Part shown: in pieces, positions 1 to 43,780 of the stretch | How positions within the stretch are numbered: the stretch's first letter is position 1 | How the letters are laid out: every line of letters starts with the position of its first letter | From: a virus | DNA: 43,780 bases | Virus record (IMG/VR): IMGVR_UViG_3300046505_000105 | Coordinates: 1-43,780 of that record | Strand: one strand, 5' to 3' | Notes under the pieces: generated by a model | Database searches by the model: none | What the model was told of the DNA's origin: nothing | Seen by the model: only the letters and a program-made list of their open reading frames with translations | Program-made: the position numbers and the translations under genes

Positions 1-127
1 ATAAAACGCCGGGTCCCCGTCCACCACCACCGCCCCCGCCTGTGCCGTTGTTGTCATAAAGCAAAAGTAGAAAGCAGAAAGCAGAAAACAGAAATAAACC
101 GGCCGGCCACTGCCCCATTTCTGCTGT
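1..127. repeat. Terminal direct repeat, left copy (circular contig overlap)
   Basis: Bases 1-127 are identical to bases 43654-43780. A 127-base exact end overlap is what a k=127 assembly leaves on a circular or circularly permuted molecule, so I read the real unit as 43,653 bp. A genuine packaged short terminal repeat is the alternative. The repeat falls inside a leader ORF and the start of the tail gene, which argues for an assembly overlap. Confidence 0.9.
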
Positions 128-200
128 CCCCCTGTGGGGTATTCCCTTGTCCCCAACTCAACGGGGTGAATGCTTTCCAAATTTCTGCTTTGGTTTTCAT
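54..200 (-). CDS. 48-residue leader ORF built from repeats, between two tail genes
   Basis: This short ORF has ATGA overlaps on both sides: its ATG (198-200) overlaps the stop of the lectin-like gene 197-1240, and its TGA (54-56) overlaps the ATG of the tail gene at position 57 (43710 in the right copy). It begins MKTKAEIWKAFTPLSWGQ and ends with a hydrophobic run FISVFCFLLSTFAL. Almost all of it comes from the AAAGCAG heptamer and the 38-nt hairpin described below. The same leader is fused to the next protein in gene 197-1240. It may only couple translation, or be a small membrane peptide. No homologous family is recognised. Confidence 0.45.
   Translation of the reverse strand: MKTKAEIWKAFTPLSWGQGNTPQGDSRNGAVAGRFISVFCFLLSTFAL
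129..166 (-). repeat. Hairpin repeat C, copy 1 (degenerate)
   Basis: 38-nt inverted repeat with arms CCCC-T-GTGGGGT and ACTCAAC-GGGG. It is the only copy with imperfect arms. It lies inside the 48-residue leader ORF. Confidence 0.8.
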
Positions 201-1240
201 AGTCCGTTCCGGGCCTTCAAATACGCCTCAATCGTTCCCACCTGCGACACATCCGTGTCTATAATCATTTCAGACACATACGTGTCGTTCTCAAAAGCCG
301 GTGTAAGTTCTGGCTGATAGAGATAAGGGTAGTAACTATAAAGGTTCCCCGTTGCAACTTCTGTCCCATCCAGCCTGAGGCTAGACGAACTCCCGTTAAA
401 AATAGCGGTAATCAAGTGCAGCCCATTGGTTGAATAAACATTGGTGCTGTATAATGACCCGGTGCTTGGGGAGGTCTCCATTGCCACACCTTGCCAACTA
501 CCAGGAGGACCATTTTGAAATAGTCGCAGTCTATAAGTTTCGCCCAGCACAATCGAACTATCAAAGAAATACCCATCATTTGTAGTATTCAAGCTCATCA
601 CTGTGTAAATAATGAATGGCTGCGCGTTGGATAGGCCATTGTAATTGCCAAGGTTGCCGCGGCCGCTTGCAAACCTCACCGTCGGCACGCCCCAGGTGTT
701 TGTATCATAGAAAATCCCGGACGAAGCAAAGGTCTGGTTGGTAAAAGTATAACCGTGCCCGCTGCTGTCATTCCACTGGTGTATCTCGCTGCCATTAACC
801 GCCAGCGTTATTCCTGCATCGGTAAACTCATTGGTAGAAGATGCCCGCAGCCACAAGAGATAGCACGTTTGCAAAGGATAAACATTCGTGGTGCCTATTT
901 GGTAAACAAATTCCCCCTGTCCACCACCAGAAGACCCGCCTCCGGGATGTTGAATAAATAATGTTGTAACCCACATTCCCGGCGTCCCATTCGTCACCAA
1001 CCCACCCGTGGCACACTCAAGATTTGTAATCACCGTAAACGTCCTATCCGCCCCCTGCATCACATTCCCCGTCACCGAGACGTAGTTGGTCGTGGAAGCA
1101 AAAGCAGAAAGTAGAAATTGGGAAAACAGAAATAAAATCAACCGCACGGCTTTCCCATTTCCGCTGTCCCCCTGTGGAGTATTCCTTTGTCCCCAACTCC
1201 ACGGGGTGAATGCTTTCAAAATTTCTGCTTTGCCTTTCAT
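197..1240 (-). CDS. Exported lectin-like (LamG/concanavalin fold) tail-region protein
   Basis: 347 residues from the ATG at 1238-1240; an in-frame extension to 1363 is a shadow of the upstream gene. The N-terminus (MKGKAEILKAFTPWSWGQ, then a hydrophobic FLFSQFLLSAFA) is encoded by repeats and looks like a Sec signal segment with a long n-region. The C-terminal two thirds is beta-rich. It has a jelly-roll-lectin pattern: HLITAIFNGSSSSLRLDG followed by a final helix with EMIID...EAYLKARNG, as in LamG-like domains. A role in binding cell-surface glycans is inferred. It overlaps the upstream exported gene by 4 nt and the leader ORF downstream by 3 nt, within the tail/fibre module. Confidence 0.6.
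   Translation of the reverse strand: MKGKAEILKAFTPWSWGQRNTPQGDSGNGKAVRLILFLFSQFLLSAFASTTNYVSVTGNVMQGADRTFTVITNLECATGGLVTNGTPGMWVTTLFIQHPGGGSSGGGQGEFVYQIGTTNVYPLQTCYLLWLRASSTNEFTDAGITLAVNGSEIHQWNDSSGHGYTFTNQTFASSGIFYDTNTWGVPTVRFASGRGNLGNYNGLSNAQPFIIYTVMSLNTTNDGYFFDSSIVLGETYRLRLFQNGPPGSWQGVAMETSPSTGSLYSTNVYSTNGLHLITAIFNGSSSSLRLDGTEVATGNLYSYYPYLYQPELTPAFENDTYVSEMIIDTDVSQVGTIEAYLKARNGL
1169..1206 (-). repeat. Hairpin repeat C, copy 2
   Basis: Perfect arms CCCC-T-GTGGAGT / ACTCCAC-GGGG. It is translated in frame in the N-terminus of the lectin-like protein, as part of WSWGQRNTPQGD. Confidence 0.85.
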
Positions 1241-1944
1241 GGGTTTACACTCCCCACCACCCCCGTATTCGTCCCCACCGTGGGCAGGCAAAACAGTTGT
1301 ATCTGCTGCACCTGGCCCCCAAAAATGTTCGTCGGTATCTGGCAATTCGTGTTCACCTGCCACACCCAGCTTATGCCCGCTGGAAATGAGTAAAGCAGAT
1401 TGCTGCTCGAAAGGTTCCTGAGTACAATCGTCAGACCCTTCGCCCCATTCGTGGGCATTACAATGTTCGTCAGCGCAAACGCCACCGGCGCCGTGCCGGT
1501 ATAAGTGGAGAACACCTGGTAACTCTGCACCGCGGCATAATCAAACAGCAGGTTCGTCTGTGTCGTCAAAAAAAACTGGCCGCTCGTCATTTCCCCGCTG
1601 CCGCTCAGCAGGTTGCTCCCCAGGCCGCTCCCCGCCAGGTACAGAAAAGAACTGCTCCAGAAATTCGCGTTGCTGGCCAGCACACTCGTAAAGTCCAGGT
1701 TGGTCGCCTCGTATTGCATCCGCTGCGCCAGCGTCCAGTTATAGTTCGTCACCCCCGGCTCGGCCAGCACCTCCAGATACCAGTCCGGCGGCTGCGCCAC
1801 GTTCGGGTACTGGCTTATCGGTATGAACGTGTCCGCCCGCAAGGGCAAAACAGAAAGAAGAAAGAAGAAAGCAGAAATAAGCCCTGCCAGCTTCTCCCAC
1901 ATTGCGGGATTCGATGTTCGATGTTCAATGTTCGGTGTTTTCAT
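1237..1944 (-). CDS. Exported beta-rich fibre-like protein
   Basis: 235 residues from ATG 1944, or 221 from an internal ATG at 1902 that gives a cleaner signal peptide (MWEKLAGLISAFFFLLSVLP, probable cleavage after LRA). The first 14 residues (MKTPNIEHRTSNPA) come from a GAACATYGAACAT-type repeat that is common in verrucomicrobial ORFs. The mature protein is Asn/Thr/Ser-rich and lacks catalytic motifs. Its C-terminal part (TIVLRNLSSSN...FPAGISWVW...QIQLFCL) resembles the end domains of phage tail fibres. The leader upstream is GGAAAGCAGAAATTATG. A role in host attachment is inferred from position only. Confidence 0.6.
   Translation of the reverse strand: MKTPNIEHRTSNPAMWEKLAGLISAFFFLLSVLPLRADTFIPISQYPNVAQPPDWYLEVLAEPGVTNYNWTLAQRMQYEATNLDFTSVLASNANFWSSSFLYLAGSGLGSNLLSGSGEMTSGQFFLTTQTNLLFDYAAVQSYQVFSTYTGTAPVAFALTNIVMPTNGAKGLTIVLRNLSSSNLLYSFPAGISWVWQVNTNCQIPTNIFGGQVQQIQLFCLPTVGTNTGVVGSVNP
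1912..1937 (-). repeat. NIEHRTSN-type tandem repeat
   Basis: Short tandem of GAACATTGAACATCGAACAT type, which translates as NIEHRTSN. A relic also occurs near 36640, where it reads PNIERAE in the giant protein. I associate this repeat with verrucomicrobial and planctomycete genomes; that is recollection rather than a search. Confidence 0.6.
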
Positions 1945-1960
1945 AATTTCTGCTTTCCTC

Positions 1961-1991
1961 GGCCCGTGAACCTTCGTTTTAGTTCACCGGG
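1961..1991 (-). repeat. Hairpin repeat D, copy 1
   Basis: Inverted repeat CCCGTGAAC / GTTCACCGGG with a loop CTTCGTTTTA. It stands just upstream of the start of gene 1237-1944, separated from the ATG only by a heptamer-type leader. Confidence 0.75.
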
Positions 1992-2009
1992 CTGCTTTCT
2001 GCTTTGCGT

Positions 2010-2714
2010 TTAGGCCATTCCCCCGCCCCCTTCTCCCCCTATCCCCACCCCGCCGCCGGGTGGCGGCGGCGCCCCGCCGCCTGCTGCTTCCACCACCGGC
2101 CGGTGATGGTGATGATGCCTGCACCCCCACCGCGGCCGTTTCAGCCACACTGGCAGCGCGTCCCACGCCCGCTGTTGCGCCCGCCCCAGCGCCTTCTCTG
2201 CCAGCCCGTAATTCACTCCTGCCAGCGCCGCGTCCCCGTCCGCCTTGGCCAATTCCCCCCCCACCATATAAGCCAGGTACGCCTTGAACCGTCTGGGCAG
2301 CGTGTACGCCGCCAGATCCGCCGCCGCCACCGCCGTCAGGTCCGGGCACGGCAACTGATACACCGGCCACACACTGTCGCGGTGGCCATCTATCCGCACC
2401 ACATTGTCCCCCTCGTTGAAATCGAACCACGGCGTTTCGTCCAGCCTATGCGGCTGCCGCTCGTAATAGCCCAGCACATCGCCCAATTCACCCGCCGTGC
2501 CCTCGTTCTTGCTGAAAGCGTGGTCCGCCACCGCCACCGCCGCCGCGCTCACCTTCAGCAACTCCGGCCATACCGCTCCCTCCCAAATCGTCTGCAAGTG
2601 CGTATCCAGCCAGCCCCGCATCATCACGCCCTCGCTCGGCGGCACCTTGTCCCGCGTCCGGCCGGCGTTCTCCGCCGCCTGGTCCACAATGGCCTGTACC
2701 GTCGTGCTAATCAT
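2010..2714 (-). CDS. Connector/adaptor-like structural protein (tentative)
   Basis: 234 residues from ATG 2714; a TTG two codons upstream is possible. The N-terminal half is helical (ISTTVQAIVDQAAENAG... TIWEGAVWPELLK). It has the general look of phage head-tail adaptor proteins, but I recognise no specific family. The C-terminus is low-complexity: CRHHHHHRPV then Gly/Pro runs (GGGAPPPPGGGVGIGGEGGGG). A type B GC palindrome (2063-2081) is translated there. The five-histidine run is natural sequence. The gene sits between the lysis-type hydrolase and the exported fibre genes. A structural role is inferred from context. Confidence 0.5.
   Translation of the reverse strand: MISTTVQAIVDQAAENAGRTRDKVPPSEGVMMRGWLDTHLQTIWEGAVWPELLKVSAAAVAVADHAFSKNEGTAGELGDVLGYYERQPHRLDETPWFDFNEGDNVVRIDGHRDSVWPVYQLPCPDLTAVAAADLAAYTLPRRFKAYLAYMVGGELAKADGDAALAGVNYGLAEKALGRAQQRAWDALPVWLKRPRWGCRHHHHHRPVVEAAGGGAPPPPGGGVGIGGEGGGGMA
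2063..2081. repeat. GC palindrome B, copy 1
   Basis: GCGGCGGCGCCCCGCCGC-type palindrome, translated as GGGAPPPP in the connector-like protein. Confidence 0.75.
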
Positions 2715-2721
2715 AAGCAAA

Positions 2722-2782
2722 AGTAGAAAGTAGAAATTGAGAAAGCTGAAATCGGACTCCCATTTCTGCTTTGTTTTTCATT
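2722..2782 (-). repeat. Heptamer A tract
   Basis: AAAGCAG/AAAGTAG repeats fill the 70-base gap between two genes. On the minus strand the tract ends CTACTTTTGCTTATG, so the reversed heptamer abuts the start codon of gene 2010-2714. The TAG-containing variant AAAGTAG occurs here, outside a reading frame. Confidence 0.75.
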
Positions 2783-2790
2783 TCTGCTTT

Positions 2791-3249
2791 TCATAACGCC
2801 TCCTCCACCAGCCTGGCCGCCCGCCACAAATCCCACGGCGTCGCCTGATCCTGCGTGCACCGCACCAGCGGCAGCGGGCATTGGCACAGCGCCAGGCAGT
2901 GCATCACATACCGGGAACAATACGACTCCTGGTCCCCATCCTGTGCAATGTTGAACTCATAGCGCAACAGGTCGAAGTAGCTATACTTGATCCCCGCCTC
3001 GATATTCAGGTCAAACAGCCGTTCCAACTGGCTCTCCATCTGCGGAGTGATCCCCTCCAGTCGGAACGCATGGACGAACGGCCGTTCAAAGTCCGTTAGA
3101 TTCCGGTCATGCGCGTCCGGCGGCGCCAGCTCATGCACGCTGCCATTGCCCCGCTCAAACCCGGCGTGGACGATATCGCCATGCGAGAACCACGCCACGG
3201 CGCCCGCCTGCGGGTCGCCGGGCTGTTTGGTCCAAAGCAGTATTCGCAT
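2791..3249 (-). CDS. Permuted NlpC/P60-like (YiiX/YebB type) hydrolase, probable lysis enzyme
   Basis: 152 residues. The N-terminal WFSHGDIVHAGFE supplies a candidate catalytic His (H28; H23 nearby). ESYCSRYVMHCL supplies the candidate Cys (C111). This His-before-Cys order with a small N-terminal strand is the permuted papain-like NlpC/P60 arrangement, whose members cleave peptidoglycan peptides or acyl/amide bonds. There is no signal peptide, so a cytoplasmic enzyme would need a holin; holin-like genes lie 0.9-1.6 kb upstream in the same run. A virion-associated hydrolase is also possible. No other endolysin is evident in the genome. Confidence 0.5.
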   Translation of the reverse strand: MRILLWTKQPGDPQAGAVAWFSHGDIVHAGFERGNGSVHELAPPDAHDRNLTDFERPFVHAFRLEGITPQMESQLERLFDLNIEAGIKYSYFDLLRYEFNIAQDGDQESYCSRYVMHCLALCQCPLPLVRCTQDQATPWDLWRAARLVEEAL

Positions 3250-3253
3250 GATG

Positions 3254-3304
3254 GTAGCTGCGGCGTCCCGCCGCAGAAAGGTGGCTGCGGCGCCCTCGCC
3301 GCAG
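3254..3304. repeat. GC palindrome B, copies 2-3
   Basis: Two GTAGC/GTGGC-headed palindromes, TGCGGCG-(TC/CCCT)-CGCCGCA, fill the gap between the hydrolase and the coiled-coil gene. They are variants of the main GGCGGCG type with both arms changed together. Confidence 0.75.
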
Positions 3305-3320
3305 TTCCCTAATCCTCCCC

Positions 3321-3569
3321 CTACGCCACCGGCGCGTCGGGTATGGCCGCGTCCAGGCTATCGAGAGCCGCCTGCGTGTTCGCCAGGGCTGTGGTGACTT
3401 CCGGGGTCACATCGCCGCCCGCTGCGATTACCGCATTGAGATCGGCGATCGTCTTGGTCAGGGCATCAAACCTGTTGCTCTGTTCCAGTGCGATCTTGCC
3501 AATTTGCGTGGTCTCATTGTCCAACGCTGTCTGCAGTTCTTTCTGTGTCATAAGGATACGTTTCTCCAT
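3321..3569 (-). CDS. Small coiled-coil protein in lysis region
   Basis: 82 residues from ATG 3569 (MEKRILMTQKELQTALDNE). ATG 3644 adds 25 residues and ATG 3551 removes 6; I chose 3569 for the purine-rich GGAAGAA before it. The sequence is a helical heptad-like region (TQIGKIALEQSNRFDALTKT) followed by an Ala/Thr-rich helix, with no catalytic motif. Similar small coiled-coil proteins occur near phage baseplates and lysis cassettes. No function assigned. Confidence 0.55.
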   Translation of the reverse strand: MEKRILMTQKELQTALDNETTQIGKIALEQSNRFDALTKTIADLNAVIAAGGDVTPEVTTALANTQAALDSLDAAIPDAPVA

Positions 3570-3658
3570 TTCTTCCAAGTCTAGTTTCGTTGCTGGAAAA
3601 CAGCGTGACTTGAACCGCTGCCACCCAGATGTTTTGTCGCACATAATTTTCGTTGTTG

Positions 3659-3712
3659 GTAGCTGCGGCGCCCCCGCCGCAGTTCCCGGTAGCTGCGGCG
3701 CCCTCGCCGCAG
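3659..3712. repeat. GC palindrome B, copies 4-5
   Basis: Two GTAGC-TGCGGCG-CCCYC-GCCGCA palindromes in direct orientation, 30 bases apart, in the short gap upstream of the coiled-coil gene. Confidence 0.8.
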
Positions 3713-3728
3713 ATCCCTCCCCTCTTCT

Positions 3729-4145
3729 TTACTTCGCCGTAGCCGCCGCCACCGCCGCCTGGCCCACCAGTTGGCCGGCCAGCGTGGCCATGGCCGTTAT
3801 TGCCGCCGCATCCACGCTCGACTTCTGCACCGTCAACGTCGTGCTCATCACCCCATTCGTGCTGTTCGCCAGCGTAAAGGAGATCCCCTCGCTCGCCCAA
3901 AAGAAGCGATGCGTGTTGATGCTCAGCGCGCCATCGGCGCTCCGCGTCCCCGTCACCTGCACGCAGCCCGTCAGCAGCAGCGCCAGTCCCCCTATCACCA
4001 CCGCCTTGCTTACCCGGCTGAACAGTTCAATGCCCATCAGCACCACGGCAAAGACCACCGGCCACGGTGAGAAAGGTTTCACAATTACGGCGCACACCGC
4101 AAACAGCAGTGCCAGCCCGATGATCAGATAATGTATGTTTTGCAT
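3729..4145 (-). CDS. Membrane protein with internal lipobox; spanin-like candidate
   Basis: 138 residues. Residues 4-22 and about 29-42 are hydrophobic. A third hydrophobic stretch ends in a lipobox (GGLALLLTGC, Cys61). Starting at the internal ATG (about 4037, MGIELFSRVSKAVVIGG) would give a normal 25-residue lipoprotein signal and a short Ala/Thr-rich periplasmic protein. So the frame could give two products: a polytopic membrane protein and an outer-membrane lipoprotein. Placement beside holin-like genes suggests lysis. The C-terminus is helical (AAITAMATLAGQLVGQ). Spanin function is inferred; no family match is claimed. Confidence 0.55.
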   Translation of the reverse strand: MQNIHYLIIGLALLFAVCAVIVKPFSPWPVVFAVVLMGIELFSRVSKAVVIGGLALLLTGCVQVTGTRSADGALSINTHRFFWASEGISFTLANSTNGVMSTTLTVQKSSVDAAAITAMATLAGQLVGQAAVAAATAK

Positions 4146-4154
4146 GTTTCTCCT

Positions 4155-4514
4155 TCAGTTTTGTTTTGTTTGGTTCGTAGCGGCGGCGCCCTCGCCGCCG
4201 TCCCCCGCCGGTTTGTTTTCCACTGCTGGCTGGGCAAAAGGCGACGGCCCTTCTTTATTAACCCGGTCCACCTCCGCCGCCACATTGTTCACCGTCCTGG
4301 CATCAGCGGCGAACAGCGCCGTCAAGCCCTTGCCTACCGCCGAGAGGATGAACCCGGCCAGCGCCACGTACCACATGAGGGCAAGCTGGTCGGAGTCCAG
4401 AATGAAGGCCGAATTCGGCGAAAGTTGGCTTGCTTGCGCCAGCACCCCCACCCCAATCAGCGACGTCCCCAGAACTGAAATCGCCCCGCCCAGATTGGTT
4501 TGCCAATGTGTCAT
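4155..4514 (-). CDS. Holin-like two-helix membrane protein
   Basis: 119 residues. There are two hydrophobic helices: ISVLGTSLIGVGVLAQAS near residues 12-29 and LMWYVALAGFILSAVGKGL near 46-64. A charged tail follows. Its start overlaps the stop of the upstream membrane gene (ATGA at 4511-4514). Size, topology and position next to a peptidoglycan-type hydrolase fit a class II-like holin. The last residues (GDGGEGAAATNQTKQN) come from a type B palindrome copied into the 3' end. Confidence 0.55.
   Translation of the reverse strand: MTHWQTNLGGAISVLGTSLIGVGVLAQASQLSPNSAFILDSDQLALMWYVALAGFILSAVGKGLTALFAADARTVNNVAAEVDRVNKEGPSPFAQPAVENKPAGDGGEGAAATNQTKQN
4177..4200. repeat. GC palindrome B, copy 6
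   Basis: GTAGC-GGCGGCG-CCCT-CGCCGCC palindrome, translated in frame as GGEGAAAT in the holin-like protein C-terminus. Confidence 0.85.
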
Positions 4515-4882
4515 AAATCAACGTGTTTGTGAGGTGTATCAATATGGAGTTTTAAAACATGCCGGCACTCCACGGCCACGATTGCGGCCAATGTCCGTTC
4601 CTCTTTTGGCTTTACCTTGTCTCCCTCCAATAAGTCGCAAAGTTCAAGCAATTTAGTCCAGTCGCCGTAAGTCATCTTTTCATCAACATATTTCTGAAGA
4701 TACTCATCAAGTTCCGGCGTGTGCGGACTCAAGAGTATTTTGGCGGCGCGTTTGCCCATGATCTCGAAGTAGGTTTCAACCCGCGTCATGCGTTGTGCCA
4801 GCGTTGAGTATGCCCAAACGCCCGTCCCCAAAAAGATAATCGCCTGACCAACCAGGAAGATAACAAGCTGTTCATTCATCAC
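4511..4882 (-). CDS. Single-pass membrane protein in lysis region
   Basis: 123 residues. One N-terminal transmembrane helix (LVIFLVGQAIIFLGTGVWAY, residues 6-25) is followed by a soluble, charged helical domain (RVETYFEIMGKRAAKILL... DEKMTYGDWTKLLELCDLLE). The topology resembles lysis accessory or i-spanin-type proteins, but the soluble part is not a simple coiled coil. It overlaps the holin-like gene by 4 nt. No specific family recognised. Confidence 0.55.
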   Translation of the reverse strand: MMNEQLVIFLVGQAIIFLGTGVWAYSTLAQRMTRVETYFEIMGKRAAKILLSPHTPELDEYLQKYVDEKMTYGDWTKLLELCDLLEGDKVKPKEERTLAAIVAVECRHVLKLHIDTPHKHVDL

Positions 4883-4938
4883 GTATTTCGTTTCTCACTT
4901 CTGTTTTTGTTGGTCATTTCGGGGTGAATGGTCATTGG

Positions 4939-6357
4939 TCAATTCCCTGCCGATTTTGAGTAATAATAATTCTGCAAATTCAGCCACCGATACAGCCAGT
5001 AACTGTAAATAGGATAGGCATACGGATAATGCGGATCGCCGTTTCCGCCCGTGTACAAGAGTCCGCGGCTGCTCATTACGTTGGTACTCTCAAATGAGCC
5101 GTAGGAACTGAAAAAGCTGCATCCGTTTTGGAAGGCTATCGTTCGGATGATGTTGTTCTGGGCCGGAATGGTGGGATCGCTTGCTGCTGGATAGGTGTCG
5201 CACAAAACCACGTCGGCGTTCGGCACATACGTCCGGTAAAAGCTGGCCCAGGTTGGGAGATACGTCGTGAGAGTGTTCGTCAAATCAATGTCCTGCCAGA
5301 GAATCAGGTCAGGTGACCAAGCCGCATAAATCGGCGCGGTGATGTTCGTGGAAATAGCCACCTCGTCGCTGACGACAGCACTGGCCTCGCCTTGAACCCC
5401 AAGCATAAATCCATTCGTGATGGTGCTGTTGTAAATGCCGTAGGACAAAATCCGGTTTGTCCCCCCACTCAAAGAGCACCATTGCCATCCAAACGACTTC
5501 GGTCCGGCACTATTTGTCCCACGCCAAACCGCCGCATTAGTTCCAACGCCCAGCGTGTTGATGGTGCCGGAAAAGTCCCCCCAGGCGCCGCCGTTGTTGT
5601 TGTTCGTCTGGACTTTGAAAGAGGAACCATTAGTGTAAACCGCATAGCCCAAGATGAGCACGTCCCATGGCATGATGGTATTATATGACAACTGATAGTC
5701 TCTTGCCTGATTGGTTCCTCCGATTCCCGTGGTGTAACAATAAAGCGTGTACCACCAGCCGTCTTTGCCCTGTGAAACGCCCGCATTGCCATACTGGGCC
5801 ACTCCGTTAAATCCCCAGGGCGCAATGCCGCAATTATTGAAAAACCCTGCGAACGGAAACTGGTTCGTCAGATTGTAAATAAACCCGGGAAAGAAAAATG
5901 AGGACAGGCCAGTGCCATCCAATTCAATGCGGATGGTTTTCCCCTGGCGCAGTTTGGCGATGGTGTTTGTCCAGCTATACCGGCCAAGGCTGAGACCATC
6001 GCCGAGGCAGGCGGCCTTTTCATAAATCCAAGTCCGGTTGTTGAGATTGGTTAGATCGGTGCTGCCAAAAGAAGTGCTCAATGCTAAGTTCGCCGTCCCC
6101 GAGTTGGTTGAGTAAGCTGAGTTGCCGCCGCCCCCGGTCCCTCCGCCCGGCCCGCTGCTCACGCCCCCGCCCGCCGTCTGCCCAAAGGCCAGGGCGGAAA
6201 ACAGAAAGTAGAAAGCGCAAGCAAAAGTAGAAAGTAGAAATTTGGAAAGTTGAAATTGGAGTCCCCATTTCTGCTGTCCCCCTGTGGAGTATTCCCTTGT
6301 CCCCAACTCCACGGGGTGAATGCTTTTCCCATTTCTGCTTTTGTTTTGCGTTTCCAT
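4939..6357 (-). CDS. Exported SGNH/GDSL-hydrolase-like protein (degenerate)
   Basis: 472 residues. A repeat-encoded N-terminus (METQNKSRNGKSIHPVELG...) leads into a hydrophobic FLLSTFACAFYFLFSALAF near residues 40-58, a Sec-like segment with an unusually long n-region. After a Gly-rich linker come weak SGNH-like blocks: CLGDGLSLG near residue 118 (block I, but Gly where Ser is expected), WSPDLILWQDID (block III-like) and GDPHYPYAYP near the C-terminus (His block). If the fold is right, the nucleophile is absent or shifted. The rest is Asn/Thr/Tyr-rich beta sequence. An esterase or binding role on surface glycans is inferred. It could equally be a structural fibre. Confidence 0.5.
   Translation of the reverse strand: METQNKSRNGKSIHPVELGTREYSTGGQQKWGLQFQLSKFLLSTFACAFYFLFSALAFGQTAGGGVSSGPGGGTGGGGNSAYSTNSGTANLALSTSFGSTDLTNLNNRTWIYEKAACLGDGLSLGRYSWTNTIAKLRQGKTIRIELDGTGLSSFFFPGFIYNLTNQFPFAGFFNNCGIAPWGFNGVAQYGNAGVSQGKDGWWYTLYCYTTGIGGTNQARDYQLSYNTIMPWDVLILGYAVYTNGSSFKVQTNNNNGGAWGDFSGTINTLGVGTNAAVWRGTNSAGPKSFGWQWCSLSGGTNRILSYGIYNSTITNGFMLGVQGEASAVVSDEVAISTNITAPIYAAWSPDLILWQDIDLTNTLTTYLPTWASFYRTYVPNADVVLCDTYPAASDPTIPAQNNIIRTIAFQNGCSFFSSYGSFESTNVMSSRGLLYTGGNGDPHYPYAYPIYSYWLYRWLNLQNYYYSKSAGN
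6196..6246 (-). repeat. Heptamer A tract encoding a signal segment
   Basis: In the CTGCTTT orientation on the coding strand this tract encodes FLLSTFACAFYFLFSA of the SGNH-like protein. It is near-identical to bases 41150-41205 of the fibre gene. Confidence 0.8.
6279..6316 (-). repeat. Hairpin repeat C, copy 3
   Basis: Perfect arms GTGGAGT / ACTCCAC flanked by CCCC / GGGG, translated in frame. Bases 6282-6335 (54 nt) are absent from the otherwise matching leader at 41236/41237. Confidence 0.85.
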
Positions 6358-6374
6358 AATTTCTGTTTTCTGCT

Positions 6375-6755
6375 TTAGTCAGGAAGATACCCCTTCATCC
6401 AATCGGCCTTGTAGAGCATCACATTGCCTGCGTCCGGCGCGCCCCCGGCTATCGCCAGCGCTGCCGTGCTGTACGCCCCCAGGTAAAGCCCGTTCTTGAA
6501 CTGGTCCCCGCCGTGCGTGCCCACGGCCACATAACTCGCCGCCAAAATCGGGTAGATCGTCCCCGGGTTTGCGGCTGCCAGCGCTCCTGGCCCCACCGTT
6601 TTGTCCAGCACCACCAGGTACACCGTCGCCCCGCCCGTGTTCAGCGCGTAGATGTTCACCACCTTCCGCGGGTGGGCCACCACCTGCACGCCGTTTTCCA
6701 GCGCCACGCTCTTATAATGCTCATCCGCCGGGTAACTTATGCTCCAGCCACTCAT
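6375..6755 (-). CDS. Small beta-rich virion protein (unknown)
   Basis: 126 residues starting MSGWSISYPADEHYK. No signal peptide. The sequence reads as a compact beta domain (VVNIYALNTGGATVYLVVLD ... YPILAASYVAVGTHGGD), typical of head-decoration, tail-completion or fibre-tip proteins. It lies between the exported protein 6828-7472 and the SGNH-like gene. I recognise no family; a structural role is inferred from the surrounding module. Confidence 0.55.
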   Translation of the reverse strand: MSGWSISYPADEHYKSVALENGVQVVAHPRKVVNIYALNTGGATVYLVVLDKTVGPGALAAANPGTIYPILAASYVAVGTHGGDQFKNGLYLGAYSTAALAIAGGAPDAGNVMLYKADWMKGYLPD

Positions 6756-6767
6756 AATTTTTTGGTA

Positions 6768-6819
6768 GTAGCGGCGGCGCCCTCGCCGCCGATTGTTTAG
6801 TCGCGGCGCCCCCGCCGCC
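6768..6819. repeat. GC palindrome B, copies 7-8 (intergenic pair)
   Basis: Two palindromes fill the 72-base gap between genes 6375-6755 and 6828-7472. The first is GTAGC-GGCGGCG-CCCT-CGCCGCC; the second has one shortened arm. Confidence 0.8.
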
Positions 6820-6827
6820 CAACCCCC

Positions 6828-7472
6828 TTAAAATTGTATATCGCTCCCGCGCCAATCAAACTTGTTGCTCACCACCAGCAGATCCATCCCCAAACTGGCG
6901 CTGAACCAGTCCCAGCGGAAGTAACAAGCCCCCTGGAAGTTCGTCCGGTTGAGGATCACGAAATACTCGTTCGTCCCGACGCCTGTTACGGCTATCGCCT
7001 GCATCAACGGCGTGTTCGTCGTGCCCAGCACCGCGTCATCGCTCAGGTCAAACCCAAATGTCGCCGTCCCGTTCGTGGTGGAGTTGGTTTGGTACATCAT
7101 CACCGCCATCGTCAGATCCACGTTCGGCGGTATCCGCACCCAGCCGTTGGCCATCTTGAAATTCGGCTGCCCGGCCAGTGTATTGTTCAGGTAATAACCC
7201 GGCGCGCCCGCCAGCAGCGGCAATGTTGCGCCCATCTGCACGTATTGCGTCACCCCCGCCGATCCGGGTGAATAATTGGGTGTAATTATGCTGTTCGTCA
7301 CATAATTCGTCGCCCAGGTGCCGCTGCTGGAGTACTGATTGGTAAAGATCACCGTGTTTGTGATCGTGCCCAACCCTAGCGGCAGAATCCTGAAATCATT
7401 CTGCGCCCGGACCGTCATCCCCGCCAGCAATGCCGCCGCGAGGCCGATAACTGCTAACATTTTTAATTTCAT
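6828..7472 (-). CDS. Exported beta-rich protein with ordinary Sec signal peptide
   Basis: 214 residues. A standard signal peptide (MKLKMLAVIGLAAALLAG, probable cleavage after VRA) is not repeat-derived. The mature part is Asn/Thr-rich beta sequence without catalytic motifs (TNTVIFTNQYSSSG ... YFRWDWFSASLGMDLLVV). The leader AAAGCAGAAATTATG matches that of the other exported genes. It sits just downstream of the head genes, where a decoration or tail protein is expected; export of such a protein is odd for a phage. Function unknown. Confidence 0.65.
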   Translation of the reverse strand: MKLKMLAVIGLAAALLAGMTVRAQNDFRILPLGLGTITNTVIFTNQYSSSGTWATNYVTNSIITPNYSPGSAGVTQYVQMGATLPLLAGAPGYYLNNTLAGQPNFKMANGWVRIPPNVDLTMAVMMYQTNSTTNGTATFGFDLSDDAVLGTTNTPLMQAIAVTGVGTNEYFVILNRTNFQGACYFRWDWFSASLGMDLLVVSNKFDWRGSDIQF

Positions 7473-7488
7473 AATTTCTGCTTTCCTT

Positions 7489-7519
7489 GGCCCGTGAACC
7501 TTCGTTTTAGTTCACCGGG
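7489..7519 (-). repeat. Hairpin repeat D, copy 2
   Basis: Same 31-nt element as at 1961-1991, in the same position relative to the downstream start codon. Confidence 0.75.
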
Positions 7520-7549
7520 CGGTTTTGGTTATTTGTTGACTGGCCTTGA

Positions 7550-7579
7550 CCCGTGAAGTTTTGTTTTTACTTCACGGGT
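7550..7579 (-). repeat. Hairpin repeat D, copy 3 (variant arms)
   Basis: Arms CCCGTGAAGT / ACTTCACGGG. Compared with copies 1-2, the C:G pair next to GTGAA has become G:C, so both arms changed together. It overlaps the end of gene 7567-8091. Confidence 0.75.
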
Positions 7580-8091
7580 TCCATCCCGTTAAAATTCGCC
7601 CCGCTCAAATTCAATTTCTGCTTTCTGCTTTCTGCTGTCCCCCTGTGCAGTAATTCCCTGTCCCCTACTGCACGGGGTGAGCCAATTTCTGCTTTCTGCT
7701 TTCTGCTTTCTGCTTTTGGTTCCCATCCCACCACCGTCTTGCCGCTCACCGTTTTCACCCGGCACGCCGGGTTGCTTTTCAGCACCTCCTTCACCACTTC
7801 CCGCACCCCGTCCGGCGTTTCCGTCCAATGCGGGTCCAGGTCCGCCCGGTTCATCAGGTGGTAGAACAGATCCTCCGGTATGCTCGCCACCACCCGGCCA
7901 AACTCGTAGCCGTCCGCGTCCCGCAGCGGCAGCCGTTCCATGGGCGGCGCGGTCTCATTCCTTTGCAGCGCACTCTTGTTCACCACCAGCCGCGCCTTCT
8001 CCGCATCCGCAAAAAATTCCACCAGCGCCCGGGGATCATCCCCCGTCTGCCGGCAAACATCCTCCACCGTCGTTATCACATGCGCCCCCAT
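7567..8091 (-). CDS. Head-region protein with repeat-derived C-terminus
   Basis: 174 residues from ATG 8091. Residues 1 to about 125 are ordinary (TTVEDVCRQTGDDPRALVEF ... GVREVVKEVLKSNPACRV), helical, and of unknown family. From about residue 126 the frame runs into repeats: KAESRKQKAEIG (heptamer A), GSPRAVGDRELLHRG (hairpin C) and AESRKQKLNL (heptamer A again). It stops inside a D hairpin. The original stop has apparently been lost to or displaced by the repeats. Position two genes after the capsid gene suggests a head completion or capsid-associated protein. Confidence 0.6.
   Translation of the reverse strand: MGAHVITTVEDVCRQTGDDPRALVEFFADAEKARLVVNKSALQRNETAPPMERLPLRDADGYEFGRVVASIPEDLFYHLMNRADLDPHWTETPDGVREVVKEVLKSNPACRVKTVSGKTVVGWEPKAESRKQKAEIGSPRAVGDRELLHRGTAESRKQKLNLSGANFNGMEPVK
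7640..7677 (-). repeat. Hairpin repeat C, copy 4 (GCAG variant)
   Basis: Arms CCCC-T-GTGCAGTA / TACTGCAC-GGGG. The G:C pair of the main type is replaced by C:G in both arms. Translated in frame at the end of gene 7567-8091. Confidence 0.85.
7687..7716 (-). repeat. Heptamer A tract in coding sequence
   Basis: Four tandem AAAGCAG units, encoding KAESRKQKAE in the head-region protein. None of the three frames contains a stop. Confidence 0.85.
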
Positions 8092-8098
8092 TGTTGGG

Positions 8099-8163
8099 AA
8101 AAGTAGAAAGTAGAAATTGGGAAATCAGAAATATTTCTGCCCCCTGCTTTCTACTTTCTGCTT
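8099..8163 (-). repeat. Heptamer A tract, intergenic
   Basis: AAAGCAG/AAAGTAG repeats, including the TAG-bearing variant, fill the gap between genes 7567-8091 and 8165-8650. Confidence 0.75.
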
Positions 8164-8164
8164 G

Positions 8165-8650
8165 TTACTTCGCCGGCGATTCCGGCCGCGGCGCAAAACC
8201 TTGCGGCGGGTAATCCACGGCCTTGTGGCCTGAGGCCACCCATTCCGCGAGTGTCGGCCCGTCCTGGCGCAGCGCAAACGGCTGCTCTCCGCGTAGAGCC
8301 TCCGGCGGGTAATCCACGGCCTTGTGGCCTGAGGCCTCCCACTCCGCGAGTGTCGGCCTGTCCGTTGCCGGACCGGGGTAATCCTCGGCCTTATTCCCCC
8401 TGGCCAGCCACTCGTTGAGCGTCGGCCGGTCCTGGCGCAACTGCGGCGGATCCACTTTCACCAGGTCCAGTTGCTCCGCGCCATGGGCGTAATGGAACTT
8501 CCATTGCCGGCCCTTGTCATCCTTCACCGTCACGGACTCGGGCCTTAGGCTGAGCACCGTCACCGTTATGTTGCGCGGTATTTTGCCGGTTTCATCCGGC
8601 CCCTTCACCACCAGCTTTTGTCCTACCGTTAATTCATTGTATTTGATCAT
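8165..8650 (-). CDS. Protein with triplicated RPTLAEW...DYPP motif
   Basis: 161 residues. The N-terminal half is a small beta domain (KYNELTVGQKLVVKGPDE ... NITVTVLSL) that looks SH3-like. The C-terminal half has three spaced copies of a motif of about 18 residues: RPTLNEWLARGNKAEDYP, RPTLAEWEASGHKAVDYP and GPTLAEWVASGHKAVDYP. The DNA copies at about 8213-8250 and 8300-8345 are nearly identical, so the last duplication is recent. It lies immediately after the capsid gene and is probably a virion or capsid-associated protein. No family recognised. Confidence 0.6.
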   Translation of the reverse strand: MIKYNELTVGQKLVVKGPDETGKIPRNITVTVLSLRPESVTVKDDKGRQWKFHYAHGAEQLDLVKVDPPQLRQDRPTLNEWLARGNKAEDYPGPATDRPTLAEWEASGHKAVDYPPEALRGEQPFALRQDGPTLAEWVASGHKAVDYPPQGFAPRPESPAK

Positions 8651-8672
8651 AACTTTTTACTTTCATTGTAGC

Positions 8673-8689
8673 GTCGAGCCTGCGGCTCG
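8673..8689. repeat. GTAGC-headed hairpin, TCGAGCC type
   Basis: TCGAGCC-TGC-GGCTCGA stem-loop preceded by GTAGCG, the same head as the type B palindromes but with unrelated arms. It lies between the capsid gene and gene 8165-8650. Confidence 0.65.
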
Positions 8690-8705
8690 ATTCTTTTGTT
8701 TGAAA

Positions 8706-8737
8706 CTTGGCGGCGGCCAACCCCAGCCACCGCCAAG
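8706..8737 (-). terminator. Possible terminator/attenuator after the capsid gene
   Basis: Inverted repeat CTTGGCGG / CCGCCAAG with a 16-base loop. On the minus strand it is followed by TTTCAAAC. It lies 44 bases past the capsid stop. The T-run is short, so this may only attenuate. Confidence 0.35.
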
Positions 8738-8780
8738 CCACCCTAAACAACAACTCACTAACCACACGCTCTCTAACCGA

Positions 8781-9896
8781 TTAGGTCAGCGCGTGAAAAC
8801 CAAACCCCATCGGGTTCAGCACCACCGGGCCGCCATACGTCCGCAGCAGCTTCGTCACGCCGCCGCCGTCGTGTCCCAGCTCGTCGGTTTCAAACCCCAC
8901 TCCAAACCGCAGCGCCAGCTTCTCCTGGCTGATAATCAGCCCGTAATTCGGCTTGCTGATGAATACCCGGTTCGCCCGCACCGCCGTCGCCGCGCCGTTC
9001 ACGTCCGTGGCCGTCGTGCCAATAAAGTCCGTGTCCTTTATCAGCAGCGTCCCGTAATCGCTGTACACCACGTCAATCCGCGCGCCCAGTTTCTCGTCTT
9101 TCATCTCCTGGGTGAACGTGTTGAGCTGGCCGGCCACCGCCCCCGCCGCGCCCTGGAGGGCCATCGGCTTGATCAATCCCGTCACCGCCTGGCGCAGGCC
9201 CAGTCCGCACAGGTACCAGTAAGTGCCGTTGCGCTGCGTCGCCTGGCGCAGTGCCAGCAGCGCGTTTTGCAGCAAGGTCTGGCTGAACGTGTCCGCCAGT
9301 GTGCCCGCCGCGCACGCCCCCGCCGGCGCGTAATGCAGATCGCTGGGCACGCCCAGCACCGCCGCGTTCGGGTTCGCGTAGCTGTTGTTGTGGTCAATCA
9401 GGCTCTTGATCCCGGCGCAAATGCCGCCGTTCGCCCCGCCCTGGTCCACGTTGAACGTCTGGTCAAAGCTGGCCATCGCGCACTCAATGGATTGCTTGAG
9501 CATCACCATTGCCCGCACGCTGCCCGTTTTGCGGAAGCCCCGGCCCGTTCCCGGCATTATCGGCACCTTCTCCGCGATCCAGCCCGAGCCATAGCCCTGC
9601 CGGAACGCCTGGCCGCCGTTGCCCACCTTGCGCCGGTTCGCCACCACATCCATCACCTCCGTCGCCACCTGCAGCGGATAACTGTCGCCGCTGCCCAATG
9701 CTCCTTGGGGTGGATTCCAACTATCCACCTCGTGCCAAAACTCCGTGTTCCCCAGCTCCTTCTCGCGCCGCGCCATCGTAAAGAGCGGCGTGCTGGCCGG
9801 ATCGTACATATCCAGCACATCCAGCATGTCCTCAAAGGGCAGGTCCCTATAAGCCGAACTGGCCGACCTCAGCCCCGGTTCTGTCGTCAATGCCAT
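8781..9896 (-). CDS. Major capsid protein (SU10/DUF5309-like)
   Basis: 371 residues. The N-terminus (SAYRDLPFEDMLDVLDMYDP, then STPLFTMARREKELGNTEFW) and the overall pattern match HK97-fold capsid proteins of the SU10/DUF5309 kind as I know them. These include a central helix with FDQTFNVDQ and a C-terminal beta domain with KDTDFIGT and NRVFISKPNYG. The order scaffold then capsid supports this. GGAAAGAAAG precedes the ATG by 7 bases and acts as ribosome binding site. The gene has no type B or A repeat inside it, unlike several of its neighbours. It assembles the procapsid shell with the scaffold 10098-11339. Confidence 0.8.
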   Translation of the reverse strand: MALTTEPGLRSASSAYRDLPFEDMLDVLDMYDPASTPLFTMARREKELGNTEFWHEVDSWNPPQGALGSGDSYPLQVATEVMDVVANRRKVGNGGQAFRQGYGSGWIAEKVPIMPGTGRGFRKTGSVRAMVMLKQSIECAMASFDQTFNVDQGGANGGICAGIKSLIDHNNSYANPNAAVLGVPSDLHYAPAGACAAGTLADTFSQTLLQNALLALRQATQRNGTYWYLCGLGLRQAVTGLIKPMALQGAAGAVAGQLNTFTQEMKDEKLGARIDVVYSDYGTLLIKDTDFIGTTATDVNGAATAVRANRVFISKPNYGLIISQEKLALRFGVGFETDELGHDGGGVTKLLRTYGGPVVLNPMGFGFHALT

Positions 9897-9914
9897 AAAT
9901 CTTTCTTTCCGTTT

Positions 9915-9975
9915 GGCCCGTGAAGTTCTCGGCCCGTGAACCTTCGTTTTAGTTCACCGGGTTTACTTCACCGGG
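9915..9975 (-). repeat. Nested hairpin repeat D, copy 4
   Basis: Outer arms GCCCGTGAAGT / ACTTCACCGGGC enclose a complete inner copy GGCCCGTGAACC...AGTTCACCGGG. One D element has apparently inserted into the loop of another. It lies just upstream of the capsid start. Confidence 0.75.
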
Positions 9976-9979
9976 CTAT

Positions 9980-9999
9980 GTTTTGCCGTTGGGCAAAAC
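9980..9999. repeat. Small hairpin GTTTTGCC-GTT-GGGCAAAAC
   Basis: Near-perfect inverted repeat in the 201-base gap between scaffold and capsid genes. The gap otherwise holds one C and one nested D hairpin plus heptamer tracts, and no ORF. Confidence 0.6.
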
Positions 10000-10031
10000 A
10001 ACTGAACCTTCAACTCCCCATTTCTGCTGTC

Positions 10032-10069
10032 CCCCTGTGGAGTATTCCCTTGTCCCCAACTCCACGGGG
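10032..10069 (-). repeat. Hairpin repeat C, copy 5
   Basis: Perfect GTGGAGT / ACTCCAC copy, intergenic and untranslated, between scaffold and capsid genes. Confidence 0.85.
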
Positions 10070-10097
10070 TGAATGCTTTCCCAATTTCTGCTTTTCC

Positions 10098-11339
10098 CTA
10101 CATCCCCACCGCTTCCAGCACCTTGGCCAGGTCCTCGTCGCTCCTGCTTTTGGCGTACCTCTCCTTCGCCGCTTTCAAGCCCGTCAAACCCGTTGGCCGC
10201 GGTGCGCTGTGTCCCAGTTGCGGTAACGCCCCGCGCCGTGGTAGTGTAGTGGCGGCGGCGCCCCCGCCGCCTTTCGTAGCAGTAGCCGCGGCGCCCCCGC
10301 CGCCGTTCCGCGCCTGCGCTTCCAGCAGCGGACCCAGCACGCGATGCCCTATCACCGCCGCCGCGCTCCAGTAATCACCCCCGGCCAGACTCTGCATCAG
10401 CGGCATCCGGCGGAATTGCTGGTACAGCGCGTGCTGCTCGCTTTCCTCGTCCGCCAGAAACGGCGCCGCTTTGGCCACTTCCGGCCTCGCCAGAAACTTG
10501 CCAAAGTTCGTCCGCGCTCCGTTCACCGCCTTGGCCCTTTCGCGCTGCGTCGGTATCTGCCGCAGCCGTTCCTTGATCCGTTGCCGGCTAGAGCGCAATT
10601 CCCGGCCCATTCGTGCCGCCGTCCAATCCGGCTGCCCGCTGGCGTCCTTGAAATCCGCGCCCAATCCGCGCAACACTTCCGCCACGCCATCCGCATCCGT
10701 GCCCAGTTGCGCAATCAGATCCTCCGTCTGGTCCAGCCCCTGCTGGTTGGCCGTTTCCAGGTCCGCCAGCTTGCGCTCGTCAAATATCAGCGCCGCATCC
10801 GTCGTTGGTGCCGCTCCATTCCTGTCGGGGCTGTTGCGCAGCTCCTCAATCTGCTGCTGCTGCTTTTCCAGCGCCCCCAGCAATTTCCCAATCCGCTTTT
10901 CCAGATTCTTCGTCGCCGGGTTCGTAGCGGTAGCGGCGGCGCCCTCGCCGCCGGGTGCAGTTTCTTCCGTGGCCGCGGCGCCCTCGCCGCCTTCCGTTGT
11001 AGTCGCGGCGCCCTCGCCGCCGGCCTCTTCAGTGGTAGCCGCGGCGCCCTCGCCGCGTTCCGTTTCTAAAAGTTCAGTTGTTTCGCCCGTCTCGATTTTC
11101 GGGACCGGCGGTTGTTTCGTTTTGTCAGGCTCGCCCGTTAGCAACTGGTCGAGTCTGGTTTCGAGGCTGGGAGATGGTTCGGCGGTTTCAGTCGCTGGCC
11201 CCGGTGCGGCTGGGGCTTCCGCGCGCCCCTTTGGTAGTGCAATGGCTGGCATAGGTTTGTTAATTGGCCCTTTCCCTAGCGGGCCACGGTTTGTTTCGTT
11301 TTCGGTTGACGGTATCCGCTCCGTCTCACGTGCCCCCAT
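10098..11339 (-). CDS. Head scaffolding protein with six palindrome insertions
   Basis: 413 residues. It is acidic and Ala/Glu/Gln-rich with a coiled-coil core (KNLEKRIGKLLGALEKQQQQ), then helical segments and a C-terminal helix (EDLAKVLEAVGM). The layout and position directly before the capsid gene fit a scaffold. Residues about 95-140 hold four type B repeats in frame (GEGAAATT, GGEGAATTT, GGEGAAAT, GGEGAAATAT). Residues about 345-365 hold two more (GGGGAAATAT, GGGGAAATTLP). The copies sit in likely disordered segments. AAAGGAG lies 7 bases before the ATG, and a hairpin 37 bases upstream separates it from the accessory block. Confidence 0.65.
   Translation of the reverse strand: MGARETERIPSTENETNRGPLGKGPINKPMPAIALPKGRAEAPAAPGPATETAEPSPSLETRLDQLLTGEPDKTKQPPVPKIETGETTELLETERGEGAAATTEEAGGEGAATTTEGGEGAAATEETAPGGEGAAATATNPATKNLEKRIGKLLGALEKQQQQIEELRNSPDRNGAAPTTDAALIFDERKLADLETANQQGLDQTEDLIAQLGTDADGVAEVLRGLGADFKDASGQPDWTAARMGRELRSSRQRIKERLRQIPTQRERAKAVNGARTNFGKFLARPEVAKAAPFLADEESEQHALYQQFRRMPLMQSLAGGDYWSAAAVIGHRVLGPLLEAQARNGGGGAAATATKGGGGAAATTLPRRGALPQLGHSAPRPTGLTGLKAAKERYAKSRSDEDLAKVLEAVGM
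10246..10305. repeat. GC palindrome B, copies 9-10
   Basis: Two direct copies, translated as GGGGAAATATKGGGGAAAT near the scaffold C-terminus. Confidence 0.85.
10930..11058. repeat. GC palindrome B, copies 11-14 (cluster of four)
   Basis: Four copies spaced 30-39 bases (10930, 10969, 10999, 11035), all in the same frame of the scaffold gene. The arms differ: GGCGGCG, CGCGGCG with one mismatched arm, and a fully symmetric CGCGGCG/CGCCGCG in the last copy. Confidence 0.85.
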
Positions 11340-11375
11340 TCTGCGCTCCTTTGAAATCCTGCCAATATGCAGAAA

Positions 11376-11399
11376 GGCCTATGCCATTTGGCATAGGCC
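11376..11399 (-). terminator. Perfect hairpin GGCCTATGCC/GGCATAGGCC, probable terminator
   Basis: Ten-base perfect stem with a four-base loop, followed on the minus strand by TTTCT. It lies between the accessory gene block (11434-14596) and the scaffold start at 11339. It would stop or attenuate read-through of the accessory block. No promoter is obvious between it and the scaffold gene. Confidence 0.55.
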
Positions 11400-11433
11400 A
11401 GTGTGTTGGAGTTCAGCTTGTGCCCCTCCTACA

Positions 11434-11706
11434 TCACGGTTTTCTAATTAAAATTTCCCGCTCTTTCCTCTTCCACGACCTTCTGCTTTCAAAACTCCAA
11501 AACGTCGCCTCGCGCACGATCCGTTCATCATCAATCACCACGATCCGGCGCACGATCCTGCTGGGGAACTGTTCTGCCGTAAGCCGGGCGAGCCGGTCCC
11601 GTTCGGCGCGATCCTTCGCCCAGCGCGCCCGGGCCATACGTCGGCCACGTTCGCTGCGGGCTTTCTGTAACCGCCTCTGGAATGGCCCTTTCCAATCGCT
11701 ATGCAT
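11434..11706 (-). CDS. Small basic protein (unknown)
   Basis: 90 residues, very rich in Arg and Lys (WKGPFQRRLQKARSERGRRM, then RIVRRIVVIDDERIVREATF). The high charge suggests nucleic-acid or capsid association. It is the last gene of the accessory block, 10 bases after gene 11716-12099, and is followed by the hairpin at 11376-11399. No family recognised. Confidence 0.5.
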   Translation of the reverse strand: MHSDWKGPFQRRLQKARSERGRRMARARWAKDRAERDRLARLTAEQFPSRIVRRIVVIDDERIVREATFWSFESRRSWKRKEREILIRKP

Positions 11707-11715
11707 CTGTCCAGT

Positions 11716-12099
11716 TCAGGTTATCTGCTTGTTAGGTGCTATCGAAGTGTCGGCACTGCCGACGGTTCGTTTCTGGAGGTTTTCAAGGACCGCTTGGAGT
11801 ATTTGCAGTTCACGGCGGCATTTGATTGTGATTCGTCCGTGACGGTCAGACTGATCGAGTCGCACCGCCTTCGAGTCGTGACATCCGGCAGCGCGCCATG
11901 ATGCGTCAGTTCCCTCACGCCATGTTTTGTAAGAGTCGTCTCGAAACTTCACCTCTTTTTCGACTTCGGCGATTTTGGTTTTGATGTATTCGGCGCACGC
12001 ACCTAACCCGTCGTCGCAGCCAACAGCCACTGCCGCATCAGTTTTCGGACGCTGGCAGAGAGTCTGATCAGATTCTGATTGGATTCCGTTCGTTTTCAT
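11716..12099 (-). CDS. Small Cys-containing accessory protein (unknown)
   Basis: 127 residues. A charged helical core (YIKTKIAEVEKEVKFRDDSY) and a C-terminal helix (RELQILQAVLENLQKRT) suggest a helical protein. Several scattered Cys residues do not form a clear zinc motif. Its ATG overlaps the upstream stop (ATGA, 12096-12099). Part of the tightly packed accessory block. Function unknown. Confidence 0.55.
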   Translation of the reverse strand: MKTNGIQSESDQTLCQRPKTDAAVAVGCDDGLGACAEYIKTKIAEVEKEVKFRDDSYKTWREGTDASWRAAGCHDSKAVRLDQSDRHGRITIKCRRELQILQAVLENLQKRTVGSADTSIAPNKQIT

Positions 12100-12416
12100 T
12101 CGACGTGGCTGTTGCTGGACTTTTCGTTCGGCGGCACGAGTCCGCGCTCAATTAAAGAGTCCATGATTTCTTTTGACGCAATCTTCCATCCGTGGCGCAT
12201 TAGCACTCCGGCAGCGGCTGTCGTATTCTGGTCGCCTATTTTCTTGCGAAGCATTTTTCCAATTTCGTCCACGTCATTTGTCCACACGGCTTCCGGCCAC
12301 GGACATTGTGGCCACCAAACCTGTGCCGCCGAACAAGTCCTTGGAGCGCAATCGGCACTAGCCCTTGACTTCATCGCGTCCAACTGGTCATTGTCGTATA
12401 TTCGCATTTTCTTCAT
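12096..12416 (-). CDS. Small accessory protein (unknown)
   Basis: 106 residues starting MKKMRIYDNDQLDAMKSRAS. The middle is Trp/Cys/Pro-rich (RTCSAAQVWWPQCPWPEAVW) and the C-terminus helical (DEIGKMLRKKIGD ... KEIMDSLIERGLVPP). It overlaps its upstream neighbour by 4 nt. No family recognised. Confidence 0.55.
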   Translation of the reverse strand: MKKMRIYDNDQLDAMKSRASADCAPRTCSAAQVWWPQCPWPEAVWTNDVDEIGKMLRKKIGDQNTTAAAGVLMRHGWKIASKEIMDSLIERGLVPPNEKSSNSHVE

Positions 12417-12742
12417 TTTATTCCTTTCGACCGTGCCGATGGCTCAAGTCCATCGTTCGGCATACCGGGCGGACGACCCACTACCACTTTGATGTCGGAC
12501 ATTTTCACACGCTCGACTCGCTCACCGCATTTCTTGCATCGCGCCCATTTCTTGCTCGTGACTCGCGTTCCGAAGCCGCACTTGGGACACATCGCGCCGC
12601 TCGCCATTAGCAGTCCGAAGACGAGGGTGATTCCATCTTTGTGCGCCAAAGGCCGGTATGCCGAACCAGTCGCTGATGCCAACGCCTTTACGCCAGCAGG
12701 TTTTGAAGTCTCGGTAGTGCCGAGGGTTCGATTTTGTTTCAT
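12413..12742 (-). CDS. Zinc-ribbon accessory protein
   Basis: 109 residues from ATG 12742, preceded by TAAAAAT. An internal ATG (12607, MASGAMCPKCGFG) would leave only the zinc ribbon. Two CxxC pairs, CPKCG and CKKCG, form a four-Cys ribbon near residues 51-70. The residues before it (TSKPAGVKALASATGSAY) look low-information, so the shorter start is a real alternative. It lies immediately after the DNA methyltransferase; a DNA-binding role is plausible. Confidence 0.5.
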   Translation of the reverse strand: MKQNRTLGTTETSKPAGVKALASATGSAYRPLAHKDGITLVFGLLMASGAMCPKCGFGTRVTSKKWARCKKCGERVERVKMSDIKVVVGRPPGMPNDGLEPSARSKGIK

Positions 12743-12746
12743 ATTT

Positions 12747-13409
12747 TTACTTGGTTTGACGGCGCGGCATAGCTCCATCGTTATGCCTCTTGAACACCGT
12801 CACCACGCGGAAGCGATGGTTGGTGCTTTTGACCATCCCGATGACGGCCTCGATTGCGAATTGGTCTTTCCGGTACATCGGAAGCACTTGGTCAAGCCAG
12901 ACGACGTGACAGCCGGGCGTGAGGCGTGCGCCCAGCGCGGCCATGACCTTGTTCCGCTTCACCATCGTCGTTTGGTATCGCTCGCAGTCCTCGACACTGT
13001 ACGGCGGGTCAGCCATCACGAGGTCGTATTCTTCCAGCGGCACACGCGCCAGAGTTTGCGCGTCGTCCACGTAGTCGGGCGCGAGTTCGGGATTCACGTC
13101 CACCGTGTCACCCGGCATCACGGATTTATCCACGCGCCCAGAGAACAGATGCAGCACGCGCTGCTTGTCAGGAAACAGCGCCTTGACGCGCCGGAGGTAG
13201 CCAGCCGGGTAGCCGCCATAGTATTCCGACTTCACTCGGTAGTCGTTGCCCATTATCCACGTCCCCACGATTCGCCCATCACCGCTGATAAAGAGAGATT
13301 CAGGGAAGCCGGTGACGCGATGATAGTTCTCCACACGCTCCGAAAGAGGCATAACAAATTGCGTCAGCGAACCGCCGTTGGGCGTATCAGTTGAAATCGT
13401 GGCGTTCAT
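12747..13409 (-). CDS. DNA methyltransferase (DPPY class, N6-adenine or N4-cytosine)
   Basis: 220 residues. YDLVMADPPYSVEDCERY near residue 130 is the motif IV of amino-group DNA methyltransferases. RVLHLFSGRVDKSVMPGDTV upstream, with an acidic residue in VDVNPEL, fits the AdoMet-binding motif I/II region. There is no restriction endonuclease beside it, so it is an orphan phage enzyme, probably protecting phage DNA or marking it for regulation. Specificity cannot be read. It overlaps the upstream Cys-rich gene by 4 nt. The only recognisable enzyme of the accessory block. Confidence 0.7.
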   Translation of the reverse strand: MNATISTDTPNGGSLTQFVMPLSERVENYHRVTGFPESLFISGDGRIVGTWIMGNDYRVKSEYYGGYPAGYLRRVKALFPDKQRVLHLFSGRVDKSVMPGDTVDVNPELAPDYVDDAQTLARVPLEEYDLVMADPPYSVEDCERYQTTMVKRNKVMAALGARLTPGCHVVWLDQVLPMYRKDQFAIEAVIGMVKSTNHRFRVVTVFKRHNDGAMPRRQTK

Positions 13410-13702
13410 GGTCGGCGGTCGCTGCGCTCGCTGTTCGGCATCTGGGTCTCCAGGAAAGCGACGGTTGCGTCGGCGTTTCGCCGCGCCCCTCGGTTGCGCG
13501 GCGTGCTGGCTATTTGGCGCAGTGTCGTCATTGCCACGCCCAAAGCAGACCGAAGCTGATAGACTTCACGCGGCGTCCAGTCCACACCACGGCACCCGCA
13601 TTCATCGGCGTTGTGGGCAGCGCATTGGCACCCGATGCCCGGAACATATTCGGATGCCGAACAAGTCGCTGCTCCTTCAGTTTTCGATTGGTTATTTGGC
13701 AT
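13406..13702 (-). CDS. Cys-rich small accessory protein
   Basis: 98 residues from ATG 13702 (MPNNQSKTEGAATC), whose start lies inside the end of the upstream gene. A Cys cluster (CQCAAHNADECGC) near residues 25-37 may bind metal. A helix follows (REVYQLRSALGVAMTTLRQI). The frame extends to 13864, but that part is a shadow of the neighbour. Directly upstream of the methyltransferase; function unknown. Confidence 0.5.
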   Translation of the reverse strand: MPNNQSKTEGAATCSASEYVPGIGCQCAAHNADECGCRGVDWTPREVYQLRSALGVAMTTLRQIASTPRNRGARRNADATVAFLETQMPNSERSDRRP

Positions 13703-14228
13703 TTTTATCCTTGTTGGTTGTCGGCGGCTGTCGGTGAGCCGCACTGTTCGCCTTCCGCCGCTCGCCCCCGCTGCGCTGGGGGGCGTCTGGCGTTGGAACC
13801 ATCCGACCGTGATCGTCCACTTGCATTTTGCCGGCGTCTTGTAAAATTGAAAACATGTGGGCATCTATGCGGCCCACATCGCACCAGAACCGACCTCGTA
13901 AATGTAAAATCACCACATCTTCAAGCGTGCTCTTATTTGGGTGTGCGGCTGCCATTCCCGCGAGCGTGAAGATTTCTTCCGCATATTCCGGGTCATCGTG
14001 TAGGGCCGCTGTGGCGTAGGCTCCAAGCGCCGGGGCTGCATATTTGTCTTTGAGCCTGATGACAAAGAAATCGGTTTCCGGTGTTCCGCCGAAGTCCAGC
14101 AGTCCGGCGTCCTTGAGTTTTTGGGCGCACTCTTGCATTTCGGGCGTGAATGGTTGTGCTTGACGCCGCAGCTTCAGTAGAGCGTATTTGCCGCGTCCTT
14201 CGGGATTGATGTTTCTATCGAGTTTCAT
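13692..14228 (-). CDS. Conserved-looking accessory protein (unknown)
   Basis: 178 residues from ATG 14228 (MKLDRNINPEGRGKYALLKL). The N-terminus resembles phage-encoded hypothetical proteins with the phrase LDRNINPEGRGKYAL. The middle (ETDFFVIRLKDKYAAPALGA ... EYAEEIFTLAGMAA) looks like a compact alpha/beta domain, and the C-terminus is disordered. No catalytic residues stand out. ATG 14243 is an alternative start. Confidence 0.55.
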   Translation of the reverse strand: MKLDRNINPEGRGKYALLKLRRQAQPFTPEMQECAQKLKDAGLLDFGGTPETDFFVIRLKDKYAAPALGAYATAALHDDPEYAEEIFTLAGMAAAHPNKSTLEDVVILHLRGRFWCDVGRIDAHMFSILQDAGKMQVDDHGRMVPTPDAPQRSGGERRKANSAAHRQPPTTNKDKNAK

Positions 14229-14241
14229 GGTCGTGCTTAAC

Positions 14242-14307
14242 AATTCGCCGAAGCCAACAGCGAGTGTTCCTGCTGGTTTCGAGCTTGGTTATTATTTTTA
14301 CGGTTCA
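14242..14307 (-). CDS. Possible 21-residue ORF in a small gap
   Basis: MNRKNNNQARNQQEHSLLAS-type peptide ending 14 bases before the next ATG, preceded by a weak purine-rich stretch. It may be a leader or chance ORF. It is listed because it fills the only gap in this block. Confidence 0.2.
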
Positions 14308-14347
14308 TTTTGTTTCGGAGCGTTGCCGCCACTCGCTGCGGCTTGGC

Positions 14348-14596
14348 TCAATCGTTCGGCGGCAGTTGCGAGTAGCGCTTCACGAAGTCCTCATGCGGGA
14401 TTTGCTTCGAGTAGTCATACCAGTGTCCACCGTATCGTTCTTGCCACGCGACCATGACATGCGTGAGCCGGTATCGCCGCCAGAGGTTTGTGTTGTTCGC
14501 CGAACCATGCGCTGCACGAGAATCGCCCTTGCGCTGGGCGGTTCGTGGGGTCTTAGCTTCGGCTGGCCGTTTCGATTTTCGAGAGTTTGTTTTCAT
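14348..14596 (-). CDS. Small accessory protein (unknown)
   Basis: 82 residues. A basic, disordered N-terminus (MKTNSRKSKRPAEAKTPRTA) is followed by a compact aromatic C-terminal segment (WRRYRLTHVMVAWQERYGGH). First gene of the accessory block. Its start is preceded by GTAAAAATG, the same A-rich, SD-poor context as its neighbours. No family recognised. Confidence 0.5.
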   Translation of the reverse strand: MKTNSRKSKRPAEAKTPRTAQRKGDSRAAHGSANNTNLWRRYRLTHVMVAWQERYGGHWYDYSKQIPHEDFVKRYSQLPPND

Positions 14597-14634
14597 TTTT
14601 ACGGGCGATCTGTGAGCTTACTGTTCGTCATACG

Positions 14635-14877
14635 TCACCCTGTCGGCACCAGCCCCGCTGCGCAAGCCACCCTCACCGCCTGCGTGTCCGCCTGGATGTC
14701 CAGCCGCCGATAAATGTTTTCGATGTGCGTCTTCAGCGTTCCCTGGCTTATTCCCAATTCCCCGGCAATCACCTTGCGCGGTTTGCACGCGGCTATCTTC
14801 ACCAGCACCTGCCGCTGCCGCGGTGTCAAATGCCCCACCGCTTTGCGGCAATCCGTCCTGGTATAAGCCCCAGTCAT
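14635..14877 (-). CDS. Stand-alone LuxR/GerE-type HTH regulator
   Basis: 80 residues from ATG 14877. LTPRQRQVLVKIAACKPRKV followed by IAGELGISQGTLKTHIENIY and RRLDI is a complete GerE helix-turn-helix, including the conserved TVKTHxxNIYxKL-like recognition region. There is no receiver or ligand domain, so it should be constitutively DNA-binding unless partnered. It sits between the portal-side small genes and the accessory block and may control that block. The reversed heptamer CTGCTTTTGCTTATG forms its start context. The frame upstream of 14877 is repeat sequence, so the longer start is rejected. Confidence 0.75.
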   Translation of the reverse strand: MTGAYTRTDCRKAVGHLTPRQRQVLVKIAACKPRKVIAGELGISQGTLKTHIENIYRRLDIQADTQAVRVACAAGLVPTG

Positions 14878-14878
14878 A

Positions 14879-14992
14879 AGCAAAAGCAGAGAGTGGAAAT
14901 TAGAAAGTAGAAATAAAAAGCCGCTCTTCTGCGCCCATTTCCGCTTTCCCAATTTCTGTTTTCTGCTTTATTTTTCATTTCTGCTTTTCCGC
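14879..14992 (-). repeat. Heptamer A tract, intergenic and 3' coding
   Basis: AAAGCAG, AAAGTAG and degenerate units fill the gap between the LuxR-type gene and gene 14975-15358, and encode the last residues (EKQK) of the latter. Confidence 0.7.
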
Positions 14993-15358
14993 TTGCCGCG
15001 CCCGCCGCGCCATTTCCGCTTTCAGCCGGGTCCGCGTGCTTTCCACCTGCTGCACAAACTCCAGCACCCCAGCGGCGCGGTCGCAAAAACGGGCCCGCTC
15101 CTCTCCGCGCGCGCCCAGCCCCGCCGCCGTGTTGTTTTCAAACACCACAAACGCGTGATCCATTAGCGCCCGATACATCGGGTCCCCCTCCGGCGTCTGC
15201 GCCAGCGTGCGGTCGTTTCCCTCCAGGTCCGGCAACGGCCGCTCGGGGAGCGCCGTAGCGGCGGCGCCCTCGCCGCCGTTCCCTGCTGTACGCCCCAGAA
15301 ATATCCGCGCCGCTCCTTCGCACATCTTCGCCCACGTTGTCTTTTGTTTTTGACTCAT
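14975..15358 (-). CDS. Small helical protein near portal (unknown)
   Basis: 127 residues from ATG 15358 (MSQKQKTTWAKMCEGAARIF). It overlaps the upstream stop by 4 nt. A type B palindrome is translated near residue 28 (GNGGEGAAATALPE). The rest is helical (DPMYRALMDHAFVVFENN ... LEFVQQVESTRTRLKAEMAR). Position between portal and scaffold suggests a virion assembly accessory protein. Not recognised. Confidence 0.55.
   Translation of the reverse strand: MSQKQKTTWAKMCEGAARIFLGRTAGNGGEGAAATALPERPLPDLEGNDRTLAQTPEGDPMYRALMDHAFVVFENNTAAGLGARGEERARFCDRAAGVLEFVQQVESTRTRLKAEMARRARQAEKQK
15254..15278. repeat. GC palindrome B, copy 15
   Basis: GTAGC-GGCGGCG-CCCT-CGCCGCC, in frame in gene 14975-15358. 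Confidence 0.85.
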
Positions 15359-15600
15359 AATAGTTCCTTTTGCTTTTGCGGTGGCCACGGATTTTGCTCC
15401 AGCCACCAATCCTCAATTTCCACCTCGTGCGTGGCGGCGGCGACCCCGCCGCCGTCGGCTGCAGTTGCCCGCGGCGCCGGCCATTTCATCGTCCGCCGGC
15501 ACACGCTCCGTGGTATCCACAACCGGCTGCCGGCGTCGTTCTCATACAGCCGCGCCAGCCCGCTCCTCGCCTGCCGCACAAATTTTAATCTCAGCTCCAT
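15355..15600 (-). CDS. Small protein after portal (unknown)
   Basis: 81 residues. The basic N-terminus (MELRLKFVRQARSGLARLYE) is followed by a diverged type B palindrome (ATAADGGGVAAAT) and a Trp-rich end (EDWWLEQNPWPPQKQKE). It begins 29 bases after the portal stop and overlaps the next gene by 4 nt. Probably a small virion or assembly protein; no family recognised. Confidence 0.5.
   Translation of the reverse strand: MELRLKFVRQARSGLARLYENDAGSRLWIPRSVCRRTMKWPAPRATAADGGGVAAATHEVEIEDWWLEQNPWPPQKQKELL
15431..15454. repeat. GC palindrome B, copy 16 (diverged)
   Basis: GTGGCGGCGGCGACCCCGCCGCC-type copy with an altered loop, in frame in gene 15355-15600. Confidence 0.65.
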
Positions 15601-15629
15601 TTCAGTTTTTGTTTGCTACTGACTACTCA

Positions 15630-17885
15630 CTACTGACTGCCCTGGCCAACATCCGCCACCCCCAGCCGCCCCTGCATCTTGCTCAGCACCGTTTCCTGGT
15701 AGCTGTGCTGCAGATTTTCCATGTACGTCTGCCAGTTCTTTGCGTGCGCCTCGCTGTATCCCGGCCCGCCCTTCGTCAGCAGCGCCGAGAACTGCGGGTT
15801 GCCCTGCACCACCTGCTGCGCAAACATCATCTTCATCCGCGCCGTCGGGTCCTTCTCCGTCAGCAGCGGCTTGTTCCCCAGCATGATGTTGTTCACCTCC
15901 TCGCGCGTGTCCTTGAACACCTTCTGCTTCGCCCCCGCCTGGTCCAGCGTCACCTCCTCCGCCAGCGTCGGGTCCAGATAATTCAGCATCAGGTTCACCA
16001 ACTTGCTATGGTCCACCACGCCTCCCGTGTCCGTCTGCAAAATCTCCATCACCTGCTTGAACAGCATCTGCAGCCAGTCCGCGTCCATCGTCCGTACGTC
16101 AAACCACAGCGTCACCCGATGTTTCGCAATCAATTCCGCCGTCAGCAGCGGCTCACGCCCTATCACCGCCGTCAATTCCTCCCGGTCCATGTTCTGATAC
16201 GCCAGCACCGTCAGTTGCCACAGCGCCTCGCCCCACTTCGCCAGCCATCGTGTCACGTACCGTTGCAATCGCGCCTGGCTCCGCGCCGGCACGCTGTCCA
16301 CCCGCGGCAGCCCGTAGTAATCCTCCCCCTCCTTCTTTATTATTTCGTACAGCTTGAACGCCACGTCCGGTTTCGCGCCCGCCGTGAGATTCAGCGGCGT
16401 GTACGCGCCGCCCCCCGTCACGTCGTTTATTATCGCAAACGGTCCGAACTCCGGCGGCAGTTTGCTCGCCTGCGTCCCCTTCTTCACCAGCGGCGGAGTG
16501 TTGCTCAACTGGCTGTTTATAAACAGCATGTCGCGCTGCTGTTTTATTTCCACCTGCTGCGTGTTCACCACGTCGGGCACCCCGCGGCTGTCCCCCGGCC
16601 GCCACCCCGTCACCTCCAGCAGCAGATGTATGAACGGACTATGCTTGTGTCCCAGGTCCAGCAACCAGTGTTTGCCGTAAGCCTTCGCCAACTTGCTCCT
16701 GCCCTTGCCGCCTACCTCCGTTATCTGCCGGCTGAACACCGTGCAGAATATCCCCGGCGCCCCCTCCTCATTCGTTGCCCAGTTGAAACTGTAAATCAGT
16801 TCGATCAGATTCTGGTTTTCATCCGCTTGGTCTTCCACCGTCGTTTCGCTCGGGGTCGCCTTGCCTTTGGTCAACTTTACCGCCGCCACAAAGTCCGGGT
16901 TGTCCCACTGCTCCGCCGCCGCCCGCTCGTCCACCGCCCATTCCGGCAGCATCACGCGCACAAACCCCAGCCGCCCGTATTTCGGATTCGCCGTCGCCTC
17001 AATCGGCATCACAAAATGATACCACGGGCACAGCACCGCCAGCTCCGGGCCTATGCTGCTTTCCTCCGTCGTCTGCCATTCCGCCTCCCCCTTTTCCCGC
17101 AAATCCCGCACCACCCGCCGCGCCTCCTGCTTGTCAAAATCCGGCGCGAACATCCGCAGCAATTCCATCGCCGCCTCCTCCTGTGCCGGGTCCATGATCA
17201 TCTCCACCGCGTTCGCCAGTAGCGGCGTGGGCGTGGCGGCGGCGCCCTCGCCGCCGTCGGGTGAAGGTGGCCGCGGCGCCCCGCCGCCTGCCCGTTGTGC
17301 CATTTGCGCAATCTGCTCCATCGTTATCTTCTGCATCCGTATCTGCGCGTCCCGCCGCCAGGTCGGATGCAATATCGCCCACCCCACCATGCACATGATT
17401 TGCGCCGCCCGTTCCACGTCATCTATCAGCGCCTCCTGCAGCGGCCCATGCGTCAGCCAGCTTATCACCGTCCGCAGCTCCGCCGCCTGCGCCACGTTCA
17501 GCGCCCGCGCCGTCGTCGGGCTTGTCTTCATCCGCGCGTTCCAAAACGCCGTGTAAAACACATCCACCAGGCTGTTGATGATGTCGTCCGCGTGAAAGAT
17601 CCTCGTGTCCGGCGCGCCGTTATAAGGCAACGGTCCCCCCTCCATCCCTTGCGCTTCGTAAATGTCGGCGTGTTTCAACCCATCCGGGCTTTGCGCCGCC
17701 CAGCGCGAGTACCGCACATTCTCCACCTTCGCCAGGCGGTTGTCCGCGTCCGGGTCCTGGCTCCACGCCAGGTCGTATTCTTTTATCAGCGCCTCAATAT
17801 TCGGCTCCTGCGTTGCCCGCGCCAGTTCATCCGGCGCTCCCGGCCCCGTTCTGCTCACCGTCTCATCCGTCTTTTCATTTGCCAT
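15630..17885 (-). CDS. Portal protein
   Basis: 751 residues, large like podovirus-type portals. The N-terminal part (NIEALIKEYDLAWSQDPDAD ... RIFHADDIINSLVDVFYTAF), the central part with receptor-like strands and a long C-terminal helical tail (EKDPTARMKMMFAQQVVQGN) match portal architecture. The gene follows the terminase at one remove. It would form the dodecameric DNA channel at the capsid vertex. Two type B palindromes interrupt it near residues 200-218 (AGGGAPRPP, GGEGAAATPT), presumably in a surface loop. GAAAGGA lies 7 bases before the ATG. Its C-terminus (GRLGVADVGQGSQ) is unrelated to repeats. Confidence 0.7.
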   Translation of the reverse strand: MANEKTDETVSRTGPGAPDELARATQEPNIEALIKEYDLAWSQDPDADNRLAKVENVRYSRWAAQSPDGLKHADIYEAQGMEGGPLPYNGAPDTRIFHADDIINSLVDVFYTAFWNARMKTSPTTARALNVAQAAELRTVISWLTHGPLQEALIDDVERAAQIMCMVGWAILHPTWRRDAQIRMQKITMEQIAQMAQRAGGGAPRPPSPDGGEGAAATPTPLLANAVEMIMDPAQEEAAMELLRMFAPDFDKQEARRVVRDLREKGEAEWQTTEESSIGPELAVLCPWYHFVMPIEATANPKYGRLGFVRVMLPEWAVDERAAAEQWDNPDFVAAVKLTKGKATPSETTVEDQADENQNLIELIYSFNWATNEEGAPGIFCTVFSRQITEVGGKGRSKLAKAYGKHWLLDLGHKHSPFIHLLLEVTGWRPGDSRGVPDVVNTQQVEIKQQRDMLFINSQLSNTPPLVKKGTQASKLPPEFGPFAIINDVTGGGAYTPLNLTAGAKPDVAFKLYEIIKKEGEDYYGLPRVDSVPARSQARLQRYVTRWLAKWGEALWQLTVLAYQNMDREELTAVIGREPLLTAELIAKHRVTLWFDVRTMDADWLQMLFKQVMEILQTDTGGVVDHSKLVNLMLNYLDPTLAEEVTLDQAGAKQKVFKDTREEVNNIMLGNKPLLTEKDPTARMKMMFAQQVVQGNPQFSALLTKGGPGYSEAHAKNWQTYMENLQHSYQETVLSKMQGRLGVADVGQGSQ
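17232..17288. repeat. GC palindrome B, copies 17-18
   Basis: Two copies 35 bases apart inside the portal gene. One is read as GGEGAAAT and the other, one base shorter in its loop, as GGGAPRPP. Confidence 0.8.
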
Positions 17886-17898
17886 AATTTTCCTTTCG

Positions 17899-18066
17899 TC
17901 ATAGCCGCGTCCCGTCAGAGCGCGGCAAATCCAGATTTTCCAAAATCTCTTCGCGGGCGACCTTCACGGCGCCGTCCTGAATCACACACCCAAAAATCAA
18001 CTTGAGCAAATCCCACCAGGACAGGTGGCAATGGTCACAAGCAAAAGCTGAATTTTGAAATTTCAT
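17899..18066 (-). CDS. 55-residue CxxC protein before portal
   Basis: ATG 18064-18066 overlaps the stop of the nucleotidyltransferase gene (ATGA), and the frame ends with TGA at 17899, 13 bases before the portal ATG. The protein starts MKFQNSAFACDHCHLSWWDL and continues as one helix-forming segment (VAREEILENLDLP). CDHC may be half of a zinc site. The exact overlap and spacing support a real gene. Function unknown. Confidence 0.6.
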   Translation of the reverse strand: MKFQNSAFACDHCHLSWWDLLKLIFGCVIQDGAVKVAREEILENLDLPRSDGTRL

Positions 18067-18641
18067 CGCTCCTCCGGCGGCAGGGCCTTCAGCCCCACAA
18101 ACTCAAACACCTCCGCCTCGCTTTTCATCGCGTGCAACTCCACCGGCCCGTCCTTTGATGCAAACCCAGGACTGTACGGATGCCACTGCCACCCGCGCGC
18201 CAGCGCCGCCTTGCAGATCGCCACGTTGCTTTCCTTCGGCCCGGTCCGGCACACGAGGTAATTCCACCAGTTCGCCTTCGTCGCCTCAAAAAAATCCACC
18301 GGGATCCCCGTCGGCACGTGTGTCGCCAGCTTGATGCGTCCCCCCCATGTTTTGCGCCCCAGACTGTTCAACCGCGGCACGAGCATCTTCTGCCGCGCCA
18401 TCTGGTCCAGCCAGTCGTCCACCGCGTTTACCGGCGTGCCAAACATTTCGTCCGGCAGCCGCCGCGAACCAATCACCGGCACGTACAAAATTTCAATGTC
18501 GCCCACCAGCGCCTTGCGCCGGCGCACGCTTCCGGCCGCGCACAGGTAGCCCGCGCCGCACAGCGCCTCCATCGCGCCGGTGATTTCCGCCGCCACCCCC
18601 GCCGCCTCCGGCCACGGATATTTTGTTTTCTCAGTTCCCAT
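18063..18641 (-). CDS. Minimal pol-beta-like (PolX) nucleotidyltransferase
   Basis: 192 residues. The pol-beta superfamily signature is clear: GYLCAAGSVRRRKALVGDIE, with Gly37-Ser38, Arg40-Arg41 and Asp48/Glu50 (DxE instead of the usual DxD). A third acidic residue is Asp116 in IPVDFFEA. A short helical N-terminus replaces the HhH domain of full PolX enzymes. It may add or repair nucleotides at ends, gaps or RNA. It lies between terminase and a small CxxC gene, so a role around packaging-linked DNA repair is a guess. AAAGCAGAAATTTATG forms the start context. Whether the Glu substitution keeps activity is not known. Confidence 0.7.
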   Translation of the reverse strand: MGTEKTKYPWPEAAGVAAEITGAMEALCGAGYLCAAGSVRRRKALVGDIEILYVPVIGSRRLPDEMFGTPVNAVDDWLDQMARQKMLVPRLNSLGRKTWGGRIKLATHVPTGIPVDFFEATKANWWNYLVCRTGPKESNVAICKAALARGWQWHPYSPGFASKDGPVELHAMKSEAEVFEFVGLKALPPEER

Positions 18642-18662
18642 AAATTTCTGCTTTCTACTGTC

Positions 18663-18700
18663 CCCCTGTGCAGTAATTCCCTGTCCCCTACTGCACGGGG
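18663..18700 (-). repeat. Hairpin repeat C, copy 6 (GCAG variant)
   Basis: Same covarying GTGCAGTA / TACTGCAC arms as copy 4. It fills the short gap between terminase and the nucleotidyltransferase gene. Confidence 0.85.
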
Positions 18701-18718
18701 TGAACCAATTTCTGCTTT

Positions 18719-20677
18719 TTACCTCGCTCCCCAGCCCCGGCCGCCCACGACCTCCGGGATTCCTGGATCCATGAAATACGCCGGCACATCAAAGTCATAC
18801 CGCGTCGCGTCACAGCCGTCTTTTGCCGGATGGTCCGGCGTCCCGTCCCACATCTGCCAGCAGCGCAGCGTGTTCTTGCAGCGGTCGCTTATGTACAAGT
18901 GCGGCTCGTTCTCCGGCGTCAATCCGTGCGGCAGAAACTTCCCCAACGCCACATTCGCCTCCGCCTGTTCCGCGTTGTACGCCAGCAAATCCTTTATCTT
19001 GTCAATGTCCAGCTTCACCGTCTGCCGTATCTGTGCCGGCAAAAACTGCATCGGCGCGTAATCCATCTCCGCCGGCTGCGCCCGGTCTTCCTGGCTGAAC
19101 AATTCAAACAACGTCACCGCCCCCTCCTGCGCCGCCGCCGCCGTCGCAAACGCCCGCGGGTCACCCTTGCGCCAGATCGGCGTCTGCCCGTGCTCGCGCT
19201 CGCGCTCCCGGAATTTCTTCTTGTAATCCCGTATCCCCAGCTTCGCAAACAGCCGTTGCCCTTCCCCCGCCTTTCCGTCTATCGTCACCCACTCGCCCTC
19301 CTCCATCCTCGGAAACTCGTCAATGATGTACTGCCGCTGCAGTCGGTCCACGCCCTTCCATTGCGCGAAGTAACTCCGCGCCGTCACCGGGTCCGCCGCC
19401 ATGTACGTCGTCAGCTCGCCCGCCTTCAGCATCTTCTCTATCCGCTCGTGCGGTATCACGTGCACCGTCGGGTCCAGGTTCGCCAGCTGGCAGCCCGTCG
19501 TTTTCTCCGTCCAACCAAACAGCCGCACCAGCGCCTCCTCCCGCCCCTTGCCCGTGCACGCCATGAACAAGTCCGGCACCGCCGGGTTGGCCACGTTGCG
19601 CGGCAGAAACGGGTTCCAATGCGTCCACGTAAAAATCACCCCATGCTCATGGTTCAGCGGCTGCATGATAAACGGCATGTGCCCCGGCGGGCACCCCTTC
19701 ACGTAGCTCTCCGTCAGCTTCAGTTCCGGCAGCACTATCGCCGGGTTCACTCCCCCCTCTTTGCCGTGGAACCAGTCCCACTGCATCGGCAGACTCTTGA
19801 GCACCCGCGCCCCCTCCAGCGCCCGCGCGCACACCAGCGTAAATCCCTCCAGGCTCGTGAACGTCAGCAGCACAATCCCCGCGCGTTTCCGCGCGCGATA
19901 AATCAGCGTGTCCACCAGCGCTATCGGCGCCGGCTCGTCGAACCACACAAAGTCATATTCCGGCCCCTCAAAACTGTTCGGGTCCCGCATGTACTGCGCC
20001 ACCGTCTTGAAACTGCACTCGCTCTGGTTGGGCAGCATGAAATTCAACTCCGTAAATCCGCCGATCGGCGTGTAGTTTATCTTGATCACCTTGTGCCGCG
20101 CCTTCTTCGCCTGCATGTTCCACGCCCGCGCGTGCGTCGGCAGGTATTTGTACACGCTCCGCTGCTGATAATGAATGCTCGCGTCCTCGTTCGTCGCCAC
20201 GCACAGCACCCGCCGGCCCCGTTCCGCCGTCAAAATCTCCGCCGTAAACTTCCCGCCCATCTCCGTCTTGCCGCTCCCGTTCGCCCCCAGGTTAAAAATC
20301 ACCTTCTTCTGCTTCATCAAATGCCGGGCCTCGGCCCAGCACGGCAAATCCGGCGCATGGTTCAGCGGATCCTCCGCCGCCTGCCGCACCATCTCCTCGT
20401 GCCGCTCCCAATAATTCAGCACGTTGCTGTAGCCATCACTCTGCGTCCGCGCAAAATCCAGTTGCCGCGCCGTCAGTGGCGGGCAAACCCGGTCCACCAG
20501 CGGATGCCGCGTCCACTGTAGCGGCGGCGCCCCGCCGCCGGGTTGCCCGCCGTTCGTAGCGGCGGCGCCCCCGCCGCCGGGTTGCCCGCCGTTCGTAGCG
20601 GCGGCGCCCCCGCCGCCGGGTTGCCCGCCGTTCGTAGCGGCGGCGCCCCCGCCGCCGGGTTGGAGTTCACGCTTCAT
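18719..20677 (-). CDS. terL: Terminase large subunit
   Basis: 652 residues from ATG 20677, which overlaps the stop of the preceding small gene (ATGA). The ATPase domain has Walker A FNLGANGSGKTEMGG near residue 130 and Walker B DFVWFDEP near 244. A motif III-like LLTFTS follows, and the C-terminal part should hold the RNase H-like nuclease. It drives DNA packaging into the procapsid through the portal. The N-terminus is unusual: three tandem GGNQPGGGGAAAT units plus a GGGAPPL unit, from a 39-bp repeat built on a type B palindrome. The catalytic core begins only near residue 60. The frame extends upstream to 20995 but that is a shadow. Confidence 0.85.
   Translation of the reverse strand: MKRELQPGGGGAAATNGGQPGGGGAAATNGGQPGGGGAAATNGGQPGGGAPPLQWTRHPLVDRVCPPLTARQLDFARTQSDGYSNVLNYWERHEEMVRQAAEDPLNHAPDLPCWAEARHLMKQKKVIFNLGANGSGKTEMGGKFTAEILTAERGRRVLCVATNEDASIHYQQRSVYKYLPTHARAWNMQAKKARHKVIKINYTPIGGFTELNFMLPNQSECSFKTVAQYMRDPNSFEGPEYDFVWFDEPAPIALVDTLIYRARKRAGIVLLTFTSLEGFTLVCARALEGARVLKSLPMQWDWFHGKEGGVNPAIVLPELKLTESYVKGCPPGHMPFIMQPLNHEHGVIFTWTHWNPFLPRNVANPAVPDLFMACTGKGREEALVRLFGWTEKTTGCQLANLDPTVHVIPHERIEKMLKAGELTTYMAADPVTARSYFAQWKGVDRLQRQYIIDEFPRMEEGEWVTIDGKAGEGQRLFAKLGIRDYKKKFREREREHGQTPIWRKGDPRAFATAAAAQEGAVTLFELFSQEDRAQPAEMDYAPMQFLPAQIRQTVKLDIDKIKDLLAYNAEQAEANVALGKFLPHGLTPENEPHLYISDRCKNTLRCWQMWDGTPDHPAKDGCDATRYDFDVPAYFMDPGIPEVVGGRGWGAR
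20518..20657. repeat. GC palindrome B, copies 19-22 with 39-bp tandem array
   Basis: Four palindromes. Three lie in a 39-bp direct tandem repeat (starts 20556, 20595, 20634) with essentially identical units; the fourth (20518) is one base shorter. They encode the TerL N-terminal extension. A 39-bp unit keeps the frame. Confidence 0.9.
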
Positions 20678-20880
20678 TCCCCGCCTTTCGGCGCCGGCAC
20701 CCCGCACGCGCGCCGTTCCAATTCCTGCGCCGCGCAGCCCAACCACCGCGCCAGGTCCAGCAGCTCCTTTGCTTTTTCTGGTGGCGGCAGTTCGCCGCCC
20801 AGTCCCAGCGCCGCCGTCAGCACCACCGCCCGGTCCGCCGCGGCCAGGGCGTCTGTCATCATTTGTTCCGCCATGCTCAT
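20674..20880 (-). CDS. Small protein directly before terminase
   Basis: 68 residues (MSMAEQMMTDALAAADRAVV ... KELLDLARWLGCAAQELERR), helical and acidic. It overlaps the helicase stop and the terminase start by 4 nt each. Position suggests a terminase partner, but at 68 residues without a clear HTH it is short for a small terminase subunit. Function open. Confidence 0.5.
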   Translation of the reverse strand: MSMAEQMMTDALAAADRAVVLTAALGLGGELPPPEKAKELLDLARWLGCAAQELERRACGVPAPKGGE

Positions 20881-22481
20881 TTCTGCTCTCTACTTTCCAA
20901 ATTTCTGCTTTGCCTTTCCCCCGGCACATCCTCGTCTCGTATCGCCGGCTCCGGCTCCTGCAAATAACACTTCGGTTTCTCCCCCGGATACTCATGGAAC
21001 TGCAGCGCCGGCTTGCAAAAATACAGCCAGCGGCTCGCGTTTTGCTGGCTGCCCGGCCAGCGCTGTTTGCTCAATATAAACTTCGCGTCCCATACCTTGA
21101 ACAGCCCGTCCATTTCCTTCCTCGTCTCGTCCGCCCCGTTCGGATAAATCGTCAGCTTCTCCTGCAACTCCGCCAGCTTCTCCGCCTTCTTTTCGTTGCG
21201 CAACATGCCGCACACGTTGTTCGCGTTGTCCGTCCATTGCTTGCTCCCTCGCACCCGGTCCTTCGCCCGGCTGTCACCGCCCTTGTTCTCGTGCACCACC
21301 AGAAAAGTGTGCGTCCCCGTCTTCACGCAGAAATCCGCAAACTGCGCCGCCGCCAGGCCCTGCGTCGCGTAGTCGTCATCCGCAATCCCTATCCGCATCA
21401 CGCTGTCCACCACAAACACCTCGCCCCCCAGATGCTCGCGCGCGTAACGGAACGTGTTCAGCAGCTCCCGCCAGTCCGTTATCCCCATGAAATTGTAGAT
21501 TAAAAACCGTTCGTTCAACCACGCCAGCGCGTGACGCGTTTTCCGCTCGTTCTCCGGGTTGCGTTCCAGGTGGCCCTCGCCCAACAGTTGCCGCGCCATG
21601 ATCCACAGCGTTATTTCCGGCGGCACCTCCATGCTCGCCAGCACCACCCGTTTCCGTGGCGGCGGCGCCCCGCCGCCGTTCGTAGCCGTAGCCGCGGCGC
21701 CCCCGCCGCCGGCCGTGTCAAATTGCTTCGCGCACTCAATGCAGATCTGGCCCAGCATCGAACTCTTCCCACTTCCGTTGTCTCCCGTGAACAGCGTGCA
21801 TTCCGCCGGCCGTATCCGCAGCGGAAAACCAAACGGCAGCGCATATCCGTAAGTGTCCTCCTTGCGTTCAAACCACGCGTTGAAATAAGCGTCCGCAAAA
21901 TCCGCCGGCGCGCACAGGTATTTGGGACTCGCCGTTCCCCGCTCCGTCAGCTTCTTCCACGTCAGAAAATTCTGGTCCACCTGCGCAAAGAACGCCTCGC
22001 TTGGCGCGCCCCCAAACTCCATCAGCAGACTGCTCTCCAGCACGTTCTTCTGTATCAGTTTCCGCGCCACAAACTTTTCCCAAACTATGTCCGCCCAATA
22101 CGGCCAGTTCGCCGCGCTCGGCACGGCCCCCATGCACTCGCCCAAATACGCGCCGCCGCCCACCTGTTCCAGTTGATTGCGCGTTGTCAGTTCTGCCGCC
22201 ACCGTGATCTCGTCCACCGGATTATTTTTGCTGTGCAGATACACGCACGCCGTCCAGATGGACTGCCGGCGCAGATCGTAAAACACCTCTTCATTCCCAA
22301 ACCTCTCCATCAATGCCGGCAGGACTGCCGGCGCGGCCAGCAACACGCATCCAATCAGCGCCGCCTCCGCCGCCACATTATGCGGCGGCAGCCGCATTTC
22401 TCCCTCTCCTGGGGGAGAGGGCGGACGTTTCCTCTTCAAACTCCCACCTGTCCCCGCCTGCTCTGAAACTGATTCAATCAT
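20877..22481 (-). CDS. dnaB: Replicative DNA helicase, DnaB-like
   Basis: 534 residues. The N-terminal domain begins LPPHNVAAEAALIGCVLLAA, the classic DnaB opening. ATG 22397 (MRLPPHN) is a possible start; residues 1-28 before it look disordered. The RecA-like domain has Walker A GDNGSGKSS near residue 233 and Walker B EVFVVDSVMRIG near 355. It unwinds DNA at the fork, probably loaded by the O-like initiator encoded upstream. Between Walker A and the next strand (residues about 257-275) two type B palindromes are translated (GGGGAAATAT, GGGAPPPRK). They lie in a surface loop of an essential enzyme. The C-terminal tail (RQSRNLESREQK) is heptamer-derived. Confidence 0.8.
   Translation of the reverse strand: MIESVSEQAGTGGSLKRKRPPSPPGEGEMRLPPHNVAAEAALIGCVLLAAPAVLPALMERFGNEEVFYDLRRQSIWTACVYLHSKNNPVDEITVAAELTTRNQLEQVGGGAYLGECMGAVPSAANWPYWADIVWEKFVARKLIQKNVLESSLLMEFGGAPSEAFFAQVDQNFLTWKKLTERGTASPKYLCAPADFADAYFNAWFERKEDTYGYALPFGFPLRIRPAECTLFTGDNGSGKSSMLGQICIECAKQFDTAGGGGAAATATNGGGAPPPRKRVVLASMEVPPEITLWIMARQLLGEGHLERNPENERKTRHALAWLNERFLIYNFMGITDWRELLNTFRYAREHLGGEVFVVDSVMRIGIADDDYATQGLAAAQFADFCVKTGTHTFLVVHENKGGDSRAKDRVRGSKQWTDNANNVCGMLRNEKKAEKLAELQEKLTIYPNGADETRKEMDGLFKVWDAKFILSKQRWPGSQQNASRWLYFCKPALQFHEYPGEKPKCYLQEPEPAIRDEDVPGERQSRNLESREQK
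21656..21711. repeat. GC palindrome B, copies 23-24
   Basis: Two copies, in frame inside the RecA-like core of the helicase. Confidence 0.85.
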
Positions 22482-22484
22482 ATT

Positions 22485-22799
22485 TCAAAATGGCATTTTG
22501 TCCGTCCGCTCAATTCTGGCCGCCGTCGCCACAAACCGATGGCCGTTATCATCTTTTTTACGCTGCCCCAAATTGCACGCGCCGCAAAGCAGTCGCAGTT
22601 CCTTGGCCTCAGCTTCGCGCCTGTATCGCGCCAGCCGTGCAGAAAAACTCAGTTCACTCACCACATAATCCCGCCCGTTCACATGGTCAAACTCCAGCTT
22701 GTCCGGGTCGTCTTCCGAGCATAGCTCGCACTTGCCGCCCAGCAGTTCCATCAACTCCCGCTTCAACCGTTGCGCGTAAATGGTCTGCCGGCAGGCCAT
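22485..22799 (-). CDS. HNH endonuclease, stand-alone
   Basis: 104 residues. CELCSEDDPDKLEFDHVNGR and LLCGACNLGQRKKDD give the ββα-metal layout: two CxxC pairs and the DH of the HNH core, with N in the last helix. It is a small DNA nicking/cleaving enzyme. Position between the initiator and helicase fits a homing-type or replication-associated phage HNH protein rather than the packaging HNH, which usually sits beside the terminase. It is distinct from the HNH domain fused to the integrase. Confidence 0.7.
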   Translation of the reverse strand: MACRQTIYAQRLKRELMELLGGKCELCSEDDPDKLEFDHVNGRDYVVSELSFSARLARYRREAEAKELRLLCGACNLGQRKKDDNGHRFVATAARIERTDKMPF

Positions 22800-22862
22800 T
22801 TATTCCATCCTCTCAGTGGCCGCGGCGCCCCGCCGCGCTTTTGTATCTTCGTCCTCTTTCAT
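22800..22862 (-). CDS. Possible 20-residue ORF made mostly from a B palindrome
   Basis: MKEDEDTKARRGAAATERME. Its TAA abuts the ATG of the HNH gene without a gap. It could couple translation or be chance. It contains palindrome copy 25. Confidence 0.2.
   Translation of the reverse strand: MKEDEDTKARRGAAATERME
22816..22838. repeat. GC palindrome B, copy 25
   Basis: Symmetric variant GTGGC-CGCGGCG-CC-CGCCGCG between the initiator and HNH genes. Confidence 0.8.
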
Positions 22863-22877
22863 AAAATCACAGCCGTT

Positions 22878-23708
22878 TTACTCCATCCCTTCCAGCCGCG
22901 CGAACAGCCGCGCCTCTTCCGCGTCGTCTTTCAGGTGTCGCGCCACCCGCAAAGCCTCCCGCAATTCCGACTTGCCCATGCTGCCGTTGCCGCCCGGCGC
23001 GTTTTTTTTCAAATCGCCCAGCGCCTGCGTCCGGCCGCCTCGAAAATCGTTCTCGAAATCCAGCTTGAAAATCTTGCGCCACCGCTCCCACGCAAATTTC
23101 TGGTATCCCAGCTTCCCCGCGTACCAACCGCGGCACCAGGTTTCAGGCATCATCGCCGGCGCGCCGATCGCCAGGTTGCCCGGGTACGCCTTCCCCTCCG
23201 TCAAGACCTCTTCCTCTGAAGGAATCTCCGCGTAAGCGGACGCCACCGCCTCTGGTGGCGGTTCTCCCCTGACGGTTCCTGATGGATTGGGTGACATTGG
23301 CGACACGTCCATGTCACCCTGACTTAATGTCATCCCCCCATTTATTGGGGTTTGGGGCGGTTTTTGGGGTGCCTCCGGTTTCGTCATGTCACCCTGACTT
23401 AATGTCAGGGGCTGACTTAATGTCAGGGGTGACATTTTGTCAGGGTCCCCAAAACACAGCACATGGTACTCATTCACGCCATGCGGCCCGGTACTGGAAG
23501 AGATGTCAATTTCCTTGAGGTCGTGTAGGCGGGCGATGCTTCGATACACCTGCCTCGAAGTCAGGCGCGCCTTGCGAGCCAGCGTCTCAACGCTCGGCCA
23601 GGCTTTGCCGTGTTCATTGGCAAAGTCAGCCAGGGCCAGCAGCACCAGCAGATCGCCCTCCTTGGCGGAGCTGTTTTCCCAAGCTCGGTTCATGGCTCGT
23701 ATGCTCAC
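22878..23708 (-). CDS. Replication initiator, lambda O-like winged-helix protein
   Basis: 276 residues from GTG 23708 (overlapping the upstream stop), or 271 from ATG 23693. The N-terminal winged helix (WENSSAKEGDLLVLLALADF ... PSVETLARKARLTSRQVYRS) is the form found in phage O-type initiators and primosomal proteins. A low-complexity linker repeats TLSQGDM. The C-terminus (WCRGWYAGKLGYQKFAWERW) may contact the helicase. The linker DNA carries several TGAC-N5-GTCA elements, so as in lambda the origin may lie inside the initiator gene. It would bind these sites and load the DnaB-like helicase encoded 0.4 kb downstream. Confidence 0.65.
   Translation of the reverse strand: MSIRAMNRAWENSSAKEGDLLVLLALADFANEHGKAWPSVETLARKARLTSRQVYRSIARLHDLKEIDISSSTGPHGVNEYHVLCFGDPDKMSPLTLSQPLTLSQGDMTKPEAPQKPPQTPINGGMTLSQGDMDVSPMSPNPSGTVRGEPPPEAVASAYAEIPSEEEVLTEGKAYPGNLAIGAPAMMPETWCRGWYAGKLGYQKFAWERWRKIFKLDFENDFRGGRTQALGDLKKNAPGGNGSMGKSELREALRVARHLKDDAEEARLFARLEGME
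23292..23442. other. Candidate replication origin: iteron-like TGAC-N5-GTCA array
   Basis: Three identical TGACTTAATGTCA elements (23320-23332, 23395-23407, 23413-23425), a variant TGACATTTTGTCA (23430-23442) and a partial one at 23292-23305. The last three are spaced 17-18 bp. Between the first two full copies lies a G-rich stretch with three GGGG runs (about 23347-23379). The array sits in the linker of the O-like initiator gene, the same place as the lambda origin. It could instead be a protein-level repeat only. Confidence 0.5.
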
Positions 23709-24547
23709 GGCTCACCTCCAGGTGTAGCCCCAGCCGCTCGCGCCGCTGGCGGCGCGGCGTTTTTTGCAGGTCCGGCAGGCAACGCGGGCACAGCGGCTGG
23801 TGGCGTGCCCTGCCGCGTCCCAGACCCCTTTGCCGAACAATCCCCGCTCACCTCACCCATCAGGTTATTTCCATCCATCCGGTCATCCGACCCCCCCCCC
23901 TCCCGTCCGGCCACCACCACGGCCCCGGCACCCGCTTCCACCTGGACGAGTTGGCCAGGGCGTGCACCAACTCCGACCCTTTGAGAACCATCAATGTCTA
24001 ACCCGTTGGAAATCAACGCCTGAGGGTTTGACTGCAAAGCAGAAGACCGCTCCACCTGGGCGGCCCCAGCATCGAACCACTCACGCAGCCTGGCCGCCGC
24101 CGCCGCATGATCCTCCGCCTCTTGGACAATTTCTTTCTCCCCAGTCTCACCCATCGCCAGAAGGTCCCGAGCGTGCTGCATCACTATTCCAGCGCCGATC
24201 GTCAGATCCCGGAAGCTCGCGCCGTCCTCCTTCGTCCGCGCCAGGCCGACCCAGCGGGAACCAGTAGATAGGAGAATGTCAGCAAACTCCTTATTAAATC
24301 GTGCTACCTTTTCGGCGCAGCGCTTGGCGAGCTCAGTCACGGTTCTTTTGTTCGCGTGCAGTTGAACGCTGATGGTATCAACAGGGTAACCAGCACCCAG
24401 CAGCATCAAAATGGCGTTGCGCTTGAACTCTAACTTGTCGGCAATTTTCCCAGAGTAGCGTTTCGCAATCTCCGGTTGCGGCAGGAGCATGGCCTCATCA
24501 TCCTGCTCTGCAAAAAGCGCCGGCTGTTGTGAAGGGGATTTGGCCAT
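23705..24547 (-). CDS. HTH DNA-binding protein upstream of initiator
   Basis: 280 residues from ATG 24547 (MAKSPSQQPALFAEQDDEAM). A homeodomain-like helix-turn-helix is visible at about residues 40-75: RNAILMLLGAGYPVDTISVQ then LHANKRTVTELAKRCAEK. A helical region (FRDLTIGAGIVMQHARDLLA) follows, then a disordered Gly/Ala/Pro-rich tail. It could be a regulator or a small-terminase-like DNA-binding protein; it lies far from the large terminase. It starts 5 bases after gene 24552-24803 and overlaps the initiator start. Confidence 0.55.
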   Translation of the reverse strand: MAKSPSQQPALFAEQDDEAMLLPQPEIAKRYSGKIADKLEFKRNAILMLLGAGYPVDTISVQLHANKRTVTELAKRCAEKVARFNKEFADILLSTGSRWVGLARTKEDGASFRDLTIGAGIVMQHARDLLAMGETGEKEIVQEAEDHAAAAARLREWFDAGAAQVERSSALQSNPQALISNGLDIDGSQRVGVGARPGQLVQVEAGAGAVVVAGREGGGSDDRMDGNNLMGEVSGDCSAKGSGTRQGTPPAAVPALPAGPAKNAAPPAARAAGATPGGEP

Positions 24548-24551
24548 AAAA

Positions 24552-24803
24552 TCAACGCCCGAAATTCTCTTGGCTCGACCGCAGCAGCACGGCCTTGTCC
24601 AAATTGACCAGGTGCTGCTGTTGGTAAAAAAGAATCGCCGCCTCCGAGATGAACCATCCGGCGCTGTCACGTAGCACGGGACCGAGTTCGCCCGACTTGA
24701 AAGTTTCCCTGACCCATCGCTCTGACTTTGAAGGAAAGAAATGAACGAACACATCTGCTGTTGAAAAAAAACGCCCCGGCTTCTTTAGTGTTGGCTCGCT
24801 CAT
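24552..24803 (-). CDS. Small HTH protein, excisionase/MerR-like fold
   Basis: 83 residues from ATG 24803 (MSEPTLKKPGRFFSTADVFV). FFPSKSERWVRETFKSGELG then VLRDSAGWFISEAAILFYQQ resembles the short winged HTH of excisionase-like phage proteins. It may act as a recombination directionality factor for the integrase or as an early regulator; neither can be decided from sequence. Six bases separate it from the zinc-ribbon gene upstream. Confidence 0.5.
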   Translation of the reverse strand: MSEPTLKKPGRFFSTADVFVHFFPSKSERWVRETFKSGELGPVLRDSAGWFISEAAILFYQQQHLVNLDKAVLLRSSQENFGR

Positions 24804-24808
24804 ACAAT

Positions 24809-25030
24809 TCAATCCGCACTCTGTTTGCCCGGATGCCGCAGCAGGAAGTCCTGTCCGTTTGCAAAAACCGGCGGCTGCCAATGCACCCGCACCGATCCGC
24901 ACTCCGCGCACACGGCCGGCAAATAATCACGCTCGATCCGCTGCACCACATGGCCGCAATCGCGGCAGAAGAAATAACCATCCCGCGCGCAGAGTGCGAA
25001 GCTTGGCCTTTGGTGAATCTCGTGTTTCAT
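24809..25030 (-). CDS. Zinc-ribbon protein, first gene of the early run
   Basis: 73 residues from ATG 25030 (MKHEIHQRPSFALCARDGYF). CRDCGHVVQ and CAECGSVRVHW form a four-Cys zinc ribbon, followed by a short basic tail. The frame continues to an ATG at 25087 that lies in the target duplication of the insertion sequence, so the IS now sits directly at the 5' edge of this gene and may have cut it from its promoter. It is probably a small nucleic-acid-binding protein. Confidence 0.55.
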   Translation of the reverse strand: MKHEIHQRPSFALCARDGYFFCRDCGHVVQRIERDYLPAVCAECGSVRVHWQPPVFANGQDFLLRHPGKQSAD

Positions 25031-25081
25031 TTTCCGTTCCGTAGTCGGCTGCTGGCTGCCGTCCACCCGATGCGGACGGCG

Positions 25082-25089
25082 AACCATTT
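25082..25089. repeat. IS target duplication, left (AACCATTT)
   Basis: Eight-base direct repeat, identical to 26788-26795. IS1595-family elements generate 8-bp duplications. Confidence 0.9.
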
Positions 25090-25123
25090 GGTGAGTGTCC
25101 CCTCACGACAGGTAACTGATTTT
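25090..25123. repeat. IS terminal inverted repeat, left
   Basis: Begins GGTGAGTGTCCCC and pairs with 26754-26787 over 34 positions with 7 mismatches. Confidence 0.85.
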
Positions 25124-25179
25124 ATTATGTATTGACATAACTCGTTGATTATCAAATGAATTTAGATGGTAATAATGTA

Positions 25180-25207
25180 TTGACAAAATGGGAAACTCTG
25201 TTAAATT
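25180..25207 (+). promoter_or_regulatory. Probable promoter of the IS operon
   Basis: TTGACA at 25180-25185, a 16-base spacer and TAAATT at 25202-25207. About 65 bases upstream of the first IS gene. A second TTGACA lies about 48 bases earlier. Confidence 0.5.
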
Positions 25208-25274
25208 TGAGTCGTAATATGAAATTACAAACCACCGGGGGTTTCCCGGAAGTGACGAAAACACAGACAAAATT

Positions 25275-25676
25275 ATGAAAATTACTCACTCGTTCCGAAA
25301 GAATCACAAAATCCAGTCCGCCATTTCTGACGTGGAAAAAATCGCCGGAATGCGCGGCTCGCACGGCGCACGCCGCCGAAGCGGAGAACGATTGCTGGTT
25401 ACAGCCGGTTCGCCAAACTTCGCCGAACTCGATTCGTATGAAGTTGGGAAAACCTTCTCCGCAAATTCTCACTGCTGGGAAGTAATCGAAAAAACACCGG
25501 CTGGAATCATAATCGAAAAAGACTTTAATCGTTCCGATATTACGTTGGCGCGGCGAACCGCTGCGTGCCGGAGATTGATGGTTGCCGGAAAACCGTTCGA
25601 CGGAACGGCCTCCCTCGAAAAACTTCAAAAGATGGCGAATGCCACCACAAAAATGGCGGTCGAAAAATCTCAATGA
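25275..25676 (+). CDS. IS passenger protein 1 (unknown)
   Basis: 133 residues. The N-terminus is basic (MKITHSFRKNHKIQSAISDV). The middle contains VGKTFSANSHCWEVIEKTPA and the C-terminus is helical. I recognise no family. It is first in the IS operon and its stop overlaps the next start (ATGA at 25673-25676), so it was carried in as part of the element. A partner of the transposase or an accessory cargo gene. Confidence 0.6.
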   Translation: MKITHSFRKNHKIQSAISDVEKIAGMRGSHGARRRSGERLLVTAGSPNFAELDSYEVGKTFSANSHCWEVIEKTPAGIIIEKDFNRSDITLARRTAACRRLMVAGKPFDGTASLEKLQKMANATTKMAVEKSQ

Positions 25677-25855
25677 ACGCTCCAAAGCAAAATCAAATTG
25701 GCCGTCCTCCCCGTGATGGGGAGGCGGCAACTGGACAGATTCAGCTTCGCGTGACGATGGCTCGCAAAAACGCTTACGTCCGGGCCGCGAAGCCGAAAAA
25801 ACTAACCGAATGGATTGTTGAAAACTTGGATAAAGCTTCAAGCTATGAGCTATAA
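25673..25855 (+). CDS. IS passenger protein 2, small DNA-binding-like
   Basis: 60 residues (MNAPKQNQIGRPPRDGEAAT, then IQLRVTMARKNAYVRAAKPK and LTEWIVENLDKAS). The IQLRVTMARKNAYVRAA strand-helix resembles a ribbon-helix-helix protein and could regulate the operon. It overlaps the upstream gene by 4 nt and the transposase start by 11 nt. Confidence 0.55.
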   Translation: MNAPKQNQIGRPPRDGEAATGQIQLRVTMARKNAYVRAAKPKKLTEWIVENLDKASSYEL

Positions 25856-26720
25856 CTTCAAAGACTTTGACGCGCAGTTCCCTGACGACGCGGCCTGTCT
25901 GGACTTCATTTTCCGCGCTCGCTACGCGAACCACGTTTGCGAGTGCGGGAAGTCCGGTTGTTTCCACCGAATCACCACGCGACGCGCTTATTCGTGCGCG
26001 TGGTGCGGGGCGCAGATTTCGCCGACAACCGGAACGATTTTTCACAAGTCGGAAACCAGTTTGAAAACTTGGTTCTTTGCGATTTTCCTTTTCGCAAAAT
26101 CCAAGAACAGAGTCGCGGCTAAAGAGTTGCAGCGGCAACTCGGAATCACCTACAAATGTGCGCACCGCATGGGGCACAAAATCCGCGAACTCATGGCCGC
26201 AGACGGCAACTTGTTCGCGGGCGTGGTCGAAGCCGACGAAACCTATATCGGGGGAAAACGTGCCGGACTTCGCGGGCGTGGGGCACTTGGAAAGACTCCG
26301 GTGATCGGCGTTGTCGAGCGGCGCGGCGGGGTGTGTGCGAAAGTCATGGACAGGGTAACGACCGCTGGCGCAATCAAACTCATTCGCGCAAACGTCCAGC
26401 CCGGAACAACGGTCAACACCGACGAATTTGGGATTTACAATTACGTGGGGAAACTTGGATTCACTCACAACGTCGTCAACCACGGGCGGAAAGAATACGT
26501 TCGCGGGCGAGTCCACACGAACACGATTGACGGATTCTGGTCGCAAGTGAAGCGCTCCCTTGACGGAACGCACCACAGCGTCAGCCCGAAATACTTGCAG
26601 AGCTACGTCAACGAGTTCGCTTGGCGTTACTCGCACCGTTTCGACGGGGAGCTTTTCGCCGCGCTGGTCGCAAAGACGGGTTTGATGCAACCCAAAGCAG
26701 CCGCAGAAACCGCGATTTAG
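25845..26720 (+). CDS. IS1595-family transposase (ISXO2-like)
   Basis: 291 residues from ATG 25845. An N-terminal zinc ribbon (CECGKSGCFHRIT, then YSCAWCGAQISPTTGTIFHK) is followed by the ISXO2-like catalytic domain. Candidate catalytic acidic residues are in VVEADETYIGGKR and VNTDEFGIY, with HTNTIDGFWSQVKRSL as the third block, which has Asn before the conserved GFWSxxKR. It cuts and moves the element by binding the terminal repeats. The frame is intact, with no stop or shift. Confidence 0.88.
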   Translation: MSYNFKDFDAQFPDDAACLDFIFRARYANHVCECGKSGCFHRITTRRAYSCAWCGAQISPTTGTIFHKSETSLKTWFFAIFLFAKSKNRVAAKELQRQLGITYKCAHRMGHKIRELMAADGNLFAGVVEADETYIGGKRAGLRGRGALGKTPVIGVVERRGGVCAKVMDRVTTAGAIKLIRANVQPGTTVNTDEFGIYNYVGKLGFTHNVVNHGRKEYVRGRVHTNTIDGFWSQVKRSLDGTHHSVSPKYLQSYVNEFAWRYSHRFDGELFAALVAKTGLMQPKAAAETAI

Positions 26721-26753
26721 TTTTACCCATGCGTTCATTTTATCATCATTCAA

Positions 26754-26787
26754 AAATTCCGTTACGTGTTGTCAAGGGACACTCGCC
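26754..26787. repeat. IS terminal inverted repeat, right
   Basis: Complement begins GGCGAGTGTCCCTTGACA. Partner of 25090-25123. Confidence 0.85.
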
Positions 26788-26795
26788 AACCATTT
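26788..26795. repeat. IS target duplication, right (AACCATTT)
   Basis: Exact copy of 25082-25089. Confidence 0.9.
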
Positions 26796-26807
26796 TGTCT
26801 GTGAGAA

Positions 26808-26829
26808 AGCTTGGGCTTGCGCCCAGGCT
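26808..26829. terminator. Hairpin with GCAA loop downstream of IS
   Basis: AGC-C-TGGGC-GCAA-GCCCA-A-GCT on the minus strand, followed by TTTCTC. On the plus strand it is followed by a T-rich stretch. It could end the regulator transcript (minus) or transcription leaving the IS (plus). It belongs to the phage, not to the IS. Confidence 0.45.
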
Positions 26830-26864
26830 AGTTTGATTTTCCAAAAAGAACGCAAGGCCGCCCT

Positions 26865-27068
26865 TTAGCAGCCAGCAACCGACTTCTCTAAAACTGGTAA
26901 AATCATCCGGCGCCGCTGCGCTAGGCAGTTCGGGCAAATCCCGTGCGACACCTCGCCGTCGAACTTCTGGATGCACGGCTTGGTCCCGATCTGCTTCTGG
27001 CAAACGCAACACGCGACCAGCATCGTGCCGGTCAATTCAGCATCGTGGTTTTCAAGCGGATCACTCAC
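26865..27068 (-). CDS. Small zinc-finger protein next to regulator
   Basis: 67 residues (MSDPLENHDAELTGTMLVAC). CCVCQKQIG and ICPNCLAQRR form a four-Cys zinc site with a C-terminal basic patch. It overlaps the ribbon-helix-helix gene by 4 nt, so the two are co-transcribed and may act together in the lysogeny switch. No closer family recognised. Confidence 0.55.
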   Translation of the reverse strand: MSDPLENHDAELTGTMLVACCVCQKQIGTKPCIQKFDGEVSHGICPNCLAQRRRMILPVLEKSVAGC

Positions 27069-27256
27069 GCTGCCACCTTCTCTTTCGCGGATTTGCTGAA
27101 CTCGCGCCGGTCCAAATACTCAACCAACGCTTCGCGGGTAACATCGGCTTCGCTCAACATTCGGGTTTTGGCTTCACTCGAAACGCGACGCTTCAGCGGC
27201 TTCGGCAGCCGGATTGCAAGTTTAGTTTCGCTAACCATGTGCCGATTGTCTGTCAT
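27065..27256 (-). CDS. Ribbon-helix-helix (CopG-like) regulator
   Basis: 63 residues from ATG 27256; ATG 27238 (MVSETKLAIRLPKPLKRRV) is the likelier start. KLAIRLPKPLKRRVSSEAKT is the beta strand plus first helix of an RHH protein, and SEADVTREALVEYLDR the second helix. It would bind DNA as a dimer, plausibly at the inverted repeat in the divergent region it shares with the integrase, and so control integrase and its own expression. It is the best candidate for the phage's lysogeny regulator; no CI-like or Cro-like HTH repressor was found. Confidence 0.7.
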   Translation of the reverse strand: MTDNRHMVSETKLAIRLPKPLKRRVSSEAKTRMLSEADVTREALVEYLDRREFSKSAKEKVAA

Positions 27257-27266
27257 ACGCCGCAGG

Positions 27267-27304
27267 TTGTCAACAATAAATCTTCAACTATTTTCAGTTG
27301 ACAA
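27267..27304. promoter_or_regulatory. Divergent operator: TTGTCAAC-N22-GTTGACAA
   Basis: Perfect 8-bp inverted repeat with 22 bases between arms, in the 95-base gap between the RHH gene (minus) and the integrase (plus). Each arm contains a TTGTCA/TTGACA-like -35, so repressor binding would block both promoters. Likely target of the RHH protein. Confidence 0.5.
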
Positions 27305-27351
27305 TAACAGGCGTTTGTAGGACATTTGCCGTGTGAAGACGAAATACCACT

Positions 27352-28800
27352 ATGCGCGAAATGCAAATCCCACGGAAATTGCGTTTTGAAATTTTGAAAC
27401 GCGACGGCTTCAGGTGTATTTACTGCGGGCGTCAGCCGCCCGACGTACGCTTGCACGTTGACCACAAGATCCCGGTGTACGATGGAGGGCCAACGCAACG
27501 TAATAACCTTGTGACCTCTTGCGAACAATGCAATGGGGGAAAGGCAAACATCCCTTTGAACGTAGCGGACAGCGGAAAGAAACAGATTTTTGATTTGCCG
27601 CACGTCACTCACCGCTCAAAGAAATTCTCTTGGAAGTGTGCCCGGTTTAGCATTTTCACGCGCAGCATTGCCACAGACGCTTCCTGGTATTTTCAATTCG
27701 AGTCCGGCGGCTCGCGCTACAAGCAAAGCCTGCACACGACAGATCCGATCGTGGCAGTCGAGCGCGCCAAGCTGCTACTTGAAGCCGATCTGAAACATCT
27801 CACTGATAAAATGCGCGCGGTGCTTAACGGCGGCGTAGTGACTGGTGGCTTCGGCGCCGGCGGTTGTTCGCGCATCGAGGACGTGCTGGCGTGGCTGGAG
27901 AAGCGGCCGCGGCCCTGCGCGAACGAAGCCAGCGCATTGAAACTCGTCCTGCGCAAACTCTTTTCAACCCCCGATAAATTGACTACGGCCGTCTTTTCCG
28001 CCGATCTCCCGCGCCGCTGGAAGCTCATGTACGAGGAGCTGTGCGCCGGCAAAACGCAAAACGACGCGAACCGCATCATGCGCTCCGCCAACAGCATCCT
28101 CCACCAGGCCAAAACGGTGTTCAGTGTCGAGCGCCTGTCTGACATGAAGGCGGCCGGGTTCGTCTTCCCGGAAATGAAAGTATTCTTCGACGAAGTGAAA
28201 GCGCGCCGCTTTAAGAAACTCCCCAAGAAAACTTTCGTGCCCGTCCCGCACACCGTTGTTGCCCGTACGCTGGCCGAATGGAAAAAACTGCCGCGCAACG
28301 AATTTCTGGGCGTCGGGCTGATGCTCTCGTGCGGCCTGCGCAAGAGCCAGGTCGCTCAGGTGCGTTGGGATTGGATTGGCGAGGAGGAACACCGGCCGGT
28401 CCTCACCGGCGCCGCTGAGGTAAAAAACCGCAAAGGCCGCGTGCACGTGTTCCCCATCACTCCCTTCTGGCGCGTCCTGCTGCGCCGCGCGAAGCAGGAG
28501 AAGTGGATTGGCGACAGCGCAGAGGCGAAGAAAGATTACGTCCTCACCGGCAACTCAACCGAGCGTTGCGACGAGGTGTTCCGCCGGATCTCCACCTGGA
28601 TGCGCGGCCTTGGCTGGCAGATGCAAAAAACCAACCACGCCTTCCGCGATTACGCCGGCAGTCTGGTGGCCATGAAATACGGATTGGAAGCCGCCAAGGA
28701 ATTTCTCGATCACAGCAGCGTGACCACCACGGAGAGCCACTACACATCATTCATCAAGAGTCACGCGACCCGCGGCCGCTCCTACATCAACTGGGCTTAA
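27352..28800 (+). CDS. Tyrosine recombinase (integrase) with N-terminal HNH nuclease domain
   Basis: 482 residues in one uninterrupted frame. Residues 10-64 are an HNH domain: CIYCGRQ (C22, C25), VDHKIPVYDGG (D37, H38), N52, CEQCN (C57, C60). From about residue 92 a phage-integrase-like N-terminal domain follows (SWYFQFESGGSRYKQSLHTT). The catalytic domain has R330 (LSCGLRKS), Lys in NRKGRVHVF, H429 and R432 (NHAFRDY), H454 (LDHSS) and Y464 (SHYTSF): a full active site. It integrates and excises the phage genome. Whether the HNH part nicks DNA in this process is open. It ends 4 nt into the ATP-grasp gene from the other side. Most phage genes are on the other strand. Confidence 0.85.
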   Translation: MREMQIPRKLRFEILKRDGFRCIYCGRQPPDVRLHVDHKIPVYDGGPTQRNNLVTSCEQCNGGKANIPLNVADSGKKQIFDLPHVTHRSKKFSWKCARFSIFTRSIATDASWYFQFESGGSRYKQSLHTTDPIVAVERAKLLLEADLKHLTDKMRAVLNGGVVTGGFGAGGCSRIEDVLAWLEKRPRPCANEASALKLVLRKLFSTPDKLTTAVFSADLPRRWKLMYEELCAGKTQNDANRIMRSANSILHQAKTVFSVERLSDMKAAGFVFPEMKVFFDEVKARRFKKLPKKTFVPVPHTVVARTLAEWKKLPRNEFLGVGLMLSCGLRKSQVAQVRWDWIGEEEHRPVLTGAAEVKNRKGRVHVFPITPFWRVLLRRAKQEKWIGDSAEAKKDYVLTGNSTERCDEVFRRISTWMRGLGWQMQKTNHAFRDYAGSLVAMKYGLEAAKEFLDHSSVTTTESHYTSFIKSHATRGRSYINWA

Positions 28801-30107
28801 CCAACCGCCTTCTTCAACTGCTCCGCCGTCGGCAGCGGGTCCGCCGTAAACGTCGCACCCCACTGATTCGACCGCTTGATTATGTCCAGCATCTTCGTGA
28901 GGCTGTCTGTGGCAATCTCAAGCTGGTTGCCGTCCAGCGCCTTTGCATGTTCGCCCAGCGCCTTCGCCGCCGCCAGCAGCGTGTCGCCGATGCCCACCAC
29001 ACCCGCCACATTAGTCGGCGACCCCTGCGGGACGCTGAACCGCTTGCCATTCAGCGCGTAGGGATTACGCAACTTGATCCAGCGGTCCGCCGCCGGCGGA
29101 TAACTCATCGGCTGCCAGTGCTTGCCGCTGTCCTCGTGGTACGCCATCGCCACGATGCCATACCGCGCCGCCGGCTTGGGCGACACCAGTTTGCCCTCCG
29201 CGCCCCACCACAGCGTCTCGGCCCACCCCGTAAAAAGTTCCTGCAACAGTTCGTTCGACGGCGAACCCAGCCTCATGCACGGGTCCATCGGCGTGTACTC
29301 GCGCCGTTGATTGAAAAGCCCCTCCATGCAAAAAAATGTCCGCGCCTGATCGGCGGCCAGCACCTTCGCCAGCTTCGCGTTGAAATCGCGCAGACACTGC
29401 GGCAGTTGCGCGTACGGCTTCACAATCCCCACCGTGCCCAGCCCTTTCACCTCCATGCCCTGCATGATGAACTCCGGCCACTGCCCGTCCACGCTGAACA
29501 AATCCTCGCCCAGCTCGAGGACGTCCTTTTGCTCCTCCTCCACCAGAAACTCCGTGTCCTGCTTGAAACTCCCCAGGTCATACGCCAGTTGATCCAGCCG
29601 CGGCGTGCCGATGTGTTCCCCCTTCCATTTCCAGGTTTCCATGTCGCCGCGGTTCATGCCGTTGGCCAGCTTCACAAATGCCGTCTTGCGTGGCAGCAAT
29701 TCCGCCGTCAGCGCGTCAATACCCTTCGCGACCTTCGCCTCCGACAGCCGCATCCCTTTCCGCTTGCACCAGTCCCTGAATCCCAGCCGGTCCAGCTCCA
29801 CCTGCTCGGCCAGTTTCGCCCCCCAAACCCGCTTGCCTTGCTTCGCCAGCCGCAACTGCCAGTCGCTGTGAAACAAATCCATAAAAACAAACAAATCAAT
29901 TTCATCCTCTAGCGCCTGCGGGTCATTGCACCGTTCCAACTCAGGGAACCCCTCGCCCAGGCGCGTCTGTTTCTGCGACGGAAACCCCGATTGCCAGGGC
30001 GTATAATATAGGTTGCGCCCGAAGGCTGGTGCGATGCGCCGCGCGAACCCATGGAACAATCCACTGTCTATCCACAACACCGTCTTCGATTTCAGGTCCA
30101 TACTCAT
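28797..30107 (-). CDS. ATP-grasp-fold ligase-like enzyme
   Basis: 436 residues. The N-terminal pre-ATP-grasp part has VLWIDSGLFHGFARRIAPAF and FMDLFHSDWQLRLAKQGKRV. The latter has the form seen before ATP-grasp domains, ending in WGAKLAEQVELDRLGFRDW. The core shows FVKLANGMNRGDMETWKW (nucleotide-binding strand and RGD) and an acidic metal-site-like stretch. Such enzymes join a carboxylate to an amine or thiol using ATP; PurD-like glycine ligases are the nearest general pattern. The substrate cannot be told. It is the last gene of the long run, after the giant protein, and overlaps it by 4 nt. It may modify a virion protein, a nucleotide or a cell-wall precursor. Confidence 0.55.
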   Translation of the reverse strand: MSMDLKSKTVLWIDSGLFHGFARRIAPAFGRNLYYTPWQSGFPSQKQTRLGEGFPELERCNDPQALEDEIDLFVFMDLFHSDWQLRLAKQGKRVWGAKLAEQVELDRLGFRDWCKRKGMRLSEAKVAKGIDALTAELLPRKTAFVKLANGMNRGDMETWKWKGEHIGTPRLDQLAYDLGSFKQDTEFLVEEEQKDVLELGEDLFSVDGQWPEFIMQGMEVKGLGTVGIVKPYAQLPQCLRDFNAKLAKVLAADQARTFFCMEGLFNQRREYTPMDPCMRLGSPSNELLQELFTGWAETLWWGAEGKLVSPKPAARYGIVAMAYHEDSGKHWQPMSYPPAADRWIKLRNPYALNGKRFSVPQGSPTNVAGVVGIGDTLLAAAKALGEHAKALDGNQLEIATDSLTKMLDIIKRSNQWGATFTADPLPTAEQLKKAVG

Positions 30108-33100
30108 TGCTTATACAAAGCCCCCGGCCGACTCTGGACTGTGGGCTTCGGACTTTGTTTCAGATACGGCACCACCATCTTCACCAGCCGCCCCGTCTCG
30201 GCCGCGTCCAGCTTGCCGCCCTTATATGCGCGTTTAATCTTTTCCAGCAGCACCGGCGACTCGCCGCCGCTCTCGTTCAGCGTCGTGCAACTGGCCAGTT
30301 GCACTTTCTCCTGCTCACTGGCCAGGTCCCACACCCGCATGGCCTGCTCCACGCTCATCTTGCTCACCTGATATTCCAGCGGTGTCCAGGTCACCCGTTT
30401 CGCCAGCACCGTTTGCGCCGCCCTGGTGGTCGCACCGGCCCCGCGCAATCGTTCCACCAGCACGCCCTCGTCGTTGATCTTGCCCGTGCGCAGATCCTTC
30501 ACCAGTTGCGCCGTCAGTTGCGAGCGTTGCGCCTGGTCGGGCGTGCGCGCCCCTTGCGGCATCATATCCTGCATGATGTCCGCCGCCAGGCTCTCCGCCG
30601 GCGTCATCGCGCTTTGCCTCGACGCCGGCATGAATCCAAAGAACGCGGCGGTACGCTGTTCCAGCGGCGTGCCGCTCTCCGCCATCTTCGCCATGCCTGT
30701 CAGGAAAAACGGCTTGCCCTGCGCGCCCATAAACTTCGCGTCCGCCCAAATCTTTTGCGCCATGTTCTCATCCGCCGTGCGGATCTGCGTGTTGTAAAAA
30801 TCCCGGTTGTTCCACAAGTCAACCAGGCTGGAGAGAAACGGATTCAAGCTGTGTCCGAACGCCACGAGCGGATGCCGGCCGTAGGCGATCACGTCCTTCA
30901 TATAAGTGGGCAGGCTTATCCGCACGTCGTTGCCCATGGCATCCTTCCGGCCCGTGCGCGGCATGTAATAATCGCGCCACTCTTGCGGTGTCTGCCCCGT
31001 CATCAGAAAATTCAGCATCGCGCCCGCCAGCCCTACGCCAATCGGCAGCGCCAGCATGTACGCCGTGCGGTGGCTGAGGCCAGTCCAACGGCCATGCCCC
31101 GCGTCCCAGCCCAGCTTGCCCAGGTCCAGCGCGCCGCCGCCCAGCTCCTGGTACTTGCCCAGCTGCCAGCCAAATGCCCGGAACGATAGCAGCGCCGCGT
31201 CCTTGGCCGTCTTGTTGATGAAGCGATTATCATACGCCATCTGCCCCATGCGATTGTCTATGCTATCGCTCACCCGACGCGCCACCGCCCGCAGCGCTTC
31301 CGGGCTTTGGGGATTCTCCGTTATCATGTCGTGCCCCAGCATTTCCATCGCCGCGCCCGCCTTCTGCCACGGCACAAAGTATTCCATTACCGGCCGCATC
31401 GCCTGTTCGATCACCGCCCAGGGCAGGTTCGCCAGCGCCTTGCCCGTCTCGGTGAACGCGTAAGCCTTTTGCAACCCCGGCTCCTTCAGTTGCGTCCACG
31501 CCTGGGACAATGCCCGCAGCGATCGCCGCGTGAACTGCGTGCGCCAGAACGGGTCCTGGCTGAACCTGAACCCGCCCGCTTCCAGATTCTTCACCGCCTC
31601 GGCGTACAGTCCGCCCACGCTGCCCGGCTGCAACGATTCTTTCCGCAGCAGATAGCCTCGGTACAGATTGGAGAGCGGTGCCAGCGGCGCGCTGGCCACC
31701 GCCCTGCCCGCCAGTTTGATATAACCTTTGGAAGCATCGCGGGCCGCCAGCGCCATCTTGTTCAGCGGCGCTTCGCCCGTCACAAACCCCAGGTGAAACC
31801 CGCCCACTAATTGGATCCCGTTCAGCAGATTGCTCGCCTCGCGGAACCCGCGGAACATGGCAAACCGTTGCAGGCCCGGCCGCAAATAATTGTCCACCAC
31901 ATACACCGCGCCCTCCGGCATAATCCAATCACCCAGCCGCACAAAGCCCGGCAGCTTCTTCTGCGCCTCAGCCGAGCCAAGGCGGAGGCTCGGCTTGACG
32001 TCGTTGATCCACGCGAGCTCCTTGTGCGCGGAGAGAAAACTTTCCAGCGCTCCTTTCACGGCCGGCGCCACCTGCGCCATTCGCTCCGGCGCGTGCATGT
32101 AGGCCTGCAGCGCCACCGCCATCTTCTCCGGCATCGAGCGCACCTCGCGCTTGAAAGATTCGCTGGCGGTCTGGCCCTCAAACCGCAGGTCCGCCAGCGC
32201 CCGCAACTGGTTCTCCATGCCCTTCGTCGCGTTAAGCCGCTCGCGGAAGTCCGCGTAGCGATTATCCAGCGCGTGGCCCAGCTCGTGAAAGAGAACGAAC
32301 TCCGGCCCGGCAAACTTGGTCACGATCCGCTCCGTGCCCGGCGTGCCCGGCCGGTCCTTTTCAAAGCCCCACCGTTTGCCGCCGATCGCCACCAGGCGCT
32401 TGTGCGGTATGCCCATGCCCTCCATGCCCTCCAACATCCGCTCGCGCATATCGGCGTCAAAGGCTTCTTTCAGCGTCACGACTGGCTGGCCCCATGAACG
32501 GAATGCCGGATCTTGAGAGGTCGCCCAGCCTTCCGGCATTGGGCGGCTGTAAAACTTGTGTTTGTAAAAACCAGCGCCCTTCATTATTTCGACAAACTTC
32601 ACGCCTAGGATGAACCGCTCCACCTCGCGCCGTTTCAGCATCCACAAATCCACCGGATTGTCGTGCAAAGGTTTCAGTCCCGCCGCCAGCGCCTCGGTAA
32701 AAAGTTTGTACGTGCGCTGCTTGAGAAACGCCTTGCTCCCCTCCAGCGGCTGTTTGGCCAGGAACTGCGCGATTACGTGGCGCGCCTTGTCCGGCCGGTC
32801 CCAGATATGGGGAAAGTAATTCTCGTACCACGTCTTGAGCGCGCCCTTGCCCAGCGCATGCACGCGGTCCAGCATCACCTCGTTCTGGCTCCTGAACTCC
32901 GCCGCCAGCGTCGCCTCCTGCGGGCCCAATGTCCGCGCCGTTCCGCCTTCATACGCGTCAACAAAAGCCAGGTTGCGCGGCAATGGCAGACCCGGATTAT
33001 ACTTCCAGCCCTTAGGCAGTGGTGTCCGGTCAAAGTCATTGCGGAATGGACGCAGCGCCTTGTCTGCCCGCGCCAGTTCGTTGGCCATCTGCGCGCCCAA

Positions 33101-36100
33101 CTGGCGGAGGACATCCGCCGCGAACCTTGCCGGCCCGCTCAACGACTGCGGCGCCGCCGCCGCACGAAACGTCTGCAGATCCTTGATCAACCCTTCTGCG
33201 GCCGCCGGCCCTTGCGCCACCAGCTCCTTCGCTGGCATTTCTGCTTTCTGCTTTCTGCTTTCTGCTTTGTCCCCCCCCGCCATCCCATGCTCCGCTTCTC
33301 CGGTAGGGCGGCGCTGCTGCGCCGCCGGCGTCCATAAATCCCCCGGCGCCGCAAACATATCCTTCTGTCCCAAATCCCCCGCCGTTCCCTTCAGCTTGGC
33401 CGCCGCCTGCTGCTCCATCCGCTGCCGTTTGGCCAGCGCCTCGGCCTCAGCCTCCGCTTGTGCCCGCCTTTCGCGCTGCTGGTCCATGTTCTCCGGCGGC
33501 TCCAGCGCAAAAGGCTCGTCCGCGTCCATCCCGTGAATCGCCTCGGCCTCCGCCCCCCGTTCAAACTCGCTCACGTCCAGGTCCTCGCCGCTCTGGATGT
33601 TCCGCAGCGTCCGCAGCTTGCGGTCCGCCACCGCCATCCGCCGCCGGTCGCTGTAACTCTCCCGGTTCGTCCACACGTGAAAGTCCGCCGGGCTGGCCGT
33701 GTTGCGCCGGCTCACGCGCCCCAGCATCTGGTCGAACACATCCGCCGCAAAGTTCAGCGTGGCCGCATGCGCCACCCGCGGCTGGTTCCCAATCTGGTCA
33801 TCCATGTCCAGTCCCGCTCCGCCGCTCCGCGGTGTGGCCAGCAGCACCTTCGCCTCGCCGCGTTGGAACAGCGCCGCCGCGCGCCCCTTCTCCTCCGGAC
33901 TGTCCTCAAAAACTTTTGCGTAGCGTATCCCTCGCCGGTCCAGCTCGCGCGCCAGCTCGCCCAGGATCCCGGGCACCATCTTGCCCGCTCCCTTGATCAT
34001 CGTCGGCCGGTACCCCTCGCCGTACACAATCACGTGCTTGCCCCGCGCCAGGTCCTCCATCACGGCTTCCAAAATCCAGGGCAGCTTTTGGATCTCCGCC
34101 CAGCGCGATAGTTCCAGCGTCTTCTGCCCGCTCAGGTTGCGCCGGTACATCGGGCTTTTCGCCGCGTGTATCTGCGCGTCCCAATACTTCTCGATTGCTG
34201 CCTGCTCCTTGAGCTGGTCCGCGCTGAACCCCGGCGCGTCGCGCATGGCCGCGCGCCCGAAGAACGGAAATTCCCGGCGCAAAAACTGGCCCGCCTTCAC
34301 CGCCACATTCCGCAGCCGCTTGATGTTGTCCGTCACGGCGTGCCAGCTCATGTCCTTGTCCAGCACGGCATACTCGCGCGTCTGGCCCTCCGTCAACCGT
34401 TCCTCGAAATGGTACCCCAAATCCTTGGCCACCTGCTCGCGCGAGCGGCCGGTCAGTTCCGCCAGGAAATAAGCCGCGTGAGTGGGGCTGTCCATCGGGG
34501 TGGCGGTCGCAAACACCTTGTGCCGCGCCCGGATCAGCTCGCTGTAAACCTGCCGGTTGCTCCCCTTGCGTTTCAGATTATGCGCCTCGTCAAAAATAGC
34601 CACTCCATATTCGCCCTTGGGCACCTTCCCGCGCGAGAGGTCGTCGTAGGTGATAAATTCCGTGCCCTGGCTGGGGATCCCAAATTGAACCTGATCGGCG
34701 CGGAAACGGTTCTCAATGATCGGCCGGCTTTGGGTTACGATGAGGCTGGGCAGTTTCGTCTTGAGGTGCATCTGATGGGCCACGGCCAGTTCCGTGCCCG
34801 TCTTGCCCACGCCAGTGCCGTCCCCCAGGAGATAGGCGGCCTTGCCCGCTTCAAACGCCGTCAGGGCGGAGTTGAGGGCGTAGCGTTGCGTCTCGTCAAT
34901 GCCGGCGCCGCGCGGCCCCGTATATTCGCCACTGCGGACAATCGGTCTTGGCGTTGGTAAATCTCCTTCGTCAACCACTCTAAGTCCCGGTCGTCGTGGA
35001 CGGCCTGCTCCTCCCACTGTTCCAGAAAGCTCCGGTCCGCCTCCAGCGGCTGCCGGCCCGCCAATGAATCGTCCGCTGCTGTCATAACTTTCAATCTCCT
35101 CGCGCGGTGTCATCCGCGCTTTGAGGTGTGCGGCCTCGGTAAACTCGCGCACCTGGTTGTATGCTGCATGATAATACGGCTGGTATTCCCCGTCAAGCGC
35201 AGCATTCATCGCTTGAGCGTAACTGGCAAAATCCGTTTTGCCGCCCTTGATGATGTTCCCCGCCACCGCCGTCAGGTGCCGCAGTATGGTCGCGTCAAAC
35301 CCTTGTGGCACAGGCCTCTGGCCTGTGTTCATCCCCGGCAGTTCCCCGCCTGCCTCCATCCCATGCTCCGCTTGTACGCCTGCCACCGCCAGCACTTGGT
35401 TTTGGTACGCCGGCCCCAGCCGCGCGCCTTCTTCGGTGGGGATCACATGCTTGCGGCCGTTCTTGCCCTGGTGGATCTCCGCCAGCACCATGTCCCCACT
35501 CATTACGGCCGTCGGCGTCACCCTCAAGCTCTGGTTAAACGCCTCAAAATCCGCCGCCTCTTGCGCCGCGGCTGTCGCCTCGCGGTCAATCGCTTTCGCG
35601 GCGCTGGCTTCATCCCAAGCCCGGTCAATCAATTCCCCTTCACTCTCCGGCACACCGCCTTCCGGCGCGCGGCCCTCCTCGCCGGCCTGCATGATGCCCT
35701 GCAAAATCAGATCCGCCTTGGGCTGGCCCGCGCCAAACGTTCGCTGGTAAGCCTTGCGCAAGCGGCGGTACTCGCCCGCGTTGCCATCGTCGCGCGCCGC
35801 GGCTATCTGCTCCAGCACATAAGCCAGCGTGTCATGCGCCCCGCCGGCGTCAAACTGCGCCACCACCTGCGCGGCCGTGGCCCCCTTGCGCATAACGGCC
35901 AGCGACTGATCCAGGTCCGGCCCCGTCAACCCGCCCGCTTCCCGCACCGCATCCGTGAGCGTATAAACATCCTCCAGGGGCTGGGCCGGCACTGGCTCCA
36001 CCGTGTCCGCCTTGGGCGGTTTCCAGGTTTCCGCTTTCTGCTTTCCAATTTCTGCTTTTGCTTCCGGTGGCTGGCTCGCTTTGACCACCGCATCCCTGGC

Positions 36101-37420
36101 CGCCTTGATTCTCGCCTGCTCCTCTGCCGATAGCACCTCCTGCTCGCGCGGGCCTTGGAGCACCGGCGCGGCGGCCGCCAGTTTCGCCTGGGCGGCCTTG
36201 CCCTTGAGCGTCGCCAGCGCCGCCAGCGCATCCGAATCGCTGAAAATCTCCACCGGCGGAGCGCCGGCCTCCGGCTCGGGAACCGCGTGAGGAGTCTCGC
36301 CCTTTACGCGGCCAATCGGCGTCGTCAAATCCCCAATCGGCTTGTTGAGTTCCGCCAGGTGCGCCTCATGCTGCCGTTGCGCTTCCGCCTGGGTTTGAGC
36401 AATCAATTCTTCTGCGGCCGGTTGTGCTGGGATTTCTGCTTTCTCAATTTCTGCTTTCTGCTTTGGGCTTTCCGCCTTTTCCGCCGCCGCTTCCGCCTTC
36501 GCCTGCGCCTTTTCCACATCCGCCGCCGATGGTGGTTTTACCGTTTCCGGCGCTGGTTTGCCCAAAACTTGCTCCACAACTGCGGCAGGCGCGGCTTTCG
36601 GAGCCTCCGGCTGTACGGATGGTGGGGCTGTTTCGGCTCGTTCAATGTTCGGCGTTTCCTCTGGCGCTTTCACTTTTCCTTTGCCTGCCAGCAGCGGCAC
36701 CCCCAGCATGGCCATCGTCGTGCCCGCCTCAATCAGCGCCTGGTCGCCCGCCTCGTAATCACCCGCGTCGTAATGCCCCGCCGCCGTGCCCAGGTTCTCC
36801 GGTATGCTCAGTCCCATCTGCGCGACAAAGGCCCGGCTAATTACCGGCCCCACATTCGGCCCAAACATCGCCACGCCTTCCGGCGAGAGATACCCCTCGC
36901 CAATGCCCGCCGCCACGTTCTGCCCCGCCTGGATGGCCGCCACCGCCCGCTTGCCCGCCTTGGGGAAAAGTTGGTGCACATCCTCCGGGGTCATCTTGGG
37001 CAGTTCCACCGGCTTGCCCATGTACAGCGGTTCCACTCCTGCCTGGCGCAGTTCCGCATCCCGTTGCGCGGTCAACGCCGGGACATTCTCCGGTCGCGAT
37101 TCACCGGCCATTTCCAGTATCCGGTTCCACTTGTCACTTACCGCCTGGGCGTTGGCCGCAATGTCGCGCGGACTCAAGTCCGCTGCTTTGGCCCGGGCCT
37201 GGGCTGTCTTTACCGTGTCCAGGTTTTGCTTCTGTTCGTCCGTCTGGTCAAACAGCGCGGGAAAGAATTGCTTGAAAGCTGAAGTGCGCGGCGGCTCCTT
37301 GGCCCACACCGGCGGCGGCTTGAAAGTCTCTTTTGAATCCAACGACGGTGGCGTGAAGGCCGGTCCCGATTCAGTATCGGGATCCTCTATCGTATCCAAA
37401 GCTGGTGGTGCAAAAGGCAT
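30104..37420 (-). CDS. Giant polyvalent protein: SF2 helicase, zincin, LPD38-like end
   Basis: 2438 residues. The first 700 are low-complexity Pro/Ala/Glu-rich segments. A Strawberry-notch-like SF2 helicase follows: LLGDGTGVGKTG near residue 865, FDEAHN near 941, FATATP, GGAGLDM near 1197 and QMLGRVSRRN near 1229. A zincin metallopeptidase motif FHELGHALDNRY lies near 1711. The last 500 residues match my recollection of the LPD38 domain (SIDNRMGQMAYDN, YMLALPIGVGLAGAML, SLPTYMKDVIAYGRHPL). Such polyvalent proteins are packaged and ejected with phage DNA to counter host defence. Heptamer repeats are translated near residues 320, 455 and 1390 (AESRKQKAE). Confidence 0.8.
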   Translation of the reverse strand: MPFAPPALDTIEDPDTESGPAFTPPSLDSKETFKPPPVWAKEPPRTSAFKQFFPALFDQTDEQKQNLDTVKTAQARAKAADLSPRDIAANAQAVSDKWNRILEMAGESRPENVPALTAQRDAELRQAGVEPLYMGKPVELPKMTPEDVHQLFPKAGKRAVAAIQAGQNVAAGIGEGYLSPEGVAMFGPNVGPVISRAFVAQMGLSIPENLGTAAGHYDAGDYEAGDQALIEAGTTMAMLGVPLLAGKGKVKAPEETPNIERAETAPPSVQPEAPKAAPAAVVEQVLGKPAPETVKPPSAADVEKAQAKAEAAAEKAESPKQKAEIEKAEIPAQPAAEELIAQTQAEAQRQHEAHLAELNKPIGDLTTPIGRVKGETPHAVPEPEAGAPPVEIFSDSDALAALATLKGKAAQAKLAAAAPVLQGPREQEVLSAEEQARIKAARDAVVKASQPPEAKAEIGKQKAETWKPPKADTVEPVPAQPLEDVYTLTDAVREAGGLTGPDLDQSLAVMRKGATAAQVVAQFDAGGAHDTLAYVLEQIAAARDDGNAGEYRRLRKAYQRTFGAGQPKADLILQGIMQAGEEGRAPEGGVPESEGELIDRAWDEASAAKAIDREATAAAQEAADFEAFNQSLRVTPTAVMSGDMVLAEIHQGKNGRKHVIPTEEGARLGPAYQNQVLAVAGVQAEHGMEAGGELPGMNTGQRPVPQGFDATILRHLTAVAGNIIKGGKTDFASYAQAMNAALDGEYQPYYHAAYNQVREFTEAAHLKARMTPREEIESYDSSGRFIGGPAAAGGGPELSGTVGGAGRPRRPGLRVVDEGDLPTPRPIVRSGEYTGPRGAGIDETQRYALNSALTAFEAGKAAYLLGDGTGVGKTGTELAVAHQMHLKTKLPSLIVTQSRPIIENRFRADQVQFGIPSQGTEFITYDDLSRGKVPKGEYGVAIFDEAHNLKRKGSNRQVYSELIRARHKVFATATPMDSPTHAAYFLAELTGRSREQVAKDLGYHFEERLTEGQTREYAVLDKDMSWHAVTDNIKRLRNVAVKAGQFLRREFPFFGRAAMRDAPGFSADQLKEQAAIEKYWDAQIHAAKSPMYRRNLSGQKTLELSRWAEIQKLPWILEAVMEDLARGKHVIVYGEGYRPTMIKGAGKMVPGILGELARELDRRGIRYAKVFEDSPEEKGRAAALFQRGEAKVLLATPRSGGAGLDMDDQIGNQPRVAHAATLNFAADVFDQMLGRVSRRNTASPADFHVWTNRESYSDRRRMAVADRKLRTLRNIQSGEDLDVSEFERGAEAEAIHGMDADEPFALEPPENMDQQRERRAQAEAEAEALAKRQRMEQQAAAKLKGTAGDLGQKDMFAAPGDLWTPAAQQRRPTGEAEHGMAGGDKAESRKQKAEMPAKELVAQGPAAAEGLIKDLQTFRAAAAPQSLSGPARFAADVLRQLGAQMANELARADKALRPFRNDFDRTPLPKGWKYNPGLPLPRNLAFVDAYEGGTARTLGPQEATLAAEFRSQNEVMLDRVHALGKGALKTWYENYFPHIWDRPDKARHVIAQFLAKQPLEGSKAFLKQRTYKLFTEALAAGLKPLHDNPVDLWMLKRREVERFILGVKFVEIMKGAGFYKHKFYSRPMPEGWATSQDPAFRSWGQPVVTLKEAFDADMRERMLEGMEGMGIPHKRLVAIGGKRWGFEKDRPGTPGTERIVTKFAGPEFVLFHELGHALDNRYADFRERLNATKGMENQLRALADLRFEGQTASESFKREVRSMPEKMAVALQAYMHAPERMAQVAPAVKGALESFLSAHKELAWINDVKPSLRLGSAEAQKKLPGFVRLGDWIMPEGAVYVVDNYLRPGLQRFAMFRGFREASNLLNGIQLVGGFHLGFVTGEAPLNKMALAARDASKGYIKLAGRAVASAPLAPLSNLYRGYLLRKESLQPGSVGGLYAEAVKNLEAGGFRFSQDPFWRTQFTRRSLRALSQAWTQLKEPGLQKAYAFTETGKALANLPWAVIEQAMRPVMEYFVPWQKAGAAMEMLGHDMITENPQSPEALRAVARRVSDSIDNRMGQMAYDNRFINKTAKDAALLSFRAFGWQLGKYQELGGGALDLGKLGWDAGHGRWTGLSHRTAYMLALPIGVGLAGAMLNFLMTGQTPQEWRDYYMPRTGRKDAMGNDVRISLPTYMKDVIAYGRHPLVAFGHSLNPFLSSLVDLWNNRDFYNTQIRTADENMAQKIWADAKFMGAQGKPFFLTGMAKMAESGTPLEQRTAAFFGFMPASRQSAMTPAESLAADIMQDMMPQGARTPDQAQRSQLTAQLVKDLRTGKINDEGVLVERLRGAGATTRAAQTVLAKRVTWTPLEYQVSKMSVEQAMRVWDLASEQEKVQLASCTTLNESGGESPVLLEKIKRAYKGGKLDAAETGRLVKMVVPYLKQSPKPTVQSRPGALYKQ
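31963..31995. repeat. AGCCGAGCC / GGCTCGGCT inverted repeat in coding sequence
   Basis: Nine-base arms with an eight-base loop, read as PSLRLGSAE in the giant protein. Another short GC hairpin of the same general kind. Confidence 0.55.
33238..33268 (-). repeat. Heptamer A tract in the giant protein
   Basis: Four AAAGCAG units, in frame, encoding KAESRKQKAE between the helicase and zincin regions. Confidence 0.85.
33302..33330. repeat. GTAGG-headed palindrome, GGCGGCGC-TGCT-GCGCCGCC
   Basis: Long GC palindrome related to type B but with a different loop. It is read in the giant protein. Confidence 0.7.
35310..35329. repeat. CACAGGCC-TCT-GGCCTGTG hairpin in coding sequence
   Basis: Perfect palindrome read as NTGQRPVPQ in the giant protein. 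I associate NTGQRPVP-type ORF segments with verrucomicrobial repeats; not checked. Confidence 0.65.
36030..36060 (-). repeat. Heptamer A tract in the giant protein, second
   Basis: Encodes AEIGKQKAET in the disordered N-terminal part. Confidence 0.7.
36432..36464 (-). repeat. Heptamer A tract in the giant protein, third
   Basis: Encodes ESPKQKAEIEKAEIP. Confidence 0.7.
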
Positions 37421-37421
37421 T

Positions 37422-38417
37422 TCATTTGGCCTGCCAGTTCGCGGCGTCGTTGGGATCTCCGCCCAGGTATTTCATGCCGGAATAAATCGAGCCTATGGCA
37501 TACCCGCCCTGCGCCGCCTTGGTAGCGGCGGCGCCCCCGCCGCCGTTCCCTCCGCCGCCCCCCACAGCCCTCTTCAAAATCCCCGCCCATTCATCATCGC
37601 TGCGCGGCACCGGCTTCCAGCCATCCTGCGGCCCGGTCCGGAAAAACTTCTTGTCCGTGCTGTATTGCACATCTTCACCGCCCGCGCGCTGTTCGGATAG
37701 CGGCAGCGCCTTCCAAATGCTGTTCGGTCCTTCCTGGAACATCTTCACCCCGTTGATGCTTTTCACCGTCGGCTCCCAGTCCGCCGGGATCTTCGCCTTA
37801 TCCGTAATCGGCCGCATCGAGGACGTCCCCGGCTCCCACCACGCCTTTTCTCCGGTGACCTCATCCCGTATTACACGCGGTTCCTGTTTGGGCTGCGTCA
37901 GCATCCCCTTGAGCGCCTCACCAAACATCGCCCCGCCTTCCGGGCCGTTCACCGCCTCCGGATTCTGGTTCAGGCTTTCCAGCATCGCGCGGCTGCCGGG
38001 GCTGGCATTCAACTCCGGCGCGGCCATCACCGGGTTCCTCAACGGCCCCCGGCCCAGGTCCAGCGTGCCGGGCAAATCCGGTTGCGGCTGTGTCCGTTGC
38101 AGCAAACTCGCCAGCACCCCCTTGATCGCCGCCTGCGCCCGCTGCCCCTTTTGATATTGCTCCTGCTTCTGCCGGTACTGTTCCTGTCCCTGTTTGAACT
38201 CGTTGGCCATGATGCTGCCCTTGATCTGGCCCAGGCTCATCTTGTCCACCTGTTCCGTGGGCAACCCCATGGCCAGCGCCACCTGCCGGTAACCCTTCAG
38301 CTCGTCCCGGCGGCGTCCGTAATCCTCGATGGCCTCGGATATCGCCTGCCCGCCACTGTTGATCCCCTGCGCCAGCAGTTCCCCGGCTCTGTTTTGTATT
38401 CCCGGCGCGTATGGCAT
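37422..38417 (-). CDS. Internal virion / ejection protein (tentative)
   Basis: 331 residues. The N-terminal half is helical and Gln/Glu-rich (FKQGQEQYRQKQEQYQKGQR). The middle is Pro-rich, and the C-terminal half contains WKALPLSEQ, KFFRTGPQDGWKPVP and a Gly-rich stretch ending in a type B repeat (GGGGNGGGGAAATKAA). GAGG precedes the ATG. The stop is two bases before the giant polyvalent gene, suggesting co-production of proteins that travel in the capsid. No family recognised. Confidence 0.5.
   Translation of the reverse strand: MPYAPGIQNRAGELLAQGINSGGQAISEAIEDYGRRRDELKGYRQVALAMGLPTEQVDKMSLGQIKGSIMANEFKQGQEQYRQKQEQYQKGQRAQAAIKGVLASLLQRTQPQPDLPGTLDLGRGPLRNPVMAAPELNASPGSRAMLESLNQNPEAVNGPEGGAMFGEALKGMLTQPKQEPRVIRDEVTGEKAWWEPGTSSMRPITDKAKIPADWEPTVKSINGVKMFQEGPNSIWKALPLSEQRAGGEDVQYSTDKKFFRTGPQDGWKPVPRSDDEWAGILKRAVGGGGGNGGGGAAATKAAQGGYAIGSIYSGMKYLGGDPNDAANWQAK
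37522..37545. repeat. GC palindrome B, copy 26
   Basis: GTAGC-GGCGGCG-CCCC-CGCCGCC, in frame as GGGGAAAT near the C-terminus of gene 37422-38417. Confidence 0.85.
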
Positions 38418-38455
38418 TTTAAACCTCGTCTTTCATTTTTAAATTTCTGCTTTCC

Positions 38456-39010
38456 TCATTTCTGCTTTCCGTTTTCGTCGTGATGATCCCAAAAACACAC
38501 CTCTTCCAACTCCGCGCTGACGCTCCTTACCAGCTCCCACCCGCCGCAAATCAGACTAATCGCCCGGCACATTTCCAAGCCGCAGCTACGGTGAGTATCC
38601 GCCCACCGCTTCTGCCACTCCTCCGCCTCATCATCCTTTTCCCAGCGCACGCTGTCGGCGTACTGATTGGCAATCAACACCGTCAACAGGCGCAGCGCCG
38701 CGATATTCCGCAAATAAAACGGATGCGAGAGCACGATCACCCCCTGTGCAAACGCCGCCACGATCTGTTCCCGATCCTTCGCCGTCGGTATCCGTAGCGG
38801 CGGCGCCCCGCCGCCGGTTTCCCCTGATAGCGGCGGCGCCCCGCCGCCGTTCCCCGCCCCCTGTTCCGCCGTTCCTATTCCATCCACGATGTCATCAATC
38901 GCGTGCACCCAGCCTTGGAAGATGATAAAAAACTCCATCGCCTCGGGTTGCCCCTTGCACATCCGCCGGATCATCTCCCCGTCAATGATATGTTTGTGTG
39001 CTTCCGCCAT
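38456..39010 (-). CDS. Conserved-looking helical protein (unknown)
   Basis: 184 residues. IIDGEMIRRMCKGQPEAMEF then IIFQGWVHAIDDIVDG is a helical pattern that I have met in phage structural clusters but cannot name. Two type B repeats are translated near residues 55-72 (GGGAPPLSGE, GGGAPPLRI). The C-terminal half is helical with several Cys/Trp. The last residues (ENGKQK) are heptamer-derived. It lies between ejection-type genes. Confidence 0.5.
   Translation of the reverse strand: MAEAHKHIIDGEMIRRMCKGQPEAMEFFIIFQGWVHAIDDIVDGIGTAEQGAGNGGGAPPLSGETGGGAPPLRIPTAKDREQIVAAFAQGVIVLSHPFYLRNIAALRLLTVLIANQYADSVRWEKDDEAEEWQKRWADTHRSCGLEMCRAISLICGGWELVRSVSAELEEVCFWDHHDENGKQK
38794..38849. repeat. GC palindrome B, copies 27-28
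   Basis: Two direct copies 33 bases apart, one base shorter in the loop than the main type and so read as GGGAPPL rather than GGGGAAAT. Confidence 0.85.
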
Positions 39011-39024
39011 ATTTCTGCTTTTGC

Positions 39025-39330
39025 TTACAACGACATCCCTCCACCGCCCCCGCCGCCGCTTCCGTATGCGCTGGCCGGCATGTCAATCACCTTCGGTCCG
39101 CTGCTGCTGCTGCCGCCCAGCAACTGCTGCAATATCCCCAGCCCCTGTCCGCCGCCACCGCCGCCCGCATCGCCGCCCAAGGTCGAGCTGCCGCGCCGGG
39201 CTTGCGCCCAGGGATCCGTCGTCGGGCTGCTGTTAGCCGTCGGGTTTTGCAGCATGGCCATCAGCGCCTGCGCCACCGCCGCCGTCAAAGGGTCCCCGCT
39301 ATCCGGTGTTATCCCAAAGTTAAATGCCAT
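39025..39330 (-). CDS. Small Gly-rich virion protein (unknown)
   Basis: 101 residues. A short helical N-terminus (AAVAQALMAMLQNPTANS) is followed by Gly/Ser-rich disordered sequence ending in a run of Gly. Its start is preceded by AAAGCAGAAATTACCATG. It lies next to the ejection-like protein 39367-40209 and is probably a virion component; no motif. Confidence 0.45.
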   Translation of the reverse strand: MAFNFGITPDSGDPLTAAVAQALMAMLQNPTANSSPTTDPWAQARRGSSTLGGDAGGGGGGQGLGILQQLLGGSSSSGPKVIDMPASAYGSGGGGGGGMSL

Positions 39331-39366
39331 GGTAATTTCTGCTTTCTGCTTTCTTAATTTCCGCTT

Positions 39367-40209
39367 TTACATGCTCGTCAGGCTCGCCCCCATCTTACCC
39401 ATCGTGCTAAACTGCGCCCCCTCGCTGGCGGCCGTGTTATTGGCGCTGGCAATGCTCGCCGCGCTGTTGGCATTGAAAACTGTATTGAACATATCGTACA
39501 GGTCGCTGGAGCTTACAAGATCCTGGCTGCTGGCTGCTCCCGCCCCCGTCGCCGTGAGCGTCTGCGCCTGTTGCGGCGCGCTGCTGCTGCCACCCAATAT
39601 CTCCAGCGCCGGGTTGGTGTACATGCTGTTGTTCAGGTTGGCCACACTGCCCGCCTCGCTCTCGCGCTGGCCCAGCAAAGTCTGCCCGCCGCCGTACAGT
39701 TGCATGGCCTCGTCCAGTTGTGCCGGCCCGCTCGTGCCCAGCCCGCGGTTCGCCCAGTTGGTCCGCACCCCGCTCGTGATCCGCGAGGTCGAGTCCGGAT
39801 CCAGTTGCGTGCCCAGTGCGAGCTGGCCGGTCGCCGTCTTCGTCAAACTGTCCATCAGCGTGCTCTGGCCCGGATTCAGCGCCCGTATGCCGCTGACCGC
39901 TCCCGGCCCCATGTTCGTCACATCCCCCACATTAGCCGTGCGCAGCGCCGTGTTCGCCGCCGTCTGCGCGCCCGTAATGGCCGGCACCACGTCCTGGCTG
40001 TACATGCTCAGATATCCCGGCCGGCCGTTCACGCCCAGCAATTCGTTGAACATCCCCTGCAAATCCAGCGCCGTAAACCCCGGCTGATTTTGCTGTTCAA
40101 TGCCCAGCAGTTGTGGAAAACCCTTCCCATACGCATCCAACATTTGCTGGTACGCCGGCGTTTGCTGGCTATATGGCACGCTTACATCTTCCCCGCCTAA
40201 ATCACACAT
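39367..40209 (-). CDS. Internal virion / DNA-ejection protein (tentative)
   Basis: 280 residues from ATG 40209, chosen because AGGAG stands 8 bases before it; the frame runs to 40242 but overlaps the upstream gene. It is Gln/Asn/Ala/Ser-rich and helical (YSQQTPAYQQMLDAYGKGFP ... QTAANTALRTANVGDVTN), with the low-complexity look of podovirus internal proteins (DNA transfer proteins). It sits between a fibre-like gene and the giant polyvalent cluster. Function by context only. Confidence 0.5.
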   Translation of the reverse strand: MCDLGGEDVSVPYSQQTPAYQQMLDAYGKGFPQLLGIEQQNQPGFTALDLQGMFNELLGVNGRPGYLSMYSQDVVPAITGAQTAANTALRTANVGDVTNMGPGAVSGIRALNPGQSTLMDSLTKTATGQLALGTQLDPDSTSRITSGVRTNWANRGLGTSGPAQLDEAMQLYGGGQTLLGQRESEAGSVANLNNSMYTNPALEILGGSSSAPQQAQTLTATGAGAASSQDLVSSSDLYDMFNTVFNANSAASIASANNTAASEGAQFSTMGKMGASLTSM

Positions 40210-40212
40210 AAA

Positions 40213-40224
40213 TTTGTCTCCTGC
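40213..40224 (-). promoter_or_regulatory. Ribosome binding site deciding the start at 40209
   Basis: GGCAGGAG lies 8 bases before the ATG, one of the few clear Shine-Dalgarno sites in the genome. Most genes have A-rich contexts instead. Confidence 0.6.
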
Positions 40225-40235
40225 CGTTCCTTGTG

Positions 40236-41258
40236 TCACCACGCGTACATCTTCACCTGCCAGTGGCCGTTGTTAATAATGCAGTCGGCCCCGGTCGTCT
40301 TGGAGCGCAGCACAATCGTCCCGCTGGTGTCCCGCGTAAACCACACATTGACTGCGTTGGCGCCATAACTGCCGGTGCCAATCGTCTCTTCATCCCCCGC
40401 CGCATACCCATACTCGCCCGTGGTGCATACCAGCACCGCCCGGCACTGCGGCACGTAGGGGAACCCATGCGCCTGATTCAAAATCGTTCCACTGCCCGAC
40501 ACCGCCACCTGCGTGCTCGTAAACAGAGGTTGGCCCGCCAAAGTCAGTCCCGGCCCGCTCAGGTTCCCATTCGTCACCGTGGCCACCGCAAACTGCGGTC
40601 CCAGCAGCAGGTTCTGCCCCGGCACATTCGTCAGTCCACCGCTCGGCTGGCCCCACGCCAGTGCATTGGCGCTCAACCCCAGCTTGCTGGGTTGTATGCC
40701 CGCATTAGCCTTTATGTTCACATCACTTACGCTGTTCGCCCGCAGCGTCAGCCAGTTGATGTATATGCTCCCCGTCGTGTCATTCGTGTTGGCCACCGTG
40801 TTCGTGCTCATGGCAAAATAATTCTGGTCTATGTTCAGCCAGAACGTCCCGTTGCTCGTCATGATGCCGCCCACTCCCGCCGCCAGCACCTGCAACTGCC
40901 GCGGGTTGTTCGCGTTCCACCCCATCGTTATCCCGTCCGGCAGCCCGTCGCAGAGCTGGTTGCCGCACACGCTGCCCGGCGTCAGCGATATGCTGTTGGA
41001 GCCGCCCCCCAGGCCCACCGTGCCGTGAATCGTCACCGTCGGCTGGCCCAGCAGGTTCAGCAGATCGTACGTCGGCGCCACCGCCCCCTCCACCGGAAAC
41101 TGGTAGCCCGGCGTCACCACCGCCGTTAAATCGGCGCGCAGCGCCAAAGTGGAAAGCAGAAAGCAGAAAGCGCAAGCAAAAGTAGAAAGTAGAAATTTGG
41201 AAAGTCGAAATTGGAGTCCCCATTTCTGCTGTCCCCTGCTTTTGTTTTGCGTTTTCAT
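40236..41258 (-). CDS. Exported tail-fibre-like protein
   Basis: 340 residues. The leader MKTQNKSRGQQKWGLQFRLS and the hydrophobic FLLSTFACAFCFLLSTLALR are encoded by repeats nearly identical to the leader of gene 4939-6357, but without the 54-nt hairpin segment. Beta-rich fibre sequence follows. The C-terminal domain (YGYAAGDEETIGTG ... INNGHWQVKMYAW) resembles distal parts of tail fibres. AAAGCAGAAATTATG is its start context. Export would be unusual for a tail fibre; alternatively the leader is removed or unused. Confidence 0.6.
   Translation of the reverse strand: MKTQNKSRGQQKWGLQFRLSKFLLSTFACAFCFLLSTLALRADLTAVVTPGYQFPVEGAVAPTYDLLNLLGQPTVTIHGTVGLGGGSNSISLTPGSVCGNQLCDGLPDGITMGWNANNPRQLQVLAAGVGGIMTSNGTFWLNIDQNYFAMSTNTVANTNDTTGSIYINWLTLRANSVSDVNIKANAGIQPSKLGLSANALAWGQPSGGLTNVPGQNLLLGPQFAVATVTNGNLSGPGLTLAGQPLFTSTQVAVSGSGTILNQAHGFPYVPQCRAVLVCTTGEYGYAAGDEETIGTGSYGANAVNVWFTRDTSGTIVLRSKTTGADCIINNGHWQVKMYAW
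41150..41205 (-). repeat. Heptamer A tract encoding a signal segment, second
   Basis: Counterpart of 6196-6246. Near-identical DNA encodes the hydrophobic segment of a different protein. Confidence 0.85.
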
Positions 41259-41283
41259 AATTTCTGCTTTCCCAATTTCTGCT

Positions 41284-43710
41284 TTACACCACGCGCGTCC
41301 CCGCCCTCGGTCCCCTCACTCCCTCCAGTTCCACGCTCACCAGCCGGCAGCTCCCCGTCTTGTTTTCAATCAGCAACTGCACGCCCCAGTCATCCACCCG
41401 CAGCCGCACTGTTTCCGGTATGTTCTGGTGCACATTGGGCACCCCGCCAATCAGTTCGCCCGGCCCCGCCAGACTGTAATCCGCCCGGTTCGGCGTGTTG
41501 AACGCCGGCCGCTGCGTGGCCGGGTCATACACCGCCCCCGACCCGTCCAGATACTGTGTCCGGTCATAAACCAAATCCGTCAGCAGCGGTTGCCGTTCGT
41601 TGTAGCCGGGACTCACCGCCGTCACCGTCAGCGTCGGCCCGTTCGTGTCCCAGACGACGAGGCCCTTGAGCCATTTCTTGCGGCCCTTGTCCGCCCCGCC
41701 ATAAATCCGGGTTGTCAGGCTGTCGGCTATTGGTATGTTGCCCACGTCCAGCCAGCCGTCCCCCAGCCAGTTCACCTGCCCGGCATAATCCACAAACGAG
41801 AGCCGGCTTTCGCCGTACACATCGCACCGCGCCCAACCGGCCACCTGCAATGCCGCGCCCTGCCACACCCCTTCCCAGCCAAAAATATCCTTCTGCGGCT
41901 CGCTGTTCAAATAATTCAGCACCAATACCATGCTATTTCTGCTTTCTACTTTCCCAGTTCCTGCTTTCCCGGCCTGCCCCCTCTTCGGCACCGCCAAAAA
42001 CAGCCGGTTATTCCACGTCTCCACCACCGCCTGCCCCGCGTTCGGCCAGTCAATCAAATCAATGTATTTCTTCAGGTCAAAACTGATCGGCTTTTCCACC
42101 GGCAAAATCACCCCAAACGCCGAGAGCATCACGCAATCCAGCCCGCGCCGGGAGAGAAACGTGAGCCGGTTGCCCCATTGCCGCACGCTTAACGCCGCCT
42201 TGCAGCCGTACTCCAGCGTCACGCTCCGCAGCGCCCATTGCGCCGCCCCTTCCGCAAAATTGTACAGCGCCAGAATGCTGTCGCTTTTCAGAAACACCAG
42301 GCAGTCCGCCGCCTGGAACGTGCTTACCGCCACCACCCCGCCACTCTCCCCCAGTTGCGCCGTCAAGCTCGCCTGAAACGGCGTGTAATGCAGCGGATCG
42401 TTCGGGTCGCTTATGCAAATGTTGTTCGCCCCGTTCACCAAAACGAGCTGGTTCGTTTCCGTGTAGAAACCCTCGTGCGCCGGCGGCATGGGCAAACTGC
42501 TCGCCCCGCCCTTCACCAGATACGCCAGGTGCTCGCCGTTGTTGCTTATCACCTGCAACCCCACCTCGCTCCCATTGGCCGCCAGCATCGCGTTTACCTG
42601 CGTGTCGTACAGTTCCAGCTGATGATCATTCAGCGGGTACGCGTACCACGTGCCATTGGCCGGCGTATGGCCCGCTGGCATCCCCGCCAGCACCACCTCG
42701 TCCCCCGGCACCAGCCGATGGTTCGGCACCGTAAAAATGGCAAACGTGATGCTCGTGTTCGTCACCTGCAAATTTACCGGCACGGGTAGAAAGCCCACGT
42801 CCCACAACGTGTTGCCTATCGCATTGGGCTGCGCCAGCAGTGGCGGCGCGCCGTTGCCATAAAACCCCGGCTGCGTCGCCTGCCGTTCCAGGTAAAACCG
42901 CCCCACCGCCCCCGTAAAATCCAATGGCAGCGTCAATCCGCTGTCCCGGTAAAGCCCCACCACATTATTGGCCTCCACCTTCACAAAATAGAGTGTGTTC
43001 AACGCCACCCCCAGCGCTCCGCCCGTGAACGTGCTGTTCGCGTCCCCCCCTATCAGCACCGCGTCCCCGTTGGCCCATGCCTGCGGCGCGTTCAATCGTA
43101 TCCGGTTGGCTGCCACCACCGCCGCCGCGCCAAAATAATGCCGTTCATTGCCCCAGCGCAGCAGCACCAATCCGTTGTTGCACGGCACCAATCGCGCCGT
43201 GTCCCACACATCGTTGCCATTCAGCGGCACCTCCTTGGGCCCGTTGCCGCTCATGATCAGCCACACCCGGCCCCGCCCGCCATCACTCGCGCCCCCCGCC
43301 CCGCCCGCTCCGCCCTCCTCACCCAGCCCTTCCCCTCCTTCGCCGCCCAAGCCATTGCCCCCTTCAGCCCCCAGCCCCGGTAGCGTCGGCGCCTCGCCGA
43401 CAACAGCGGCCGCCGTGCGCCATTCATCCGTCACCAGCACCGTCACCTCAAACCCATTCGGATCGCTGTACCTTGCGTAGGCACAAACATTGAAGTCCCC
43501 TGAGACGTGATCGCGCAGCGATTTTACGTCCCCCCACGGCTCCCGTTCCACGTCCAATCGCGGCCACGCCCGCCCGTCCTCAAACCTTTTGTTCACCGCA
43601 TCCGCGCACACCCCCGGCTCCAGCGCGTGCGCCGGCGTCCGCGTGTTCACGCGATAAAACGCCGGGTCCCCGTCCACCACCACCGCCCCCGCCTGTGCCG
43701 TTGTTGTCAT
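41284..43710 (-). CDS. Large tail protein (nozzle/propeller-like, podovirus type)
   Basis: 808 residues; the start at 43710 equals position 57 in the circular map. It is mostly beta sequence with repeated Trp/Gly turns (LRWGNERHYFGA ... EGFYTETNQLVLVNGANN ... LSVRQWGNRLTFLSRRGL), in the manner of podovirus tail nozzle or tail tube B proteins with a beta-propeller core. A Gly/Glu-rich insert lies near residues 113-145. A short heptamer-derived insert is seen near residue 585 (GKAGTGKVESRNS). No other tail tube is evident, so this is probably the main tail body beneath the portal. Its ATG overlaps the stop of the 48-residue leader ORF. Confidence 0.55.
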   Translation of the reverse strand: MTTTAQAGAVVVDGDPAFYRVNTRTPAHALEPGVCADAVNKRFEDGRAWPRLDVEREPWGDVKSLRDHVSGDFNVCAYARYSDPNGFEVTVLVTDEWRTAAAVVGEAPTLPGLGAEGGNGLGGEGGEGLGEEGGAGGAGGASDGGRGRVWLIMSGNGPKEVPLNGNDVWDTARLVPCNNGLVLLRWGNERHYFGAAAVVAANRIRLNAPQAWANGDAVLIGGDANSTFTGGALGVALNTLYFVKVEANNVVGLYRDSGLTLPLDFTGAVGRFYLERQATQPGFYGNGAPPLLAQPNAIGNTLWDVGFLPVPVNLQVTNTSITFAIFTVPNHRLVPGDEVVLAGMPAGHTPANGTWYAYPLNDHQLELYDTQVNAMLAANGSEVGLQVISNNGEHLAYLVKGGASSLPMPPAHEGFYTETNQLVLVNGANNICISDPNDPLHYTPFQASLTAQLGESGGVVAVSTFQAADCLVFLKSDSILALYNFAEGAAQWALRSVTLEYGCKAALSVRQWGNRLTFLSRRGLDCVMLSAFGVILPVEKPISFDLKKYIDLIDWPNAGQAVVETWNNRLFLAVPKRGQAGKAGTGKVESRNSMVLVLNYLNSEPQKDIFGWEGVWQGAALQVAGWARCDVYGESRLSFVDYAGQVNWLGDGWLDVGNIPIADSLTTRIYGGADKGRKKWLKGLVVWDTNGPTLTVTAVSPGYNERQPLLTDLVYDRTQYLDGSGAVYDPATQRPAFNTPNRADYSLAGPGELIGGVPNVHQNIPETVRLRVDDWGVQLLIENKTGSCRLVSVELEGVRGPRAGTRVV
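41935..41955 (-). repeat. Heptamer A insert in the large tail gene
   Basis: GAAAGTAGAAAGCAG, in frame as KVESRNS. Here the TAG trinucleotide is out of frame and harmless. Confidence 0.65.
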
Positions 43711-43780
43711 AAAGCAAAAGTAGAAAGCAGAAAGCAGAAAACAGAAATAAACCGGCCGGCCACTGCCCCATTTCTGCTGT
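43654..43780. repeat. Terminal direct repeat, right copy
   Basis: Exact copy of bases 1-127. It contains the first codons of the 808-residue tail gene and part of the repeat-built leader ORF that precedes it. Confidence 0.9.

Follow-up and report, generated by a model that had tools for sequence, protein, structure and literature searches.

Antisense REP palindromes in a phage genome: one orientation, one codon phase and a likely recent arrival from bacteria

In the window, i.e., the whole 43,780-nt stretch of viral DNA analysed here (IMGVR_UViG_3300046505_000105), four GC-rich palindromes were confirmed at 10930-11057 within a scaffold-like gene, and further copies occur in other genes and between genes. 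The question is whether these palindromes are old features of the encoded proteins or mobile repeats that reached the phage recently, and by what route. The two ends of the window (1-127 and 43654-43780) are identical over 127 nt, so that the genome is probably complete in this contig, either as a circular assembly or with a direct terminal repeat.

Form, number and reading of the palindromes

The + strand consensus is GTRGC-NGCGGCG-CCCY-CGCCGCN, in which the tag directly abuts an 8-bp stem, and the CCC(Y) loop of the main form has 4 nt or, in the shorter form, 3 nt. About 28 copies had been predicted, and 28 tagged copies with at most 2 mismatches were found in the 43.8 kb window, 27 by a whole-window scan and the 28th, at 3254 with 1 mismatch, by a direct mismatch scan (Table 1). 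No tagged palindrome appeared in 200 dinucleotide shuffles of the window, and the untagged core with at most 2 mismatches was observed 22 times against 0.87 expected (an excess of about 25-fold); a chance origin of the palindromes is thus rejected. Among the 27 scored copies, the tag is GTAG in 16, GTGG in 9 and decayed in 2, i.e., GTRG in 25/27. The outer stem pair is G-C in most copies, T-A in three intergenic copies of the 27-copy scan (3281, 3659 and 3689) and C-G in two, while six copies have a C-C mismatch; the claim that arm variants often keep pairing holds for the T-A and C-G forms but fails for the six C-C copies. The C outer variant, also present in a second phage described below, turns GCC into GCG in coding sense, a synonymous alanine codon. 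Covariation among 32 distinct phage and bacterial copies gave 22 compensatory cells versus 10.0 ± 2.2 after shuffling (0/500), with two stem pairs varying on both sides, and since some of the sequences are akin, this indicates consistency rather than independent events. Decayed copies are scarce, with a lone candidate (43380) between 2 and 4 mismatches, which suggests that the family in the phage is young. A look-alike at 33148, in a gene of fibre size, is without the tag and was left out of the count. Meanwhile, a tRNA-Thr called by ARAGORN at 20523-20614 is the palindrome array in the terminase gene and was rejected as a false positive.

It has been reported that GTAG/GTGG REPs carry GTAG or GTGG 0-2 nt 5' of a hairpin with a stem of 7-20 paired bases and a loop of 2-5 nt (PMC6006769). 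The tags given above and the stem and loop of the main form agree with this definition; the six C-C copies, with an uninterrupted stem of 6 bp, miss its strict rule. The sequence features strongly argue that the phage palindromes belong to the REP class, and the array is an actual and unusual feature: elements of a familiar type in a place where they are new.

Table 1. Tagged REP copies in the window, with the peptide read where a copy lies in a gene
Position	Strand	Form	Location	Reading and remarks
2060..2081	+	3-nt loop	g3 (2010-2720)	coding strand GGGAPPPP
3254..3275	+	1 mismatch	intergenic	paired with 3281
3281..3303	+	T-A outer pair	intergenic	
3659..3681	+	T-A outer pair	intergenic	
3689..3711	+	T-A outer pair	intergenic	direct pair with 3659
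4177..4199	+		g7, C-terminal	GGEGAAAT
6768..6790	+		intergenic g10/g11	
6797..6819	+	tag decayed to TTAG	intergenic	
10249..10271	+		scaffold-like gene, C-terminal part	GGGGAAAT
10282..10304	+		scaffold-like gene, C-terminal part	GGGGAAAT
10930..10952	+		scaffold-like gene, N-terminal linker	GGEGAAAT
10969..10991	+	C-C outer mismatch	scaffold-like gene, N-terminal linker	GGEGAAAT; sequence same as second-phage copies
10999..11021	+		scaffold-like gene	GGEGAATT
11035..11057	+	C-G outer pair	scaffold-like gene	RGEGAAAT
15255..15277	+		g25	GGEGAAAT; other palindromic repeat nearby in L015 orthologue
15431..15453	+		g26	GGGVAAAT
17233..17255	+		portal	GGEGAAAT
17267..17288	+	3-nt loop	portal	GGGAPRPP
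20518..20539	+	3-nt loop	terminase N-terminal extension	GGGAPPLQ
20556..20578	+		terminase N-terminal extension	unit of 39-nt tandem duplication
20595..20617	+		terminase	39-nt tandem duplication
20634..20656	+		terminase	39-nt tandem duplication
21656..21677	+	3-nt loop	DnaB-like helicase	GGGAPPPR; one half of the 57-nt insert that orthologues lack
21688..21710	+		DnaB-like helicase	GGGGAAAT; other half of 57-nt insert
22816..22837	+	3-nt loop, C-G outer pair	intergenic	
37522..37544	+		g38	GGGGAAAT
38794..38815	+	3-nt loop	g39	GGGAPPLR
38827..38848	+	3-nt loop, tag ATAG	g39	GGGAPPLS

All 28 copies lie on the + strand and are antisense to the genes, which are on the - strand in the cases examined and for all main genes under the chosen ORF set. 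Twenty of the 28 are inside ORFs: six in the scaffold-like gene, four in the terminase gene, two each in the portal, helicase and g39 genes, the others in g3, g7, g25, g26 and g38; the counts predicted for the first four genes were the same on rescan. The other eight sit between co-directional genes, an intergenic share above the approximately 9.5% non-coding fraction of the chosen ORF set, and direct pairs of copies, 27-42 nt apart, are common. Several genes had been described as free of the palindromes; the capsid gene (8781-9896) indeed has no tagged copy, while the integrase and ATP-grasp labels found no backing, the candidate genes tested giving no Pfam match.

All 20 intragenic copies are in the same codon phase and read GGxGAAAT, or GGGAPP with the 3-nt loop, exactly as predicted (GGGAPPL when the loop is one base shorter). 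In the other two antisense phases, the peptide would be RRRGRRRY or AARAPPL; it is readily understood that the Arg-rich one should be selected against, and the missing second phase is not fully accounted for. Three terminase copies resemble one 39-nt tandem duplication, and after merging of clusters and tandem duplications about 15 separate sites are left, 11 coding and 4 intergenic. Under a uniform expectation, the chance of a single orientation over 15 sites is about 6e-5, and the chance that all 11 coding sites share one phase is about 2e-5.

The window also contains other repeats. A second family, A (TTTCTGCTTTCTGCTTT), has about 25 sites, e.g., 7671-7717 and 33223-33269, with a strand bias for ATTTCTGCTTT of 25 + to 1 -; it is nearly absent from the sister phages, and its type is also found in the Verrucomicrobiota genome G325, where no REP of the phage kind was found, as in the rest of its order save one look-alike. 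An 87-nt repeat with the inverted repeat CTGTCCCCCTGTGGAGTATTCCC...CCACGGGGTGA occurs in six copies, mostly between genes (114-200, 1154-1240, 6264-6350, 7625-7711, 10017-10103 and 18648-18734), and a GGCCCGTGAACCTTCGTTTTAGTTCACCGGG hairpin repeat occurs in three (1939-1998, 7467-7526 and 9909-9968).

Orthologous genes in other phages

Four sister contigs were found through searches with the portal, terminase and capsid proteins; terminase and capsid are 88-91% identical to those of the window phage, and portal and helicase about 70-76%. One of them, L015, is syntenic with the window from g32 to g10, with identities of 88% for terminase, 91% for capsid, 76% for helicase, 71% for portal and 53% for the scaffold-like protein. 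A mismatch scan detected no REP copies in the four contigs. For instance, the helicase orthologues are without exactly 19 residues (57 nt) where the window has two REPs; the insert is placed directly after the Walker A helix, and the empty site in the sisters is in frame. The AlphaFold helicase model, with a mean pLDDT of 38, was set aside except for the position of the insert, which lies between a predicted helix and a predicted strand. The portal, scaffold and terminase copies occupy variable linkers or an extension at the N-terminus. Since the copies are absent from the sister orthologues, and since the peptide is not conserved at the same place there, they are recent insertions rather than old protein features, which supports the mobile repeats that the original prediction had proposed; the pattern named as its refutation, orthologues with matching palindromes at these positions, was absent from the four sister contigs. 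Neither a strain-level pair of empty and filled sites nor a transposition event turned up in this material, and the phage copies define neither a target duplication nor an insertion unit of fixed length or content.

In the g25 orthologue of L015 (about 8143-8646), another palindromic repeat, CTCACCCCGACCCTCTCC..GGAGAGGG, lies close to the spot of the REP and is read LTPTLSPASGGEGE, so that this spot tolerates inserts. Palindromes of the form CCCTCTCC...GGAGAGGG were also noted in this orthologue and in the N-terminus of the window helicase, read in frame as SPxxGGEGE or SPPGEGE.

A more distant phage, IMGVR_UViG_3300032893_000101 (44.5 kb; terminase 31% and portal 25% identical to the window phage), has six relaxed-core matches on one strand, five of them in full tagged form. 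Its four gene-mapped copies are antisense and all in the GGxGAAAT phase, with one pair in the terminase gene and another in a gene that looks scaffold-like from its position just upstream of the apparent capsid gene. The antisense one-phase pattern recurs in this phage (n = 2 phages).

Counterparts and RAYT genes in Chthoniobacterales-order genomes

In a GTDB-wide scan, the exact 24-mer was found in six genomes, one copy each, three of them Chthoniobacterales/Chthoniobacter MAGs; among 388 Verrucomicrobiota genomes, it was in no other than the seeded genome. The GGCGGCG-stem variant of the phage was in high copy in no sampled genome, with one copy per matching genome, and the donor host was not found. 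Dispersed copies of the generalised form GTRGCNGCGRCGCCYYCGYCGCNG occur in three Chthoniobacterales-order genomes, G407, G474 and G494, with 18, 14 and 11 copies and 0 in a reversed-pattern control, and these sister REPs share the tag, stem frame and loop with the phage REP; like the 28 phage copies, they are dispersed and multi-copy. The bacterial copies occur in both orientations and in several phases, the coding frame being picked by ORF length and GC3, so that single cases may be wrong.

Each of the eight bacterial genomes tested has Y1_Tnp (PF01797) genes, while neither the phage nor the sister record searched has a Y1_Tnp match, and the phage carries no REPtron. A RAYT gene flanked by REPs of this family was found for the bacterial sister REPs only, in two REP-RAYT-REP units in ClpB regions, with GTGG-tagged flanks in both. 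In G474, the RAYT is flanked by the inverted REPs GTGGCTGCGACGCCC[CT]CGTCGCCG, the entire unit lying in frame within a ClpB gene; in G494, another RAYT is flanked by GTGGAAGCGGCGCCCTCGCCGCTT and GTGGAAGCGACGCCTCGTCGCTT, and the 16-nt core GCGGCGCCCTCGCCGC of the GTGGAAGCGGCGCCCTCGCCGCTT flank is identical to the phage core. The suggestion that a RAYT-like transposase would be found near the element in the host is supported in that REPs of the same architecture flank Y1/HUH genes in Chthoniobacterales-order genomes, but the host itself was not found. Terminase homologues of 32-33% identity in two genomes of this order give only a hint of it as the host group; the host is probably verrucomicrobial.

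Pfam also places Y1_Tnp domains within housekeeping genes, where they split RecG, ClpB and carbamoyl-phosphate synthase into two parts; in one frame, the domain lies upstream of one resembling RecF/SMC (loci L111 (G474:C17), L109 (G494:C13), L093 (G005:C81), L112 (G002:C20), L101 (G005:C56) and L106 (G474:C86)). REPs flank the RAYT in the ClpB and RecF-like cases at least, and the literature searched contained no description of such in-frame RAYTs.

Origin of the copies and comparison with known systems

It has been reported that TnpAREP/RAYT acts on single-stranded REPs strand-specifically, guided by GTAG (PMC8266576), and that for related transposases, those of IS200/IS605, the lagging-strand template is the insertion target (PMC6006769). 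The likely reading is that GTAG/GTGG REPs of the Chthoniobacterales-order kind recently colonised the phage, with a host RAYT acting in trans as the most likely agent of their mobilisation. A host RAYT, a Y1/HUH single-strand transposase, would recognise the hairpin through the 5' GTRG guide and copy the REP into single-stranded phage DNA during replication; if the phage replicates unidirectionally and insertion is tied to one replication strand, all copies would take one orientation. Many copies would come in, or be duplicated, as direct pairs with a spacing of 27-42 nt, and those surviving in genes would be small, uncharged or mildly charged linkers (GGxGAAAT) in loops, linkers and terminal extensions, a single phase that purifying selection may have left. 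Judged by GC skew and gene direction, the tag-bearing + strand need not be the lagging-strand template, and the strand-coupling step is thus a guess. It counts against mobilisation in trans that known REPs are often inverted dimers, whereas the phage copies form direct pairs. The low copy number of the exact variant in the sampled genomes and the lack of any observed transposition event, empty/filled strain pair, target duplication or fixed unit weigh against it as well.

The main rival, which is rather unlikely, is that REP-derived hairpins entered from a host chromosome once or a few times and then spread within the phage without a transposase, by template switching, slippage or recombination. 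The 39-nt tandem duplication in the terminase gene, where in-phage amplification probably contributed, the similar spacing of the direct pairs and the single orientation would all fit such spread; coding-to-coding copying would give one phase in all 20 intragenic copies, and the exact variant is rare in the sampled genomes. However, about 15 sites have unrelated flanks, 4 of them intergenic, the GTRG tag outside the palindrome is kept in 25/27 scored copies, and the same REP class goes with RAYT in bacteria.

Selection for functional DNA or RNA signals of the phage, such as mRNA-end hairpins, processing sites or packaging sites, is improbable. The hairpins would be strong and GC-rich in mRNA, and the eight intergenic copies lie between co-directional genes, as bacterial REPs also do (Di Nocera et al. 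2013, PMC3733652), but the copies are absent from sisters with such similar terminase and capsid, they stand within the reading frames of many genes, and Rfam at its gathering cut-offs gave no match. Even less credible is the selection of GGxGAAAT linkers in structural proteins with spread by coding-sequence duplication, a reading to which the common phase of all intragenic copies and their location, mostly in variable linkers or terminal extensions, would lend themselves and which the sister phages and the intergenic copies have already largely refuted: the eight intergenic copies keep the same tag and orientation, the T-A outer pairs found among them keep the DNA palindrome where the usual phase would give Cys, the peptide is absent from orthologues, and bacterial copies use both orientations and other phases. 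An assembly or binning artefact is hardly conceivable, for although GC-rich repeats are hard to assemble and this is a metagenomic virus contig, it has a 127-nt end repeat, the examined REP-bearing ORFs run through uninterrupted in frame, flanks and variants differ from copy to copy, and a second contig shows the same pattern.

Beyond recent colonisation with the help of a host RAYT, it may tentatively be proposed that phages host their own translation-adapted REP lineage, of one phase and one strand, mobilised by host RAYTs while the phage replicates and carried with it between hosts, so that phages would be REP vectors. REPs are known as chromosomal repeats; the phage copies suggest that these host parasites can colonise phage genomes too. 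Twenty-eight apparently recent copies of the same orientation, with none in the sisters, offer a small, fast-replicating target for watching REP gain, the single orientation is a testable link to replication-strand-coupled HUH transposition, and the in-frame copies reveal insert-tolerant places in terminase, portal, helicase and scaffold-like proteins. The phage and literature searches returned no report of REP-rich phages, an absence in those searches that is not proof.

The GTAG-tagged REPs of Di Nocera et al. 2013 (PMC3733652) sit on chromosomes, commonly as inverted dimers and for the most part between genes, whereas the phage REPs are in a phage, in one orientation, mostly intragenic (20/28), in direct pairs and in one codon phase. 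Intergenic location and inverted dimers characterise how REPs are usually distributed on chromosomes, not the REP element itself. Opitutus terrae (Verrucomicrobia) is a known exception with intragenic units, having the most intragenic GTAG REPs of that study, and the tag of its GTAG-20 family is mostly GTGG. By description, GTAG-20 and the phage REPs are alike in having a short hairpin, perfect or nearly so, with a GTAG/GTGG tag on one side, in the large number of units located in ORFs and translated, and in their verrucomicrobial setting. In the REPtrons of E. coli, Stenotrophomonas and Marinomonas (PMC6006769, PMC8266576), the tag and hairpin are recognised by TnpAREP; as in these, the bacterial REPs of phage architecture flank a transposase gene in inverted arrangement, unlike the phage, which is without RAYT and has direct pairs. 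The CTCACCCC...CCCTCTCC palindromic repeat of the L015 g25 orthologue is likewise translated near the same protein spot but differs in sequence, in the one case examined. Similarly, Rickettsia palindromic elements (RPE), the classic case of in-frame palindromes, are inserted in protein-coding genes and translated (PMC3733652); the intragenic R. conorii CGTC repeats correspond to RPE-4 and RPE-6, and RPE-1 is longer. RPEs differ from the phage REPs in sequence and lie in Rickettsia chromosomes rather than in a phage.

Follow-up and report, generated by a model that had tools for sequence, protein, structure and literature searches.

The gene at positions 27352..28800 (+ strand) of the virus record IMGVR_UViG_3300046505_000105, whose whole 43,780-base stretch was analysed and is referred to here as the window, raises the question of whether an HNH nuclease and a phage integrase are joined in a single protein and, if so, where the nuclease came from and what it may do there. 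Phage integrases are generally regarded as requiring no more than binding and strand-exchange domains, accessory factors setting the direction.

The gene starts with an ATG and encodes 482 aa plus a stop, with no internal stop codon. Its N-terminal HNH nuclease module (residues 5-66; 27364..27549, +) is matched by Pfam PF01844 over residues 22-64 (E 4.8e-12, 46.3 bits for a cut-off of 21.4), by PF14279, also above the Pfam cut-off, and by phrog_14314 over residues 4-68 (E 3.9e-23). The tyrosine recombinase catalytic domain (residues 321-466; 28312..28749, +) is matched by PF00589, Phage_integrase, with a modest score (E 1.3e-9, 38.5 bits for a cut-off of 27.1), and the PHROGs integrase family phrog_1 covers residues 109-469 (E 1.2e-14). 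By these scores, both domain matches lie far beyond chance. The N-terminal part displays an HNH motif with its metal-binding and catalytic residues and two CxxC pairs (C22, C25, D37, H38, N52, C57 and C60, to which N61 adds the third HNH position), as expected of a predicted HNH endonuclease, while the C-terminal part carries the R..HxxR..H..Y residues of a predicted tyrosine recombinase (R330, H429, R432, H454 and Y464), which are conserved in the one clear relative described below. Both integrases also share a VKN at K358, which we take, from the motif and from its conservation, to be the candidate catalytic lysine. The first-pass annotation had proposed an HNH domain and a complete tyrosine integrase in one frame: every residue that it named for either active site is in place, and the domain search that it suggested found both families in one polypeptide with Pfam as well as with PHROGs.

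When the whole fusion protein was compared by tblastn with 50,697 phage records, 68 were matched and, among the 40 of these that were listed, the similarity concerned the HNH half only. The best matches lie in the N-terminal part of HNH proteins that are 240-269 aa long, and five of the phages were fetched (Vibrio phage 219E41.2, Pseudomonas phage JBD44, Escherichia phage Louie, Oenococcus phage Krappator27 and Komagataeibacter phage phiKX1); in three of them (JBD44, Louie and Krappator27) the gene immediately following the HNH gene is annotated as a replication initiator or helicase loader. The fusion and these five proteins have in common, in all six sequences, R17, D18, C22, Y24, C25, G26, H38, G45, G46, N52, T55, C57, C60, N61 and K64. 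A profile built from the five stand-alone proteins aligns to residues 5-89 of the fusion (E 1e-26), and its positions 91-258, the C-terminal ca. 170 residues, found no match in the six frames of the window. Since the profile match ends at residue 89 and the remainder is absent, the gene holds the nuclease module and a short linker of such a protein without the other half. The fusion is thus like the stand-alone phrog_14314-type proteins over residues ca. 5-89, including all HNH positions, but has an integrase where these have a C-terminal half of their own of ca. 170 residues. A sequencing error joining two frames, which the annotation had named as grounds for rejecting the fusion, is unlikely: both halves are intact and in the same frame, and because no remnant of the HNH C-terminal part occurs in any frame of the window a frameshift need not be invoked.

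Phages commonly encode HNH proteins of this type (the 68 records above), which would also suit a homing unit, in which the HNH cleaves, for instance, the HNH-free integrase loci of competitors and spreads by repair, the integrase gene being merely carried along. The available part of PMC10448857 describes HNH nucleases as shuffling among DNA-binding domains and homing nucleases as sitting near essential genes. However, the donor's C-terminal half is absent and neither an intron nor an intein nor an interrupted gene was observed, so that homing is regarded as decidedly improbable.

The integrase half is divergent. Single-protein searches returned no relative in viral contigs or genome contigs, none in viral contigs for its C-terminal 57 residues, and, in the phage records, 72 records at E values up to 10 with a best E of 0.5. 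Neither the integrase half in the 398 genomes of one bacterial phylum (that of genome G017; E <= 1e-7) nor a two-row integrase profile in the 296 genomes of another (that of G014; E <= 1e-15) gave any match, both searches being uninformative in the absence of a positive control. One clear relative was reached after the integrase half had been aligned with two distant phage integrases, three sequences in all. This is L071, a 430-aa integrase encoded on the 38,063-base virus record IMGVR_UViG_3300042987_002960 (G710), which is 35% identical to the fusion over 420 columns, from residue 68 onward; two further alignments (A4 and A5) that wrongly put its N-terminus over the HNH part were left out. 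In Pfam this relative matches PF00589 alone, with no HNH, and it begins with a short stretch rich in Pro and Ala. Nowhere in its record does an HNH-like stretch score better than E 0.9, and the integrase itself had no match in phages or plasmids. The junction zone of the fusion (residues 67-96; 27550..27639, +) is the interval in which the stand-alone HNH profile, extending to residue 89, and the HNH-free integrase, aligning from residue 68, overlap.

Seven ORFs of the window match the G710 record at E <= 1e-6 and occur there in the order of the reversed window: 41287-43779, 39370-40272, the integrase, 25529-25852, the helicase, the terminase and 15633-17963. An eighth match was an antisense frame inside a shared gene and was left out. 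The integrase occupies the corresponding place in G710, in the opposite orientation. Judged from these sequence matches, the two are distantly related phages, and the same locus, carrying an integrase with HNH in one and without it in the other, is a within-group comparison. Because a related phage has an HNH-free integrase, the fusion appears to be genuine and rare, and to have arisen by a later addition. Close phage relatives of the window were also obtained from a helicase alignment and terminase searches (L011 to L014), but their contigs stop short of the integrase locus, and none of the four records matched the fusion protein. In two of them, L011 and L012, ca. 400 bases of the window between the terminase and helicase genes (about 20517-20920) are unaligned.

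The first-pass annotation had also offered the HNH domain as a possible replacement for the arm-binding domain with which integrases usually begin. Two AlphaFold2 models were of low confidence (mean pLDDT 46.9 each), and in alignment A3, the input to the first, the ends of some HNH rows are wrongly set over the integrase. In both models residues 97-158 (27640..27825, +) form strands at 97-103, 112-118 and 121-126 and a helix at 132-158, followed by a helical region; with a local pLDDT of about 60-74 this is the best-scored part of each model, or nearly so. A weak DUF6538 match, below the cut-off, falls on residues 121-143 (E 0.034). Residues 159-320 (27826..28311, +), with a boundary that we infer, probably correspond to the core-binding region, being mostly helical in the models and covered by phrog_1. 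With Foldseek, the best match of the integrase model was full-length lambda integrase (1z1b; E 3.2e-4, TM 0.26, for a low-confidence model), followed by other tyrosine recombinases, and the HNH-free relative L071 has the same segment as residues 97-158. An HNH standing in place of the arm-binding domain is consequently not supported, as far as these low-confidence models go. The other part of the earlier interpretation, a fusion with two intact sets of active-site residues, stands. These data support, although they do not prove because the models are of low confidence, the view that the HNH was placed ahead of an arm-binding-type domain which the integrase has retained, and the integrase half is probably of the arm-binding type as modelled. 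The fold of such a domain would resemble that of AP2. With the arm-binding tyrosine recombinases of phages and ICEs (PMC8138268; lambda Int, Tn916 Int), the fusion has in common the catalytic residues, a probable core region and, as predicted, the strand-strand-strand-helix unit; it differs by ca. 85-90 extra N-terminal residues with the HNH.

The two halves also differ in composition. The HNH half has a GC content of 0.50 and a GC3 of 0.59. In the integrase half these values are 0.596 and 0.76, and its composition is like that of the core genes (GC3 of 0.76 for the helicase, 0.83 for the terminase and 0.80 for the convergent neighbour). Two stretches of the window are low in GC, one at about 24910-25900 and one at about 26570-27640; in composition, the HNH half is thus like the accessory region to its left. 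The contrast is moderate, and because ca. 6% of the 279-base stretches in the window have a GC as low as the HNH half, composition supports but does not prove its later arrival. Together with the existence of the stand-alone nuclease family, it makes a nuclease captured upstream of the gene the best-fitting of the three options that had been put forward for the HNH domain, the others being a replacement of arm-binding and a possible nicking near the att site.

A composition shift near the junction would equally be produced by an assembly chimera joining a low-GC, HNH-bearing contig to a phage integrase gene, the more so as the junction occurs on one contig and an IS1595-type element, a kind of repeat prone to misassembly, ends about 560 bases upstream. 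The break would however need to have fallen in frame and at a domain boundary, and collinearity with G710 assigns the genes on either side of the locus to one phage type; a chimera is thus very improbable.

The IS1595-type element (25090-26787) is itself intact: it encodes a transposase at 25842-26717 (DDE_Tnp_IS1595, E 2e-40), its terminal inverted repeats are imperfect, and its 8-base target duplication (AACCATTT) is perfect. Relatives of the transposase, 44-47% identical, were found in Bacteroidetes and Alphaproteobacteria assemblies. Extra ORFs lie ahead of the transposase inside the element, among them a small one at 25529-25852 whose homologue in G710 (33%, E 6e-9) lies next to the integrase. 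In addition, the end of L011 is matched by 72 bases inside the element (25117-25188), a match that does not include the terminal repeat of the element, and the element may on this sequence evidence carry phage-derived passenger DNA. A 17-base inverted repeat (25043-25059 and 26868-26884, 94% complementary) flanks it from outside.

A consensus scan of 26700-29000 detected two promoter-like sites where 0.7 were expected, and by that scan only, one is located upstream of the fusion gene (TTGTCA-16-TATTTT; 27267..27294, +) and the other, divergent, upstream of a ribbon-helix-helix gene (TTGACA-17-GACAAT; 27245..27273, -). The latter gene is a small ORF (27065..27256, -) and a possible regulator, with a weak ribbon-helix-helix match below the cut-off (PF01402, E 0.036). 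On the other side, a convergent gene of 436 aa (28797..30107, -) overlaps the integrase stop by 4 bases; it matched no family, and no relative was found by single-protein search. The same scan revealed no promoter-like site between the HNH and integrase halves.

This last result bears on whether two products are made, namely the full-length fusion and an integrase-only form initiated at one of two in-frame TTG codons, at residues 69 and 82, with the HNH serving mainly as a translated leader. The purine-rich GGGGGAAAGG lies 11 bases before TTG 69, and the HNH-free relative aligns from just before that codon. TTG is nevertheless a weak start and, because the purine-rich stretch also encodes conserved HNH residues, it does not count as independent evidence; with no internal promoter-like site to add to it, this arrangement is quite unlikely.

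No tRNA-like attachment site candidate was found near the gene in the window, a repeat scan for att gave nothing clear, and a T-arm pattern occurred 8 times against 11.5 expected. A tRNA-Thr proposed by ARAGORN at 20523-20614, inside the stretch unaligned in L011 and L012, was dropped as it had no Rfam support. About 130 bases before the HNH-free integrase of G710, a tRNA-like stretch (L071:2651-2728) reaches 20.2 bits with Rfam tRNA (gathering threshold 29) and is a possible attachment site remnant, as far as its sequence indicates.

Two other ORFs of the window may be mentioned. The first, of 104 aa (22485-22799, -), is located between the helicase and replication initiator genes and has a weak endonuclease VII/HNH match below the cut-off (E 5e-4), so that it is possibly, on that sequence match, a second nuclease in the same phage. 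The second, of 2438 aa (30104-37420, -), displays a superfamily-2 helicase-like stretch in mid-protein (ResIII, E 2.7e-6), and a single-protein scan of viral contigs returned no relative.

No second HNH-integrase fusion was found in the collections searched, among which the likely host group is not represented. Our impression from sequence habits is that the host may belong to the Verrucomicrobiota. None of the 68 phage records nor of 17 matching plasmid records covered 80% of the fusion protein, and the open frame was only 163-317 aa long at each of the nine viral loci where an HNH relative occurs. HNH matches occurred in 207 of the 296 genomes of the G014 phylum, the longest frame among the matches listed being 325 aa, and phrog_14314 matches in 107 of the 398 genomes of the G017 phylum. 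Among the matches listed for the latter, three frames exceeded 440 aa, all with the HNH at the C-terminal side, and nothing recognisable as an integrase was seen when these three were read by eye; nine other frames were 311-376 aa long. In the open-access literature searched, no title or abstract reported an HNH-tyrosine-integrase fusion, and the main text of a tyrosine recombinase census (PMC8138268), in the part available, has no occurrence of "hnh", "nuclease" or "fused". Related architectures occur elsewhere. In HNH-AP2 (IPA-HNH) homing nucleases, as presented in the available part of PMC10448857, the HNH is likewise N-terminal and a small strand-rich unit that binds DNA comes after it, but in the fusion the corresponding unit would be a domain belonging to the integrase itself, with a full recombinase behind it. 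Polinton-like viruses, in the portion of PMC12220804 consulted, have an HNH fused N-terminally to another mobile-element enzyme, which there is a helicase; HNH and tyrosine recombinase occur together in two instances, with no fusion described in that portion.

Being a single example, the gene may represent a recent accidental fusion in which the integrase alone matters; the HNH would then fold without playing a part, or contribute no more than non-specific binding to DNA, and would be lost with time. The relative L071 shows an integrase with no need of an HNH, the differing composition suggests a recent arrival, and the fusion lacks the half with which the donor nuclease was presumably targeted. 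Against this, the frame is open across the junction and all HNH residues conserved in the relatives have been kept, though a recent event would not yet show decay. Such an accident is unlikely overall but retains a sizeable share of the probability.

The best reading of the sequence is that the gene results from a later in-frame domain capture that would have given an intact integrase a tethered HNH nuclease, at a junction known from one metagenomic contig. The HNH would have been added to an already working integrase, possibly after an inversion or local rearrangement had set the 5' end of the integrase gene beside an HNH gene, and the HNH module would have lost its presumed targeting half in the process. 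There is precedent for HNH domains that move among DNA-binding and replication domains (PMC10448857, PMC12220804). As the integrase replaces the lost half, the DNA-binding domains of the integrase would now direct the HNH, which might nick or cut near integrase-bound sites, whether phage arm or core sites or the host target, while the integrase half would perform ordinary integration and excision. That the gene yields one protein with an HNH active near the sites of the integrase is held tentatively, at slightly below an even chance. A bolder proposal, in which the integrase brings an HNH nickase to the synaptic complex via its arm- or core-binding domains and so alters the outcome of recombination, is rather unlikely. 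If true, the nick might relieve topology or drive direction, or a break in an unoccupied target or in the att site of a rival might lead to repair that favours the prophage.

A nuclease on an intact integrase would represent either a new control of integration or a homing nuclease parasitising an integrase gene, and the fusion offers a natural template for nickase-recombinase fusions. Even if the HNH is idle, the locus would still provide a clear snapshot of domain capture in the accessory region of a phage.
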